In this document: piece after piece, positions 1-45,722 of the stretch
Layout of the letters: every line of letters starts with the position of its first letter
How positions within the stretch are numbered: the stretch's first letter is position 1
IMG/VR virus record: IMGVR_UViG_3300044823_000144
Coordinates: 1 to 45,722 of that record
Length of the DNA stretch: 45,722 nt
Direction: 5' to 3' (one strand)
Origin: a virus
Program-made: the position numbers and the translations under genes
The notes under the pieces: model-generated
Seen by the model: the letters and a program-made list of their open reading frames with translations, nothing else
The model's database searches: none
Told to the model about the DNA's origin: nothing

Positions 1-127
1 TCGCTCGGGTCGAGAGAACCTTGCAGATGCGCCTGCTTCATGCCCTCGGTGGCGGCATTAAGCTGCATGTGATGTTTTACGATCTGCTCTTTCAGTTTCA
101 CGATCTCAGGATTCGGAACCGGACCTG
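1..127. repeat. Terminal direct repeat (left copy), circular assembly overlap
   Basis: Bases 1-127 are identical to 45596-45722. The portal reading frame continues in phase across the join, so the window closes into a circle of 45,595 bp. The length of 127 matches a k-mer size commonly used by assemblers, which favours an assembly overlap over a packaged terminal repeat. Confidence 0.95.
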
Positions 128-2204
128 TCTTGATGAGTATCTCGAACTCGCCTTGTTGCTTCTCGTATTCCGCAGCGCCGGGTATCTTGAGGTCTTGGAA
201 TCTCAGCACATCCTTGGCGACCTTCATATTCTTGGGGGATTGCAGCAATGCCATGCTGAGCGGATTCTCCGGGGCGCTCTTCCAAAGCTCGTCGTACCGC
301 TGGAGCTTCTGGTCGCTGTCCTCGGGGAAAGATGCGTCGTATTCCGGGAAGCAAAGCACATTGCCTTTCATCTTGGCGATTTCGACAGTTACCCTGCCGA
401 CACCCGGAACGCTGTCGTCGATGTCCTTCTTGCGGTTCGCCGCGGCGCATTTCACCGCCTGCCTGTGGCATTCCGCGAACAATTCCTGAATGGCATTCCA
501 ACTTGCATTGAGCCGCCCCAACGCTTGGTTGCGCTGTATTTCTGCGCCGCCAACTGTGTTCTGATCAACCGCCCCACCATACAAGGATGCGAGAGCGCCG
601 CTGATATCGTCGTTAAGTTCGCCCTCGAACCATTTGATGAACTCCGACATGGCTGGTTGGCTCTGCACGGCGGGATCGGTTCCCATCAACTGGGAGAATG
701 CGACGCCGGGACGTGCGATGAACGGGATGCTGCCGCCCGGAGTATTGTCTTGGCTCTGGATCAGTTCGATGTCGAATGCGATTTGGTCGTAGTAACGCTT
801 AGGGACGGTGCGGACGAAGAAATCGCCCATGAGGTCCATCCAGTCGTTCAGACGCTTCTGGATAGGCATGATGTTGGTAAGCAATGCGCGGCGGTTCTGA
901 CCGTTGCCCGGCAATGCATGCGCGATCGCGATGTGGTCGTTGAAAACGCAGTTGCGGGCGAACATGAACTCCGAGCCCGCCACGGCGACGAGGACGCCAT
1001 CCGGGAATAATTCACAAAGCTTGTCCTTCGTATCCGAGTTCACCTCGCTGGCGTAGAAAAGGCTGGGGCGCATGAGCGTGTAGCATACAGTGCACAACCT
1101 TTGCAAGGAATCGCCCGTGACGTACTTGCCCTGAATTGCCAGATTGGTGTTCATGCGGGCAATGCGGTCAAGCTCGATTTCCGCGGAGTCCGTTCCCTCG
1201 GGCTTGATCCTGTCCTTGGCGAACGGGAACATCCCCTTCACGAAAGCTTCGTCCAAGTCGTCGAATAGCTGAACCCACGGCATCGTGCCTCTGTCTTTGG
1301 ATGTAATGGGAACCTTGGCGCTCAACTTGTCATACAGCTTGCTAAGCTCCATGCCCTTAGGCGTGCGTTTCTTGGCTGTGGGCTCAACGGCTTCAGGCTC
1401 TTCAGCCTGTGGAGCCGCTGCTTCCGGCTCCTGATTCTCGGTCTCTTCATTTTCATCTTCCTGCGGCTGGCCCAATTCCTGCGTTTCCTCGGTCTCCGTT
1501 CCCAAGGCGGTCGTCATGGTCTCGGGAGATACGGGCTCTTCCTCTTCTTCCTCGAATCCGTAATTCGTGCCGTCCAGCCAGTAGGCTGTCAGCGTCACAA
1601 CGCGGTCGTCGGTGCAGAACTTGTCCGCCACATCCCGCATCAAGTCCCTGAGCTTGTTGTTGCGCTGGTACACGTACTTGAACTTGTCGGCCGTCTGCGC
1701 CGCAGTGACTTCGGGATTGTTGTCGGGGCAACTGGGCATGAACTGGACTCGCGGGGTTTCCCTGCACAATGCGCCGACGAGGATATCCTTCGACTTGCTC
1801 AGGATATTGCAATTCAACAGATTGGATCGGTTGATCTGAGCCGTAGGCCCCCAGCGGGTATCCTCGCCCGGCAAATCGAAGCCGCCGCCCTTGCGTCCCG
1901 TAAGATGCTGGTAGCCGCGGTCGAAGAGCTTCACTTCCCAAGTCTGCTCCACCTCGAACCTGCGCGCCGCTATGTCCGATCTGGATGCAAGCTGCCGCAA
2001 TCCGATCAAGGCCTTCAGGACATCCGCGTCCAAGTCCTCTTTCAGGTAAGTTTTTTCGGGGGATGCCCACCACGGGCCATAGACGCCGAGGTCATGCTTC
2101 GTGACGAAATCCTCTTCCTCTTCCTCGGGCTCTTCGGTATATTCGTCTTCCGGAGAAACGTCTTCCGTGTTCGTCGGCAGAACTTCTTCCTGATATTCGG
2201 GCAT
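1..2204 (-). CDS. Portal protein (N-terminal 734 codons; continues at the right end of the window)
   Basis: A single open frame runs leftward from an ATG at 2204 to base 1 and continues in phase from 45595 to the stop at 45109, giving about 896 residues. The start MPEYQEE follows directly after the 40-residue gene. There is an acidic N-terminus (about residues 11-32). A second Glu-rich low-complexity insert (about 218-278) separates two folded parts, and the C-terminal part (about 740-830) is Gln-rich and probably helical or coiled. Size, position after TerL and before scaffold and capsid genes, and the layout of a globular core with helical C-terminus fit a podovirus-type dodecameric portal, through which DNA is packaged and ejected. 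I see no single diagnostic motif, so the call rests mainly on gene order and size. Other-frame ORFs over this region are shadows. Confidence 0.75.
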   Translation of the reverse strand, partial: MPEYQEEVLPTNTEDVSPEDEYTEEPEEEEEDFVTKHDLGVYGPWWASPEKTYLKEDLDADVLKALIGLRQLASRSDIAARRFEVEQTWEVKLFDRGYQHLTGRKGGGFDLPGEDTRWGPTAQINRSNLLNCNILSKSKDILVGALCRETPRVQFMPSCPDNNPEVTAAQTADKFKYVYQRNNKLRDLMRDVADKFCTDDRVVTLTAYWLDGTNYGFEEEEEEPVSPETMTTALGTETEETQELGQPQEDENEETENQEPEAAAPQAEEPEAVEPTAKKRTPKGMELSKLYDKLSAKVPITSKDRGTMPWVQLFDDLDEAFVKGMFPFAKDRIKPEGTDSAEIELDRIARMNTNLAIQGKYVTGDSLQRLCTVCYTLMRPSLFYASEVNSDTKDKLCELFPDGVLVAVAGSEFMFARNCVFNDHIAIAHALPGNGQNRRALLTNIMPIQKRLNDWMDLMGDFFVRTVPKRYYDQIAFDIELIQSQDNTPGGSIPFIARPGVAFSQLMGTDPAVQSQPAMSEFIKWFEGELNDDISGALASLYGGAVDQNTVGGAEIQRNQALGRLNASWNAIQELFAECHRQAVKCAAANRKKDIDDSVPGVGRVTVEIAKMKGNVLCFPEYDASFPEDSDQKLQRYDELWKSAPENPLSMALLQSPKNMKVAKDVLRFQDLKIPGAAEYEKQQGEFEILIKTGPVPNPEIVKLKEQIVKHHMQLNAATEGMKQAHLQGSLDPS

Positions 2205-2327
2205 TTAGTTTTCCTTCTTCGTCCATCCGAACGCAAGCTTCTTGACGGCTCCTTGGTCTGGAGTCCCTTTAATTTTTAGCTTCGCCTGAGCCTTGCTGGG
2301 TTTCTTGTCTTTCTTCTCGTCGCTCAT
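2205..2327 (-). CDS. Small basic lysine-rich protein (40 aa), unknown function
   Basis: It starts MSDEKKDKKPSKAQ and ends FGWTKKEN. An AAGAGG Shine-Dalgarno lies 6 bases before the ATG, and the stop codon of the upstream gene overlaps the start (TAATG). It is Lys-rich, without a membrane segment or cysteines. It sits in a tightly packed run of tiny genes between TerL and portal, and stops two bases before the portal ATG. It may be a nucleic-acid-binding or head accessory protein, but that is inference from charge and place only. Confidence 0.6.
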   Translation of the reverse strand: MSDEKKDKKPSKAQAKLKIKGTPDQGAVKKLAFGWTKKEN

Positions 2328-2488
2328 TATTTTTTCCTCTTGCGCATCGGAAGGCCTTTCTCCGGGGTGCTGGCATAATCGTGCATCTCTTGATGCGTCA
2401 TGCCGACTTCCTTCCGCTTGGCTGCGGCTTCCGGGGCGTGTTCCAGCCACCCGAAAAATTTACGTTGTTTCTTGCTGACTGATGGCAT
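2327..2488 (-). CDS. DUF3008-like small phage protein (53 aa)
   Basis: The protein begins MPSVSKKQRKFFGW and ends with the STPEKGLP motif followed by a basic tail. This pattern (SKKQRKFF near the N-terminus, a GMT/GMS segment, then ASTPxKGLP) is typical of small phage proteins annotated as DUF3008, whose function is unknown. The start chosen is the internal Met at 2488 because the family begins there; the frame is open further upstream. It overlaps the end of the preceding gene by 29 bases and shares TAATG with the next one. Confidence 0.65.
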   Translation of the reverse strand: MPSVSKKQRKFFGWLEHAPEAAAKRKEVGMTHQEMHDYASTPEKGLPMRKRKK

Positions 2489-2831
2489 GGGGCTCCTCCG
2501 ACAGGTATTCCGCCTCAAGCTCTTTTTCCTTGGCAACCTTGTATCGCTGCCAATCGCTCATCGGCGGCTCTACTATAGCCTTGCGAATTTGCTTTTTCGG
2601 GGGGTTCAGGAGTTCTTGGTACGCCGCGCCCGCATTGGAACTCAGCGGCATCAGTATCGTCTCCATGAGGGATATCTTGCCATGCTGGTTGCCAACCTCC
2701 TCGCGCAGGCGTGCTATCTCGGCGGTCTCTCCTGCCAACAGCCGCTCATAGAGTTCCTTTGCCAACGCCAATGCGGCTTTCGCCGCCTGCGCTTCCGCTT
2801 TAGCTACTGCGAGTTTTTCGTAATTGAACAT
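2460..2831 (-). CDS. Hypothetical protein with Ala-rich coiled coil (123 aa)
   Basis: The ATG at 2831 (MFNYEKLAV) has a strong GGAGGAG site just upstream, whereas the longer frame does not. Residues about 6-45 are Ala/Lys/Glu-rich and look like a long amphipathic helix or coiled coil. The rest is charged and soluble, with no membrane segment. It overlaps the genes on both sides by about 30 bases, as expected of a compact phage operon. Function is not recognised. Confidence 0.6.
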   Translation of the reverse strand: MFNYEKLAVAKAEAQAAKAALALAKELYERLLAGETAEIARLREEVGNQHGKISLMETILMPLSSNAGAAYQELLNPPKKQIRKAIVEPPMSDWQRYKVAKEKELEAEYLSEEPHAISQQETT

Positions 2832-2997
2832 CTTCTCTCTCCTCCACAAGCCAAAACCCACATACCGGACAAGCGAACCTGTCACCTATGGGGCGCAGCA
2901 CCTCATCTGGAAAGTCACATCCGTTGGGGCACGATTGATAACTGCACGACCATGTTCCATCCGGCAACGGCACTGGTATTCTTGTACCTTTTTTCAT
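2800..2997 (-). CDS. Small zinc-ribbon-like protein (65 aa)
   Basis: Two cysteine pairs are visible: CSYQSCPNGC near residues 18-27 and CPVCG near 43-47, a spacing compatible with one zinc ribbon. The start has a GGGGGAG site and follows immediately on the stop of the upstream 55-residue gene (TAG then ATG). Such small zinc ribbons in phages often bind nucleic acid or host polymerase, but no specific family was recognised. Confidence 0.6.
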   Translation of the reverse strand: MKKGTRIPVPLPDGTWSCSYQSCPNGCDFPDEVLRPIGDRFACPVCGFWLVEEREDVQLRKTRSS

Positions 2998-3165
2998 CTA
3001 TTTCTCCCCCTTCAATACTAATCGTTTTGCAGTCAAGTATGACTGGATGAAGTCGCTATAGTGCACGAGACTCCGAGCCGTGCCAAACTTGCGTTTCGCT
3101 GCAAGGATATGTTGGCGGTAGCAGACCATAACATGGCGCTTGTCCGGATGCGGGTGATCCATCAT
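2998..3165 (-). CDS. Hypothetical small basic protein (55 aa)
   Basis: The protein starts MMDHPHPDKRH and ends LVLKGEK; it is His/Lys/Arg-rich and has no membrane segment. An AAGGAG site lies upstream. The ATG overlaps the stop of the 43-residue gene (ATGA) and the stop directly precedes the next ATG. The tight coupling on both sides is the main support that it is translated. Function unknown. Confidence 0.55.
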   Translation of the reverse strand: MMDHPHPDKRHVMVCYRQHILAAKRKFGTARSLVHYSDFIQSYLTAKRLVLKGEK

Positions 3166-3293
3166 TTCTCCTTGCGCTGCTTCTTCTTAGCAAACCAATG
3201 GCCGGGAAGATAGTACAGAACCTCCATCCGACCATCCCAATGCCTTAGGTATACCCGGTCGCTGTAAGCAACTTCCACTGGCTTTCTGTCCAT
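3162..3293 (-). CDS. Hypothetical small protein (43 aa)
   Basis: MDRKPVEVAYSDRVYL at the start, KKKQRKEK at the end; Tyr/Trp-rich middle and a strongly basic tail. It has an AAGGAG site 7 bases before the ATG, begins 2 bases after TerL ends, and shares ATGA with the following gene. Function unknown; real translation is suggested by the good ribosome site and the packing. Confidence 0.55.
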   Translation of the reverse strand: MDRKPVEVAYSDRVYLRHWDGRMEVLYYLPGHWFAKKKQRKEK

Positions 3294-3294
3294 G

Positions 3295-4983
3295 TTATTT
3301 CTCCTTCATCCGATCCATCCACAGCGGTCGATGCCGGGGAGCTTCCTGCCGCTTCTGCTGCCGAATGGTGTTGCCCCACTTGGCGAAATGCCGGGTCACC
3401 GGGTCCATGCGATCCAGACGTTCCTGCTCCCGCATCTCTCCGGGCTTCTCGCTGGGATTGAAGTATCCGTACAGCCCCAAGCTGAAGGCGTCGTAGCAGT
3501 CGTCGTTCTTGCTCGGCCCATCGGGCTTGCTGACATCGAGCGGAGTAGCTTCGTCCGCCATAAGGTTCGGTATGGCGTCGATGATGGCGGGACATGTGCT
3601 GAGTACCACTAGTTCCTTGTGGGCAAGCTTCTGGTACATGAGCGTGGCACGACCGATCCTGTTGGTCGTTCCCCTGCTGACCGGGCACAAGCCCCTCCCG
3701 ACCATCTCCATGCTCACCACATCAGCGGGGGAATGCTCCTCCACCTGACGGCTGAACTTCTCATGCGAGAAGGCTATCATGTGGATTTTTTCCACCCGAG
3801 TCCCGTCGGGATATTTCAGGCTGTCCGCCACGATCTGGGCCATCTCGCGGGCCATCTTGTCCTTGACCACGTACTCCCTGAAGCACACGATCTTCCGGCG
3901 GTACTCGTAGCCGAACTCGCCATCCCGCCCGACGATCTTCGTCCTGACCTGCGCCAAAGTGAAAAAATACAATGCGTTCCAATGGCTGCCGATAGCCCAG
4001 TCCCATCCGCCGAACACGGGCTGCCACGGCTCCCAGATGATGGCGTCGGGATCGGACTTCAGGTCGATGACGTTGGCATCGCGGGAGAAAGCCCCGGAGA
4101 AATACTGCCCCGTGCCTCCCTCCATATATCCCAAGAGATACAAGTCCCGGAGATGAGGCGGCATCTTGTTCAAGCGGTCGATGATGCCGGGGTCGCGCTT
4201 CAGGGCGTGGGGGTTGTCAAGAACAGTGCTGTGGATCAATGCATAGTCATCGGGATTGTAGACGAGCCGGGGCTCCGCATAGTCGCTCAAGACCCAATAC
4301 CTTCCGTGCTTGTCCCGCTTCGCACCCTCGGGCTCTTCAAAGGGCTTCTTCTCACGGAACGTGGCACGGTACCACGGCCAATAGTCCCCGAAGGGGTTGG
4401 TGCATCCGGTGATGTGGGGAACGGGCATACACGGATAGCCGCACTTGGCGGGGTCTCCGCATCCGCCGCAAGGCTGGGTAACATCCGACATGCACTCGGG
4501 ATTCACGGTATTGCGGCTAACCAAGAGCATCCATGCCTCGGGGCTGAACTGGGCGCATTCGTCCGGCACGATGAAGGGGTAAGCCGTACCAAGATACTGC
4601 TGCACGTCCTCCTCCTTGCCATTTTTGCAGTGCCCGAAGACCAGCCTAGACCCGTTGATGAACGTGGCGACGTGGTTGGTCTCGTGATAGGAATACAGTT
4701 CGGGGGGACAGTGCTCGCGGAAATCCTCGATGGGTCCGGCTTTAAGCTCGGGAAACGTCTTCCTGAGACACAAGGCATTGGACTTCGGATAGCGGAGCAA
4801 GCCGTACTGGAGATCATTCATGATCGCCCCCGCAGTCTTGCCGCTGCGGATTCCACCGACCAAGAGGCGCTGCGTTGCTGTGAGCAAGGCGATCTGGGCT
4901 TGCTTCTCCGTGGGAATCCACTTCTTGCTGATGTCGAGCATGATTCCGTCTTCGGAAATATAATTTGGACGCTTCACGACCAT
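3295..4983 (-). CDS. terL: Terminase large subunit (562 aa)
   Basis: This is the ATP-driven motor and nuclease that packages DNA into the prohead. The Walker A motif is GGIRSGKT (residues 43-50) and the Walker B-like segment is FIVPDECAQFS. The C-terminal nuclease domain opens with GGWDWA and has a second acidic cluster at DDCYDAFS. A Cys-rich insert (CGGCGDPAKCGYPC) lies between the ATPase motifs and may bind zinc, which is unusual for TerL. The start at 4983 overlaps the end of the HNH gene by 10 bases; an internal Met at 4941 (MLDISKKW) is an alternative. The small-terminase-like gene lies upstream, separated by an HNH gene and a non-coding stretch. Confidence 0.93.
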   Translation of the reverse strand: MVVKRPNYISEDGIMLDISKKWIPTEKQAQIALLTATQRLLVGGIRSGKTAGAIMNDLQYGLLRYPKSNALCLRKTFPELKAGPIEDFREHCPPELYSYHETNHVATFINGSRLVFGHCKNGKEEDVQQYLGTAYPFIVPDECAQFSPEAWMLLVSRNTVNPECMSDVTQPCGGCGDPAKCGYPCMPVPHITGCTNPFGDYWPWYRATFREKKPFEEPEGAKRDKHGRYWVLSDYAEPRLVYNPDDYALIHSTVLDNPHALKRDPGIIDRLNKMPPHLRDLYLLGYMEGGTGQYFSGAFSRDANVIDLKSDPDAIIWEPWQPVFGGWDWAIGSHWNALYFFTLAQVRTKIVGRDGEFGYEYRRKIVCFREYVVKDKMAREMAQIVADSLKYPDGTRVEKIHMIAFSHEKFSRQVEEHSPADVVSMEMVGRGLCPVSRGTTNRIGRATLMYQKLAHKELVVLSTCPAIIDAIPNLMADEATPLDVSKPDGPSKNDDCYDAFSLGLYGYFNPSEKPGEMREQERLDRMDPVTRHFAKWGNTIRQQKRQEAPRHRPLWMDRMKEK

Positions 4984-5423
4984 ACCTCAAGGTAGATGAG
5001 CGCAAGGCGAACAAGTTTGGGATCATCCCCAAGTTGTCCTATCCCCGTATTGCAAGACCTGTGCAGGATTCCCCTCGGCTTATCCGTTTCATGATCGTGG
5101 TCGGCAACAGGGGGATTATCTTCAGTGAAGGGCCTTCCGCACAAGGCGCAAACACGATTCTGTTTCTCCATGGCGACTTCCCATGCCTTGGGTGTCCATC
5201 CAACACGAGCCAAAGCGTGTTTCCATTGAACGGCTTTCCCGGCAGGAGATTCCCTATATGCTTTGTTGTACTCTTTTCTGGTCATACCCCTCCATGACTT
5301 GATCTCTTTGCTTCTCTCAGAAGCGCATCGTTTGCAGCCATTATTCACAGTTCGAGAATCACGATTTGAGGTATCGTGCCCCCGCTTGCAAAATGATAAC
5401 CGTGGACGACCTGTTCTTGGCAT
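4974..5423 (-). CDS. HNH / endonuclease VII-type homing endonuclease (149 aa)
   Basis: An N-terminal basic region with CKRGH and CKRC motifs (about 12-35) is followed by the nuclease core CALCGRPF, then DHDHETDKPRGILHRSCN and a C-terminal LIYLEVW helix. That is the zinc-bound beta-beta-alpha-metal fold of recombination endonuclease VII. The start at 5423 (MPRTGRPRL) was chosen because the N-terminal zinc motif follows; the longer frame upstream looks non-coding. The ribosome site is weak. It sits between the small-terminase-like gene and terL, a place typical of free-standing homing genes. Confidence 0.85.
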   Translation of the reverse strand: MPRTGRPRLSFCKRGHDTSNRDSRTVNNGCKRCASERSKEIKSWRGMTRKEYNKAYRESPAGKAVQWKHALARVGWTPKAWEVAMEKQNRVCALCGRPFTEDNPPVADHDHETDKPRGILHRSCNTGIGQLGDDPKLVRLALIYLEVWS

Positions 5424-5744
5424 ATAACCAAGACATTGAAAGTTGATAAATTTTTGCGTAAAGGAAAGTGGAAAAACACGTTTGTGTGCGCCCCGCGACC
5501 CTACGCCGCCGCCGAATTTAGGGGTATGGGGGGTCAAACATAGCCGGAAAGAGACCCTAAGACGGTGTGCCATACTGCCGATGGATGAGAGCCGCTGGGT
5601 AGTCATACCCCTGACTAGCGGGCATGGAGGCGGGCCTGAGTCGGCGTGCATTGCTACGCAATGTCCTTGATCTTCGCCCCGTGTTCTCCGTACTGTGAGT
5701 TCTAGTCCGTTGACCAGTGTGCCAACACACAAGCTAATGCGCTC
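5424..5744. other. Non-coding, structured stretch between terminase genes
   Basis: No convincing gene lies here. It holds a 9-bp inverted repeat (5520-5528 with 5604-5612, AGGGGTATG/CATACCCCT) enclosing a GGGTC/GACCC pair (5531-5535, 5553-5557). A perfect small hairpin CATTGC-TAC-GCAATG lies near 5650-5664, and its right edge carries a plus-strand promoter-like sequence. Packaging sites (pac/cos) often lie beside or within terminase genes, so this is a candidate, but nothing in the sequence proves it. Confidence 0.5.
5710..5738 (+). promoter_or_regulatory. Plus-strand sigma70-like promoter with internal palindrome
   Basis: TTGACC (5710-5715), a 17-base spacer and GCTAAT (5733-5738). The spacer holds the perfect inverted repeat GTGTG-CCAA-CACAC (5717-5730), which could be an operator. 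The predicted transcription start falls on the ATG at 5745. Confidence 0.4.
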
Positions 5745-5912
5745 ATGATGCAGGACTTAAGCTTCAGCCTCGTGTCCTATAACGGCTATTATGTTAACCA
5801 GCACACGGCGCTGGCTGGGCATGGGTTCATTGTGATCGCCATGGGCGACTACAATGGCTCCCGGACGCACACAGGAGCCCACAGAACGAAGATAATGGTC
5901 TGGGAGTCCTAG
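5745..5912 (+). CDS. Possible small plus-strand protein (55 aa), antisense to the late arm
   Basis: The ORF begins MMQDLSFSLVSYNGYY and has a hydrophobic stretch ALAGHGFIVIAM around residues 22-33. There is no Shine-Dalgarno site, but a promoter-like sequence ends 7 bases before the first ATG, so a leaderless mRNA is possible. Its stop overlaps the stop of the convergent minus-strand gene at 5909. It belongs to a set of similarly placed plus-strand units (6455 and 22964). It may be spurious; it is listed because promoter, start and stop all fit the pattern. Confidence 0.3.
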   Translation: MMQDLSFSLVSYNGYYVNQHTALAGHGFIVIAMGDYNGSRTHTGAHRTKIMVWES

Positions 5913-6334
5913 TCGTCGAACTCGGGCTTCAGCAGGCGTGCATTGGCTGCGGGCGGTGGAGCCGGGAGCGCTGGTAGCTGCACGATCTGTATCTGGACGC
6001 CTTGCGCCCGCATGGCGTCGAGTTCTTCCTGATCCTTGAGCGGAACGCCGTAAGCTCGCTCTGCGAGCGCCCTGTACGCCCATATAGCTTCCTTGCGGGT
6101 CCGGGGATTATCGTCGATGGCGATGGCGATCATGTTGTCTACCATAGCTGCGTGCGCGGACTTGTCCTTGCCGGGTAGGATTTCGTCTAATTTCTTGGCT
6201 AAATAGGCTTGAGCCTTGCGACCGGGACTGGCGCTGCGGTTGGCGGGCAACCAGCGCCCGGTCACGGGGTCACGCCCAGTATCGGGCTGGGCCTCAGCTT
6301 CGATTATTCCATCTATAATGGGATTATCGCTCAT
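5909..6334 (-). CDS. Probable small terminase / packaging DNA-binding protein (141 aa)
   Basis: The N-terminal segment TGRWLPANRSASPGRK resembles the GRFxxGxSxNPxGRP opening of DUF5681/small-terminase-like phage proteins. A helical middle follows (AMVDNMIAIAIDDNPRTRKEAIWAYRALAERAYG, in parts), then a Pro/Ala-rich C-terminus. Length and position upstream of terL fit the DNA-recognition subunit that selects phage DNA for packaging. A GAGGAG site lies 10 bases before the ATG. No full HTH was recognised, so the assignment is by context plus weak motif similarity. Confidence 0.55.
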   Translation of the reverse strand: MSDNPIIDGIIEAEAQPDTGRDPVTGRWLPANRSASPGRKAQAYLAKKLDEILPGKDKSAHAAMVDNMIAIAIDDNPRTRKEAIWAYRALAERAYGVPLKDQEELDAMRAQGVQIQIVQLPALPAPPPAANARLLKPEFDD

Positions 6335-6362
6335 GCGTTAAATGCTCCTCAGTAAAGGAACT

Positions 6363-6400
6363 CCGTATACGGATATTTCTCGCGGGTAGCCATATACGGG
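6363..6400. promoter_or_regulatory. Palindrome CCGTATACGG and a nearby half-copy, possible operator
   Basis: A perfect 10-bp palindrome, CCGTATACGG (6363-6372), is followed by the related ATATACGG (6392-6399). It lies between the small-terminase-like gene start and the plus-strand promoter at 6420, so a regulator bound here could affect either strand. Binding is inference. Confidence 0.3.
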
Positions 6401-6419
6401 GGCCAATGCAAATTAGTTC

Positions 6420-6449
6420 TTGACAAACCCCCAACGTTGATACCACAAT
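6420..6449 (+). promoter_or_regulatory. Plus-strand sigma70-like promoter with perfect -35
   Basis: TTGACA (6420-6425) matches the -35 consensus exactly; CACAAT (6444-6449) is a 4/6 -10 at an 18-base spacing. The predicted start is at or next to the ATG at 6455. TAGGGTA follows the -10, as it does after the promoter at 22921. Confidence 0.45.
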
Positions 6450-6454
6450 AGGGT

Positions 6455-6592
6455 ATGACCAACCTTCTTATGTTGATTCACCAAATCGCCTGCTGGTCTA
6501 CCGAGCGGCTGTGGCATATGTCGCTCATGTTGTTCATCGCACTCATTGTGATCGACTGCGTTATGCTTTTAAGTAAGAAGGCCCAACCATGA
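6455..6592 (+). CDS. Small membrane peptide (45 aa), first of an antisense pair
   Basis: The ORF begins MTNLLMLIHQIACW, has a predicted transmembrane helix about residues 21-40 (HMSLMLFIALIVIDCVMLL) and a KK cytoplasmic end. A promoter with perfect TTGACA stands directly before it, so the message would be leaderless or nearly so. Its stop overlaps the next start as ATGA, a sign of translational coupling. It runs opposite to all neighbouring late genes. Function unknown; a lysis, superinfection-exclusion or membrane-toxin role is only a guess. Confidence 0.5.
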   Translation: MTNLLMLIHQIACWSTERLWHMSLMLFIALIVIDCVMLLSKKAQP

Positions 6593-6720
6593 ATTTCCTC
6601 TTGGGTTGGATGTATTTCTGGTTCTTCCTTTGGGGCTGGATCAGGGTGTGCCGGGGCACTACAACTCATCAAGCTCTTCGTCAGCACGCGCCGGGTGATC
6701 ATCAAAATCCAAATCCATAA
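6589..6720 (+). CDS. Small Trp-rich membrane peptide (43 aa), second of an antisense pair
   Basis: The N-terminal 20 residues (MNFLLGWMYFWFFLWGWIRV) are extremely hydrophobic and aromatic, giving one membrane helix followed by a hydrophilic His/Pro-rich tail. It is coupled to the preceding ORF through ATGA, with AAGG 7 bases before the start. Its 3' end overlaps the 3' end of the minus-strand coding segment at 6659-6823, so the two transcripts would be antisense there. Function unknown. Confidence 0.45.
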   Translation: MNFLLGWMYFWFFLWGWIRVCRGTTTHQALRQHAPGDHQNPNP

Positions 6721-6900
6721 CGGGTTCGCCAAGCTCACGGGCCTTATGCACAGCCCAACGCAACGGTCGGCGTTGGTCCTCAGTCAAATCCGCTGCTTCG
6801 ATCAAATTCTCGATTTCATCCAAATCATCTATTATATCTCCTCAAGGATATCAATCTCGCATACCCCCGTATCTTCAATTTTAGACTCTTCCTCGACCAT
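6659..6900 (-). pseudogene. Acidic small gene, apparently frameshifted or with an unusual start
   Basis: From the ATG at 6900 a short acidic peptide (MVEEESKIEDTGVCEIDIL...) stops at 6832-6834. In the -1 frame, coding-like sequence continues at once as DDLDEIENLIEAADLTEDQ and ends DEELDEL at the TAG 6659-6661. No ATG opens the second part. A strong GAGGAG (6838-6843) precedes it, with only ATA or a distant TTG (6823) as possible starts. The two parts read as one acidic protein of about 80 residues if the frame slips near 6833. Sequencing indel, decay, recoding or a non-AUG start are all possible. Confidence 0.5.
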
Positions 6901-6931
6901 TAAAATAATTATCTAAGGGTGTGTGTGCATC

Positions 6932-7092
6932 TTGCACGGCACTCTTGCACGGCACTCTGCGTAGCACTCTGCACGGCACTCTATGTGATAGATAGATATT
7001 AAAAAATACACTTAGACAGGCATTACTTAGAGTCCCGTGCAGAGTGCCGTGCAAACTCTCACTACACACTCACATATTCTTGCACGGCACTC
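6932..7092. repeat. Iteron array, candidate replication origin
   Basis: The 13-mer TTGCACGGCACTC occurs exactly at 6932-6944, 6945-6957 and 7080-7092, and exactly inverted at 7042-7054. Close 12-base copies are at 6958-6969 (TGCGTAGCACTC), 6970-6981 and, inverted, 7030-7041. The first four are head-to-tail with no spacing. An AT-rich stretch (6982-7029) lies between the direct and inverted copies. The array abuts the stop of the primase-helicase gene. Iterons beside an AT-rich element and a plasmid-type replication gene are typical of an origin bound by an initiator; operator function is the main alternative. Confidence 0.75.
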
Positions 7093-9258
7093 CTATATTG
7101 CCTCGATCAATTTGCAGGCTTCCTCACCCGCCAACCGTGCTTTCGTATCTCGGCATACCCACCACCATCCCCCCATTTCCCAACCACCATCCGCCATCCG
7201 GCGACGGTCATCAAACTCTATGTCCATTTCCTTGTCCGTGATGAGCTTCTTCCGGGCCCGCTTCAAGGTATCGACACTTATGCTCCCATTAGCCGGGGAC
7301 TCGGCTTCGGCATAAAGCTTGTCGCACTTGTACTCCCAATTCTGGCTGAACCTGATCCGCAGGAACGCTTTTGCCGCTTCAAGCTTCGAGTCGAATCCGC
7401 CTTCTTTCTTGGCAGCCCGTTCCTCATCCATAACATCATCCGCACTGAGATCGTGTTTCTCACCCCACTCAATATAGCCGATCTCTTCCAACATCCTTCC
7501 GTCGTATGCTTCGACATCCTTGCTCCCGATGCTGAATCTCATGCCTCCGGGCTCACGGCTCAAACTGCTCTTGATGTTCGCCATGATACGGCCATCCGGC
7601 TTTGCCTTGGGGTCCTTGCTGATCCTAATTCCAGCCCTCACCACTTGGCTAACCGAGCCAGCCCCGAGAATCTTATCCACGGCATTGGCGTCTCCCCGCT
7701 TGTTCTCATGGATGAGAAGGATGAATGCCACCCCTGTCATGCGGCAAACCTTGGCGATTGCCTGCATCATCGGGCGTATTCTCTTGTTGTCGTTCCCGTC
7801 GATGCCCCCGAAAAATCCAGTCAATGGATCAAGGATGACGAGCAAAATTTGTGGGTTAGCCTGTAGGTACTCCCTCAGTCTATAGATGTCCTCGGTTATG
7901 TTCAGTTCCCGGCTACGGTAGTTGCCGCTATCGTCTTTGTCGAAAGCATTTTTCAGGAAGTGGATTTTAGAGCAATCCGCGTCCGCAGCCATAAGGCGGG
8001 GCTTGATCGTAGTTTCAAGGTCGTCTTCCGTTGCGGCGATCAATGTCTCCCTCATCCCCATTGTATTCTTCTGTCCATCCGGCCAATCCCTGCCCCGGCT
8101 CATGCGGGCGGCGATATCGGTGCCGAACATGCTTTTGTTGGTGCCGACCGCGCCACTGACCACGAGTCCGCATCCACGGGGTAGACGGCCTTTCCACAAC
8201 CAATCCACCGGGCGTTCTTTCACCTCATCCAGCCGTATGGTGGTGAATCCTCCGGTATCCGCTTGATTCCTCCAATGCTTGCCCCCCGGTTCGATGGGCT
8301 GCTCTGGAACCGCTTCCGTTTCGAGCGACTCGGCGGGCATTACATCGAAAGCTTCAAGTATTTTATCGATGGACTCTTCGACCCAAATCTTGCCGGGATA
8401 TGGCTCATGATACTGGTTAAGATGTTTGACCAGTTGCCCGAAGGTCATCATCGAGCCGATGCAGCCGCCTGCGAAACAGTGGAACTCCGGCGTCCGGCCA
8501 TCAAACCTGAATCCCGTCTTCTGGCTGTGCTCGTGTTTCCGCCCCGTACCCGGACCTTCATAAGTCGCGGGGCAAATGCTGCTGACCCACCAATCGCCGT
8601 CTTGCTGGCAAGTAAAGATATCCTCGTAAAATGTCAGCCATTCGCCGGGCTTCCAATTTTCATGCGCCGTTGGGCCCAGTCCTTTCGACCTGATGGCTTT
8701 AGGCCCGCTGGAGTTCTTTTCCAACCACAGGGCGAACTCCTTGTCCATTTTCCCAAATGGCGCTTTCATATCTTCGGCGGCGTACACCGTGCCTGTCCAA
8801 TGCACGGAGCCCGGCCCCACGACATAATACCCATGTTCGCGGAACGAGAATCGCTCCTCATCACCAATGGCGGCCTTGCGGTTGCCCAGCAGTATGGTTG
8901 TCTCGTCGGAGCCATAATAGTAGTGTTTCTTCTGAAGCCCGGTCGCTTCGCAAATGCTCGTCCGCACTGTGAACGCAGGGGGGAAGAGTTTCCCCGTTTC
9001 GGATTCGTAACATTCTTTTAGATCGCCGCGATCGTCGTCCAGAAACCCCACGCCATTCGCCGCGCATCCCACATTCGCCGTAGGCCACTGCCGGTTCCAC
9101 TCGATGAGGATCAGGCGGTTGGTGGTGGCGTCGTCCACGCCGTTTTCGGTGAGCGGATTCTTGCCGCTTGTGCCGTCGCCTTTCACTGCGGAGGCGATGG
9201 GAAATACGCTTAAGCCCCGCTTGACCAGCGGGAGCGCCCGTTCGAGGAAGCTGTCCAT
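7093..9258 (-). CDS. Primase-polymerase / RepA-type helicase replication protein (721 aa)
   Basis: The N-terminal domain (about 1-200) resembles bifunctional primase/polymerases of plasmids and phages: KNPLTENGVDDATTN, IEWNRQWPTANVG and the acidic FLDDDRGD (72-79). A CHC2-like zinc segment follows (C229, C261-C266). The C-terminal part is a RecA-like RepA/AAA_25 helicase with Walker A GAVGTNKS (369-376) and Walker B LLVILDP (about 472-478). It would prime and unwind phage DNA. The start at 9258 overlaps the upstream stop (TAATG) with AAGG 7 bases before; the open frame upstream to 9303 is less likely. No other replication enzyme is present, so host polymerase is probably used. The gene ends exactly at the last iteron. 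Confidence 0.85.
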   Translation of the reverse strand: MDSFLERALPLVKRGLSVFPIASAVKGDGTSGKNPLTENGVDDATTNRLILIEWNRQWPTANVGCAANGVGFLDDDRGDLKECYESETGKLFPPAFTVRTSICEATGLQKKHYYYGSDETTILLGNRKAAIGDEERFSFREHGYYVVGPGSVHWTGTVYAAEDMKAPFGKMDKEFALWLEKNSSGPKAIRSKGLGPTAHENWKPGEWLTFYEDIFTCQQDGDWWVSSICPATYEGPGTGRKHEHSQKTGFRFDGRTPEFHCFAGGCIGSMMTFGQLVKHLNQYHEPYPGKIWVEESIDKILEAFDVMPAESLETEAVPEQPIEPGGKHWRNQADTGGFTTIRLDEVKERPVDWLWKGRLPRGCGLVVSGAVGTNKSMFGTDIAARMSRGRDWPDGQKNTMGMRETLIAATEDDLETTIKPRLMAADADCSKIHFLKNAFDKDDSGNYRSRELNITEDIYRLREYLQANPQILLVILDPLTGFFGGIDGNDNKRIRPMMQAIAKVCRMTGVAFILLIHENKRGDANAVDKILGAGSVSQVVRAGIRISKDPKAKPDGRIMANIKSSLSREPGGMRFSIGSKDVEAYDGRMLEEIGYIEWGEKHDLSADDVMDEERAAKKEGGFDSKLEAAKAFLRIRFSQNWEYKCDKLYAEAESPANGSISVDTLKRARKKLITDKEMDIEFDDRRRMADGGWEMGGWWWVCRDTKARLAGEEACKLIEAI

Positions 9259-9434
9259 TATTCGGCCTTCTTCGGTCGGCCCATCTTCATCGGTATTTTC
9301 CATGCCTTCGCAAAAAAGCTGATGGTGGGAACGGGATACCCGCTGAGTTTGCTCACTTCCGTTAGCCTCAGTCCATCCCGTAAAAGCTTTTCGATGCGAT
9401 CAAGGCCCATCCTTGGGGTTTTAATTACTGGCAT
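9258..9434 (-). CDS. Small helix-turn-helix DNA-binding protein (58 aa)
   Basis: Residues about 9-42 (LDRIEKLLRDGLRLTEVSKL followed by SGYPVPTISFFAKAW) read as a helix-turn-helix like those of Cro/resolvase-type proteins, with a basic C-terminal tail. The ATG at 9434 (MPVIKTPRM) has AAGGAG 6 bases upstream, so it is preferred over the longer frame from 9485, which would run through the palindrome. As the first gene of the minus-strand arm next to the divergent operator-like region, it is a good candidate for the regulator of both arms. Confidence 0.7.
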   Translation of the reverse strand: MPVIKTPRMGLDRIEKLLRDGLRLTEVSKLSGYPVPTISFFAKAWKIPMKMGRPKKAE

Positions 9435-9472
9435 TTTTTCTCCTTCGCTATTCAATACAACGATAGACGGGA

Positions 9473-9536
9473 AACTTACAAACAAACTTTCACCATGAAA
9501 GTTTTATGGGTTTGATAACTTGCAAACAAACTTTCA
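9473..9536. promoter_or_regulatory. Divergent control region: direct repeats and palindromic operator
   Basis: Two 20-bp direct repeats with one mismatch lie at 9473-9492 and 9517-9536 (AACTTRCAAACAAACTTTCA), 44 bp apart, about four helical turns. A palindrome AAACTTTCA-CCA-TGAAAGTTT (9484-9504) overlaps the first. The region separates the HTH gene from the plus-strand early genes. The layout suggests cooperative binding of a dimeric regulator. TTGATA at 9512-9517 may be a plus-strand -35, but no clear -10 is seen. Confidence 0.65.
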
Positions 9537-9565
9537 ATACCGGCCTCCTAGTCAGGAGACTGATA

Positions 9566-9883
9566 ATGCCGAAAATAGGACGCATGACCAAACGCCAGAC
9601 GGAACTGGAGTTGAGTGCCATTGAAGAGCAGATCATCAACGCCTATTTCCAGCAGGATGTCGAAAACTACGACGATCTACGGTGGATGAGGTTCCCGCTT
9701 AAGGAAGCGTTGCAACAACGCAACTACAGCCAAGGCACGCTTCCCCGATGCGATACCTGCCACGTCCCATGCCGCAACTTGCGGGATGTCTATTATGAGC
9801 ACGGAGACTGTTACAACTACTGGGCGGTTTGTCCCCAGTGCATCAGTCCAGAATGTAGGAGTTTCGGGGCCGGTCCTATCTGA
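9566..9883 (+). CDS. Zinc-binding early-type protein (105 aa), unknown function
   Basis: Basic and helical N-terminus (MPKIGRMTKRQTELELS), then a C-terminal metal-site pattern CDTCHVPC (about 71-78) paired with CPQCISPEC (about 94-102). An AGGAGA site precedes the ATG at 9566 by 6 bases; the frame is open upstream to 9506 but that would run through the operator repeats. It is the first gene of the plus-strand arm. A four-cysteine ribbon suggests nucleic acid or protein binding, possibly host takeover, but no family is recognised. Confidence 0.6.
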   Translation: MPKIGRMTKRQTELELSAIEEQIINAYFQQDVENYDDLRWMRFPLKEALQQRNYSQGTLPRCDTCHVPCRNLRDVYYEHGDCYNYWAVCPQCISPECRSFGAGPI

Positions 9884-9933
9884 GCCGTGCACACGGTTCC
9901 CTCTTATCCGCAGAGATGCGGAACCGGCCCCGA
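9864..9933 (+). ncRNA. Leader RNA with mutually exclusive stems
   Basis: An 11-bp inverted repeat (9864-9874 TCGGGGCCGGT with 9923-9933) encloses CCGTG-CA-CACGG (about 9886-9897) and a hairpin TCCGCA-GAGA-TGCGGA with a GNRA loop (9907-9922). GGTTCC near 9896-9901 can also pair with GGAACC at 9920-9925, which would break the GNRA hairpin. The competing stems lie directly before the ribosome site of the gene at 9952, as in an attenuator or regulated leader. The outer arm overlaps the end of the upstream gene. Confidence 0.5.
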
Positions 9934-9951
9934 GAATTTTAGGAGAAACGC

Positions 9952-10401
9952 ATGAAGAACTTGCAACAACTTAAGAACGAAGTAATCGCCTTGGTGGCGG
10001 AATTGCATACGCAGGAACGCCGTTCGCTGGCATTGCGGATCAAAGTCGGGAAGGCCTTGCTTGCCGCCCGCAAGCTGCTTACGGTGCGCAATGCCGATGG
10101 CGTTATTTTGCGTGGCCAAAAAGGCGGGAGTTTCTCGAAGTTCCTCGATTCCTGCCATCTCAACGCCTGCATGGCTTACAGTTACATGGCATTGGCTGGA
10201 GGTAAGACGGTGCGCTTCGGCAAACAGCATCCGCTGTCGAATTACCAAAGCCAGCCCAGCCGGGTCCGCATCAACTATTGGGAGAAGTTCAACTCCCTCA
10301 TGCGCGGCGCTTCGGATGCGCAGAAGCTCGTTCTCTTGCGCCGGGCTGTGAAATGGCTCTGCCATGGATACAAGATCGAAGCGGAAGTCAGTATCAAGTA
10401 G
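9952..10401 (+). CDS. DUF3102-like hypothetical protein (149 aa)
   Basis: The first half (ALRIKVGKALLAARKLL, then GSFSKFLDSCHLNACMAYSYMALAGG) resembles the helical core of DUF3102-type phage/plasmid proteins, in which a growing-cell helix pair is followed by a substrate-like YMxLA motif. The C-terminal half is basic and unrecognised. AGGAG precedes the ATG. It follows the structured leader at 9864-9933. Function unknown; DNA binding is plausible but not shown. Confidence 0.55.
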   Translation: MKNLQQLKNEVIALVAELHTQERRSLALRIKVGKALLAARKLLTVRNADGVILRGQKGGSFSKFLDSCHLNACMAYSYMALAGGKTVRFGKQHPLSNYQSQPSRVRINYWEKFNSLMRGASDAQKLVLLRRAVKWLCHGYKIEAEVSIK

Positions 10402-10408
10402 GAGGCAC

Positions 10409-10579
10409 ATGAAAATCAAAGTATTTTTTGCGGCCAATACGTTAGGCACGGACGATTCGGTGGATCAGAAGGACCTCCGTGTGCGGGACGAATACAAGCG
10501 GGTTATGGAAGTGCCGTTGACCCCGGAGCAGGAACGCCTTCAAAAGATTTGGCATCGGACATTTGGTAAAAAGTTTTGA
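10409..10579 (+). CDS. Hypothetical small protein (56 aa)
   Basis: Begins MKIKVFFAANTLGTDDS and ends WHRTFGKKF; charged and soluble. AGGAGG lies only three bases from the ATG, which starts 8 bases after the upstream stop. The longer frame from 10364 is unlikely because it overlaps the previous gene and lacks a better site. No function recognised. Confidence 0.5.
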   Translation: MKIKVFFAANTLGTDDSVDQKDLRVRDEYKRVMEVPLTPEQERLQKIWHRTFGKKF

Positions 10580-10795
10580 TTTTGCGGATGATGCTGAACT
10601 GACCGGCATATACACCCATCCGCATTACGGGCGGATCACTCCCAAAAGTGCCGCCCGAGATTTTGGTAACTGGCATGCGCCATTTTGCCTCAAGGTTGGG
10701 AGCGCATGCGAGCCCGCTGAGTGCAAGCGGGAAAAAGTCCCCGCCGTTTTTCGGCAACCGGATCGGCGGGGGCGGATTTTAAGGAGCACTAAACC
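10580..10795 (+). ncRNA. Structured intergenic RNA candidate (three GC-rich hairpins)
   Basis: Hairpin 1: 7 bp plus 4 bp stem with an AT bulge and loop CCCAAA (10628-10657). Hairpin 2: CCCGCT-7 nt-AGCGGG (10713-10731). Hairpin 3: CCCCGCCG (10739-10746) pairing with CGGCGGGG (10764-10771), just before AAGGAG of the next gene. There is an open frame through it from a TTG at 10563, but without a ribosome site and with a composition governed by the stems. It may be a regulated leader, processing signal or stable RNA. No known riboswitch class is recognised. Confidence 0.45.
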
Positions 10796-11014
10796 ATGAC
10801 CCCCGAACAGAAAATCCTGAACGAACTGTTTCCCAAAAAACAGAAAATCGCGGGACCGAAGGTTCCATGCGGGCATTACACCTACCGGGGAACACCGTGC
10901 TATTTCAGCGCATCGGGCGAAGCCCTTGGCATCCCGGCATGCCGCTACCACATCAAGCGCCCACGGCCTTTGCCCGAGGTGCATAAAAAGGAGAAACAGA
11001 ATGAGCACAAATAA
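10796..11014 (+). CDS. Hypothetical protein with possible zinc site (72 aa)
   Basis: CGHYTYRGTPC (about 25-35) and a later ACRYHIK (about 49-55) give a Cys-His-Cys...Cys-His set that may bind one metal. The N-terminus is MTPEQKILNELFPKKQK and the C-terminus is very basic. AAGGAG is 9 bases before the ATG. It overlaps the next gene by 14 bases. Function unknown. Confidence 0.5.
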   Translation: MTPEQKILNELFPKKQKIAGPKVPCGHYTYRGTPCYFSASGEALGIPACRYHIKRPRPLPEVHKKEKQNEHK

Positions 11015-11447
11015 CGGCGGCAACTTCAGGTATCCGTATGTGACGCCCGAGGAGTTCAAGCAAGTGCTTGGGCAGATCGGGGCGCAGATGGGGAAGGACG
11101 AGAAGCAGCGCGTCGAACGGATGAACGACCTCATCAGGGCATTCAACGAGGTCCGGGGCATCGTGACGCAGGCGGGCACGGCGTTCAACCAGCTTAGCGA
11201 GATCGTGGATAACCTCGCGCTGCACTTGCGCTTTTGCATGGAGAAGTGCGGCGGCTTCGATGCAGCCGGGAATCCTACCGAGGAGTTCAAGGCGTGGTGC
11301 GCCAAGGCTATCGACGAGGCGAACGCAGCCCGCGCTGTGAACGATGAAGCTGTGAGGGCGCAGCAGGCCCAAAACCCGGAGCCCATCGAAATTCCCAAAC
11401 CCCGGAACACAGTCGCTCCGCTGCCCGGCGATCCTTCGGTGAATTAA
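11001..11447 (+). CDS. Hypothetical helical protein (148 aa)
   Basis: Starts MSTNNGGNFRYPYVTPEEFK with AAGGAG 7 bases upstream; the longer frame from 10926 overlaps the previous gene without a good site. Residues about 15-75 form long predicted amphipathic helices (EEFKQVLGQIGAQMGKDEK and following), then an Ala-rich helix and a Pro-rich tail. The stop codon directly abuts the next ATG. It may be a coiled-coil oligomer; function unknown. Confidence 0.5.
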   Translation: MSTNNGGNFRYPYVTPEEFKQVLGQIGAQMGKDEKQRVERMNDLIRAFNEVRGIVTQAGTAFNQLSEIVDNLALHLRFCMEKCGGFDAAGNPTEEFKAWCAKAIDEANAARAVNDEAVRAQQAQNPEPIEIPKPRNTVAPLPGDPSVN

Positions 11448-13307
11448 ATGAAGATAGCCATTGTCAGCAACATTGATAATGGTGTGGGGCTCCAGAAGGA
11501 TTACGAGCTTCTGAAGGCGTTCCTTGAACGCCGCGGGCATGATGTTACGGGCGTGCATTGGCTATCCGACCACAAGGGCGAGTATGACCTCTGCATCTTC
11601 CTTGAGACAATGGTGGAAGGTTTGCTGGGCCTGAGCAAAAGGCTGTGGTATTTTCCCAATCCCGAGTGGTTGAGGCCTCAAGACGAGCGCATCATGCGCA
11701 AGCACATCGAGAAGGTCTTCGCCAAGACACACGCAGCATACGATTCCCTGTCCAAGAAATTCACGAATGTGCATTACGTGGGCTTCATGGCCGAAGACCG
11801 CATGGACTGCTTGGTGCCCCGCAAGCGGCAGTTCCTCCACATCGGAGGCAATGGCGCATGCCGCAACACCAGCCAAGTGCTGGAGGCGTGGCGCTCCTGC
11901 CGTTATTGGGAAGGCGTTCCCGAAGACCTGCCGCTGATTATTGTGAGTCGCAATGCCGACTACAAGCACGAGGACACGCCCGGCGTCACGCGCAACAAGC
12001 GGCTGGATGATACCGAGATCAAGCGGCTCCAGAACGAGTCCATGTTCCACTTGATGCCCAGCGCCACGGAAGGCTATGGGCATGCGATTCACGAGGCGTT
12101 GAGCGTTGGCGCTTTGCTCATCACCACGGATGCCCCGCCGATGAATGAAATCAAGACGGCGTTCTTTGTTCCAAGCTGCGGCTCGGCTCCCTGCAACAAT
12201 GCGACGCTGTATGAAGTCAACCCGGCGGACATCAGGGAAGCCTGTAATGCAGCAGCGGAAGTGGAAGTTGACGACATACTCGGCTTTTCCAAATTGGCTT
12301 GCGAGGAGTTCGAGCGGGGCAACGAGGAATTTGGGCGGCTGTTCCTGCCGCACCTGACCCGCATGCGCCATGCCGTGGAGAAGCCCGTCATCGCCATACT
12401 GGGAAACTTTGTAGTGCCGTGGTGTACGGAGCAAGATTGGGCATGGTCGTTTGAATCACTCGGCCATAGGGTATTGAAGTTTCAAGAGAATACAGAAAGA
12501 GCCGAAGATGTGTTGGACGCCTGCAAAAACGCCAAAGTTGATCTTTTTTGCTATGTGCACTCCCATGGATTCGTTTCTCCCGGAGAAATGTCTCCCGAAG
12601 ACCTGATAACTGGATTGCGTGCCGCTGGCATTGTCACCGTCTCCCCCCATTTGGATTTGTATTTTGGGCTAAACATAAGCGATGGTCGGGACGCATCGGT
12701 GGGGAAAAGCGCATACTGGAAGACGGATTATGTGATAACCGCCGATGGGTCTTCTCAGGAAAAGTTCCGAGATCGCGGCGTGAACCACGTTCCAATGATG
12801 CCCGGAGTCGTGGCTCGGGACTGCTACGAAGGCAAATCAAGAGAGGATTTCAAAGTCGATGTGGGATTTTGCGGGGCCGGGCCGGGCTATCATGCGGAAT
12901 GGCCGTGGCGGGGAGAAATGATCCGCGCTCTTCAGGATGCCTATGGAAACAGGTTCCGCCAGTTCAATGGAATCAGGGGGCGGGATTTGAATGATCTGTA
13001 TGCATCCGTAAAGGTGCTGGTCGCAGATTGTTGCTTCGCCGGTAAGCCGTATTATATATCAGACCGTTGGCCGGAAACTTGTGGCCGTGGGGGATTCTTG
13101 CTGGCCCCGCAGGTTGAAGGCGTGTGCATTCCGCTGGCTACATTCAAGCCCTGCGATGCCGGGGACATGATCGAGAAAATAGACTACTACTTGGAGCATG
13201 AACAGGAACGGGAACTGATTCGCAGAGCATGCCACGAGCATGTCAAGAACCACGATACCTATACCCACCGTGCCCGGCAAATTTTGAAAATCGCGGGGTT
13301 AAGCTGA
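11448..13307 (+). CDS. Two-domain glycosyltransferase fusion (619 aa)
   Basis: The N-terminal half (1 to about 310) is a GT-B enzyme: MKIAIVSNIDNGVG start, HIGGNG (131-136) and the retaining GT4 signature MPSATEGYGHAIHEAL with the EX7E pair E208/E216. The C-terminal half (about 313-619) begins again with VIAILGNFVVPW and resembles CgeB/glycosyl-transferase group 1 C-terminal domains (VGFCGAGP, GRGGFLLAP, and a YTHRAR helix near the end). Two transferases in one chain could add two sugars in sequence. It opens the glycosylation cassette; the next HNH gene overlaps its stop (TGATG). Acceptor and sugar donors cannot be read from sequence. Confidence 0.8.
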   Translation: MKIAIVSNIDNGVGLQKDYELLKAFLERRGHDVTGVHWLSDHKGEYDLCIFLETMVEGLLGLSKRLWYFPNPEWLRPQDERIMRKHIEKVFAKTHAAYDSLSKKFTNVHYVGFMAEDRMDCLVPRKRQFLHIGGNGACRNTSQVLEAWRSCRYWEGVPEDLPLIIVSRNADYKHEDTPGVTRNKRLDDTEIKRLQNESMFHLMPSATEGYGHAIHEALSVGALLITTDAPPMNEIKTAFFVPSCGSAPCNNATLYEVNPADIREACNAAAEVEVDDILGFSKLACEEFERGNEEFGRLFLPHLTRMRHAVEKPVIAILGNFVVPWCTEQDWAWSFESLGHRVLKFQENTERAEDVLDACKNAKVDLFCYVHSHGFVSPGEMSPEDLITGLRAAGIVTVSPHLDLYFGLNISDGRDASVGKSAYWKTDYVITADGSSQEKFRDRGVNHVPMMPGVVARDCYEGKSREDFKVDVGFCGAGPGYHAEWPWRGEMIRALQDAYGNRFRQFNGIRGRDLNDLYASVKVLVADCCFAGKPYYISDRWPETCGRGGFLLAPQVEGVCIPLATFKPCDAGDMIEKIDYYLEHEQERELIRRACHEHVKNHDTYTHRARQILKIAGLS

Positions 13308-13690
13308 TGCCGTATAAAGACAAAGAAAAACGAAGAATTTCCAACAGAAAAAGTTACCTAGCAAACAGAGAAAAAAATAGAAAAAAAGACAACGAGCGAG
13401 CAAAAGAGTGGCATGACGCCCATCCAGAATTTTACATAGCTTACCGCTACAAGTACACACAAGGAGAGCCCATAGAAAATAAGATCGCCAGACTTGAGGC
13501 GCAGGACTATAAGTGCGCCAACCAAGCTTGTTTGAAACCCATTGATATTACTTCTGGGCATCAAGATCACAACCATGAGACGGGACAAAAACGTGGTGTT
13601 TTATGCGGTCCCTGCAATCACGCACTTGGATTACTAAAAGACAATGTTGGACTTGTTATGGGTTTAGCGGCTTACAGGAGTCTGTCATGA
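13307..13690 (+). CDS. HNH / endonuclease VII-type homing endonuclease (127 aa)
   Basis: A Lys/Arg-rich N-terminus (MPYKDKEKRRISNRK) leads to the nuclease core: CANQAC, then QDHNHETGQKRGVLCGPCNH and LGLLKDN. The DHNHETG...RG.LC..CN pattern is the endonuclease VII fold. The coding sequence is clearly more AT-rich than the glycosyltransferases on both sides, a sign of independent arrival. It overlaps its neighbours by TGATG and ATGA, so it was inserted without breaking either gene. Confidence 0.85.
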   Translation: MPYKDKEKRRISNRKSYLANREKNRKKDNERAKEWHDAHPEFYIAYRYKYTQGEPIENKIARLEAQDYKCANQACLKPIDITSGHQDHNHETGQKRGVLCGPCNHALGLLKDNVGLVMGLAAYRSLS

Positions 13691-14523
13691 CAGTCATCTG
13701 GTACAACGCTCGGGGCTACTGGGATCACACGATCCTGAACCTGTTTTTCGATGCGGACACGAAGTATGTGGATTCGTTTGACAAGCTTGAAGACGATGGC
13801 GCTGTCGTGGTGCTGTGCGCCCGCTGGGCCAAGGACGAGATCGACGAGATCAACCGCCGCCTGAGCCGCCTGAAGTGGGCGGTTGTGTTCTGGACGGGGA
13901 ACGAGGATATGCTGTTCGTGCCCGGTGCCCTCAAGCATCCGAACATGCGGATATGGGTGCAAATGCCCGTGCCGGGGCTCGACCCCGAGTACCGCCGCCT
14001 CCCTAACGGGCCTACGCCGGGCCTCCCCATCGGTATTCCCCCCAAGACGCTCGACTGGGCGTTCTTGGGACAGGTCACGCACCAGAGGCGCAGGGATTGT
14101 CATGATGCCCTCAGCGGGCTTCCCAATGGCTTCCTGTATGGTTCTAACGGCTTCACGCAGGGGTTGCCGCACGCCGAATACCTCCAAAAGCTCGCCGAGG
14201 CTAAAATAGCCCCCTGTCCCAGCGGACCCATGAACCCGGACAGCTTCCGGGTCTACGAGGCGCTGGAGCTTGGCTGCGTGCCCATCGTTGACAGCCGCAC
14301 CGTGAGCGATAGGTTCCCCATGGGTTACTGGGAGACTTTGTTCGGGAACGATTTCCCCCTGCCGCAGATCACGGACTGGAGCACAATCGGCGATGTAATC
14401 GCCCAGCAGCTTGCGTTGTGGCCCGAGAATCAGATCAAATGCTTCGGTTGGTGGGTAGGAGCTAAAGCAAAAATGCAAAAAATTTTCCGGGCGGATTTGG
14501 AGGAGCTTAAACTTGGGGCATAG
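13687..14523 (+). CDS. Exostosin-like glycosyltransferase (278 aa)
   Basis: The C-terminal motif MNPDSFRVYEALELGCVPIV is the typical nucleotide-sugar-binding segment of exostosin-like (GT47) and related GT-B enzymes. DWAFLGQVTHQRRRD at about 124 and FLYGSNGFTQGL are also consistent. The start at 13687 (MTVIWYNARGYW) overlaps the HNH stop as ATGA. It probably transfers a sugar to a glycan acceptor together with the surrounding enzymes. The 3' end overlaps the next HNH-like gene by 11 bases. Confidence 0.75.
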   Translation: MTVIWYNARGYWDHTILNLFFDADTKYVDSFDKLEDDGAVVVLCARWAKDEIDEINRRLSRLKWAVVFWTGNEDMLFVPGALKHPNMRIWVQMPVPGLDPEYRRLPNGPTPGLPIGIPPKTLDWAFLGQVTHQRRRDCHDALSGLPNGFLYGSNGFTQGLPHAEYLQKLAEAKIAPCPSGPMNPDSFRVYEALELGCVPIVDSRTVSDRFPMGYWETLFGNDFPLPQITDWSTIGDVIAQQLALWPENQIKCFGWWVGAKAKMQKIFRADLEELKLGA

Positions 14524-14902
14524 GGAAAGCAACGCAAAATGGTATACCAAAAATAGGGGATATTCACTATCCAAAAGCAGGACGTGGAGAAAAGACCGCC
14601 CCAAAGAGAATGCAGAAACACAACGACTGTGGGCATTGGGGATTAAGGTAAAAGTGTTCACTCACTATGGCCCCAACAAAGAAGTTCGATGTTCTTGGGA
14701 AGGCTGTATGGTCACTGATTTAGACATGCTTTCTTTAGACCACATTAACAACGATGGTGCGCAGCAACGCAAGTCGGGATTTCCAAGTGGTAAGAATCTC
14801 TATAGGAAACTTATGAACGATGGTTACCCGGCGGGTTTCCAAACCATGTGCATGAATCATCAGCATAAAAAGCTACAACTCAAGCACAGAGGGGAAATCT
14901 AA
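14513..14902 (+). CDS. HNH-like homing endonuclease (129 aa), TTG start
   Basis: The core reads CSWEGC, then LSLDHINNDGAQQRK and YRKLMNDGYPAGFQTMCMNHQHKK, which fits an HNH nuclease with DH and CxNH motifs. The start is TTG at 14513 with an excellent GGAGGAG 7 bases upstream. It is AT-richer than its neighbours. The stop overlaps the next ATG (TAATG). It is the second endonuclease inside the glycosylation cassette and of a different HNH subtype from the one at 13307. Confidence 0.75.
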   Translation: MGHRESNAKWYTKNRGYSLSKSRTWRKDRPKENAETQRLWALGIKVKVFTHYGPNKEVRCSWEGCMVTDLDMLSLDHINNDGAQQRKSGFPSGKNLYRKLMNDGYPAGFQTMCMNHQHKKLQLKHRGEI

Positions 14903-15648
14903 TGAGCTACCGTGACGACATCTCCATCATGATTCCAGTATCAGTTATACCATCTCACCCGCTGACTCATGTGTTGGATTGGACAATAGCTTCGGCACGG
15001 AGCCATCTTTTTAGCGCACCGATCTATTTAATGTTCGACGGTGTGAGAGTGGAGCAGGCTGACCGCAAAGAAGCTTACGAGGAGTTCAAGCGGCGTCTTG
15101 TGTTCCCGCCATGGGCTGGACCAGTACATAGGGTTGAGTTCGCCACGTTCAATCACCAAGCATCAATGCTTCGAGAGGCACTCAAACAAGTGACAACGCC
15201 TTTGGTGTTGTTTTTGGAGAGCGACTGGCTGCTGCTTGAGCCCATACCTTGGGACGCCATGGCGCAGACCATACTGGAGCGGCAGGCGGATGTGATCAGG
15301 CTGCACCAAGACGCCGCCATCCACCCGGAGCACGCCCATTTGTTCCTTGAGCACACGGAGATCAATGGCATTCCGTTGCGCAAGATGAAAGTCTTCTGGG
15401 CTCAGCCACACCTTGCCTATACGGATTGGTACAGAAAGCAACTGGCGGAGAAGTTCACCTCCTATTGCAGGTGCTTCATCGAGGACAGGCTGTATGGGAT
15501 CAACCTCGACACGCCTTGGGAGGACAACAAGGTTTTCATGTACGATCCTCCGGGCACGCTGAAGAGAGTAAGCCATACGGACGGCAGGGGCAAGGACGAG
15601 ACCGGGGCTCCGTTGGTTACCAAGTGGGAAGAGAAGCAGGTGTTCTGA
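14902..15648 (+). CDS. Glycosyltransferase-like protein, GT-A/family 2 type (248 aa)
   Basis: The N-terminus ISIMIPVSVIPSHP and the segment TTPLVLFLESDWLL (about 97-110) resemble the nucleotide-binding core and acidic metal-binding motif of GT-A transferases. Mid-region residues (IRLHQDAAIHPEH, FWAQPHLAYTDW) are compatible with an acceptor-binding half. The start overlaps the HNH stop; its stop overlaps the FkbM gene start (TGATG). The exact family is less certain than for its neighbours. Confidence 0.65.
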   Translation: MSYRDDISIMIPVSVIPSHPLTHVLDWTIASARSHLFSAPIYLMFDGVRVEQADRKEAYEEFKRRLVFPPWAGPVHRVEFATFNHQASMLREALKQVTTPLVLFLESDWLLLEPIPWDAMAQTILERQADVIRLHQDAAIHPEHAHLFLEHTEINGIPLRKMKVFWAQPHLAYTDWYRKQLAEKFTSYCRCFIEDRLYGINLDTPWEDNKVFMYDPPGTLKRVSHTDGRGKDETGAPLVTKWEEKQVF

Positions 15649-16382
15649 TGGATACGTTCACGAAACTGGATGAAGCAAAGTGGTCGCGGCGCATGATTGG
15701 CGGGCAATGGGTTTTTGTCCCGTCGTTTGAAGACCCGAACGATCTTGAGCATTGGGAGATATCCACCTATCTCTCCATGCAATCGCTGCTCAAGCCCGGC
15801 ATGCTGTTCTACGAGATCGGTGCGTACACGGGCTGGTGCGATGTTCCCATCACCCGCTTTGTGGGCGGAGCGGAAAACATGGTGCTCGTGGAGCCCAATC
15901 CGATTAACTGGCCGAACATTAAAGCAACTCTGGAAAAGAACTCTTGCGGAATCCCGCGAGCGACATTCATGGGATTTGCGGGAACCGACGAGAAGTTTTT
16001 ATCCCCGGTGGTTCATAATGGATACCCCACCGAGCCTGACTATGGTAAGCTGATGGAGGTGTGCTCCTTCAGGTTGCTGGACGAGCAGGGGAATAAAGAC
16101 AACACCGCTTGCATCACGCTGGATAATCTTGTTGCGCTTTGCGGAGCGCCGGACGCAATCAACGTGGATGTCGAGGGAGCGGCCCTCATCGTGCTCCAGT
16201 CGGCCACACAGACTTTGCGCAGGTATCGTCCCATGATCTGGGTCAGCATCCACCCAATCACCTTGCGGGAGACTACCAAACTCCTTCCTCCGGAAGAGGG
16301 CGTGCACAACTACCTGAAGCAATATGGCTACCGGGGAACGTTCCTCGGGAAAGACCACGAGGAGCACTGGGTTTATGTCTGA
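15648..16382 (+). CDS. FkbM-family SAM-dependent methyltransferase (244 aa)
   Basis: SAM-binding motif I is LFYEIGAYTGWCDVPITRFV (about 52-71), followed by acidic VLVEPNP (motif II). Later INVDVEGAALIVLQSA and WVSIHPI match the C-terminal motifs of FkbM O-methyltransferases, which usually methylate sugars. The start at 15648 overlaps the previous stop (TGATG); a longer frame upstream lies inside the previous gene. It overlaps the next start by 8 bases. Likely role: methyl-capping of the glycan made by this cassette. Confidence 0.8.
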   Translation: MDTFTKLDEAKWSRRMIGGQWVFVPSFEDPNDLEHWEISTYLSMQSLLKPGMLFYEIGAYTGWCDVPITRFVGGAENMVLVEPNPINWPNIKATLEKNSCGIPRATFMGFAGTDEKFLSPVVHNGYPTEPDYGKLMEVCSFRLLDEQGNKDNTACITLDNLVALCGAPDAINVDVEGAALIVLQSATQTLRRYRPMIWVSIHPITLRETTKLLPPEEGVHNYLKQYGYRGTFLGKDHEEHWVYV

Positions 16383-17484
16383 TGCCACCATCATTCTATG
16401 CTGCTACAACCGGGCGAGGCAGCTTGACCGGACGCTGGAAAGCATAGCGGCGCAGGACTACACCGACGTGGATACCATTGTTGTTGAAGACGGCAACGAT
16501 GGTCGGACGGAAGAGATTGCCCGCAAATGGGGAGCCATCTACATCCACCATGAACGAGCCGACGAGTGGCCTACGTTCCAAAGCATTTCGTTGATCCGCA
16601 ACATCGGCATCAGGGCGGCGCAAACGCCTGTCATTATACTGCAAGATGCGGAGATGATGTATGAGAACAAAGATGCTGTGAGCAACTTGATCGGTTCTTT
16701 ATGGGTTCAGCGGCTAGGAAATTCTCCCGATAAAATGGTTGCAGCGGGCATGGTAAAATCGCTGGATAGGTGGGGCGCATTTGAGCGGTGGTTCACGCAT
16801 CCCACATATTGCCCCAACTCGGCGGGCGGAAGCCCTCGCGCCATGATGCGGCAGACAGTGCTGGAGATGGGTGGATTCGAGGAGCGGTTCTTTGGGTACG
16901 GATTCGAGGACAACTACTTCACTTGGCTCATGCTGAAGAAAACATCCCTCGTCTATATCCCGAGCGTCGTGGCCGCCCACCAGTGGCACGAGCCCACGGG
17001 CGGAGCCTACGAGCCGATCACAGGCTCATCCAACGAAGCGTTGGTTCACCGATTGACTTCGGAAATATCATGGCACGCCATGCCGCCTGTTGCCAATCTT
17101 CCTATACCCACGTATGAATCAGTAAGCTACGATGAGGTAAGGAAGCTCGTCCAAGCCGCCGTGCCTTTGTTTGCAAACGGCGATTGGCAAAGCTGGGCAC
17201 AAGCCTACTTGCAAGATGACCATGGCGACATCAACGCTTCCAGCGTGGCGCGGTACAAAGCAGCATCCGCAGCGCCGCATGACAGGGAAGAGCATGTCGC
17301 CATGCGTGCTGCGCAAGCGGCATGGGCATTGGAATGGATTGACCGCTGCGATGCGGAGTGTGCGTTGCATCCCGAACGCGCAGCACGCATCCGATTGTGC
17401 GGGGAAAATTTCACAGCCGACGCCTACCTGTCTGTGGAGATCGGCAACCGGGTTCTGAATGGCGAAGAAGTACGCCTCTGGTAA
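16375..17484 (+). CDS. Family 2 glycosyltransferase with galactosyltransferase-like C-terminal motif (369 aa)
   Basis: MSDATIILCCYNRARQLDRT is the standard GT2 opening. VDTIVVEDGNDG and IILQDAEMM (DXE-type metal site, about 90-98) form the GT-A core. MGGFEERFFGYGFEDNYF (about 168-185) matches the catalytic segment of polypeptide-GalNAc/chondroitin-type transferases. A helical C-terminal third (about 260-369) is unrecognised. The start overlaps the FkbM stop. This is one of the clearest sugar transferases here. Confidence 0.82.
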   Translation: MSDATIILCCYNRARQLDRTLESIAAQDYTDVDTIVVEDGNDGRTEEIARKWGAIYIHHERADEWPTFQSISLIRNIGIRAAQTPVIILQDAEMMYENKDAVSNLIGSLWVQRLGNSPDKMVAAGMVKSLDRWGAFERWFTHPTYCPNSAGGSPRAMMRQTVLEMGGFEERFFGYGFEDNYFTWLMLKKTSLVYIPSVVAAHQWHEPTGGAYEPITGSSNEALVHRLTSEISWHAMPPVANLPIPTYESVSYDEVRKLVQAAVPLFANGDWQSWAQAYLQDDHGDINASSVARYKAASAAPHDREEHVAMRAAQAAWALEWIDRCDAECALHPERAARIRLCGENFTADAYLSVEIGNRVLNGEEVRLW

Positions 17485-17492
17485 GGAGAACT

Positions 17493-18263
17493 ATGTCAAA
17501 CAATAAGTTGCATCACGATTACGTTTGGTCTCGCATGAGGAGGGAACATCCTGAGTTCACTCACGACCATGACGTTTTTGACGACGACTATGCGGTTGAG
17601 ACTTTGCTGCTCGGAGAATACATAGGCTTCAAGCCGTTCGCCGGGGCCAAAGTAATGGACATCGGCGCGAACGTCGGCATCCTCACGGCTTTCTGGGCGC
17701 TGAATGGGTGCGATGTGACTTCCTACGAAGCCGATCCCGTCACCTACGGCATCCTCGTGGGCATGTTGGAGAAGACTCGGCTCCGATGGTTTCACCACGA
17801 CGGGGGGAATGAGCATTACGATGGTGTTCAAGCCATCAACGCCGCGGTCTACAAATACGACGGCACCATACCTTTCCTCGGAGCTACGGGCGGCATAGGA
17901 AATCCGCTGCGGAACGGAGCCATACAGGTTGCGGACATGGGCGACAAGCGATTGGACGCTCCGTCCACTCCCTGTGTCACATTGGCTACGGCGCTCGGAA
18001 CCACGGTCTGGAACTGCGTTAAGTTCGACATTGAAGGAGCGGAGTTCGAGACGCTGCTGGCGGTTCCGATTGAAACCCTGCGGAATCAAGTAAAGTATAT
18101 GCAGGTGGAACTCCACAACGGCTGGGCCGATGGCGTGCTGTACAAGAAGCTTATCGACAAGCTGGAATCGGTGTACGATGTCAGCGGACCTGTCAACGGC
18201 AATGACGCCGAATCCGCGGAATGGATCGGGAGGTACCATTGGGTGCAATGCAAAGGGAAGTAG
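17493..18263 (+). CDS. FkbM-like methyltransferase (256 aa)
   Basis: Motif I is AKVMDIGANVGILTAFWALN (about 51-70), then VTSYEADPVTYGIL (motif II). CVKFDIEGAEFETLLAVP and YMQVELHN are the characteristic FkbM C-terminal motifs. AAGGAG is 4 bases before the ATG at 17493, and the gene is separated from the previous stop by 8 bases. It is only distantly similar to the FkbM gene at 15648, so the two probably modify different positions. Confidence 0.8.
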   Translation: MSNNKLHHDYVWSRMRREHPEFTHDHDVFDDDYAVETLLLGEYIGFKPFAGAKVMDIGANVGILTAFWALNGCDVTSYEADPVTYGILVGMLEKTRLRWFHHDGGNEHYDGVQAINAAVYKYDGTIPFLGATGGIGNPLRNGAIQVADMGDKRLDAPSTPCVTLATALGTTVWNCVKFDIEGAEFETLLAVPIETLRNQVKYMQVELHNGWADGVLYKKLIDKLESVYDVSGPVNGNDAESAEWIGRYHWVQCKGK

Positions 18264-19180
18264 TTTTCGTCCCAACCTATCATCGGAGCGCATTCCTGTG
18301 GTGCTGCCTTGAGGCTATCCGCAAGGCGGAGCCCGATATCCAGATCATCGTGCAGCCCGACAGGGGCACCGAGGAACTGGAAGTTTGCAACAGGTTCAGG
18401 GCGGAGCAACGATTCGTGACGAAGCACACTTACCACGGAAATAGCTTCAACATGATGGAAGGACTGCGCTATTGCTGCGAAGCGGGATACGACCGGGTGT
18501 TCGTGGTTGAGGACGATTGTATTGTTGATCCCACGTTCTTCGGATGGGCTAGGAATGCACTGGACAATCCCAAACCGTGGATGGGTGCGCCGTTCGCAGC
18601 GAGCGGCTGGATGTATAGTCCGGATATGCCGGACGAGGAAGGGCCGGATGTGCTGCTTAACTGGTATTTGTCCGTATGCTCGGCTATTCCCCGCCGCAGC
18701 TTAGAGCGGATCACAGTGCACGCACAGCACAACTACTACGTCAATATGAAAAAGTATGTGGACGAGACTTTTCCCCGAGACCCGCAAGTCGGAACCATGC
18801 ATTACGAGCAGGACGGGCTGATACTGAGAATAGCGAACTCGGCTGGGGAGAGGTTCGCATGGCCACGCAAGCCAAGGGCTCTTCATCTGGGCTGGACTGG
18901 GTACCACATGCCTCATGGCAAGATGCCGCAAGCGGAATTAAGGAAACAAGTGCTGGTTGTGAAGATGGCTATAGAGAACCCGGAAATCCTGAGGCAGTTG
19001 ATGGCCGGAAGCGAGCCGCCCGCTGTAGGGGAATGCCGTTCCTGCGGCAGGGCATTGGTAAGCACGAACAAAAAAGCAGCGATGGTGTGCGTCGGCTGCT
19101 TTCACAAGCAGAATCCAAACGCTCCTATCGCTGCCAAATCCCACTATTACATTAAACGTTCAGAGGAAGCACAGCCGTGA
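18239..19180 (+). CDS. Glycosyltransferase (GT-A) with C-terminal zinc ribbon (about 313 aa)
   Basis: The core reads VVFVPTYHRSAFLWCCLEAI, then YDRVFVVEDDCIVDPTFFGW, with VEDDC as the DXD metal site. Residues near the C-terminus (CRSCGRAL and CVGCF) form a four-cysteine ribbon, an unusual appendage on a glycosyltransferase. Start choice is uncertain: TTG at 18239 has GGGAGG at ideal spacing; ATG at 18248 (MQREVVF) and 18221 are alternatives. Its 3' end overlaps the convergent minus-strand gene by 29 bases. It is the last gene of the plus-strand arm. Confidence 0.75.
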   Translation: MGAMQREVVFVPTYHRSAFLWCCLEAIRKAEPDIQIIVQPDRGTEELEVCNRFRAEQRFVTKHTYHGNSFNMMEGLRYCCEAGYDRVFVVEDDCIVDPTFFGWARNALDNPKPWMGAPFAASGWMYSPDMPDEEGPDVLLNWYLSVCSAIPRRSLERITVHAQHNYYVNMKKYVDETFPRDPQVGTMHYEQDGLILRIANSAGERFAWPRKPRALHLGWTGYHMPHGKMPQAELRKQVLVVKMAIENPEILRQLMAGSEPPAVGECRSCGRALVSTNKKAAMVCVGCFHKQNPNAPIAAKSHYYIKRSEEAQP

Positions 19181-19631
19181 ACTGGATCGTGTCGTTCTGC
19201 ATCGCCACGGGCACGACTCCGCCGAACTCGACCATCGGACCTGATGCACCCGACGCGCCGTTTGACGGGACAAGCACGTGCAGCTTGCCGACGCTGCGGT
19301 CAACCACGTAGGTGTAGCCGCTCGGAGGGTTAGCCGCCGACCAGACATCGACTTCCGTAGGAAGCAACACAACATCGCCGAGTACGCTATCCTTTGCTGT
19401 TCCGGTATAGGAACTGGGTATGACTGCGTTGCCCACGAGTCCCGTGGACGCCGAGTATCCGGCTCCGCTCTGTACGGATGTCCAATCCAGCGGGAATCCA
19501 CCAGCAGGATAGATGTTCGCAGTCCCCGTAGGGCCGATACTGATGGTTCCCCTCAGGATGATGTTCCGCTGGGTGTTGTCCACGCCCTGCGGCCATGCAA
19601 ATAATTTGATCGTTGCTTTTGAGTTAGCCAT
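19152..19631 (-). CDS. Putative virion protein, Gly/Ser/Thr-rich (159 aa)
   Basis: Starts MANSKATIKLFAWPQGVDN with AGGAG 5 bases upstream of the ATG at 19631. The sequence is rich in Gly, Ser, Thr and Val with alternating hydrophobicity, as in phage beta-structured tail or decoration proteins, and ends IQFTAVLPLNV. It is the last gene of the minus-strand arm, after the tail fibre and a membrane protein. It could be a fibre tip, decoration or head protein; none is recognised. Confidence 0.5.
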   Translation of the reverse strand: MANSKATIKLFAWPQGVDNTQRNIILRGTISIGPTGTANIYPAGGFPLDWTSVQSGAGYSASTGLVGNAVIPSSYTGTAKDSVLGDVVLLPTEVDVWSAANPPSGYTYVVDRSVGKLHVLVPSNGASGASGPMVEFGGVVPVAMQNDTIQFTAVLPLNV

Positions 19632-19749
19632 AATGGCTCCTAATTTGTCTGGGAGGGAACACAGGGTACCTTCCTCAGGATTTGATCCGGGGCGTCGGCT
19701 CCTCGCCCAAGGGCTTGCGCCCCACCCCATCTACCTATGACTGCCGTAG
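19632..19749 (-). ncRNA. Structured leader of the last minus-strand gene
   Basis: This 118-base gap holds GGGGCG...CGCCCC (19689-19694 with 19718-19723) enclosing a GCCC/GGGC pair, and a second weaker hairpin (GGAGG...CCTTCC) near 19650-19675. On the minus strand this gives two stems before the AGGAG of the gene at 19631. It may be a regulated or stabilising leader. A tRNA was considered and not supported. Confidence 0.35.
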
Positions 19750-20103
19750 TCAGGATTTGCTGGCCATGATGTCGCAGAGGGTGCTGATTTTGCCGCTCAT
19801 CTCGGCTTGGCTGATCTCCATGCGCCCAAGGATGTCGTTGGTCTTGACCGATTCCGTTTCGATATGCTCCAAGTGGTTAGTCGCCTGAACAACGGTTGCT
19901 TGCTCGATCTTGTCTAGCTTCTGGAGAGCATCAGCGGTTTTGTCAGCGGCGATTTTGAAAGCCTTGCGCATAACCCACGTTCCTAGACCGATAAGGATCG
20001 AAAGAAGGGTTGTGACACACAGGACCGCCCAGTGCAGAAGCGTGACAATATCATCATGCGACAGGTGGTTGAGTTGCTGTAGAGTGGCATAGAGTCTGAT
20101 CAC
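19750..20103 (-). CDS. Single-pass membrane protein with coiled coil (117 aa), holin- or tail-associated candidate
   Basis: One strong transmembrane helix (about 22-45, TLLHWAVLCVTTLLSILIGL and following) precedes a basic stop-transfer (VMRKAFK) and a long soluble helical region (about 48-110) with heptad-like Leu/Ile/Met spacing. The start is GTG at 20103, two bases after the tail-fibre stop. Such a layout occurs in phage holins of the N-out/C-in single-helix type and in DUF2730-like proteins. No endolysin was found nearby, so the lysis role is a guess. Confidence 0.5.
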   Translation of the reverse strand: MIRLYATLQQLNHLSHDDIVTLLHWAVLCVTTLLSILIGLGTWVMRKAFKIAADKTADALQKLDKIEQATVVQATNHLEHIETESVKTNDILGRMEISQAEMSGKISTLCDIMASKS

Positions 20104-20105
20104 CT

Positions 20106-22175
20106 TTACACCCTGCCCTGTTTCAGGACTTCGATCTCAGCCTTGAGTTGTTTTACCGCGTTAACCAAGGCGGCAATGATTGGACGGTCGTCGAAAGAAA
20201 GATATCCTTCCCCTTCCGTGCCAGTGACAGCTTCAGGTATCGCTTTCTGTACGTCCTGTGCGGTGAAGCCGACGAAAACCTGTCCATCGGGGAATCCTGT
20301 ATGCTTCTGTCCGGCCTTGTTCCAAGTGTAGCTGACGGGATTGATGGCGAGTATTTTGTCCAAGCCGCCTGCATAGGGCTTCGTTTCCTTCAACCGCTCG
20401 TCCGATGTCCCGCTGAAAGTCGTGACAATGCCACCCTTTGTGGCGATGGATGTCGGCGTGAGGGCGGTCTGCGTGATGCCCGCGCTGGAGCTTACGGTGA
20501 ACACACCGGACTTGACCGACCAACTTGTGCCTGTGATGTCGTTTCCGCTGCCAGCGTTGGCTATGAGGAGAACCGGAGCAGTGTCGCCACCATTAATAAG
20601 TTCCAGTTTCACCAATCCCCCAACCGCGCTATAAGCATAATTGTCTAAGTCGGCAACATACAACGCCGGATAAGCTCCTGATGTGATGTTGTTGATGATC
20701 CGCACGACGGGCGTGGTTGGGGTACCGTTTCCCGTCACAACTACAGAACTTGTATTCCCCGCCGTGGTCACGGCCAAGGAAGCCACAGTGACCGCAGCGG
20801 TGCCAGTGAAGCTTCCGCTCAACGCTGCTCCGTTAATGGTAGTCGCCGCAAGGGTTCCGACAGTCGTAGTGCCCGTGAAGTTGGCGGTCGTGGCGTTCAC
20901 GGTGCCAGATTTGTTGCCTTGAATATTGTTGCCGATATCGACCACGCCAGTAGAATCCCTGCTGATGCCCGTGTCGGTGCCCAGCATGTAGACGCTGGTC
21001 GATGGAATCTGGATGCCGTCATCCAAGACCGAAGCTGCCAAGACTCCCGCGACTGAGATGCCTATTCCTGCTGCTGGGGGTGAGCCGACGCTGGACTCCA
21101 AGTACAAACCAGTGGTCGTGGCGGAAGAGAAGCTGAGAGATGGCGCAGCGGCGGTGCCACTGGCTATTTCCACTACTCCCGTGAAAGTTGGGGATGCGGA
21201 GGGCGCTGCACCCGTAACCTGTGCCACGGTATAATCTGCGGTCGTAGCGACGACAGCGCCTACACGCCCAAAAACACTGGACACTGGCACACCCGCGTTT
21301 GCTCCAATTGGCGTGTGACAATGGCTGTAATGATTGGTGCCGTCGTAATAGATGGTCACTGTGCAGTTGGCGCTGACTGTGACCACGATTTTGCAAACCA
21401 AAGTATCGTTAGCGAGGATAGTGATGCCGGGTTGCACACTTTCAAATGTGTACAGATTCACGCCCGTCCCGTTCTGGGAGATTGTAATTGGTGAACCGGA
21501 AGTGTCGAATAGCGGTGTCTCAACGCCGCCAGAGGAACGCTTTAAGACCTGAGCGTAAGCGGTTGTGGTTCCAGTAGCGATGTTTACTTGCATATAAACA
21601 TCCCACTGCCAATTGCCTGCCGGGACAAGCGTCAGGTCTGGGTACCCGCCGACTGTATAGAACGACTCCAGAGTGAACGGAGAGGTGCCCACGGTGATCG
21701 CTGACGCCGTGCTGTGCTCCACGCTTGTGTCCACGGTAGTTGCCCACGTCTTGTGCGAGAAGGTGGCTGTGTTGTTGAAATACAGAATTTGGTTCGTTCC
21801 GCCCGGTCCAAACACGGGCGTCCAATTAACGCCGTCGTAAATCAGAGCTTGCCCGGCAGAGGGTACCGGGGCATAAACGAGCGGAATGCTTTGGAGCTTG
21901 GCAACGGTGAAATCCGCGTCTGTGGCGGTGAGATCGCCGCTGACACTCGATCCGGCAACCGAAGTGGTGCCCGAGTAAACAGCCAACTGCCCCGATACTC
22001 CGGGGCCGACGGTGCCTCCGCCGATGGGGGCGGAGCCTGAAGAAGTCAAGGCAGTGAGTTCGCCCGTCGTGGAATCCGCATAAAGTAAGATTGTGCCGGA
22101 AGGTGGCGTCGCCGGAGCGGGCTGCTCAGGAAAGCTGATGACCGATCCGAGTACAAGAGATGTTTGCTGGCTCAT
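20106..22175 (-). CDS. Tail fibre/appendage with C-terminal S74 intramolecular chaperone (689 aa)
   Basis: The C-terminal ~100 residues form a Peptidase_S74 domain: SDERLKE (591-597), then LDKILAINPVSYTWN, FVGFTAQDVQKAIPEAV, and a coiled-coil tail VKQLKAEIEVLKQ. In known phages this domain trimerises the fibre and cuts itself off at the Ser of the SD motif, with the conserved Lys in the dyad. The rest is Gly/Thr/Ser/Val-rich beta structure typical of fibres, with a globular region about 130-285 (FSHKTWATT to HYSHCHTPI). It is probably a receptor-binding fibre or spike. Confidence 0.85.
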   Translation of the reverse strand: MSQQTSLVLGSVISFPEQPAPATPPSGTILLYADSTTGELTALTSSGSAPIGGGTVGPGVSGQLAVYSGTTSVAGSSVSGDLTATDADFTVAKLQSIPLVYAPVPSAGQALIYDGVNWTPVFGPGGTNQILYFNNTATFSHKTWATTVDTSVEHSTASAITVGTSPFTLESFYTVGGYPDLTLVPAGNWQWDVYMQVNIATGTTTAYAQVLKRSSGGVETPLFDTSGSPITISQNGTGVNLYTFESVQPGITILANDTLVCKIVVTVSANCTVTIYYDGTNHYSHCHTPIGANAGVPVSSVFGRVGAVVATTADYTVAQVTGAAPSASPTFTGVVEIASGTAAAPSLSFSSATTTGLYLESSVGSPPAAGIGISVAGVLAASVLDDGIQIPSTSVYMLGTDTGISRDSTGVVDIGNNIQGNKSGTVNATTANFTGTTTVGTLAATTINGAALSGSFTGTAAVTVASLAVTTAGNTSSVVVTGNGTPTTPVVRIINNITSGAYPALYVADLDNYAYSAVGGLVKLELINGGDTAPVLLIANAGSGNDITGTSWSVKSGVFTVSSSAGITQTALTPTSIATKGGIVTTFSGTSDERLKETKPYAGGLDKILAINPVSYTWNKAGQKHTGFPDGQVFVGFTAQDVQKAIPEAVTGTEGEGYLSFDDRPIIAALVNAVKQLKAEIEVLKQGRV

Positions 22176-22184
22176 CTAAGCTCC

Positions 22185-22880
22185 TTAGGCGCTTACCTTG
22201 CCGATAATCGTCGGGCTCGACCCGCCGACCACGGTGCCGCAACTGAGGCGGTAGAACCTCGCGCTGCTGTTCTGGACTTGCAGGAAGCCGCCCGTCTGGA
22301 CGCCAGCGGCGACAGAAGCCACGGTGGCGACATCGTAATACGTCTGGTCGTCGTCCGAATCTTGAAGTGTGACTACGACTGAAGTCGGGAGGCTGGGGAA
22401 GCTGACCTGCGCGGTAACTGTGCGTGCCTGATCGATCCGTGGATCATTAAAAGGCACGGTAACCTGCAAAGAAATCAAACTGGATGTCAGGGCATCCGCC
22501 GTTTCGGCGACCGGGAGAACCACGGTACCCGCCCCCGCTGCGCTGGCGATTGTGCCCACGGCATTCACGGTGTAGGCTATTGTGCCTGTGCTCAGATCGC
22601 CCGTTGTGAATCCCGAGACGCCCGTGACAGTAGCGCCGACAGCATTGATGCTGGAATTGCTCGCGCCTTGCACGGTGATAAGCTGGGCAGTTGTTGGCGG
22701 GACTCCCGCTGTCAGCCCCACCGTGATCGTCACGGTATTCACCGAGGCGCTGATATTCGTAATGTTGGCGAGTGTCGGGCTGGTCGTGGCACTATACGTT
22801 CCAAAGAGGTATTGCGGCCTGCCGGGTACCAAAAGCGGACGGTTGGCGAGGCTTGCTGGAAGGGTCAAAAATGCTGGCAT
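22185..22880 (-). CDS. Beta-rich virion protein (231 aa)
   Basis: Begins MPAFLTLPASLANRPL with AGGAG 7 bases upstream. It is Thr/Val/Ala/Gly-rich, and residues about 40-125 (ITNISASVNTVTITVGL, ITVQGASNSSINAVGATV) resemble the beta modules of the large tail proteins further along this operon. The C-terminal part contains a YDVATVASV segment. A fibre-associated or decoration protein is likely; function is not established. It is preceded on the other strand by the antisense unit at 22921-23187. Confidence 0.55.
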   Translation of the reverse strand: MPAFLTLPASLANRPLLVPGRPQYLFGTYSATTSPTLANITNISASVNTVTITVGLTAGVPPTTAQLITVQGASNSSINAVGATVTGVSGFTTGDLSTGTIAYTVNAVGTIASAAGAGTVVLPVAETADALTSSLISLQVTVPFNDPRIDQARTVTAQVSFPSLPTSVVVTLQDSDDDQTYYDVATVASVAAGVQTGGFLQVQNSSARFYRLSCGTVVGGSSPTIIGKVSA

Positions 22881-22920
22881 TGTATTCTCCTGTCTAAGGA
22901 ACTGAAATTCATCTTTTCTC

Positions 22921-22948
22921 TTGACATCCGCCCGCTACCGAGTATCTT
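22921..22948 (+). promoter_or_regulatory. Plus-strand sigma70-like promoter with perfect -35
   Basis: TTGACA (22921-22926), a 16-base spacer, and TATCTT (22943-22948, 4/6). TAGGGTA follows, as after the promoter at 6420. The predicted start falls at the Shine-Dalgarno of the ORF at 22964, so the leader would be very short. Confidence 0.5.
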
Positions 22949-22963
22949 AGGGTAGGAGGCTTT

Positions 22964-23074
22964 ATGCTCTTTGCTTACTTAAAATTCGCTTCGTTCTCGA
23001 TAAAAGCGTTCTTCGCCGTCGTGCTGGGTTTGGCGCTGCTCATGGGCGGCTGCTTGTTCATCGTCACGCGCTAG
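22964..23074 (+). CDS. Small membrane peptide (36 aa), first of an antisense pair
   Basis: MLFAYLKFASFSIKAFFAVV begins the peptide; a hydrophobic helix (about 15-35) ends GLALLMGGCLFIVTR. Cys30 after LMGG is a weak lipobox-like site. The ribosome site is a perfect AGGAGG 4 bases before the ATG, within TAGGAGGCTTTATGCT, which is repeated exactly before the second ORF. A promoter with perfect TTGACA lies directly upstream. It is on the opposite strand to the flanking virion genes. Function unknown; lysis, spanin-like or host-membrane roles are possible. Confidence 0.6.
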   Translation: MLFAYLKFASFSIKAFFAVVLGLALLMGGCLFIVTR

Positions 23075-23082
23075 GAGGCTTT

Positions 23083-23187
23083 ATGCTTGAAATCCTTGCT
23101 GCCCTAATCCTTTTCGTCCTGCTTTGCGCTTGGCGTCCCACAGAGCCTAAATGGACGCAAAAGTTCAAGGCATGGTGCGCCCGCTAG
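23083..23187 (+). CDS. Small membrane peptide (34 aa), second of an antisense pair
   Basis: MLEILAALILFVLLCAWRP gives one short membrane helix (2-17), followed by a basic, Trp-rich tail ending FKAWCAR. It has the same ribosome site and context (TAGGAGGCTTTATGCT) as the preceding ORF, and the TAG of the first ORF forms part of that site. Its stop overlaps the stop of the convergent minus-strand gene (shared CTAGTAG). Repetition of the translation signal argues that both are expressed. Confidence 0.6.
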   Translation: MLEILAALILFVLLCAWRPTEPKWTQKFKAWCAR

Positions 23188-24563
23188 TAGGCGTTCTCCA
23201 CAATATCCTTCAGGCTATGACCCGCTTTCAAAGCACGCCTGATGGTCTCTTCCCTCAAGTCTTTGAGCTTGGCTCCTCCGGTATCAATCTTGAGTCTGTT
23301 CGCCGCCTTGGCAACATCATCGTTACCAAGCTTCTGAATTTGATTCATGAGTTCCTTGTCCCCCTTGGCAGCATCCAAGGCTTCTTCGGAATTGGTGTGG
23401 GCGAACTGGCGCTCAACCTTAGTCAAGTCCGGACGCCTAATACTAAGTTCGCTCGGTTTCCCAACTTCTCCCAAAGGCTTACCTAATTGTTCTCCGAGGG
23501 GCACATCGGGCTTCAATTGCGGAACCCCGGCTTGCTTGCCGATCTCAGTTTCAATAGCCTTCAATGGACCTCCCTTAGGTACGGTAGCGGATTCTTCTGT
23601 GGAAAGCCCTCTTGGAGGCATGGCTTCGCGGGTCGTGGTGTCAAATTGTTTCCAAACGGGGATGCGCTCCTTTACTGGCAGGGGTTTAGCAGAAACGGAA
23701 CCCAGCGGGGAAGGCTTTGGAGCCTCAAACGGCGTGCTTTTGCCCACAGGAATCTCTTCCGATACCTTACCCAGCACCCCAGCCGCCTCTTCTTTTTCTC
23801 CTGATGCAAGTAGGCTTTCCGCCAGCCCCTTAAGTGTGGGAATCTTGGGAACTTTGCCACCAACACCACCATACAAACCGCCAATTAAGCCTCCTGCGGT
23901 TCTTCCGATCTTCCGTCCCTTTTCCTCGTTGCCCAGAAGGCTGCCCCCCAATCCGCCGATGTCACCACCCGCATACTCTCCCACCTTGGCTCCAAGATAG
24001 CTCTTGCCCAGCACCCCCAACATGCCGAGCGGATTAGCGACGGCTTCCGCCCCCATGATGGAAAGCATGGTCTGCCCTACCGCCATTGCCGGGCCAGCCG
24101 CAAGAGCATAAGGCAGCATCTTGATATCGTGCTTATGCTCAGTCTTTATCTGTTCAGGAGTCACACTCCTCCCGGCTTGGGTGGCTCTTGCCATAAACTC
24201 CGCATCCGATTCTCCCGGCTGCTTCATCAGGTATTCGCCTCTGCTGAAATCACGCCCTGCTCCAGAAGCACTGACATCATAGGCAGGCGTATTCGCCGGG
24301 ACTTTTTTCTGGAAGCCGTGCTTTTTCTGAGCTTCTTCCGCCTGATCGGCGGGAATAGTGTAGGGCTCCCCCTTGGGGCTGAGCATATCGACACCGGGCT
24401 TCAGCCCGCGTTTCTGGGCATCGTTCACATGCTCCACGGGAATGTCGTATACGTCTCCCGTCTCAGGGTGTACCATTGTTTGGGTAGGCTTCGGGGCTTC
24501 CGGCGTTGGAGGAGTCGGCCCCCTGCCTAGAATGTAGCCGAGCGCATTGTTTAGAGTCCCCAT
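23184..24563 (-). CDS. Internal virion/ejection-like protein with glycine-rich hydrophobic hairpins (459 aa)
   Basis: The middle region has small-residue-rich segments (LGVLGKSYLGAKVGEYAGG and IGRTAGGLIGGLYGGVGG, about 180-240), like membrane-penetrating parts of phage ejection proteins. The N-terminus is Pro-rich and the C-terminus basic and helical (LREETIRRALKAGHSLKD). It is the last of three consecutive genes after a GNAT-fold protein, matching the place of T7 gp16. No transglycosylase motif was recognised, so any cell-wall activity is unproven. Confidence 0.55.
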   Translation of the reverse strand: MGTLNNALGYILGRGPTPPTPEAPKPTQTMVHPETGDVYDIPVEHVNDAQKRGLKPGVDMLSPKGEPYTIPADQAEEAQKKHGFQKKVPANTPAYDVSASGAGRDFSRGEYLMKQPGESDAEFMARATQAGRSVTPEQIKTEHKHDIKMLPYALAAGPAMAVGQTMLSIMGAEAVANPLGMLGVLGKSYLGAKVGEYAGGDIGGLGGSLLGNEEKGRKIGRTAGGLIGGLYGGVGGKVPKIPTLKGLAESLLASGEKEEAAGVLGKVSEEIPVGKSTPFEAPKPSPLGSVSAKPLPVKERIPVWKQFDTTTREAMPPRGLSTEESATVPKGGPLKAIETEIGKQAGVPQLKPDVPLGEQLGKPLGEVGKPSELSIRRPDLTKVERQFAHTNSEEALDAAKGDKELMNQIQKLGNDDVAKAANRLKIDTGGAKLKDLREETIRRALKAGHSLKDIVENAY

Positions 24564-26207
24564 TTATTGTTCTTTCCTCTTGAACTTGGCATAGGGATCG
24601 GATTCGTCGGTCTTCTTTTCTTCTCCAGTTTCGGGCAAAGTGCCCACCGCCCCAGCGGTCTTGAGGATGCCTCTGATGGAGCCGATTGTGGCTTCGGGAT
24701 TTTTGGCAAGGCCTCCGATGATCTTCTCGAATGTCTCCAAAGCTGATGTGCTGCGGAATCCGTGCATCGCAGGCTGCAACGCTGCAAACGAGCGAAGCTC
24801 GGCGTCCACTTCGGCAAGCTTGGGATCGCCGACATAAGGCACATTCAAGGTGTGAGACTTATACCAAGCTGTGAGAGTTCCCAAATCTTCCTTGGATGTT
24901 TCGATGTCGTGTATGAGATTCGCCCCTGCCACAGCAATGACATTTGCTTGAGCCTCACGACCGCCAGCAACACCAGCAGTGCTGAGCCCTTGGTCGATAT
25001 CGTATTTGGCGGAAGCGTTGTTCCAACTGTAGTCGTGTGGCTTCCCGTCAGGTCCGAACAAAGTCTTCGTTTGTGTAGCAAGTCTTTCCGGAACCATTGA
25101 AGCATAGGTGGGTGCTGGCTTAAAACCATCAATGGGATTATTTCCCTCAGGATCGGTTGAAAATACTCCGCCTTTCTGAGGATACCCATAGATAGGCTTT
25201 CCCTTGGCATCTAGACCCGACATTGGATTCTTTTCCGCAGCGGGCTTTGTAGTCTCCTCCTTGACATGGGCGAAGGCGGTATCGAGGGTGAAAACCTGAC
25301 CCGGATGTTTGGGGTCCGGCTGACCCACGAGAGATTTGACCACGGCATCTTGGCTGCCGGGCATTGGTTCTTGGGCTTTCTTGCCCGCAGGAACGTTGCC
25401 GAAAACTATACCTTGCGATGGGTCTTCCTTGCTGTAGAAAGCTGGCTGCACGCCCAACTCGGGATGCTTGGGGTCGATGGCTCCGCCAGAAATTTCGCCC
25501 CAGTCCTTGGTACCCTTCTCCGGCTCCCCGGCTTTCTTGGCAGCAGCCTCTTCGGTGATGCCTTTCGTGGCTTCGGAGATTTCTCCCAGAGCGCCCCTTT
25601 CCCTGTCGGCATATTTCATCTGCTCGAATGGCGCTGCGAAAGCGTGCCCTATTTTGCCGAGCACTCCGCGCTCCGGTAAGTTGGCAATCACATGCTCCGG
25701 GTGCCTAGCCAACTCCGCCGCTCTTTCATCTATGACCCCTTTTTGAGCCAAAAATTCGTTGGGGCTCATCGTGGTTTGCTTGGCGTAGAGGTCTTGATAT
25801 TGCTTGTTCAGATCGGTCTGGTATTCCCCGCTGATCTGCTTACGTGATTCGATTGGCATTGCGGGAGCGGGTGTAGGCTGTCCCAGCGGCGCAAGCTGGT
25901 GCTCGTCGCCGACCCTTCCCAAGACAGGAGGCTCGCCAGTATCGCCCCCACCGGGCTTTGGCGTTATGGGCCGGGGAGAAGTGTTTAAGAGCTTCTGGTG
26001 CTCATCGGCAAGATGGGCGTGCTCCTGAGCATGCTGCTCGGGAGTGATCAGGCCTTGCTGCTTGAGGTAGTCCAATCTGCGCTGGTCATCGAGGAGATTC
26101 TGATGCTGCTCACCGTATTGGTCTTCGTCAAGCAAAGGACGTAGAGCCAAGCCAGCCATGCCGGGGACAGCGCCAAGCACGCCACCGCCATTTGTAAAAT
26201 TACCCAT
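24564..26207 (-). CDS. Internal virion-like protein (547 aa), unknown
   Basis: The N-terminus is MGNFTNGGGVLGAVPGMAGL, followed by a helical Gln/His-rich region (about 30-75), a Pro/Gly-rich linker, and an acidic, mostly helical C-terminal half ending DPYAKFKRKEQ. By order after the 223-aa gene it occupies the position of a T7 gp15-like ejection protein. It starts 1 base after the upstream stop. No catalytic motif was seen. Confidence 0.5.
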   Translation of the reverse strand: MGNFTNGGGVLGAVPGMAGLALRPLLDEDQYGEQHQNLLDDQRRLDYLKQQGLITPEQHAQEHAHLADEHQKLLNTSPRPITPKPGGGDTGEPPVLGRVGDEHQLAPLGQPTPAPAMPIESRKQISGEYQTDLNKQYQDLYAKQTTMSPNEFLAQKGVIDERAAELARHPEHVIANLPERGVLGKIGHAFAAPFEQMKYADRERGALGEISEATKGITEEAAAKKAGEPEKGTKDWGEISGGAIDPKHPELGVQPAFYSKEDPSQGIVFGNVPAGKKAQEPMPGSQDAVVKSLVGQPDPKHPGQVFTLDTAFAHVKEETTKPAAEKNPMSGLDAKGKPIYGYPQKGGVFSTDPEGNNPIDGFKPAPTYASMVPERLATQTKTLFGPDGKPHDYSWNNASAKYDIDQGLSTAGVAGGREAQANVIAVAGANLIHDIETSKEDLGTLTAWYKSHTLNVPYVGDPKLAEVDAELRSFAALQPAMHGFRSTSALETFEKIIGGLAKNPEATIGSIRGILKTAGAVGTLPETGEEKKTDESDPYAKFKRKEQ

Positions 26208-26208
26208 C

Positions 26209-26880
26209 TTAGCTCCTCAACATACCCCCGCCGCCACCGGGGGCAAACAATGATGTAGCGACTTGTGTTCCAGTCTGAATGCCCTGCATCAAATTTTGAA
26301 ACCACCCACTTTTTCCGGCTTCGACCTGCGCGTTTATATCTTCGGTTTGGGCTTTTTCTTGACCAAGCTGTGCGCTTACGTCGATCCCGTAGCGACGCGA
26401 CAGGTCGTCTGCCGCCGCTTTTTGCTGATCGAGCTTTGCCTTTACATTTTCAGCGGCGATGCCTTCCGATGCACTCGCTCCGGCCTTGAGGCGCTGGCGT
26501 GCTACCTCATCCAGCATGGCTGTGTTTTCCCCGGTTGTGCCGCGCTTGGCGGCGAGGCTTTCTCCGCCTTCGATGGCGGCCGATGCTCCGCCCGCTCCGC
26601 CTAATGCGGCAGTAAGCATTTCTCCTACGCCTTGCTGCCCAAATCCCGTGGGATGGGTCAATTGCTGAACATCATACGCCTGAAGAGGAGCCCGTTCTCC
26701 GGTCGCTTGCGTACCGTATTTGGACGCTTCCGATTCTGCGGTCTTCCCCGCGGACTTGGCTGCGCCTACTGCGGCACGGTCGAATTTCATTTCCTGCGAA
26801 TCGTCCAGCCAGACTTCTTCGCCAGACAATGTAAGGGTTTCCATGTCCAACGTTGGATTTTTGAGATATCTCTTAAGCAT
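26209..26880 (-). CDS. Internal virion-like protein (223 aa), helical Ala-rich
   Basis: Ala/Gly/Gln-rich helices cover residues about 30-190, with GGAGGASAAIEGGE near the middle and a Gly-rich C-terminus (APGGGGGMLRS). The start at 26880 (MLKRYLKNPTL) has AAGGAA 5 bases upstream and overlaps the GNAT-like gene by 8 bases. The internal Met at 26844 is an alternative. Place and composition match T7 gp14-like ejection proteins, which form the outer-membrane part of the injection channel. Confidence 0.5.
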   Translation of the reverse strand: MLKRYLKNPTLDMETLTLSGEEVWLDDSQEMKFDRAAVGAAKSAGKTAESEASKYGTQATGERAPLQAYDVQQLTHPTGFGQQGVGEMLTAALGGAGGASAAIEGGESLAAKRGTTGENTAMLDEVARQRLKAGASASEGIAAENVKAKLDQQKAAADDLSRRYGIDVSAQLGQEKAQTEDINAQVEAGKSGWFQNLMQGIQTGTQVATSLFAPGGGGGMLRS

Positions 26881-27307
26881 TTATGTTCCTTGAAAAACTT
26901 ATCCAGCCGTCTCTGTCACGGCTCCAACCAAGATCGTTGATGAGCCTGTCGCCGAATTTTTCCATGCCCGGAGGAAGCCAAAGCACGGCGCATTCTATCC
27001 CGGCGATCTTTTGATCCGTGAAAGCCGCCATTTGCAAAGCCTCTATCACGTCCAGCTTCTCCTGAGGACTGGCCCAGCCGGACTTGTCCAGCCATAAGTA
27101 GGCTTCAAGCTGCACGTACAACCCACCTGCCGCACGGATCACCCCCTCCGAATCCTCGTAGATTTTCGTCACAACGAAAAGCGGAGAATTGAGGTCTGGA
27201 AACTGGTAGTCTATCTGGGTCTGATCGTGAATCCTTTTGACGGACTCGAAATCAGATGGCCGATAGTTCCTGACCATCCCTACAGATGATTCCTGTATTC
27301 CAACCAT
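26873..27307 (-). CDS. GNAT-fold protein, T7 gp13-like (144 aa)
   Basis: VRNYRPSDFESVKRIHDQTQ, a central IRAAGGLYVQLEAYLWLD and the C-terminal WLPPGMEKFGDRLINDLGW follow the GNAT acyltransferase plan, though the canonical acetyl-CoA motif (Q/RxxGxG/A) is not evident. T7 gp13 is also a small GNAT-like protein just upstream of gp14-16, so order and fold suggest an analogous morphogenesis role. The start overlaps the upstream stop (TAATG). Enzyme activity is doubtful. Confidence 0.6.
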   Translation of the reverse strand: MVGIQESSVGMVRNYRPSDFESVKRIHDQTQIDYQFPDLNSPLFVVTKIYEDSEGVIRAAGGLYVQLEAYLWLDKSGWASPQEKLDVIEALQMAAFTDQKIAGIECAVLWLPPGMEKFGDRLINDLGWSRDRDGWISFSRNINA

Positions 27308-27921
27308 TACTGCCCTACCTGCCGCTTTGGTCCCGTGGTGGGGCGGAAAAGCTCATTCCCCAATCCCTGCCCGCCTTGCGTCCCACTGTTGGAGGCGGTG
27401 CCGCTACCTTTACTGGGCAGCGGAGTCATGTTGGTCGATCCCGTAAGAGTTACCGCCGTGGGAGCCTTGGCCGATCCGTGGTAGGCGTATTCCGACCTCT
27501 TGCTTCCGTGGTACTGGGCGTAGGAGCGGAAATAATAGTTTATGGGAACGCCGTTATCGTCATTCGCTGGCAAGGTAAAGGGGTGGGAAGTCCTAGTGGC
27601 CCCATGGTCTACCACTAGGGGTTGGTTGAAGCCCGGATCATTTACTCCCACTTCCGTGAAGTACTGGCCACCCCGCTGGATGGCTCCCGGATGATCGTGC
27701 GCAACATGCACCATCTCTCCTGAAGTCTTCACGCTCATGCCCGCAATCGGAGGCGGAGGCTCGATCTCGCCAGAGCCCGTGTTCGCCGATGACGTGGCGA
27801 GGTTATTCACAAAGCCGATGAATTTCTGGAAGAACTGCCCCACATGGACGGGGTGCACCTTTCCAGAAAGAAGCTCGGTGATGAACTGACCGCCGTCGAA
27901 TTGAGCGTTGCCTTGTGCCAT
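27307..27921 (-). CDS. Putative tail or neck virion protein (204 aa)
   Basis: Begins MAQGNAQFDGGQFITELLSG; the centre (VKTSGEMVHVAHDHPGAI, then FTLPANDDNGVPINYYFRSY) looks like a beta domain, and the C-terminus is Gly/Ser-rich and disordered. It lies between the very large tail protein and the GNAT-like gene; spacing to the former is one base. Function not recognised. Confidence 0.45.
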   Translation of the reverse strand: MAQGNAQFDGGQFITELLSGKVHPVHVGQFFQKFIGFVNNLATSSANTGSGEIEPPPPIAGMSVKTSGEMVHVAHDHPGAIQRGGQYFTEVGVNDPGFNQPLVVDHGATRTSHPFTLPANDDNGVPINYYFRSYAQYHGSKRSEYAYHGSAKAPTAVTLTGSTNMTPLPSKGSGTASNSGTQGGQGLGNELFRPTTGPKRQVGQ

Positions 27922-27922
27922 G

Positions 27923-30900
27923 TTACCTCCCCGGAATACTGGGCATCGGTGCGTGCAGATCGGCGTTACCGACCAAGATCACACGGGCGATGTTTGCTGT
28001 GGTGCCCAAGCCGCCGCTACTGAGTTCCACGAATGCGCGGTTGCCCCCGATATTCAGGTTGCGGACGTAATCGAGTTCCGCTGCGTTGAGACTCGGCTTG
28101 TTCCATACGCTGAAAGTATCCAGAGGATTTACTATGTCGTCGATCAGCAGGTCGATATTCAAGCTGCCACTGCCGGAGGCTGTCACCTGCATCTTGGTGT
28201 ACCGCTTCCGGTGGAAACCGAGCAGTGGATTCTCTTTGGCTTTGGCGGGATTGGTGAACCCGTAGGTGCAGTAGTCCCAGTCGATCCATGCTCCGTCGTC
28301 TGTCAGTTGAGCAGAGGAGAGGCCGTATATTTTTCCGCTCTGATTGCCGTTGCAGACGAAGAGCGGCTTGTCGATGATGTTCGGACGCACAAGGAACGCC
28401 CCATTGGGCGAGGGAATGTTCCAGATCGTCCACTTACGGCGCATGTCGATGTCGGCCAATGTGCCGAACATCGTCGTATGCATGCCCGCTTCCCCGGCAA
28501 GCTCGTTGAAGGTTTCCAAGCCGAGATAGTTGCACATCAGGATCACGTTCGGCGTGGCTGGAGCGGCATTCGCAGGGGCATTGGGAAGCCACTTGTTCGG
28601 CGTAGGCAACGGCACTCCGACGTAAATCTTGTGGTTCACCACGTCGTTCTTTACCCAGATCGTCCTGCCAGCGGACCAATTGAGAGCATTCCAGATGTCG
28701 CGGATTTCCCAGTTGATGCAAGCGGGTTCGCCACCGTTGAAGACGAACAGCCCCGCCCGGCAAGCCATGACGGCATATTCCTTGGATTTGTCGTAAGCGT
28801 AAATACCACAAGCGCCTACTTTGTCCGTGACGGGAGTGACAGCCCAGTTGCCCGGTTCCTGCCCTGCGGTCTGGGATGTGCTGACGATGCTTTCCTCCTT
28901 GAGGAAGAACAGGATGCCGTTGAATACAACCGCCCCGTAGCATTGCTGCTGGTTGCCTTGGCTCAGGCTGATCACGCCTGTGTTGATGTCGAACGCCTCG
29001 GGCTTGCCGATATAGCTACCGATGACTCCGATGGCGTCCTGCGGGAAGCCCAGCGGTTGGCTCAGCGGATAGACCTCGACCTTCTTGACTTCCACGTCGC
29101 CGCCATAAGGAACATTCTGCGCCCACAGCCTGAGGAGCAGCGTAGACGGCACTCGGCTCTGGAACGGCACGGTGAGCAGTCCGCCTTGGAAAGTGATCCA
29201 CTCCGTCTGGGACATGCTGTTGAATGGGATGACATATGCCTCGTAGGTTGCACCGTATGTCACGCCGTAGCCGCTGAACCCATAAGTGGCGGTGTTGTTG
29301 GTCGTCAGGTCCACGATCAGGTTGCCCGATGCTTGTCCTGCCGGACAGCGGCAAGTTACCCGCACGCCGTAAGTCACCTGCGGGTTGAGGATGTTTACGC
29401 CATAGTAATCTTGGAAAGCCGATTGCGTCAGCATGCCGAAGACGGACTGCGTTGTTCCCGTGGTGTTCCGGACATAGTAGGAATTGCCGTAGGAATACTG
29501 TGTGGGATTGAGCAAGGTGCCCGGTATGTTCAGCGGCGTGGCGATGCCGGAATCGGCGGTGATCCCCACATTTCCATGGGTTGTGCTCGCCTCGAACTGG
29601 GTCGAAGTCAATCCTGCCGCCAGCACCGTGTAGATGATCCCGTTAAGATACGTTCCGGTGGAGAATCCGTCGATCTGCACCTGCTGCCCGGCGTCGAAAT
29701 TGTTGGCGCATTGGAATGTGGCAATGCCGCCTGAAATCGCAAAAGCCGTTATGACAGCAGGATTGCCCGCGCTCGGGTTCGATCCCACATCTATGCCCCA
29801 CCCCGCAGGCAGGGGATTGGCGGACTGAGAGTATCCCCCATCGAAGCTCATGTTGATCAAGTTGTAAATCTTGTTCTGCACCAAGCCGTAGAAGACACGA
29901 TTTCCATATACGACGTTCCAAGCAGAGTTCCCAAGCTCCACGATGCTGAAGTAGTTCAGCCCAGTGATATCGATCTCAGTGGCGCTCAAAAGGGTATTGT
30001 CGTCGAAGGTGAACTTCGCCGAGGTCGTGGTGTTGTCCTGCACGACGGTGCTGCTGTACGTCACGCTGGCGTTGTTCAGCACGGATTTCACGGGCACGGG
30101 GATGTAGTAGTAGTATTGGCCGGGAAGCCCGTTCGCCCCCGCCTCGGTGATGGCGATGATGCGCCCGATCACATCCGGCGGCCCGATGGGGATGTTGTTG
30201 GCGTAGATGAAATTGGACTGCGCCGTGGTCACGAACGTCACGGGAATGGACGCCGGGGTGACCGCTCCGTTGCGGGTGATGTACAAGCAAACGCCATTGC
30301 GGGTGCCAGCGGTAAGCGGGAACTGGGACGAGTTTCCTCCGACAAGGGTAGCAAAGCCGCCGCTGGAGTTGCCAAAGATAGGCACAATCGACGTGCCCAA
30401 GTCTTGAAAACCGGGATCGATCTGGAAGATAGTGCCGCTGGTGGTTGCCGTGGCACCCGTCTCGACTTGGCTTGGCACGGCACCGACGTTGAAGCCTCCC
30501 ACAGTGAAATATTGCCCGCCCCCGTCCGTCGCATTGGTGATGATCGCGGTGTCGATGACATTGAAGACACCGTTGCCATTGAGCGTGTTCGTCACCGTGA
30601 CAAGCTGCCCGGCAAGCTGTCCGGTCGTGGGAGGAGCGCCGTTCGTGCCCCCACTGACATAACTGAAGTAGTACTTACCCACATAGTTCGTCATGCTGGT
30701 GCTGTTGATGGCCAGCGTGTATCCCGACAAAGACTGCGTGATCGTCCATGTGGAGTTCCATCCGGCCACGGATGCTCCGCTGATTTGTATTTGGTTGCCG
30801 ACGCCGAGGTTTGGGATCGGGCTCGCCGCCGTGATCGTGGCTTGTGTGATCTGGTACGACGCGCCCGGAGCGGAGGACTGATACTGGAAGTTGGACGAAT

Positions 30901-31954
30901 CGGCTGCGAACGTGAAATACCATCTGTCATATCCCGCGCCCGGAGGCTTCGCTTGACCGACGCTGATAACAAGCTGCGTCCCGTTGCCGAATGGCGATCC
31001 TTTTATGTATACGTAAACGGGATTGCCTGTGTTGAATGCGGCGTTTAGAATCTGATCGCCCAGCGGGTATGTGGTGTTCACGGCATAGAAAATTGTGATG
31101 ACATTGCCGGGGTTGGACGAGTTCGGCCCGTCCGACCACATGCAACCGCTGTTCCATGCCCCGAGGGGGTTAGCTGTATTCTGGATGATGGAAGTCAGGG
31201 GATAGCTGTATTGCGGAGTGGCAAGCCCGGTCTCCGAGGCGCTGGCGGTGCCGTGTGCGAAGGCGACCTCAAATTGGGTCGTGCTGAGTCCCGTGCCGCT
31301 GATGGTGAATGTCTTGCCGTTCATGAACGAGCCCGTCACCAGCCCACTGATGGTCACGATCTCCCCAGCCACGAAATTGTTGTTTGCCGTAAAGGTGACT
31401 GTGTTTCCTGAAATCGACCATGCGGTGATGTTGGCCGCCGAGCCTGCGGACAGCGAGGAGTTGAACGAGGGGCTGATGCCGGGGGCAACCTGCGAGATGC
31501 GGTCGAAGTTCGTATCGCCCGAACCCGCCCACTGGCGGGGAATGTCGCCCTGCGAACTCGGGTCGGTAATCTGGCTGAAGCACATGTACTCACGGTTGTT
31601 GTCCGTGCTGCTGCTCATGTAGGAGCCGATATTGATCCCGCCGAAAATGCTCGAAAGGGTTCCGGGAGAAGAATTTACGTTCTCAGCCCACAGGACTCCA
31701 TTGCGGTTCAAGGCAATCGTGTTGATCTGGCCGCTGGGCTGCTGGAATGTCTTGGCGTAAAGGAAATCGTACAAAGAGCCCGAAGTCAGGGCAGAATACA
31801 GTCCGTCCCTCTGCTGGAAACCCCCTATGGTAAAGTCCACGTCCCAATTCCGGGGACATGCATTCTCCGGAAGGTCTGCCGCGTTGGCGATACTGATGAT
31901 CCCACCGAAACCCTCAAGCGGTATCGAATTGCGTCCTACTAATTGATGTCCCAT
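27923..31954 (-). CDS. Very large tail protein, tail-tube/nozzle-like (1343 aa)
   Basis: The N-terminus (LVGRNSIPLEGFGGIISIAN, DLPENACPRNWDVD, GGFQQRDGLYS) resembles the opening of podovirus tail tubular protein B/nozzle proteins, which list gene-product contacts and begin with a similar GGI...QRPG pattern. Two copies of a beta module occur at about 175-248 and 734-807 (ITAxxISG..., LNG/MNG, STQFE, GIATP), with a weaker one near 370-425. The C-terminal third (RPNIIDKPLFVCNG, DWDYCTYGFTNP, RKRYTKMQVTA) is beta-propeller-like. A nozzle or tail-hub role is likely; homology was not computed. Confidence 0.6.
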   Translation of the reverse strand: MGHQLVGRNSIPLEGFGGIISIANAADLPENACPRNWDVDFTIGGFQQRDGLYSALTSGSLYDFLYAKTFQQPSGQINTIALNRNGVLWAENVNSSPGTLSSIFGGINIGSYMSSSTDNNREYMCFSQITDPSSQGDIPRQWAGSGDTNFDRISQVAPGISPSFNSSLSAGSAANITAWSISGNTVTFTANNNFVAGEIVTISGLVTGSFMNGKTFTISGTGLSTTQFEVAFAHGTASASETGLATPQYSYPLTSIIQNTANPLGAWNSGCMWSDGPNSSNPGNVITIFYAVNTTYPLGDQILNAAFNTGNPVYVYIKGSPFGNGTQLVISVGQAKPPGAGYDRWYFTFAADSSNFQYQSSAPGASYQITQATITAASPIPNLGVGNQIQISGASVAGWNSTWTITQSLSGYTLAINSTSMTNYVGKYYFSYVSGGTNGAPPTTGQLAGQLVTVTNTLNGNGVFNVIDTAIITNATDGGGQYFTVGGFNVGAVPSQVETGATATTSGTIFQIDPGFQDLGTSIVPIFGNSSGGFATLVGGNSSQFPLTAGTRNGVCLYITRNGAVTPASIPVTFVTTAQSNFIYANNIPIGPPDVIGRIIAITEAGANGLPGQYYYYIPVPVKSVLNNASVTYSSTVVQDNTTTSAKFTFDDNTLLSATEIDITGLNYFSIVELGNSAWNVVYGNRVFYGLVQNKIYNLINMSFDGGYSQSANPLPAGWGIDVGSNPSAGNPAVITAFAISGGIATFQCANNFDAGQQVQIDGFSTGTYLNGIIYTVLAAGLTSTQFEASTTHGNVGITADSGIATPLNIPGTLLNPTQYSYGNSYYVRNTTGTTQSVFGMLTQSAFQDYYGVNILNPQVTYGVRVTCRCPAGQASGNLIVDLTTNNTATYGFSGYGVTYGATYEAYVIPFNSMSQTEWITFQGGLLTVPFQSRVPSTLLLRLWAQNVPYGGDVEVKKVEVYPLSQPLGFPQDAIGVIGSYIGKPEAFDINTGVISLSQGNQQQCYGAVVFNGILFFLKEESIVSTSQTAGQEPGNWAVTPVTDKVGACGIYAYDKSKEYAVMACRAGLFVFNGGEPACINWEIRDIWNALNWSAGRTIWVKNDVVNHKIYVGVPLPTPNKWLPNAPANAAPATPNVILMCNYLGLETFNELAGEAGMHTTMFGTLADIDMRRKWTIWNIPSPNGAFLVRPNIIDKPLFVCNGNQSGKIYGLSSAQLTDDGAWIDWDYCTYGFTNPAKAKENPLLGFHRKRYTKMQVTASGSGSLNIDLLIDDIVNPLDTFSVWNKPSLNAAELDYVRNLNIGGNRAFVELSSGGLGTTANIARVILVGNADLHAPMPSIPGR

Positions 31955-31974
31955 ATGCTCCCCGCATAATCCTA

Positions 31975-31990
31975 TCGACCCAGCGGTCGA
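31975..31990 (-). promoter_or_regulatory. Hairpin between tailspike and nozzle-like genes
   Basis: TCGACC-CAGC-GGTCGA forms a perfect 6-bp stem in the 75-base gap, just before the ribosome site of the 1343-aa gene. There is no T-run, so it is more likely a leader or processing hairpin than a terminator. Confidence 0.35.
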
Positions 31991-32029
31991 AGCTACGAAG
32001 GATTCTAATTAAGCTCCGGGTAGTCGATT

Positions 32030-34915
32030 TTAGTCCGCCGCAACGATGTGGCAGAAAAATCCGTAAGTCTGACCTGTTGCGGGCGTGCCTACGAATGTCA
32101 GGGTTATGTATGTGGCGCTAAGATCGGTGATCTGCCACGGCATTGCTCCATTCACTCCGTCCACGAAGCCGTAATTCGTAACGACCGGAAGCGGCGGCAC
32201 ATCGAATGCCGGGATTCCCGCAATCGTAGCTAGTCCAGTCTCTACTCCGTTGCTGATCGTCGGCGAGTATAGGAACAGGATATCCGCTGGGATGGCATTG
32301 AAGATAGGAAACGTCATACCGTTCAGGCCCGGATTGAGCGTCAGCCCCGATAGCGTGATGCTTTGCCCCGCATGAAAAGTGTTGGCGGCCGTGAGTACGA
32401 CAGTCAATCCTCCGGTGCTAACACCTTGTGCAATAGCAGTGATCGTGGCGGGAGGCGTGGGAACGGCCGCGGCTTGCGGCACGAATGTCACTGTAACGGT
32501 GGGATTCGCAAGAGGCGTTCCCGAGGTGTTGATTGCCAGTCCGAAAGCCGTGTTGTATCCGGTAATATAATTCAGTGCCGCTCCCGCTCCCCACCCGGCA
32601 TCGAAAGACACTGAGCCGGAATCAAGAGCACCCGCAAAAGTCGGGGCGAAAATTCCCCCATAGAACTTTTGCGGGAAAGTGAGTTCCCCCACCCCTGTCC
32701 TGATGATACTGGTATCTGGGAATCCTGTGCCCGGCCCGAAAACGATCTGTTGCGTGGAAGCACTGTCCAAGATGAACGAGATGCGGGAAGCGGCTTCCCC
32801 TGTGACCCCGTATCCGATTTCCATCGTGCTGGGGGCGGTAGTGAATAGCCCGTTGCCTCCGGTGTCCCGGAAAATGTTGATATCGGCGGGAGCCGAGCCC
32901 GAGCCGAAAAACAAACCGATGTCCGTCGCTTGGACACGAGACTCCGTGTCACCAGTTTGCTTCAGGTTCAGGTTAGCGCCTTCGGGAATGCTGGTAACAA
33001 GCTCCACGGTGGCTTGCGGCCCAGTCAGGCGCACAAGAAGCGGGCCACTCGTGAGTTCCTGACCCTCATACATGATGGAGTTGTTCTCGCCGAGATCATG
33101 GAAGCTGATCACGCCTCCGCCCGCCACGGTCAGGTTCGGAACCGAGTTGTAGTAGGTATCCGTGTCGAAGTAGATAACAGCGTTCAGGACAGGGGGAGGT
33201 CCGCCTCCGGTGCTTGATGGGATGTAGAAGCAATTCGAGAATGTGTTGTTCGTAGCCTCTTGGCCGCCGAATGCCCATGTGCCCGTGTCATCGACACGGA
33301 ACACATTCTGCGTCACGGTGGCGTCCTCATACAAAATGGAGAAACAAGACTGGAAGGTAAGAGAAGCTGACGACCTCGACCAGAAGACGTGACCCGGCAA
33401 CGCTGCGTTCTTGCTGACGATCTCTTCGGTCTGGCAGCCTTGGAAGCTCAGGGCTTGGCACGAGTCGGCGATGAACGCCCCATTGTTGCCCTCAGAGTAA
33501 CAACTGATGAATGTGTCGCCTTGGCAGAATCCCAGATAATAGCCCACGCCGTCGTTGGCAAGGGAGTAGCAAGTATCATACTGGCTCGTGGTGTCGGACG
33601 GCCCGTCGTCGCCCACGGGAAGAGTCGGAGGCTGGAAGATATTGATGCCGTTGCCGCCGCAGTTGGTGACATAAAGCTGCTTGCGCTTTGCAAACAAAGG
33701 CTGCTGGTGCTGGAGTCCGTTTCCTGCGAAGCCTTGTATGAAGAGTTCGGACTGGGATGTGAACCAATCGAAGGAATCCAAGTTGGCCAATGCGATACCG
33801 TTTTGATCCAAGTGAACCATGGCGTTATCCGTGCCGCTCATATTTCCCAGCGAGGTGCTGAACGTGAACTGCGAAGATGATGCGGTCGCTATGGTATAAA
33901 CGCGATTGTTGAAATTGGACGCCGCCGCAGGCGTGCTGAACAACTGGATCAGCACCACATCGCCAGCGGAGAAGCTGTTGGCGCATGTCATCGTGCAAGT
34001 CCCGCCGCTGACGCTGTAGGCGGTGATCAATGAGTTGCGTACAAACGACGGCCCGACGATCCTCATCTTGTCCATCTGGAAAAAGAACTGCCCCTCTTCT
34101 GCACGGAAGAATCCCCGCTTGGCCGCTGTCGGAGAAGCCGCCACGAAGATCGTGGATTCCGCCCCGTCGCCGTAAAACGCCTTAAGATTGGTCACGGATG
34201 TGAGGGTGTCGTCATAGATGTAGACGCCAGCGGGAGCGTAGACTTGCTCTGCGTCGGGATTTACGGCATTGATCGCCGCCTGCAATCCCACTGTGTCGTT
34301 CTGGCCGGGCGTCCACCAGTAGCAGTCCCGCTCGTGCCCCGGAGAAGCTGGCGTGGTGGAGCATGCGTCGTGGATGATGATGCTGGTCGGAGAAATAACC
34401 GTATCGATGGTGGTGTAGAGGTTTGCGCCGTCCACGCCGCCGCTCATAATCATGATAGTCTTGCCCGCATCATCTGCCGAGAACGTTGATCCCGCTCCAG
34501 CGGTTCCGAAGAGTGTGATGCTCGTGGAACCCGTGTTTGCCACGCAATTGTTGATAGCGGCTTTGCCCCCGCCCTCAGCGCCATAATCCTGCACGTTGAT
34601 GGTGGACAACGAAAGGGGTACCGCTAATGACCCAACTACCTGATCCGGGTACACTTGCTGGATTTTCCCGCTCCAAACGATGACTACAGTGTATATTCCG
34701 GCAAGCATGTAGGCGCTCGCCTGCCCATAGCCGTTGGTGATCTGCGGGTTGTTAGCCACCAAAATTATGCCCGTGCTGGATGTTGCAACAGGAACGAGCG
34801 TGCTGGGCGGAACAGCAGCAACGTTAAAAGGCTGCTCCAGCCAATATACTGAAGCGTTGGGAACCGCACGTCCCAAAGTATCCTGTACCGTTCGATTATC
34901 TATCCAAAGTGGCAT
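32030..34915 (-). CDS. Tailspike with right-handed beta-helix (961 aa), probable depolymerase or receptor-binding protein
   Basis: The N-terminus (MPLWIDNRTVQDTLGRAVPN, to about 100) is a virion-anchoring/Ig-like head. From about 107 it reads NVQDYGAEGGGKA, NDTVGLQAAINAV, VYAPAGVYIYDDTL, LKAFYGDGAESTIF, the standard opening of pectate-lyase-fold tailspikes. Inserted in the helix is a beta module (about 297-368) like those of the 1343-aa protein, and another lies near the C-terminus (about 825-900). It probably recognises or cleaves a host surface polysaccharide. Catalytic residues cannot be assigned by eye. Confidence 0.75.
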   Translation of the reverse strand: MPLWIDNRTVQDTLGRAVPNASVYWLEQPFNVAAVPPSTLVPVATSSTGIILVANNPQITNGYGQASAYMLAGIYTVVIVWSGKIQQVYPDQVVGSLAVPLSLSTINVQDYGAEGGGKAAINNCVANTGSTSITLFGTAGAGSTFSADDAGKTIMIMSGGVDGANLYTTIDTVISPTSIIIHDACSTTPASPGHERDCYWWTPGQNDTVGLQAAINAVNPDAEQVYAPAGVYIYDDTLTSVTNLKAFYGDGAESTIFVAASPTAAKRGFFRAEEGQFFFQMDKMRIVGPSFVRNSLITAYSVSGGTCTMTCANSFSAGDVVLIQLFSTPAAASNFNNRVYTIATASSSQFTFSTSLGNMSGTDNAMVHLDQNGIALANLDSFDWFTSQSELFIQGFAGNGLQHQQPLFAKRKQLYVTNCGGNGINIFQPPTLPVGDDGPSDTTSQYDTCYSLANDGVGYYLGFCQGDTFISCYSEGNNGAFIADSCQALSFQGCQTEEIVSKNAALPGHVFWSRSSASLTFQSCFSILYEDATVTQNVFRVDDTGTWAFGGQEATNNTFSNCFYIPSSTGGGPPPVLNAVIYFDTDTYYNSVPNLTVAGGGVISFHDLGENNSIMYEGQELTSGPLLVRLTGPQATVELVTSIPEGANLNLKQTGDTESRVQATDIGLFFGSGSAPADINIFRDTGGNGLFTTAPSTMEIGYGVTGEAASRISFILDSASTQQIVFGPGTGFPDTSIIRTGVGELTFPQKFYGGIFAPTFAGALDSGSVSFDAGWGAGAALNYITGYNTAFGLAINTSGTPLANPTVTVTFVPQAAAVPTPPATITAIAQGVSTGGLTVVLTAANTFHAGQSITLSGLTLNPGLNGMTFPIFNAIPADILFLYSPTISNGVETGLATIAGIPAFDVPPLPVVTNYGFVDGVNGAMPWQITDLSATYITLTFVGTPATGQTYGFFCHIVAAD

Positions 34916-34927
34916 AATTCTTCTCCG

Positions 34928-35836
34928 TTACTGCCCGAAATTGCTCCAATCCTGAGACTCTCCGCCGTATGCCTTGCGGTTGTACGATTTGCCCTGCATC
35001 GCCCGGACTTGGTTGATCCGCAAATCCATCAGCGCGTCTTCCGTCGCAGCCTTGTCAAGCTCGACCTGTTGCATGGATTCGGGAGAGCCGCTGCCTTGTT
35101 GCTGGTCGTAGAACAAAACGCAGTAGGCGGCTACGCAATCCGTGCTGTCGAAAATCGGAACGTAGGTCTGCGTGTAGTCCACGCTTTGCGAAAAGGCCAA
35201 GGTCGGGATGTTCATCCAGCCCCGCAGCCTGATGTCAAGGTTTTGCGTACAGCCATTCATGTAGAGGATATTGCCCCGCACTTCCCAGCTACCCATGCTG
35301 AAGGCGCTCTGCCCCACGCCGCTCAGTCCGTTCTCCGCCTTGTTCAGCTTGTGGAAGGAATCATTGGAATTGCTGAGCCGCTCCCAGACTTCGGTGATAT
35401 TCATCACCGTGCCCGGAAGCAGAAAATTGCCGTTCATGGAAACGCCGTCGAAGAACCCGGTCGTGCCCAAGGTGACTTGGACGCTGGAATCGGCGGCTCC
35501 CGATCCGTAAGTCGGAGAATTGATGACCGGAAGGTTGAAAAAACACAGATTGTCGAAAAGAACCTGCTGGCTGCTGATGTTCCGCATCTTGCGGATGACT
35601 GTCCGCACAGCGGACGCCAAGCATGTAGCGCAGATGGTGACTTCCCCGGTAACGATCTCGCCTTGCACGGGGTCGGTCACGTCGCTCACGGACGTAGTTA
35701 TGACTGCCCCGGTCGATTGGTTGATGAGCGGAGTCTGGATGATCTCGCCCTTGGGATCATTCACTTTCTGACGCCACAAATTCACGATTTCGATCAGGCT
35801 GGGGTATCCGGGGTCGTTCTGTACCGCTTGTCCCAT
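34928..35836 (-). CDS. Putative connector/neck virion protein (302 aa)
   Basis: Starts MGQAVQNDPGYPSLIEIVNL with GGAG 6 bases upstream. A helical N-terminus leads to a beta domain (VTICATCLASAVRTVI, FDGVSMNGNFLLPGTV) and a helical C-terminus (ESMQQVELDKAATEDALMD). It lies between the HNH gene and the tailspike, in the region where head-tail joining proteins are expected. No family recognised. A terminator-like hairpin with a T-run lies just before its ribosome site. Confidence 0.5.
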   Translation of the reverse strand: MGQAVQNDPGYPSLIEIVNLWRQKVNDPKGEIIQTPLINQSTGAVITTSVSDVTDPVQGEIVTGEVTICATCLASAVRTVIRKMRNISSQQVLFDNLCFFNLPVINSPTYGSGAADSSVQVTLGTTGFFDGVSMNGNFLLPGTVMNITEVWERLSNSNDSFHKLNKAENGLSGVGQSAFSMGSWEVRGNILYMNGCTQNLDIRLRGWMNIPTLAFSQSVDYTQTYVPIFDSTDCVAAYCVLFYDQQQGSGSPESMQQVELDKAATEDALMDLRINQVRAMQGKSYNRKAYGGESQDWSNFGQ

Positions 35837-35845
35837 ATGGTCTCC

Positions 35846-35889
35846 AAAAACAAAGGGAGACCCACGCCCGCAGGCTGTCTGAGTCTCCC
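35846..35889 (-). terminator. Intrinsic terminator-like hairpin before the connector gene
   Basis: On the minus strand GGGAGAC (35889-35883) pairs with GTCTCCC (35861-35855) around a 21-base loop, followed by TTTGTTTTT (35854-35846). The loop can form an inner GCC/GGC pair. It follows the HNH stop and precedes the next ribosome site by only a few bases, so it may reduce or regulate readthrough rather than end the operon. Confidence 0.55.
35878..35888 (-). repeat. Copy 1 of the GGAGACTCAGA element
   Basis: Minus-strand GGAGACTCAGA; the same 11-mer recurs at 37233-37243, 38925-38935 and 44449-44459. Here it is in the terminator-like stem; in the other three it is the ribosome site of a gene. 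Confidence 0.6.
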
Positions 35890-35900
35890 TATATAAGACT

Positions 35901-36185
35901 TCAAAATCGTTTTTCTAAGTATTCCGCAGCTAAGCGAAGAAGGAGGGGGTTATCTTCAAGAAGCCCCATGGCCCTGTTACATTTACCATGAATAATTCCT
36001 CTAATTTCACCTGTGGTATGGTTGTGGTCTACTGGGGGCTGTCTCTGCTCACCACCTAAGGGTCTTTTACAGGCTAAGCACAAACCAGCCTGCAACCTCC
36101 ACATCTCATTATACCGATCTAAGGAAATGCCGAAACGATATTTAAGGCGAGCGGATCGCCTATGCTCTTTATTCTTTGACGACAT
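35901..36185 (-). CDS. HNH / endonuclease VII-type homing endonuclease (94 aa)
   Basis: MSSKNKEHRRSARLKYRFGI leads to CLACKRPL, then VDHNHTTGEIRGIIHGKCNRAMGLLEDNP, and ends AAEYLEKRF: the compact endonuclease VII core. The start at 36185 has GGGGAGGGGAA upstream; an open frame to 36206 would run into the structured RNA. Closely similar in motif order to the HNH at 40555. It is flanked by a terminator-like hairpin and a structured RNA. Confidence 0.85.
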   Translation of the reverse strand: MSSKNKEHRRSARLKYRFGISLDRYNEMWRLQAGLCLACKRPLGGEQRQPPVDHNHTTGEIRGIIHGKCNRAMGLLEDNPLLLRLAAEYLEKRF

Positions 36186-36205
36186 TTCCCCTCCCCAATA
36201 AGGCA

Positions 36206-36278
36206 TCGGTAGCTATGAAGTCCACGCTTGCGCGGGGGCTCAGAAACCCGCCCGAAGGCGAGACCCCTTCGCTACCGA
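36206..36278 (-). ncRNA. Compact structured RNA candidate with UUCG- and GNRA-type loops
   Basis: An 8-bp outer stem (36206-36213 TCGGTAGC with 36271-36278 GCTACCGA) encloses two hairpins. One is CGCC-UUCG-GGCG (minus strand, 36249-36260) extended by a GGGG/CCCC helix. The other is CGC-GCAA-GCG (36225-36234) with CC/GG below. The loops are the stable UUCG and GNRA types on the minus strand, so that strand is probably the RNA. It lies 21 bases before the HNH start, downstream of the 299-aa gene. Known class not recognised. Confidence 0.55.
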
Positions 36279-36333
36279 AGATTGAGGGCTGGGGGAGGGT
36301 TATGATCCCTCATGTACGCACCCCAACCATAAA

Positions 36334-37233
36334 TTAAGCTTCCACTGGCTCTTGAACTTTCTTGGCCGCCTTCTTCGGGCGGTCCTCTTCGCTGATAACG
36401 CCAGCTTCGATGGCTTTGTCCCAGTTGTTCACGCAGATGCCGAGCTTGGAACCCGGCAGCGGGTGGAAAGCCGCTCCGCGCTTCATTTCGGTGCCGCAGA
36501 TCGGGCACTCGACGGGTACTTGCTTCTGGCTGCGGGCTTGGTGGAAAGTCGTCTCTACGCCGAAGTATTCGCAAGCGAGATGCACATCCGGCTCCGCCTT
36601 GACAAAATCGGCAAGCTCCGACTGGCTGCTGTATTCGAGGCTCTTGCACTTGTCCAGCAGCCCGTTGTAATATTTTTCCTTGCGGGCGACAGCCTTTTCC
36701 ACTTCCGTTGCCGGAGGAATGGGCTTCTTCTTTTCCGTGTCGTCCTTTGCGAACTTGCAACGCTTCTGGTGCACGAAGAAAAGCCCCTTCGAGATCAGGT
36801 CGTCGCCCAGACCGATGTTGCCCTCTCCCTCGGGGGGAATGTAGGCATCCAAGTCGGTGCTCTTCTGGTTCGGGTTGCAGATATCCATGGCGATGTGTTC
36901 GGCGGCTACTGCGCTTGCCGTCTTTAACTCGCCCGTGGTCTGATCCGCATAAATCAGCGGATAGGGGCTGGGAACCTTCCACACGAGGCGGTAGGCTTCC
37001 TTATCGCGCAGCGATTCCTCCGACTTTGGAACCTTGATCTTCACGTTGATGCTGGGGCGCTCCACGTTAAAGTCGCGATCCGCCACGGTGAACACATAAA
37101 CCCAGTAGTCAGGGTCTCTGATAAGATTCGGGTCTATGTGGCTTAGGTCGGTAAGGTCTGCGTTTTCATTCCGGGTATAGTTTGTGGCGAGATCGGGACG
37201 ATCCGCCTTGATTTTGCCTGTTGGTTGTGGCAT
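36334..37233 (-). CDS. Hypothetical protein with C-terminal Cys motif (299 aa)
   Basis: MPQPTGKIKADRPDLATNY starts at 37233 behind GGAGACTCAG; four more residues upstream (to 37245) are possible. The middle (DYWVYVFTVADRDFNVERPSI, with WKVPSPYPLIYADQ) is mixed alpha/beta, followed by a helical part. CPICGTEMK (about 245-253) with a later Cys may bind zinc. Position between GroES-linked genes and tail genes suggests a head or neck role. Not recognised. Confidence 0.5.
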   Translation of the reverse strand: MPQPTGKIKADRPDLATNYTRNENADLTDLSHIDPNLIRDPDYWVYVFTVADRDFNVERPSINVKIKVPKSEESLRDKEAYRLVWKVPSPYPLIYADQTTGELKTASAVAAEHIAMDICNPNQKSTDLDAYIPPEGEGNIGLGDDLISKGLFFVHQKRCKFAKDDTEKKKPIPPATEVEKAVARKEKYYNGLLDKCKSLEYSSQSELADFVKAEPDVHLACEYFGVETTFHQARSQKQVPVECPICGTEMKRGAAFHPLPGSKLGICVNNWDKAIEAGVISEEDRPKKAAKKVQEPVEA

Positions 37234-37272
37234 CTGAGTCTCCATCGAGCCCTGAGGCTCGTCTATTTAATG
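37233..37272 (-). promoter_or_regulatory. GGAGACTCAGA ribosome-site element with upstream hairpin and AATAG box
   Basis: Contains copy 2 of GGAGACTCAGA (37233-37243), the hairpin CGAGCC-TCAG-GGCTCG (37246-37261, minus strand) and CATTAAATAG (37263-37272). The last box closely resembles one upstream of groS (38944-38953), so a shared late promoter or processing site is possible. Confidence 0.4.
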
Positions 37273-37281
37273 TTCCGTAGT

Positions 37282-37965
37282 TCACAAATCTCCCTGATGA
37301 GCGCCCAAACCATGGGCCTTCAACTTCGCGGCTGCTGCCGCCCAGCCCAAGGATAGTTGCTGGGTTTTCTGGTCGATCACCGAGGTTCTGATCCCTTGGT
37401 TCGCATAGCTTATAGAGCCGCCCTTGAAGGCAAGCTTCTTGCTCTTGCGTATGTTCTCGACCATCAATTCCAGATCGTAGTCTTTCTGGTATTCCTGCGC
37501 TTCCCAAGCCGCCTTGTTCTGCTCGATGGTGATGTCTTTCGCCTGCATGACGAGGGGAACGACGGCGCTCAGGAGCTTGTCGCTCAGGGGAAATCGGAAA
37601 ATCTTCATCTCGTTGTTCTCCACGTAGCGATGGCTCAGGTTGAACAGGATTTTGTAATTCCCAGAGTACGGGTACTCTCCCATGAGGCAAAACCCGGTGG
37701 CTTCGTCGTGATTTGTCACGTACCAAGACTCAGGAGTGCCCAGCAATTCTGGAGCGACCCATTGCATTAACTGCCAAGACGGATCGTTGAAAGCGATCAA
37801 AGTATCTTTGTAGCCGTCCCATCCGGCTGTCCTGATGGTTTCGGTCTGGCCCCATGCGATCCTGAAATTCGGCTCGTCGTAGCGGTTCACTCCGCCAGCG
37901 TCCGTGAGGCGCTGCTGGAACTCCTCTGGAGCGACGAGTCGCTCTTCCGGGCCTAGCTTCCACAT
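37282..37965 (-). CDS. Hypothetical protein (227 aa)
   Basis: MWKLGPEERLVAPEEFQQRL begins a soluble mixed protein with aromatic-rich middle (FNDPSWQLMQWVAPELLG, YPYSGNYKILFNLSHRY) and a helical C-terminus (about 150-225). It overlaps the preceding 47-aa gene by 13 bases. Function not recognised; context suggests structural or assembly. Confidence 0.5.
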   Translation of the reverse strand: MWKLGPEERLVAPEEFQQRLTDAGGVNRYDEPNFRIAWGQTETIRTAGWDGYKDTLIAFNDPSWQLMQWVAPELLGTPESWYVTNHDEATGFCLMGEYPYSGNYKILFNLSHRYVENNEMKIFRFPLSDKLLSAVVPLVMQAKDITIEQNKAAWEAQEYQKDYDLELMVENIRKSKKLAFKGGSISYANQGIRTSVIDQKTQQLSLGWAAAAAKLKAHGLGAHQGDL

Positions 37966-38096
37966 TTTGCACGTCTCTGAATCCGCCGCTGGTGGCTGTT
38001 GCCGCTTAAGCCGGGATACTTGGCTTTCTTCTTACGTTTAGCGATGAAAGCTAAGTGCCTTTTTTGCTGGCGTTCCTTGCGCTCCACAATAGTCAC
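37953..38096 (-). CDS. Very basic small protein (47 aa), GTG start
   Basis: VTIVERKERQQKRHLAFIAK followed by RKKKAKYPG and a C-terminal QRRIQRRAKCGS; about a third of the residues are Lys or Arg. The GTG overlaps the upstream stop as GTGA, a typical coupling. It may bind nucleic acid. Function unknown. Confidence 0.5.
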   Translation of the reverse strand: MTIVERKERQQKRHLAFIAKRKKKAKYPGLSGNSHQRRIQRRAKCGS

Positions 38097-38431
38097 AGCT
38101 TCACCATCTTCTCCAAGGCGTGCAGATGATCCACAGCATGGGTTTCCCACAACCCCGCTGCTGCCCTTAGGTCCGTCTTGAGCAGGTTGGCTGTCTTGGA
38201 AGAATTTTCAAACAGGGCTTTTTCCGCAGCGTCGCTGACTTGGGCATACAAGCTGCGCCCATTGGCTGAAGGCACGGTCAGTCCGAATACGGTCTTGGCG
38301 TTGTCGAAGCCGCCGTCCAGTTTGATCAGAGGATGCAGCCACACGCCATTGATGCACAGTAGGTCGATGCCGGGAGGCAAAACTTCCTGCGAGAGTCGGC
38401 GGAAAAATTCGTTATAGAGATTTCTACTCAT
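38093..38431 (-). CDS. Hypothetical protein (112 aa)
   Basis: Start at 38431 (MSRNLYNEFFRRLSQEVLPP) with GAGGA 8 bases upstream; overlaps the groS stop by 8 bases. The N-terminal half carries DLLCINGVWLHPLIKLDGGF; the C-terminal half is helical and ends HALEKMVKL. A head-completion role is possible from its place after the capsid and groS genes, but nothing specific is recognised. Confidence 0.5.
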   Translation of the reverse strand: MSRNLYNEFFRRLSQEVLPPGIDLLCINGVWLHPLIKLDGGFDNAKTVFGLTVPSANGRSLYAQVSDAAEKALFENSSKTANLLKTDLRAAAGLWETHAVDHLHALEKMVKL

Positions 38432-38924
38432 ATTGGCATTCCTCACCTTGACGATGATAATCTTTGTTGGTGCAAGCCCAAGCCTTGCCGTCCCTAAATT
38501 CACCGTGATCTCCGGGGGCGGCAAGTTTATGTTCCACTCCCCTGATGTCTTGGATTCGGACGATGTAAAGCTCCTCGCCGTCCCTCACAAATTTCTCGGC
38601 GTTGTATTCCCCGAAGAGAACGCGGTCGCCTACATCCACGAAATTCCTGAGCGGAAAATAGTGGTTCCCGAGGATCACAAGGTCGCCGATGGCGACTACC
38701 TCGCCTTTGTTGGTCTGTTGGCGGAATTTGTCTGGCAAGCCGAGCTTGGTCTTCTGCTCGTCCTCGACACGGCGGATGAGCACACGGTCAAGGATGGGCT
38801 TGAAAGGTTCGTACAAATTATAACTTGAACCATGGTGGCTTTCAGGATCAAAGGGGCATTCGGGATCAAATTCGCATTGCTTGGGAACGGAGGAACGAGC
38901 GTCCTCCACTTTTAGGTCTGGCAT
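38424..38924 (-). CDS. groS: Phage-encoded GroES-like co-chaperonin (166 aa)
   Basis: The core (about 40-132) reads KPILDRVLIRRVEDEQKTKLG, GEVVAIGDLV, VDVGDRVLFGEYNAEKFV and GEELYIVRIQDIRGV, the usual cpn10 layout; LGLPD lies where the mobile loop that caps GroEL is expected. N-terminal (1-40) and C-terminal (133-166, Cys/His-containing) extensions make it much longer than the usual ~97 residues. It starts behind GGAGACTCAGA, right after the capsid terminator. With the groL gene it can assist folding of the capsid or other virion proteins. Confidence 0.85.
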   Translation of the reverse strand: MPDLKVEDARSSVPKQCEFDPECPFDPESHHGSSYNLYEPFKPILDRVLIRRVEDEQKTKLGLPDKFRQQTNKGEVVAIGDLVILGNHYFPLRNFVDVGDRVLFGEYNAEKFVRDGEELYIVRIQDIRGVEHKLAAPGDHGEFRDGKAWACTNKDYHRQGEECQYE

Positions 38925-38953
38925 TCTGAGTCTCCTGTACTGCCTATTCAATG
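38925..38953 (-). promoter_or_regulatory. GGAGACTCAGA ribosome-site element and CATTGAATAG box upstream of groS
   Basis: Copy 3 of GGAGACTCAGA (38925-38935), preceded on the minus strand by CATTGAATAG (38944-38953). The block lies between the capsid terminator and groS, where a new promoter would be needed if termination is efficient. Confidence 0.45.
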
Positions 38954-38964
38954 ATCCGGTAGTC

Positions 38965-38999
38965 AAAAAAGAAGCCCCGGACTTGTGATCCGGGGCTTC
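38965..38999 (-). terminator. Strong intrinsic terminator after the major capsid gene
   Basis: Perfect 11-bp stem GAAGCCCCGGA (38999-38989, minus strand) with TCCGGGGCTTC, 7-base loop, followed by six T (38970-38965). It lies 26 bases after the capsid stop and is the clearest terminator of the genome. Confidence 0.9.
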
Positions 39000-39025
39000 C
39001 CTAGCTAAGTTGATCGATTGGCCTA

Positions 39026-40357
39026 TTAGACAGTCGGTACGCCTGCGTTCTGAATGTAAAGCTGCATACGCGGTGCGCTGCATGCGATGTTCAGGGACGA
39101 AGAGTAGGCGAACATGAACGACGTGTAATACGTGCCCGTCGCCGAACTGGTGTCAGGTACCGGAACCACAGTCCCGGCATCGCCGAAGTTGTAGATTTCG
39201 GGAGCCACTAGCTCGCCGAGATACCAGCTTGGGAAGTGGAGCAGGTCAACGCGGTTAGGCTGTGCAGCGTATCCGACGTTATATTTGCGACCAGCGAACT
39301 GGTCTTGGAAGGTCTTGCGGCCCATGTCGAGCGGCTTGTCTGTCCCATCGCCGGGGCGTTGGAACGCCTGATTGACGTTGAAGAAGAGGTTGCCGATGGC
39401 ATATGCCTGTTCGGGCGGTCCGTACCACTGGGATTCCTGAATGGACTCGGCGTCCTGACCGAGGGCGCGTCCGAGCAGGATTTCTGCACGGAGCCCAAGG
39501 CCCGGAGTGATCGCTCCGCCATTGAGGTTGATCGTCGGGGTGGAAATACGGCTCGGATACAAGGCGCGGTTGATGCCCGCCAAAGTGCCCGTGTTGCCGT
39601 TGACATCCCAAGCCCTGATACCCATGATCGAGTTGCCTGCGGCACCGGATGATCCGTTGATCATGATGAGGTAGCCGTTGGTAACTGCTCCGGGCAAGCT
39701 TGCGTTGAAGAACAGCGTTTGGCTGACAACATCAACGTATGTAATGACCGAAGGCGTGGAACTGGCGACAGTGCCGCCGACGCTGGGGTAGAACAATACC
39801 TGTTGCTGATCCACGAATCCAGCGACGGTGTTCAAGCCGCTGATGTAGGACGGCACGGTAGCCGATGAATAAGTCGGTTGGACGGTGGCGGTCGTCGGGA
39901 TCGTGTCGATCACGCCCGAGCCGTCAGAGTTGAACTGACCCTCTAGGGTGTTGAGGAAGGACTTCAAAGAGTTCTTTAACTCTTGGGCCTGAACAGAAAA
40001 TAAGGCCCTGTTTTTGCCTTCTGTCGACTTCTTGGCGAGCCAGCTAACTTCGCAGACTGAGAAAGTCCCCACAGGCGAGAGTACGAAACCCTGCCAGTTG
40101 GAACCAGTGCCCGGCCCAAGGCTGGAGCGATCTCCAGATGCCTGAACGCCGGGTGCCCCACGCTGAACACGGAACGGAACACGGAATGAACCGCGAGCCG
40201 TCGATCCGGCGAGGGTCGTATTTGAGATTGGGATGTACGTCGCGTTGGCCTTGAAGAGGTTATAGAGCCCTTGGAACTGACCGATTGTATCGGGGATTTC
40301 CTTTGCAAAGGCTTCAACTTCAACGGCTTCGACGTTTGCTTCGAGTAATGCAGCCAT
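39026..40357 (-). CDS. Major capsid protein (443 aa)
   Basis: MAALLEANVEAVEVEAFAKE start, long beta-rich body (FRVPFRVQRGAPG, WLAKKSTEGKNRALF, MGIRAWDVNGNTGTLAGINR, QWYGPPEQAYAIGNLFF) and C-terminal FAYSSSLNIACSAPRMQLY. Length, the position after scaffold and groL, a downstream intrinsic terminator and lack of other candidates make it the capsid protein. Family (HK97-fold subgroup) cannot be named by eye. GGAG lies 13 bases upstream of the ATG, longer than usual. Confidence 0.75.
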   Translation of the reverse strand: MAALLEANVEAVEVEAFAKEIPDTIGQFQGLYNLFKANATYIPISNTTLAGSTARGSFRVPFRVQRGAPGVQASGDRSSLGPGTGSNWQGFVLSPVGTFSVCEVSWLAKKSTEGKNRALFSVQAQELKNSLKSFLNTLEGQFNSDGSGVIDTIPTTATVQPTYSSATVPSYISGLNTVAGFVDQQQVLFYPSVGGTVASSTPSVITYVDVVSQTLFFNASLPGAVTNGYLIMINGSSGAAGNSIMGIRAWDVNGNTGTLAGINRALYPSRISTPTINLNGGAITPGLGLRAEILLGRALGQDAESIQESQWYGPPEQAYAIGNLFFNVNQAFQRPGDGTDKPLDMGRKTFQDQFAGRKYNVGYAAQPNRVDLLHFPSWYLGELVAPEIYNFGDAGTVVPVPDTSSATGTYYTSFMFAYSSSLNIACSAPRMQLYIQNAGVPTV

Positions 40358-40389
40358 AATAGTTTGGGTTCTCCAAAATGAAAAATTTA

Positions 40390-40524
40390 CTACCTGCGTC
40401 CACGCCTGAGCAGCGTTTCGCTGGCCAATTGACCGCTGGCGGCGGCTGAGTCCATTTCATTTTGAAGCTAGGAGGGAGTCTTTAGTTTAACGACTTCTTC
40501 GGTCGGGACACCATTGTCCAGCTT
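40390..40524 (-). pseudogene. Small coding-like segment split by an in-frame TAG, upstream of the capsid gene
   Basis: In one frame KLDNGVPTEEVVKLKTPS is followed by TAG (40468-40470), then LQNEMDSAAASGQLASETLL and RRGRR before TAG-TAA. Both parts look like natural protein sequence. An ATG at 40537 (MPVLEAGQ) lies just upstream in a different frame and would join by a one-base shift. The second part has its own ATG (40455, 21 residues). It may be a degraded small gene, a site of sequence error, or two tiny ORFs; the genome otherwise uses TAG as a normal stop. Confidence 0.35.
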
Positions 40525-40554
40525 CTAATACAGGCATATCGTAGTTGAAAAACT

Positions 40555-41010
40555 TTAAGTGATGTTCGGCGGAACGGACTCTTCAAGGTATTCAGCGGCT
40601 CGTCTAAGAAGCTCTGGACTCTCGTTGAAGTAGCCCAGTCCGCGATTGCAGCCGTTGTGTAAAAAACTACGTAATTTCCCGGTGGTGTGGTTGTGGTCTA
40701 AAACTGGAGCAAGCCTACCAAAGTATGGATCGGCAACAAACGGCTGTTTGCATAAACCACACAAATTACTCTGAGATGCCAATTTTGCAGAATGCTCCTT
40801 TGGGGTGAGATTATATGCCTTCTTTAAGTGGGCTTTTTTCTGAGCTTTACGGGCTATTTTCTTGGAGGCTTCCGGGTTGTTCAACTTCCACAAACGATTT
40901 TTCTCGTCCATCGCTCGCTTGTTGTTCTGATACCGTTTTGAACGATACGCCCTTCCATCGGATGTCTTAAGGCCTTTATTCCAAGGAGTACTCCCCTTTT
41001 TTGGTGCCAT
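40555..41010 (-). CDS. HNH / endonuclease VII-type homing endonuclease (151 aa)
   Basis: Very basic N-terminus (MAPKKGSTPWNKGLKTSDGR, including the WNKGL motif often found in homing-nuclease DNA-binding tails), then CGLCKQPF, LDHNHTTGKLRSFLHNGCN and ELLRRAAEYLEESV. AGGAG lies upstream of the ATG at 41010. It is AT-rich and sits between groL and the capsid gene. Its core is similar to the HNH at 35901. Confidence 0.87.
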   Translation of the reverse strand: MAPKKGSTPWNKGLKTSDGRAYRSKRYQNNKRAMDEKNRLWKLNNPEASKKIARKAQKKAHLKKAYNLTPKEHSAKLASQSNLCGLCKQPFVADPYFGRLAPVLDHNHTTGKLRSFLHNGCNRGLGYFNESPELLRRAAEYLEESVPPNIT

Positions 41011-41044
41011 TGTATACTCTCCTACCTTAGGTAGAATAGTCTAC

Positions 41045-42685
41045 TTACCCATTAACTGGCAAAATCATTCCCTCAACCAAAAGCATGTTGCTGGCAATGG
41101 ATTCGGCGTTCCTGAAGGCGCTCAAAACAACCTTGAGGGGATCGATGATACCCATCTCCTTGAGGTCTCCATATTCTCCTGTGAGGGCGTTGAATCCGTA
41201 GGAACCTTCTTTGAAGTGAACTTTGAGCAAAACTTCCTCAGGGTTAAACCCCGCGTTTGATGCTATTTTCATTACAGGTTCAAGCATTGCCCGGCCGACA
41301 ATGCTTTGTCCCTTCTCAAAATCAGTCCTGTTAGCATAGTCTTCAGCAGACTGTTGTAGTGGTATAAAAGAACCAGTTGCCCTTACCAAAGCTATCCCGC
41401 CGCCCGGCACGATTCCCATCTCCAAAGCGGCGCGAATGGCGTGCATGGCATCCTCGGCTCGGTATTTCTTCTCTTCTACTTCCAAAGTGGTATACCCGCC
41501 GATCCTTATGACCACAACGCCCCCGCTCAGCCTGCTGAGCCTCAATTGCAGCCTTTCGATCTGCATCTGGTCGGTTTCCCGCGCTTGGGCGGCTTGGATT
41601 TCCTCGATGCGGTCGTTCAGGCGGCCGGAATCGGACTTTCCGTCCAAAATTGACGTGGATGATTGCCCCACCTTGACGGTTCCGGCTTGTCCGAGGTGCT
41701 GGAAGCCAATGGAACTCAATTTCAGCCCCAAATCGTCGCTGATGACGGTTGCCCCGGTGAGAGCGGCGATATCCTCAAGGATTTCACGCCCCGCCTCCTT
41801 GTATCCCGGTGTCCTGATGGCGCAAGACTGCAAAACTCCCCGAACTTTGTTGAATGTCAGCGTGGCAAGCGCCTCGCCCTGAATATCCTCGGCAATTATA
41901 AGCAGCGGACGCTGCTGGTCACTGATCTGCTCCAAAAGAGGCTTCTCGCCCTTTTGGGGCTGTAGCATTTCAGATATGGATTGTAGCTTTTTGTCAAAAA
42001 GCAGAATGTACGGGTTTGACAACAGGGCTTCCCCGGTCTTCGGGTCGGTAACGAAGGTGGGGGAAATCCAGCCGGAGTTAAGTTGGCACCCGTCCACTAC
42101 TTGAATCTTGGTTTCGGTGGTATTGCTGTAATCTAGCTCGACGGCTCCCGTCTTGCCCGCCTTGATGACGGCAGTCGCCACCAAATCCGCCATGTATTCG
42201 TCGCCGTTGGCGCTGATGGTGGCGACTTTGCGGATATCTTCGTCCTCCACTTTCGTGGCGAGCTTCCTTAGGAAGTCGCATGCCGATTCCGTCGCCGAGT
42301 CCATGCCCTTTTTTAGCATGACGGGATTGGCTCCGGCTTCTATGGCATCCAATCCTTGCTTGAATATGGATTCCGCGATTACCGCTGCGGTAGTGGTGCC
42401 GTCGCCCGATTCCTTGCAGGTCTGGACGCTCACGTCCTTGACCATCTGCGCTCCGGCGTCCTCGAACTCATCCTTGAGGAACACCGATTCCGCCACGGTC
42501 TTGCCGTCCTTTGTCAAAAACGGCACCTCCAAAGGATGCCCGCTGCGCTTGATGCACACGAACCTGCCTCCGGGGCCGAGCGTGGAAGACACTAGGTCAG
42601 TGAGCACCTTCACGCCCGCATAGATGCGGTCACGGGACTCCTTACCATGGTTGGTAAGTTTGTAGAACGAAAGAGGGCTTGCCAT
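41045..42685 (-). CDS. groL: Phage-encoded GroEL-like chaperonin (546 aa)
   Basis: Full-length chaperonin: LVSSTLGPGGRFVCI, FLTKDGKTVAES (D60, equivalent to GroEL D52), ESGDGTTTAAV (94-99, ATP site with D95), apical domain through about 370, then AEDAMHAIRAALEMGIVPGGGIALVR with the Asp of AED matching D398. The ATPase residues are kept. The usual C-terminal GGM tail is absent; it ends MLLVEGMILPVNG. Its start is 1 base from the scaffold stop, so it is translated with the head genes. A dedicated folding machine for capsid or other head proteins is the likely role. Confidence 0.95.
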   Translation of the reverse strand: MASPLSFYKLTNHGKESRDRIYAGVKVLTDLVSSTLGPGGRFVCIKRSGHPLEVPFLTKDGKTVAESVFLKDEFEDAGAQMVKDVSVQTCKESGDGTTTAAVIAESIFKQGLDAIEAGANPVMLKKGMDSATESACDFLRKLATKVEDEDIRKVATISANGDEYMADLVATAVIKAGKTGAVELDYSNTTETKIQVVDGCQLNSGWISPTFVTDPKTGEALLSNPYILLFDKKLQSISEMLQPQKGEKPLLEQISDQQRPLLIIAEDIQGEALATLTFNKVRGVLQSCAIRTPGYKEAGREILEDIAALTGATVISDDLGLKLSSIGFQHLGQAGTVKVGQSSTSILDGKSDSGRLNDRIEEIQAAQARETDQMQIERLQLRLSRLSGGVVVIRIGGYTTLEVEEKKYRAEDAMHAIRAALEMGIVPGGGIALVRATGSFIPLQQSAEDYANRTDFEKGQSIVGRAMLEPVMKIASNAGFNPEEVLLKVHFKEGSYGFNALTGEYGDLKEMGIIDPLKVVLSAFRNAESIASNMLLVEGMILPVNG

Positions 42686-42686
42686 G

Positions 42687-44039
42687 TTATGCCTGAGCGG
42701 GCTTGCCGCGCCAGCTTACCCATTTGCCCTTGTACGGACCCGACTTCATTTTGGCTTTGCCCGCAATCTGGTATTCAAGTGTGCCCTTGATCGTAAGGTC
42801 GCGGTCTGTAACCGGGGGCTTGTCCTTGACGTAAAGCGGATTGATCGGGCTGCTGCCTGCTCCGGTTACCACTGGGACGGTTCCCGGCTTGCCTGCGGGC
42901 TTAGCCGCAACTGGCTTTGCGCCGATCTTGTACCCGAAAGCCTTGGCTGTCTTCTCCACCACATCCTGATATACGGAATCAAATTTGGCGTTGCGAAACT
43001 GGACGATCTTGTTCGGATCGCGATTCTTCGCCTTGATGAGGGCATTTTCCTGAGACATGTATGTCTTGTCCCCGGTGATGCGGCTCTTGATTTCGTTCAC
43101 GATCTCTTGGAAGAATGCCTTCTGCTGGGCTTGCGGTACGTTGCGGATATAAGGTTCGCCAGCCTTCCAAAGCTTCGGCGATCCGTGGGAGCCAGTAGCA
43201 GCGTTGACTTCCTTCCAGAAAGAGTTGTCCTTTTCGGCGTTAATCTTCTGCCATTCGGCGTCGATCTTCTCCCGCTCGGGGTTCATGGCCTCGGTGCGGG
43301 TCTTTGCGGCAAGGTCTTTTTGCCAACCGTACCATGCCTTGAGATCGGTAGTGAGCTTCTTGACTTTTTCCGTGTCGTTGTTCTGCACGGCGAGCGCCAG
43401 TTCATCCAATGCTGATCCGACATGCGCTATTTCAAGGCTGTTGATCAAATGCGGCTGCAATGCAGCGGAATAGGCTTCGGCATCCTGCTTCTTGAGCCTG
43501 TCCAAGAAATGCGGAGCGAGCTTTGGCAACGCCTCGGGGAAATCGTCGGCGATGCGATCCAAAATCTTAGGATCGTTGGATTCGAGCATCGCATCGGTCT
43601 CTTGGGAGAAAGCGATTTGCTCGCTCATCTGGGCAAGGGCTTCTGTTCCGCCGATAGCATCAACGGCGGCCTTGAATACACGGGCTTCCTGCGGGGTCTT
43701 GAACGATTCCTGATAAGCAAGATCATGCCCCAAAGCGGAACGCAATGCCTTTGCTCCTTTGGGATCGATCTCACGGAACTTGTTCAGGGCTTCGCGAATT
43801 TCCTTGGCGGCCTTGCGTAAGTCGATATCATCATCGCCCTTGGAAGCGGTCTTATCCTCGCCTTCCTTAGGTTCCTCGCCTTCCTTGGGTTCGGCTTCTT
43901 CGCCCTCCACGGGCTCCTGACCCTCAACAGGTTCAGCTTCATCCGTTGGGGTTTCTTCCATGGTGTTGTCAATCGGTTCTTCGGGGGTTTCGCCAGCTTC
44001 CAGAACGGAAGTCGGGTCTATATCTAGCATTTCTGCCAT
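42687..44039 (-). CDS. Capsid scaffold-like protein (450 aa)
   Basis: Extremely acidic N-terminus (about 15-75, repeated EGEE/PKEGE), long helical centre (about 80-330) and a basic, Pro-rich C-terminus ending KGKWVSWRGKPAQA. Acidic, helical, with a basic tail for coat binding, located between portal-side genes and the capsid gene: the usual pattern of phage scaffolding proteins. GGAG lies 7 bases before the ATG. Confidence 0.7.
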   Translation of the reverse strand: MAEMLDIDPTSVLEAGETPEEPIDNTMEETPTDEAEPVEGQEPVEGEEAEPKEGEEPKEGEDKTASKGDDDIDLRKAAKEIREALNKFREIDPKGAKALRSALGHDLAYQESFKTPQEARVFKAAVDAIGGTEALAQMSEQIAFSQETDAMLESNDPKILDRIADDFPEALPKLAPHFLDRLKKQDAEAYSAALQPHLINSLEIAHVGSALDELALAVQNNDTEKVKKLTTDLKAWYGWQKDLAAKTRTEAMNPEREKIDAEWQKINAEKDNSFWKEVNAATGSHGSPKLWKAGEPYIRNVPQAQQKAFFQEIVNEIKSRITGDKTYMSQENALIKAKNRDPNKIVQFRNAKFDSVYQDVVEKTAKAFGYKIGAKPVAAKPAGKPGTVPVVTGAGSSPINPLYVKDKPPVTDRDLTIKGTLEYQIAGKAKMKSGPYKGKWVSWRGKPAQA

Positions 44040-44040
44040 T

Positions 44041-44448
44041 TTATTGCTCCTTAGCCCTGTTAGGCGGGACTATGCCTTTAACTTTCATCGTAGCTGAAAT
44101 CTTAGCTCGTGTTTCCGAGGAATGTTTACAATTAGAAAAGCCGGGGGTGAAGTATGTGCGTTTCCCGTGCTTTTTACCACCTTGATACGGAGGATTGTCC
44201 CCGCCATCGGTCAAGTTCCTGAGGATGCCCGTATTGTTATCCAAACGACCCCAGTTAGCAATGAGTTCGATTTCTGTTGCTAGAGCTTCACATTCAGATG
44301 AGCGGTATAATAGAATAACCCTAGAAAGGTCTTTGGGGGGTTTGATTGGATGGTTGCCGTGATTAAAAGCACGGTCGCCGTGTCCCTTGCCAACATAACA
44401 GGGGCGGCCGTCCTTCCGCAAATACATGTAGGCGTAGGGTGCCTGCAT
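44041..44448 (-). CDS. GIY-YIG homing endonuclease with NUMOD3-like tail (135 aa)
   Basis: YAYMYLRKDGRPCYVGKGHGDRA is the GIY-YIG catalytic motif (YMY/YVG), followed by the conserved ECEALATEIELIANWGR and NLTDGG. The C-terminus HSSETRAKISATMK is a NUMOD3-type DNA-binding repeat. The start at 44448 has AGGAG within the GGAGACTCAGA element; the longer frame overlaps the phosphatase gene. It lies between the phosphatase and scaffold genes and stops one base before the scaffold start. Confidence 0.9.
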   Translation of the reverse strand: MQAPYAYMYLRKDGRPCYVGKGHGDRAFNHGNHPIKPPKDLSRVILLYRSSECEALATEIELIANWGRLDNNTGILRNLTDGGDNPPYQGGKKHGKRTYFTPGFSNCKHSSETRAKISATMKVKGIVPPNRAKEQ

Positions 44449-44459
44449 TCTGAGTCTCC
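44449..44459 (-). repeat. Copy 4 of the GGAGACTCAGA element (ribosome site of the GIY-YIG gene)
   Basis: Minus-strand GGAGACTCAGA directly before the ATG at 44448, as before groS; the leader upstream is CGGATGCACTAAACA. Confidence 0.6.
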
Positions 44460-44486
44460 TGTTTAGTGCATCCGAAAGTCCGAAAA

Positions 44487-45107
44487 TTATGAACCGTGCG
44501 GTGCGGGCTCTTCTTCTTCCACCAGTGTTTTGATCTTGTATCCGTCGCCATCCGCGTAGACGCCTACGACCCCACCCGGCGCTACCACTTCGTCGGTTCC
44601 GGGATTCAGGTCGAATTTTCCCAAGATGAGGTTGTGGAGACACACCGCCGTGCTGCTGTGGGCGATATAGAGCGTAAGTTCCTTCTCGGATTTCGGGAAC
44701 TCTCCCTTGAAGAACTTCCCTACCCGCTCATGAATGTGGTTAACGGATTCCCCGTTCGGGATTGCTACATCAGAATTGTCTAGGAAAAGCTGATAGGCTT
44801 CCTCGCAGAGGTCTTTATCCAGCCCGGTGAAAATCCCGGTGTCAAATGACATCAGGGCTCCGTCCTGCTCGACTTCCAGCCCATATTCCTTGGCATAGCA
44901 TTTAGCCGTTTCCAGAGCACGGTTCAACGGGCTGCTGACGATGCGCTTGACGCCGGGCACGAGTTTCTTGAGCTTAGTGGCGGCATCTTTGGCTTCGTCC
45001 AGTCCCTCGGGCTCCAAATCCTCGTCCACACGGCCTCGGAAGATGGGCTTCTTGTTGGCCTGAACTTCTCCGTGTCTTGCGACGAGGGCTATGAGCTTGT
45101 CAGCCAT
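44487..45107 (-). CDS. Histidine-phosphatase / phosphoglycerate mutase-like protein (206 aa)
   Basis: VARHGEVQAN (about 9-18) contains the RHG catalytic motif. Further pieces are VSSPLNRALETAKCYA (about 57-72), the acidic FDTGIFTGLD and LYIAHSSTAVCLHNLI with the second catalytic His. This is a complete histidine-phosphatase superfamily fold. It lies between portal and scaffold genes, with GAGGAG before the ATG and one base between it and the portal stop. The substrate cannot be inferred; a role in nucleotide, sugar-phosphate or protein dephosphorylation is open. Confidence 0.85.
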   Translation of the reverse strand: MADKLIALVARHGEVQANKKPIFRGRVDEDLEPEGLDEAKDAATKLKKLVPGVKRIVSSPLNRALETAKCYAKEYGLEVEQDGALMSFDTGIFTGLDKDLCEEAYQLFLDNSDVAIPNGESVNHIHERVGKFFKGEFPKSEKELTLYIAHSSTAVCLHNLILGKFDLNPGTDEVVAPGGVVGVYADGDGYKIKTLVEEEEPAPHGS

Positions 45108-45108
45108 G

Positions 45109-45722
45109 TTAACTCCTCGTCAGCTTGGAAATTACCTTAGGCGCTGTGCGCTGTTTGATAGTCTGCTTGGTGTCGTCATCGGTCTTGGCTTTGAACATGT
45201 CCGCGGTGGCGTTGATCCCGACTTTTGCCAGTGCTTGCACCGCCACTTCGGGCGGCATCTTGTCAACAGGCACGCTGATGCTTTCGCCAGTGTTCTTAAG
45301 CTGGCTTTGCGGAGGATTGAGCTTGGCATCCACTTCCACGTGCTTCTTCCAGTGTAGGTAGAAATTCTTGAATATTTCCTGTTCTTCGTTCGTGCCATGC
45401 TCGTACCTGCGCCCCTCGGGATCGTTCATCCAGTCATAGACCGCAGACGCTTCCACGGCATGGTTTTCTGATTTGTCCTCACGCACAGGAACAGTACTGA
45501 CTTCCGGCCAGTCTTTTTCTAGCTGCTGGATATGTTGGGCCATCAATTGTTCCTGCTGCTCAAGCTGGTTCATCTGGGGGGCGGCTTGCTGAACCTCGCT
45601 CGGGTCGAGAGAACCTTGCAGATGCGCCTGCTTCATGCCCTCGGTGGCGGCATTAAGCTGCATGTGATGTTTTACGATCTGCTCTTTCAGTTTCACGATC
45701 TCAGGATTCGGAACCGGACCTG
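45109..45722 (-). CDS. Portal protein (C-terminal part; continues at the left end of the window)
   Basis: This is the last ~204 codons of the frame beginning at 2204; the first 127 bases counted from 45722 duplicate 1-127. The sequence is Gln/Glu-rich and helical (AAPQMNQLEQQEQLMAQHIQ) and then mixed, ending RTAPKVISKLTRS at the stop 45109-45111. See the left-end entry for the reasoning. Joined length is about 896 residues. Confidence 0.75.
   Translation of the reverse strand, partial: GPVPNPEIVKLKEQIVKHHMQLNAATEGMKQAHLQGSLDPSEVQQAAPQMNQLEQQEQLMAQHIQQLEKDWPEVSTVPVREDKSENHAVEASAVYDWMNDPEGRRYEHGTNEEQEIFKNFYLHWKKHVEVDAKLNPPQSQLKNTGESISVPVDKMPPEVAVQALAKVGINATADMFKAKTDDDTKQTIKQRTAPKVISKLTRS
45596..45722. 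repeat. Terminal direct repeat (right copy), circular assembly overlap
   Basis: Identical to 1-127; see that entry. Counting both copies would double part of the portal gene, so the circle should be cut at one copy. Confidence 0.95.

What the first reader, a model, noticed from the sequence alone, without database searches (positions are those of the whole stretch)
6932..7092. Iteron array with inverted copies around an AT-rich core next to the replication gene
Seven copies of a 12-13-mer (four exact) form a head-to-tail block, an inverted pair and a final direct copy, separated by AT-rich DNA. Iterons with an AT-rich element beside a primase-helicase are a plasmid-type origin pattern, uncommon in tailed phages and a possible sign of plasmid-like maintenance. 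No integrase or partition gene was recognised.
Basis: partly seen in the sequence, partly recalled or inferred. Interest (0 to 1): 0.7.

Follow-up and report, generated by a model that had tools for sequence, protein, structure and literature searches.

The report
Phage origin beside its initiator gene
A tailed phage carries seven copies of a short DNA word arranged around its most easily opened stretch of DNA, right behind the gene for its combined DNA-priming and DNA-unwinding protein; this is very probably where the phage starts copying its genome, and it looks like the starting points so far described for small phage-parasite islands.

Summary
The array is real. Window 6932-7092 holds seven 12/13-bp sites (four exact TTGCACGGCACTC): four head-to-tail, an AT-rich core, an inverted pair and one lone copy that abuts the stop codon of the only recognised replication gene (7093-9303, minus strand). 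No 300-bp stretch elsewhere in the genome has more than 3 copies of any 11-mer. The core is the least stable 30- and 50-bp duplex in the 45.6-kb genome. The gene encodes a Prim-Pol primase, an RSF1010-RepA-like helicase and a predicted C-terminal winged helix. Similar arrays follow the initiator gene in NrS-1, phi105 and relatives, a Staphylococcus phage and plasmid pCG2, but not in most comparators. The layout matches the published PICI origin: immediately 3' of pri/rep, two iteron sets around an AT-rich region. Best reading: the phage replication origin, bound and opened by its own initiator. Plasmid-like maintenance is unsupported: Pfam integrase, resolvase, ParA and ParB models give no match. 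GC skew does not decide, and binding and replication are untested.

The parts
6932..6981 (+). Iteron block A: four head-to-tail sites (6932, 6945, 6958 degenerate, 6970)
6982..7029 (.). AT-rich core between the iteron blocks, candidate DNA unwinding element; least stable 30- and 50-bp windows of the genome start at 6978 and 6981-6982
7030..7054 (-). Iteron block B: two tandem sites in inverted orientation (7030-7041, 7042-7054)
7055..7079 (.). 25-bp spacer, 60% AT
7080..7092 (+). Iteron C: lone exact site that abuts the stop codon of the initiator gene
7093..9303 (-). Initiator gene: 736-aa Prim-Pol (PF09250, residues 24-177), RecA-like helicase (AAA_25, PF13481, residues 356-538), predicted C-terminal winged helix (about residues 639-717)
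9258..9434 (-). Small ORF that overlaps the initiator start and looks like a helix-turn-helix protein by eye (no significant family match); same position as the annotated HTH genes next to Prim-Pol in phages Kakheti25 and KL1
5909..6334 (-). 141-aa ORF in the place of a terminase small subunit (inferred from position; no significant family match)
3295..4983 (-). Terminase large subunit, marks the record as a tailed phage

Best explanation
The array is the phage's replication origin. Shown: seven sites in two opposed blocks (plus one lone site) around the least stable DNA of the genome, directly 3' of the only recognised replication gene. Inferred: the 736-aa protein binds the sites through its C-terminal winged helix, two opposed groups of subunits assemble on either side, the AT-rich core melts, the RepA-like hexamers load on the opened strands and travel apart, and the Prim-Pol domain of the same protein makes the first primers. 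It works like the origins of phage-inducible chromosomal islands (PICIs), with a RecA-type helicase in place of their initiator helicase.
For: Array far above chance and unique in the genome; core is rank 1 for instability at 30 and 50 bp; the protein has primase and helicase domains and a C-terminal helix-helix-helix-strand-strand unit modelled at block pLDDT 74-91; its helicase matches RSF1010 RepA best (Z 21.4, 3.0 A, 217 residues; DnaB and T7 gp4 nearly tied). Position recurs in other Prim-Pol replicons: score >=4 in 8 of 14 distinct 3' flanks of the NrS-1 and phi105 families against 0 of 61 3' flanks of other ORFs in the same loci; pCG2, phi105 and DSP2 also have the least stable 50 bp of the fetched locus inside the array. 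In NrS-1 the 8-nt initiation site of its polymerase, TTTGGTTA (PMC8718748), lies in the array. PICI origin layout and function: PMC6092414 passages; SaPI Rep C-terminal domain recognises iterons directly downstream of its gene: PMC7581432 passages.
Against: No close relative with this array was found, so conservation of this very array is untested. The nearest viral homologue, L006 (28% identity), has no array at that place, and only 4 of 20 comparators reach score 4 in the 3' flank (other windows of the same loci: 15 of 324, my sum of that output). GC-skew minimum is 2.7-2.9 kb away. The winged helix is a prediction from an 18-sequence alignment, and neither Pfam nor the structure searches named that domain. 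Binding, melting and replication were not tested.
Confidence: 0.8

Rival explanations
1. Operator array: the sites bind a transcription regulator (for example the small HTH-like product next to the initiator gene) that switches between the replication genes and the packaging genes downstream.
For: The array lies between the replication gene and the packaging genes; a small HTH-like ORF overlaps the initiator start; four tandem sites could bind a regulator cooperatively.
Against: No sigma-70-like promoter was found on the minus strand in 6300-7200 (other promoter types are not covered); the least stable DNA of the genome lies between the blocks, which an operator does not need; Prim-Pol phages with an HTH gene in the same place (Kakheti25, KL1) lack a 3' array, so HTH gene and array do not go together.
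Confidence: 0.1
2. Packaging site (cos or pac): the terminase small subunit binds the repeats, which sit about 600 bp before its presumed gene.
For: Gene order is initiator, array, small ORFs, presumed small terminase, large terminase; NrS-1 has a similar order.
Against: Plasmid pCG2 has a comparable array after its Prim-Pol/AAA_25 gene with no terminase annotated; in phi105 the array is followed by nuclease and small genes, not terminase, in the fetched stretch. The record closes with a 127-bp overlap inside a coding frame, so the assembly gives no sign of an end at the array.
Confidence: 0.05
3. RNA element or transcription terminator: the inverted sites act as a hairpin at the end of the initiator transcript.
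For: Strong predicted fold (z -5.0); it lies directly after a stop codon.
Against: No terminator-like site was found at the array; the extra direct copies and the lone seventh copy are not needed for a hairpin; the loop would be about 48 nt.
Confidence: 0.04

Closest known systems
PICI/SaPI replication origin (pri-rep-ori), PMC6092414 and PMC7581432
   Same: Directly 3' of the initiator gene; primase and helicase fused or adjacent; two sets of short iterons around an AT-rich region; C-terminal part of the initiator is the binder (reported for SaPI Rep, predicted here).
   Different: Here in a record with terminase and tail-fibre genes and no integrase match, not a satellite; helicase is RecA/RepA-like (AAA_25), whereas SaPI-related helicases are MCM-like (recalled); iterons are 12-13 bp; one lone extra copy.
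Phage NrS-1 Prim-Pol locus and its relative L029
   Same: Mixed-orientation array (10 and 9 sites at 11 bp) starts 10 and 23 bp after the Prim-Pol stop codon, ahead of the terminase genes in NrS-1; NrS-1 polymerase initiates at TTTGGTTA, one copy of which lies in the array.
   Different: Different unit sequence; NrS-1 polymerase carries another helicase domain (recalled).
Bacillus phage phi105 and relatives; Staphylococcus phage vB_SpsX-DSP2
   Same: Array right after the Prim-Pol gene with sites in both orientations around AT-rich DNA.
   Different: Units of other sequence, fewer sites in most (score 2 to 7 in the family); their helicase type was not tested here.
Corynebacterium glutamicum plasmid pCG2
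   Same: Prim-Pol plus AAA_25 initiator as here, direct and inverted repeats in the 465-bp gap after the gene.
   Different: Plasmid; repeats longer and less regular.
RSF1010 replicon (RepA helicase, RepB' primase, RepC iteron binder; roles recalled)
   Same: Best structural match of the helicase domain is RSF1010 RepA; iterons plus AT-rich DNA (recalled).
   Different: Here primase, helicase and presumed DNA-binding domain are one protein; in RSF1010 they are separate (recalled).

Membership tests
PICI-type replication origin | Lies immediately 3' of the initiator gene | tested here: met
   Array 6932-7092, stop codon of the minus-strand gene at 7093-7095
PICI-type replication origin | Two sets of iterons flank an AT-rich region | tested here: met
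   Four sites, 48-bp core of 75% AT, two inverted sites; core least stable in the genome
PICI-type replication origin | Initiator helicase of the SaPI Rep kind | tested here: not met
   Helicase domain is AAA_25, RecA/RepA-like; the kind of the SaPI helicase is taken from recall and from PMC7581432 passages
PICI-type replication origin | Iterons are bound by the C-terminal domain of the initiator | not testable with these tools
   Winged-helix-like C-terminus predicted only
PICI-type replication origin | Supports autonomous replication of a plasmid with the initiator | not testable with these tools
   Bench test needed
PICI element itself | Integrase gene; satellite without its own full virion genes | tested here: not met
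   No PF00589 or PF00239 match; terminase large subunit and tail fibre present
Iteron plasmid with DnaA-assisted origin | DnaA boxes beside the iterons | tested here: not met
   No TTWTNCACA at <=1 mismatch inside 6932-7092; one exact match at 6744, and the genome count (52) equals chance (49.9)
Iteron plasmid with partition system | ParA/ParB genes | tested here: not met
   PF13614 and PF02195 no match, controls ring in 14 and 10 of 14
Lambda-type phage origin | Iterons inside the initiator gene (recalled) | tested here: not met
   Array lies wholly outside the gene

The most novel reading that the evidence does not exclude
A one-protein replicon: the same polypeptide binds the iterons with its C-terminal winged helix, opens the core with its RepA-like ring, and primes on the iterons themselves. 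Each full site carries two 5'-GTG-3' on one strand (GAGTGCCGTGCAA), the motif at which NrS-1 polymerase and ORF904 start primers (PMC8718748 passages); the array has 13 GTG on the minus strand where about 2 are expected from the genome average. The PICI-type origin would then not be a PICI hallmark but a general origin of fused primase-helicase initiators in phages, plasmids and satellites.
Probability: 0.25. Interest if true: 0.65.

Novelty: new variant of a known kind. Interest (0 to 1): 0.45.

Why it matters
[quoted passage not shown] This phage, together with NrS-1, phi105 relatives, DSP2 and plasmid pCG2, shows a like layout outside PICIs, tied to Prim-Pol initiators. That gives a simple rule for finding origins in uncultured phages (look just behind the fused primase-helicase gene) and a test of whether satellites and phages share or exchange replication modules.

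Tried and rejected
Close relatives by initiator, by large terminase, by a 450-aa late gene and by the doubled 12-mer in viral contigs, by DNA in phages and by initiator in genome contigs: none close; two distant loci (L006, L007). Large terminase in the whole record of L006: no match.

GC skew as origin evidence: rejected as confounded by the coding-strand switch near 9.5 kb; third-position skews per gene showed no clean switch.

Structure of the whole initiator from one sequence: useless, pLDDT 32. Pfam on the C-terminal 100 residues: only an EF-hand-like hit at E 0.075, taken as chance. Structure searches list only the helicase core; nothing is named for the C-terminal part, which they barely test.

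A shared core motif: I first thought that the GGCA core of the window's site was a conserved recognition word of AAA_25 initiators. Convergent YGGCA was found in 7 of 31 distinct 3' flanks and in 1 of 122 control stretches, but I chose that motif after reading the same flanks, and several flanks among the 31 are probably not true gene ends (for example L144, L157, L160); I kept them in as misses. On a motif-free 8-mer score 5 of 33 distinct flanks, the window included, had p<=0.05 against 1 of 63 controls. I treat this as a lead only. An inverted repeat behind a stop codon may also be a terminator, which is why the main test counts four or more copies.

Low-scoring comparators: arrays were absent (score 2 or 3) behind the genes of L006, L008-L014, L016 and L020-L026. 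Fifteen of 324 other windows reached 4 (my sum of that output); several of these are same-strand repeats, as one search shows for L006, L013 and L020, and I did not classify them all.

Literature: searches listed no paper whose title or abstract describes iteron arrays behind Prim-Pol genes of tailed phages; the library holds only open-licence papers and the NrS-1 PNAS paper is not held, so this is no proof of absence.

Full report
What is there. The window is a virus record of 45,722 bases whose first and last 127 bases are identical, so the circular unit is 45,595 bp; 127 bp looks like an assembly overlap (inference). Genes of a tailed phage are present: terminase large subunit, tail fibre; also GroES and GroEL homologues. 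I scanned 49 distinct ORFs against PHROGs; most had no match.

The array. Seven 12/13-bp sites lie at 6932-7092: four head-to-tail on +, a 48-bp core of 75% AT, two tandem sites on -, a 25-bp spacer, and a lone + site that abuts the stop codon of the initiator gene. Eight of 13 columns are invariant across the seven sites. In a whole-genome scan the array scores 6; no other of the 455 sliding windows exceeds 3, and 300 shuffles of the region reach at most 2. The core holds the least stable 30-bp and 50-bp windows of the whole genome; at 100 bp it ranks fifth among separated minima, behind 6817, 9418, 13296 and 40974.

The initiator. The 736-aa product of 7093-9303 (-) has a Prim-Pol domain (PF09250, 2e-14) and an AAA_25 domain (PF13481, 2.8e-25). 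An 18-sequence alignment of residues 330-736 gave a model with mean pLDDT 81.8; behind the RecA-like core comes helix, short strand, helix, helix, strand, strand (model 310-388, protein about 639-717), the order of a winged helix (the reading of the topology is mine). The helicase core matches RSF1010 RepA best (Z 21.4, rmsd 3.0, 217 aligned; DnaB 20.4 and T7 gp4 20.1 are nearly tied).

Comparison. In 20 fetched Prim-Pol or AAA_25 loci, a score of 4 or more in the 450 bp after the stop codon was found in 4 (NrS-1 10, pCG2 5, phi105 4, DSP2 4), against 15 of 324 other windows of these loci (the sums are mine). Widening two of these families: 8 of 14 distinct 3' flanks score 4 or more against 0 of 61 3' flanks of other ORFs in the same loci; counted against all other windows, without NrS-1 itself, 7 of 13 against 1 of 127. 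Near-duplicate flanks and flanks shorter than 450 bp were dropped before these counts. The L029 array keeps its place but not its unit (68% protein identity to NrS-1). The nearest viral homologue of the window's protein, L006 at 28%, has none. So the place is a recurrent but not universal site of iterons.

Literature seen. PMC6092414, passages: PICIs have pri and rep, sometimes fused, followed by the origin; the region immediately 3' of the initiator gene is the origin; always two iteron sets flank an AT-rich region; rep-ori supports plasmid replication in E. coli; [quoted passage not shown] PMC7581432, passages: SaPI Rep recognises iterons directly downstream of its gene by its C-terminal domain; CCPol-MP primes on the iteron region of a putative SCCmec origin. 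PMC8718748, passages: NrS-1 polymerase starts at TTTGGTTA and at GTG motifs, and the former may fix the start of genome replication. PMC7102993, passages: two such sites in the NrS-1 genome, possible origin. I find one of them in the 10.8-kb stretch fetched, inside the array. PMC5862659, PMC7145576 and PMC5135824, passages, for background only.

Mechanism. Shown: layout, instability, domain content. Inferred: binding by the winged helix, opening of the core, loading of two rings, priming by the Prim-Pol domain. There is no DnaA box in the array, so DnaA may not be needed there (inference). Against: no conservation test for this very array, skew minimum elsewhere, and no experiment.

What it is not. 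Not evidence of plasmid-like life: no integrase, resolvase, ParA or ParB match. A packaging site or operator array is less likely for the reasons given under the rivals, but neither is excluded by experiment.

Novel reading. Thirteen GTG on the minus strand of the 161-bp array against 12.9 per kb in the genome follow from two GTG per site; with the priming motif of related enzymes this allows the sites to be both landing and priming sites. Untested.

Noticed in passing
window 1-127 and 45596-45722: Exact 127-bp direct terminal repeat: the record closes to a 45,595-bp circle, probably an assembler overlap.
   Followed up: partly
window 41045-42685 and 38424-39083 (-): GroEL homologue (4.5e-134) and a GroES-like protein in a 46-kb phage.
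   Followed up: no
window 4974-5732, 13229-13690, 35901-36206, 40555-41010: Four genes with endonuclease VII matches, plus a homing-endonuclease-like ORF at 44041-44643.
   Followed up: no
window 11448-19180 (+): Glycosyltransferase and methyltransferase genes cluster on the opposite strand from most of the genome.
   Followed up: no
L020 6529-6551 and L022 6512-6549: Short repeats ACGAAGGTTTG / CGAAGGTTTGC inside the Prim-Pol genes of phages Kakheti25 and RcSpartan at like positions: possible intragenic origin or a protein repeat.
   Followed up: no
L127, L133, L146, L153, L158, L168 just behind the AAA_25 gene: AAA_25 genes of gut Firmicutes elements and a virus contig are followed by opposed (C/T)GGCA words around an AT-rich centre; motif found post hoc.
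   Followed up: partly
L006 2557-3156: 27 copies in register of a 15-bp repeat, probably coding, in the virus contig with the nearest initiator homologue.
   Followed up: no

Follow-up and report, generated by a model that had tools for sequence, protein, structure and literature searches.

A small plus-strand cassette of two genes for membrane micropeptides occupies the 303-base gap between two minus-strand virion genes of an uncultured phage (the window, the whole stretch of 45,722 nucleotides that was analysed, is a virus record of IMG/VR). It is best read as an independently promoted antisense moron of inner-membrane micropeptides, with superinfection exclusion or another membrane role as its likeliest function. 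It is very probable that the cassette truly codes for membrane peptides and is a moron. The full chain, from a coding moron through to superinfection exclusion, draws on analogy with known phages and is given a probability of about one half. The same place in related phages holds changing occupants, and several of these are again small membrane peptides encoded antisense to the virion operon.

The cassette begins with a predicted sigma-70-like promoter, which the original prediction had described as a plus-strand site with a perfect TTGACA ahead of ORFs of 36 and 34 codons (Table 1). The sequence is as described. The site matches 10 of 12 consensus positions, with the -35 hexamer complete, and is the top plus-strand match in a 6-kb stretch; 2.8 sites of at least 9/12 are expected by chance in 6 kb, so the promoter call is weak when taken alone. 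The SD (AGGAGG) is located approximately at the predicted 5' end of the RNA. Both ORFs start within an identical 16-mer, TAGGAGGCTTTATGCT, again as had been claimed, with copies at 22953 and 23072, and no further copy occurs in the window when up to three mismatches are allowed. The first triplet of the second copy is the TAG stop of ORF1, and the overlap of this stop with the second SD makes translational coupling of ORF2 possible. The ORF2 stop in turn shares bases (CTAG) with that of the minus-strand gene at the left border. Each of the two peptides has one hydrophobic helix. A tandem duplication of the whole unit is ruled out: similarity between the two units ends with the 16-mer, which is thus no remnant of a larger duplicated stretch. 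A lipoprotein reading of ORF1 (LLMGGC) was also rejected on inspection, since the Cys is followed by no more than a short tail, most of it hydrophobic. Morons are expressed independently, from a promoter of their own and often with their own terminator; here a promoter-like sequence is present and a sequence scan downstream of ORF2 found no terminator.

Table 1. Features of the antisense cassette, its surroundings and related loci (window positions unless a locus is named)
Feature	Position	Strand	Remarks
Sigma-70-like predicted promoter, TTGACA-16-TATCTT	22921..22948	+	sequence scan
-35 TTGACA, 16-nt spacer, TATCTT	22921-22926 (-35); 22943-22948 (TATCTT)	+	
Short leader	22949..22963	+	AGGGTA at 22949-22954 (common to the 6420 unit), then AGGAGG CTTT ATG
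ORF1, 36-aa single-span membrane peptide	22964..23074	+	MLFAYLKFASFSIKAFFAVVLGLALLMGGCLFIVTR
Second copy of TAGGAGGCTTT	23072..23082	+	TAG in this copy is the ORF1 stop
ORF2, 34-aa membrane peptide with basic C-terminal tail	23083..23187	+	MLEILAALILFVLLCAWRPTEPKWTQKFKAWCAR
Right border of slot, 231-aa all-beta virion-type protein	22185..22880	-	conserved in 16 relatives
Left border of slot, 459-aa Ala/Gly-rich virion-operon protein	23184..24563	-	putative ejection protein
1361-1850-aa multidomain proteins of relatives	L067:6770-12322, L068:9462-14552, L070:3596-7681		polyvalent-type, in virion operon
Second antisense unit, TTGACA..AGGGTATG	6420..6720	+	hydrophobic ORFs of 45 aa (6455-6592) and 43 aa (6589-6720)
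Glycosyltransferases and two FkbM-type methyltransferases	11448-19180	+	antisense cluster beyond tail fibre
117-aa protein, one N-terminal TM and coil	19750..20103	-	downstream of tail fibre gene; phrog_736, E 4.5e-5, function unannotated

The two ORFs are not of a kind that chance readily produces. Only three AGGAGG-N(3-10)-ATG signals occur in the window, and two of them belong to ORF1 and ORF2. The hydrophobic helix that had been noted in each peptide stands out in that the 17-residue hydropathy peaks (2.69 for ORF1 and 2.60 for ORF2) rank first and second among all window ORFs of 22-75 codons that follow an SD, and of 325 ORFs with 25-60 codons only 2 have a value of at least 2.6. Dinucleotide shuffling of the gap produced one such ORF in 2 of 3000 cases and two in none (0/3000). 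The full codon scores of both ORFs are within the span covered by real phage genes; relative to non-coding frames they lie at the 98th percentile for ORF1 and at the 92nd for ORF2. The earlier description of an antisense pair within the virion operon stands, with separate promotion as a prediction, and the pair looks real and translated. Neither Pfam nor PHROG (no match below E 0.1) yielded a family for the window peptides or for the peptides of two relatives described below (G001 and L075).

Two further sets of tiny membrane genes occur in this family of phages. The first is a second antisense unit in the window, at 6420, in which the predicted -10 is likewise followed by AGGGTA, as originally remarked; the arrangement TTGACA-N(20-26)-AGGGTA occurs exactly twice where 0.02 occurrences would be expected, for a pattern chosen post hoc. 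Its 45-aa ORF encodes a TM peptide, while the 43-aa ORF is aromatic-rich and overlaps the end of the 45-aa ORF. Because the predicted -10 ends only 5 bases before the ATG, the mRNA of this unit would be nearly leaderless. The second is a 27-aa TM peptide whose ORF follows a GGAGG SD and lies upstream of terminase in both G002 and G003 (L010:4228-4311 and L011:817-900); the two versions differ by 6 codon changes, 3 of them synonymous.

The virion genes of the window are almost all on the minus strand, and include terminase, GroEL/GroES and a tail fibre that carries a Peptidase_S74 chaperone. The 231-aa protein to the right of the cassette has a predicted all-beta fold (pLDDT 82) with no confident structural match. 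The protein to the left is without a family match, and as a query it retrieved nothing. In three of the relatives (G012, G015 and G021) the left-border position is held by very large multidomain proteins, all of which contain DUF7178 and two of which contain DUF3293; one also has a GNAT acetyltransferase domain and a sub-threshold SAM-lyase match. Such mixtures resemble polyvalent proteins, which are thought to be injected along with phage DNA (PMC5512222), and the left neighbour may therefore be an ejected protein. No match to the 231-aa neighbour, the capsid-type protein, the portal, the 19750 protein or the G002 cassette proteins was found among annotated phages, and a search for relatives in genome contigs found none.

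The capsid-type protein has 75% identity to its G001 counterpart, and its gene is flanked within the virion operon by those for GroES and GroEL (38424-39083 and 41045-42685, minus strand). Three endonuclease VII genes (PF02945-type; 4974-5732, 35901-36206 and 40555-41010, minus strand) are scattered through the virion region and are perhaps homing-type insertions. A histidine phosphatase gene (PF00300; 44487-45107, minus strand) is also part of the structural operon, with a counterpart of 56% in G001. Beyond the tail fibre of G001 (L008:9869-12713), where the window carries its glycosyltransferases, a C5 DNA methyltransferase-like gene, a gene for a 414-aa protein and a Vsr-like gene can be read from the sequence, and this region would be a second cargo site.

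The slot that contains the cassette is variable among relatives. Portal alignment gave 46 loci, to which other proteins used as queries added more, and the slot between the genes of the 23184 and 22185 types was read in 16 phages, all of them metagenomic contigs that are possibly incomplete. In nine of the 16 (G012, G015, G022, G024, G027, G029, G030, G031 and G032) the slot is empty, with a gap of 0-70 bases, which suggests that the cassette is dispensable. Two phages (G010 and G021) have an HNH-like gene there, judged from N-terminal sequence alone, and one (G028) has a sense-strand TM ORF. Three other phages (G001, G026/L075 and G002) carry small antisense ORFs of other sequence.

The slot of G001, a phage with 54% identity to the window in the 231-aa neighbour protein, contains a single antisense ORF of 28 aa (MRKMNPAVALLLFILNPLFFFIYWLRCR) whose stop overlaps the neighbour's stop (TTAG). 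Upstream of this ORF, the -10 region AGTATCTAAGG is in register with the -10 region of the window, and the upstream AGTATCTAAGGCATAGAGG is in register with AGTATCTTAGGGTAGGAGG in the window. The likeness of the two promoter regions is suggestive, with a plain local alignment that is equalled by 68 of 500 shuffles. In G026/L075 an antisense 41-aa ORF (MLLFLVCSVVILVWLVWFDLKSQKARRRRGDSESDPFDRYL) is preceded by TATACT and GGAGG. The occupancy of G002 is more complex and consists of three antisense ORFs of 70, 78 and 69 aa. The first product begins with a signal-peptide-like segment, and its PHROG match is phrog_29674 (E 1.6e-17, function unannotated); it is the one of the three that is not a TM peptide and appears to be exported. 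The second combines a TM segment with a coil, and the third has two hydrophobic helices and an ORF that overlaps the neighbour's 3' end.

In all three phages the slot ORFs end at the same neighbour's stop or overlap it and are closely preceded by an SD and a -10-like hexamer, with no clear TTGACA -35 upstream. When each filled gap is shuffled, a comparable ORF arises in approximately 1 in 1000 cases. The 117 intergenic gaps of 100-900 bases found in these phages contain few antisense membrane micro-ORFs, with the slot as their principal location. The slot peptides show no detectable homology among phages; the best pairs, G001 with L075 and ORF2 with G001, are equalled by 46/500 and 56/500 shuffles, respectively. 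On a protein tree of the 231-aa neighbour the antisense state needs three changes, which indicates that slot occupancy has been gained or lost repeatedly. The 16-mer duplication that was to be looked for in relatives is not conserved; conserved instead are the slot itself, its orientation and the membrane character of what it encodes.

These features can be combined into a model in which a two-gene cassette with its own promoter was inserted antisense in the late virion operon, at a recurrent cargo slot between the gene for the last large, presumably ejected internal protein and the tail-tip/tail-fibre genes. Sigma-70 transcription from ~22955 would give an mRNA with its 5' end nearly at the SD, from which ORF1 would be translated and ORF2 by coupling. 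Both peptides would be inserted in the host inner membrane as single-span proteins, with the basic C-terminal tails of ORF2 and of the L075 peptide probably facing the cytoplasm. There they may keep the genomes or proteins of related phages from entering, in the manner of P22 SieA and HK97 gp15. As the promoter is separate and on the opposite strand, expression early or from a prophage, with the late operon silent, is possible, and late transcription would cross the cassette as antisense RNA and silence it. Prophage expression is a proposal only, since the window yielded neither an integrase nor a resolvase; G002 carries an integrase.

Some task other than exclusion, such as early host takeover, anti-defence or modulation of host membrane proteins, would be served by an antisense membrane moron of identical anatomy and slot distribution. 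The similar tiny TM peptides elsewhere in the family, namely the pair at 6420 and the 27-aa peptide of G002 and G003, fit such a role as well. Nothing specific speaks against it, and the neighbouring gene and the P22 analogy merely tilt the balance to exclusion, so that another task is possible although on the unlikely side.

A lysis device, in which the two peptides would form a holin-antiholin pair or be small lysis peptides of the amurin type, is improbable. Paired hydrophobic single-span peptides would suit it, as they would resemble small phage holins and pinholins in being short hydrophobic peptides in a tailed phage, and Pfam recognised no endolysin among the window ORFs scanned. However, lysis genes are expected on the late strand and the cassette is antisense to the late operon. 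G002, G027 and G030 encode a Phage_lysozyme on that strand, past the tail fibre region, and G002 has it together with an antisense slot cassette. Small TM genes occupy the late strand beyond the tail fibre in several relatives and in the window. Unlike holins, the pair is dispensable in most relatives, given that lysis is needed and 9/16 have nothing in the slot; it also lacks any holin family match in Pfam or PHROG and has no endolysin beside it. With the relatives' lysozyme and a small TM gene on the late strand and the slot mostly empty, lysis is possible but not favoured. Of the proposed 'lysis, membrane or exclusion device', the membrane and exclusion parts are thus retained, and the lysis part gives way to the lysozyme that coexists with the G002 cassette and to the TM-plus-coil gene at 19750 in the window. 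The product of that gene is a holin- or spanin-like candidate, which leaves the statement that there is 'no ordinary lysis cassette' only half right.

Still less probable is a type I toxin-like unit, in which the mRNA for a hydrophobic toxic peptide would be neutralised by overlapping read-through of the tail operon. Like Hok, Ldr, Ibs and Fst, the slot ORFs encode tiny single-span hydrophobic peptides (28-41 aa) with an RNA running antisense, here fully antisense to the flanking operon. Type I toxin mRNAs are mostly structured, whereas the unit RNA is less structured than its shuffles (z +1.69). Neither Pfam (Hok/Ldr/Ibs/Fst-type) nor Rfam gives a match, no dedicated antisense RNA promoter is seen, and two tandem genes would be unusual for such a system.

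The antisense position and a promoter that is better conserved than the rest between the window and G001, at the suggestive level already given, could also point to a non-coding antisense RNA or a promoter that tunes the adjacent tail gene, with incidental ORFs. This is very unlikely in view of the complete SD-spacer-ATG on both ORFs, a hydrophobicity unreached by shuffles, the gene-like codon scores and a unit that stops at the neighbour's stop instead of running across its coding region. The lack of an Rfam match and the folding score led to the rejection of a structured RNA. Chance ORFs within a non-functional spacer, which would fit a promoter score that is by itself near background and the lack of a close relative showing purifying selection, are scarcely credible against shuffles that never gave two such ORFs and three other phages with rare ORFs at the same locus.

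A more far-reaching form of the moron reading is speculative and rather doubtful. The dedicated antisense slot by the ejection genes might be refilled repeatedly with unrelated, possibly de novo, membrane peptides of 28-41 aa. No smaller exclusion or entry-blocking proteins would then be known; each would be adapted to the ejection protein next to it, and late transcription would silence it. If the moron reading is right, the P22-type slot, in which an antisense membrane gene abuts ejection genes, would be a convergent trait of unrelated phages. The slot could then hold peptides smaller than gene callers annotate, and a class of exclusion peptides could be found by position and not by homology.

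The original prediction regarded the unit as absent from the usual phage catalogue. This finds no support: the arrangement is that of a classic moron slot with P22 sieA as the closest parallel (PMC2629481, PMC10883804). A moron is defined by a fixed location within a conserved late operon, by contents that vary there and by separate promoters (PMC2629481). In P22-like phages the 'ant moron' between gene 16 and the tailspike gene 9 is the sole moron site of the morphogenetic clusters, with ten types among sixteen genomes and none in some of them (PMC2629481). HK97 gp15 (Cumby et al. 2012, as cited in PMC10883804) is a moron-encoded predicted inner-membrane exclusion protein, and whether it excludes an infecting phage depends on the tail tube/tape measure genes which that phage carries (PMC10883804); by contrast with the two-gene cassette, it is a single gene, and HK97 is a siphovirus.

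The differences from P22 concern size and neighbours. P22 SieA has 164 aa and three predicted TM helices, whereas the window peptides of 36 and 34 aa have one helix each and fall short of the SieA family size (~160 aa, at least three TM helices). BLASTP gave no alignment of SieA with ORF2 or with the G002 69-aa product. The antirepressor region of the P22 slot is absent from the window, and the gene next to the slot is the tailspike in P22, as compared with the 231-aa virion protein and then the tail fibre in the window. The likenesses are in the arrangement. In P22 (NC_002371) sieA is the first gene in the slot and ends 22 bases from gene 16, and, like the cassette with its predicted promoter and putative ejection-protein neighbour, it is antisense to the late operon, has its own promoter, lies tail-to-tail with the last ejection-protein gene and is upstream of the tailspike. 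Its product is an inner-membrane protein, as is predicted for the cassette peptides, and the contents of the slot are highly variable among relatives (PMC2629481, PMC10883804). The parallel extends beyond the slot, where gtrABC follows the tailspike in P22 in the way that the antisense glycosyltransferase cluster follows the tail fibre in the window.
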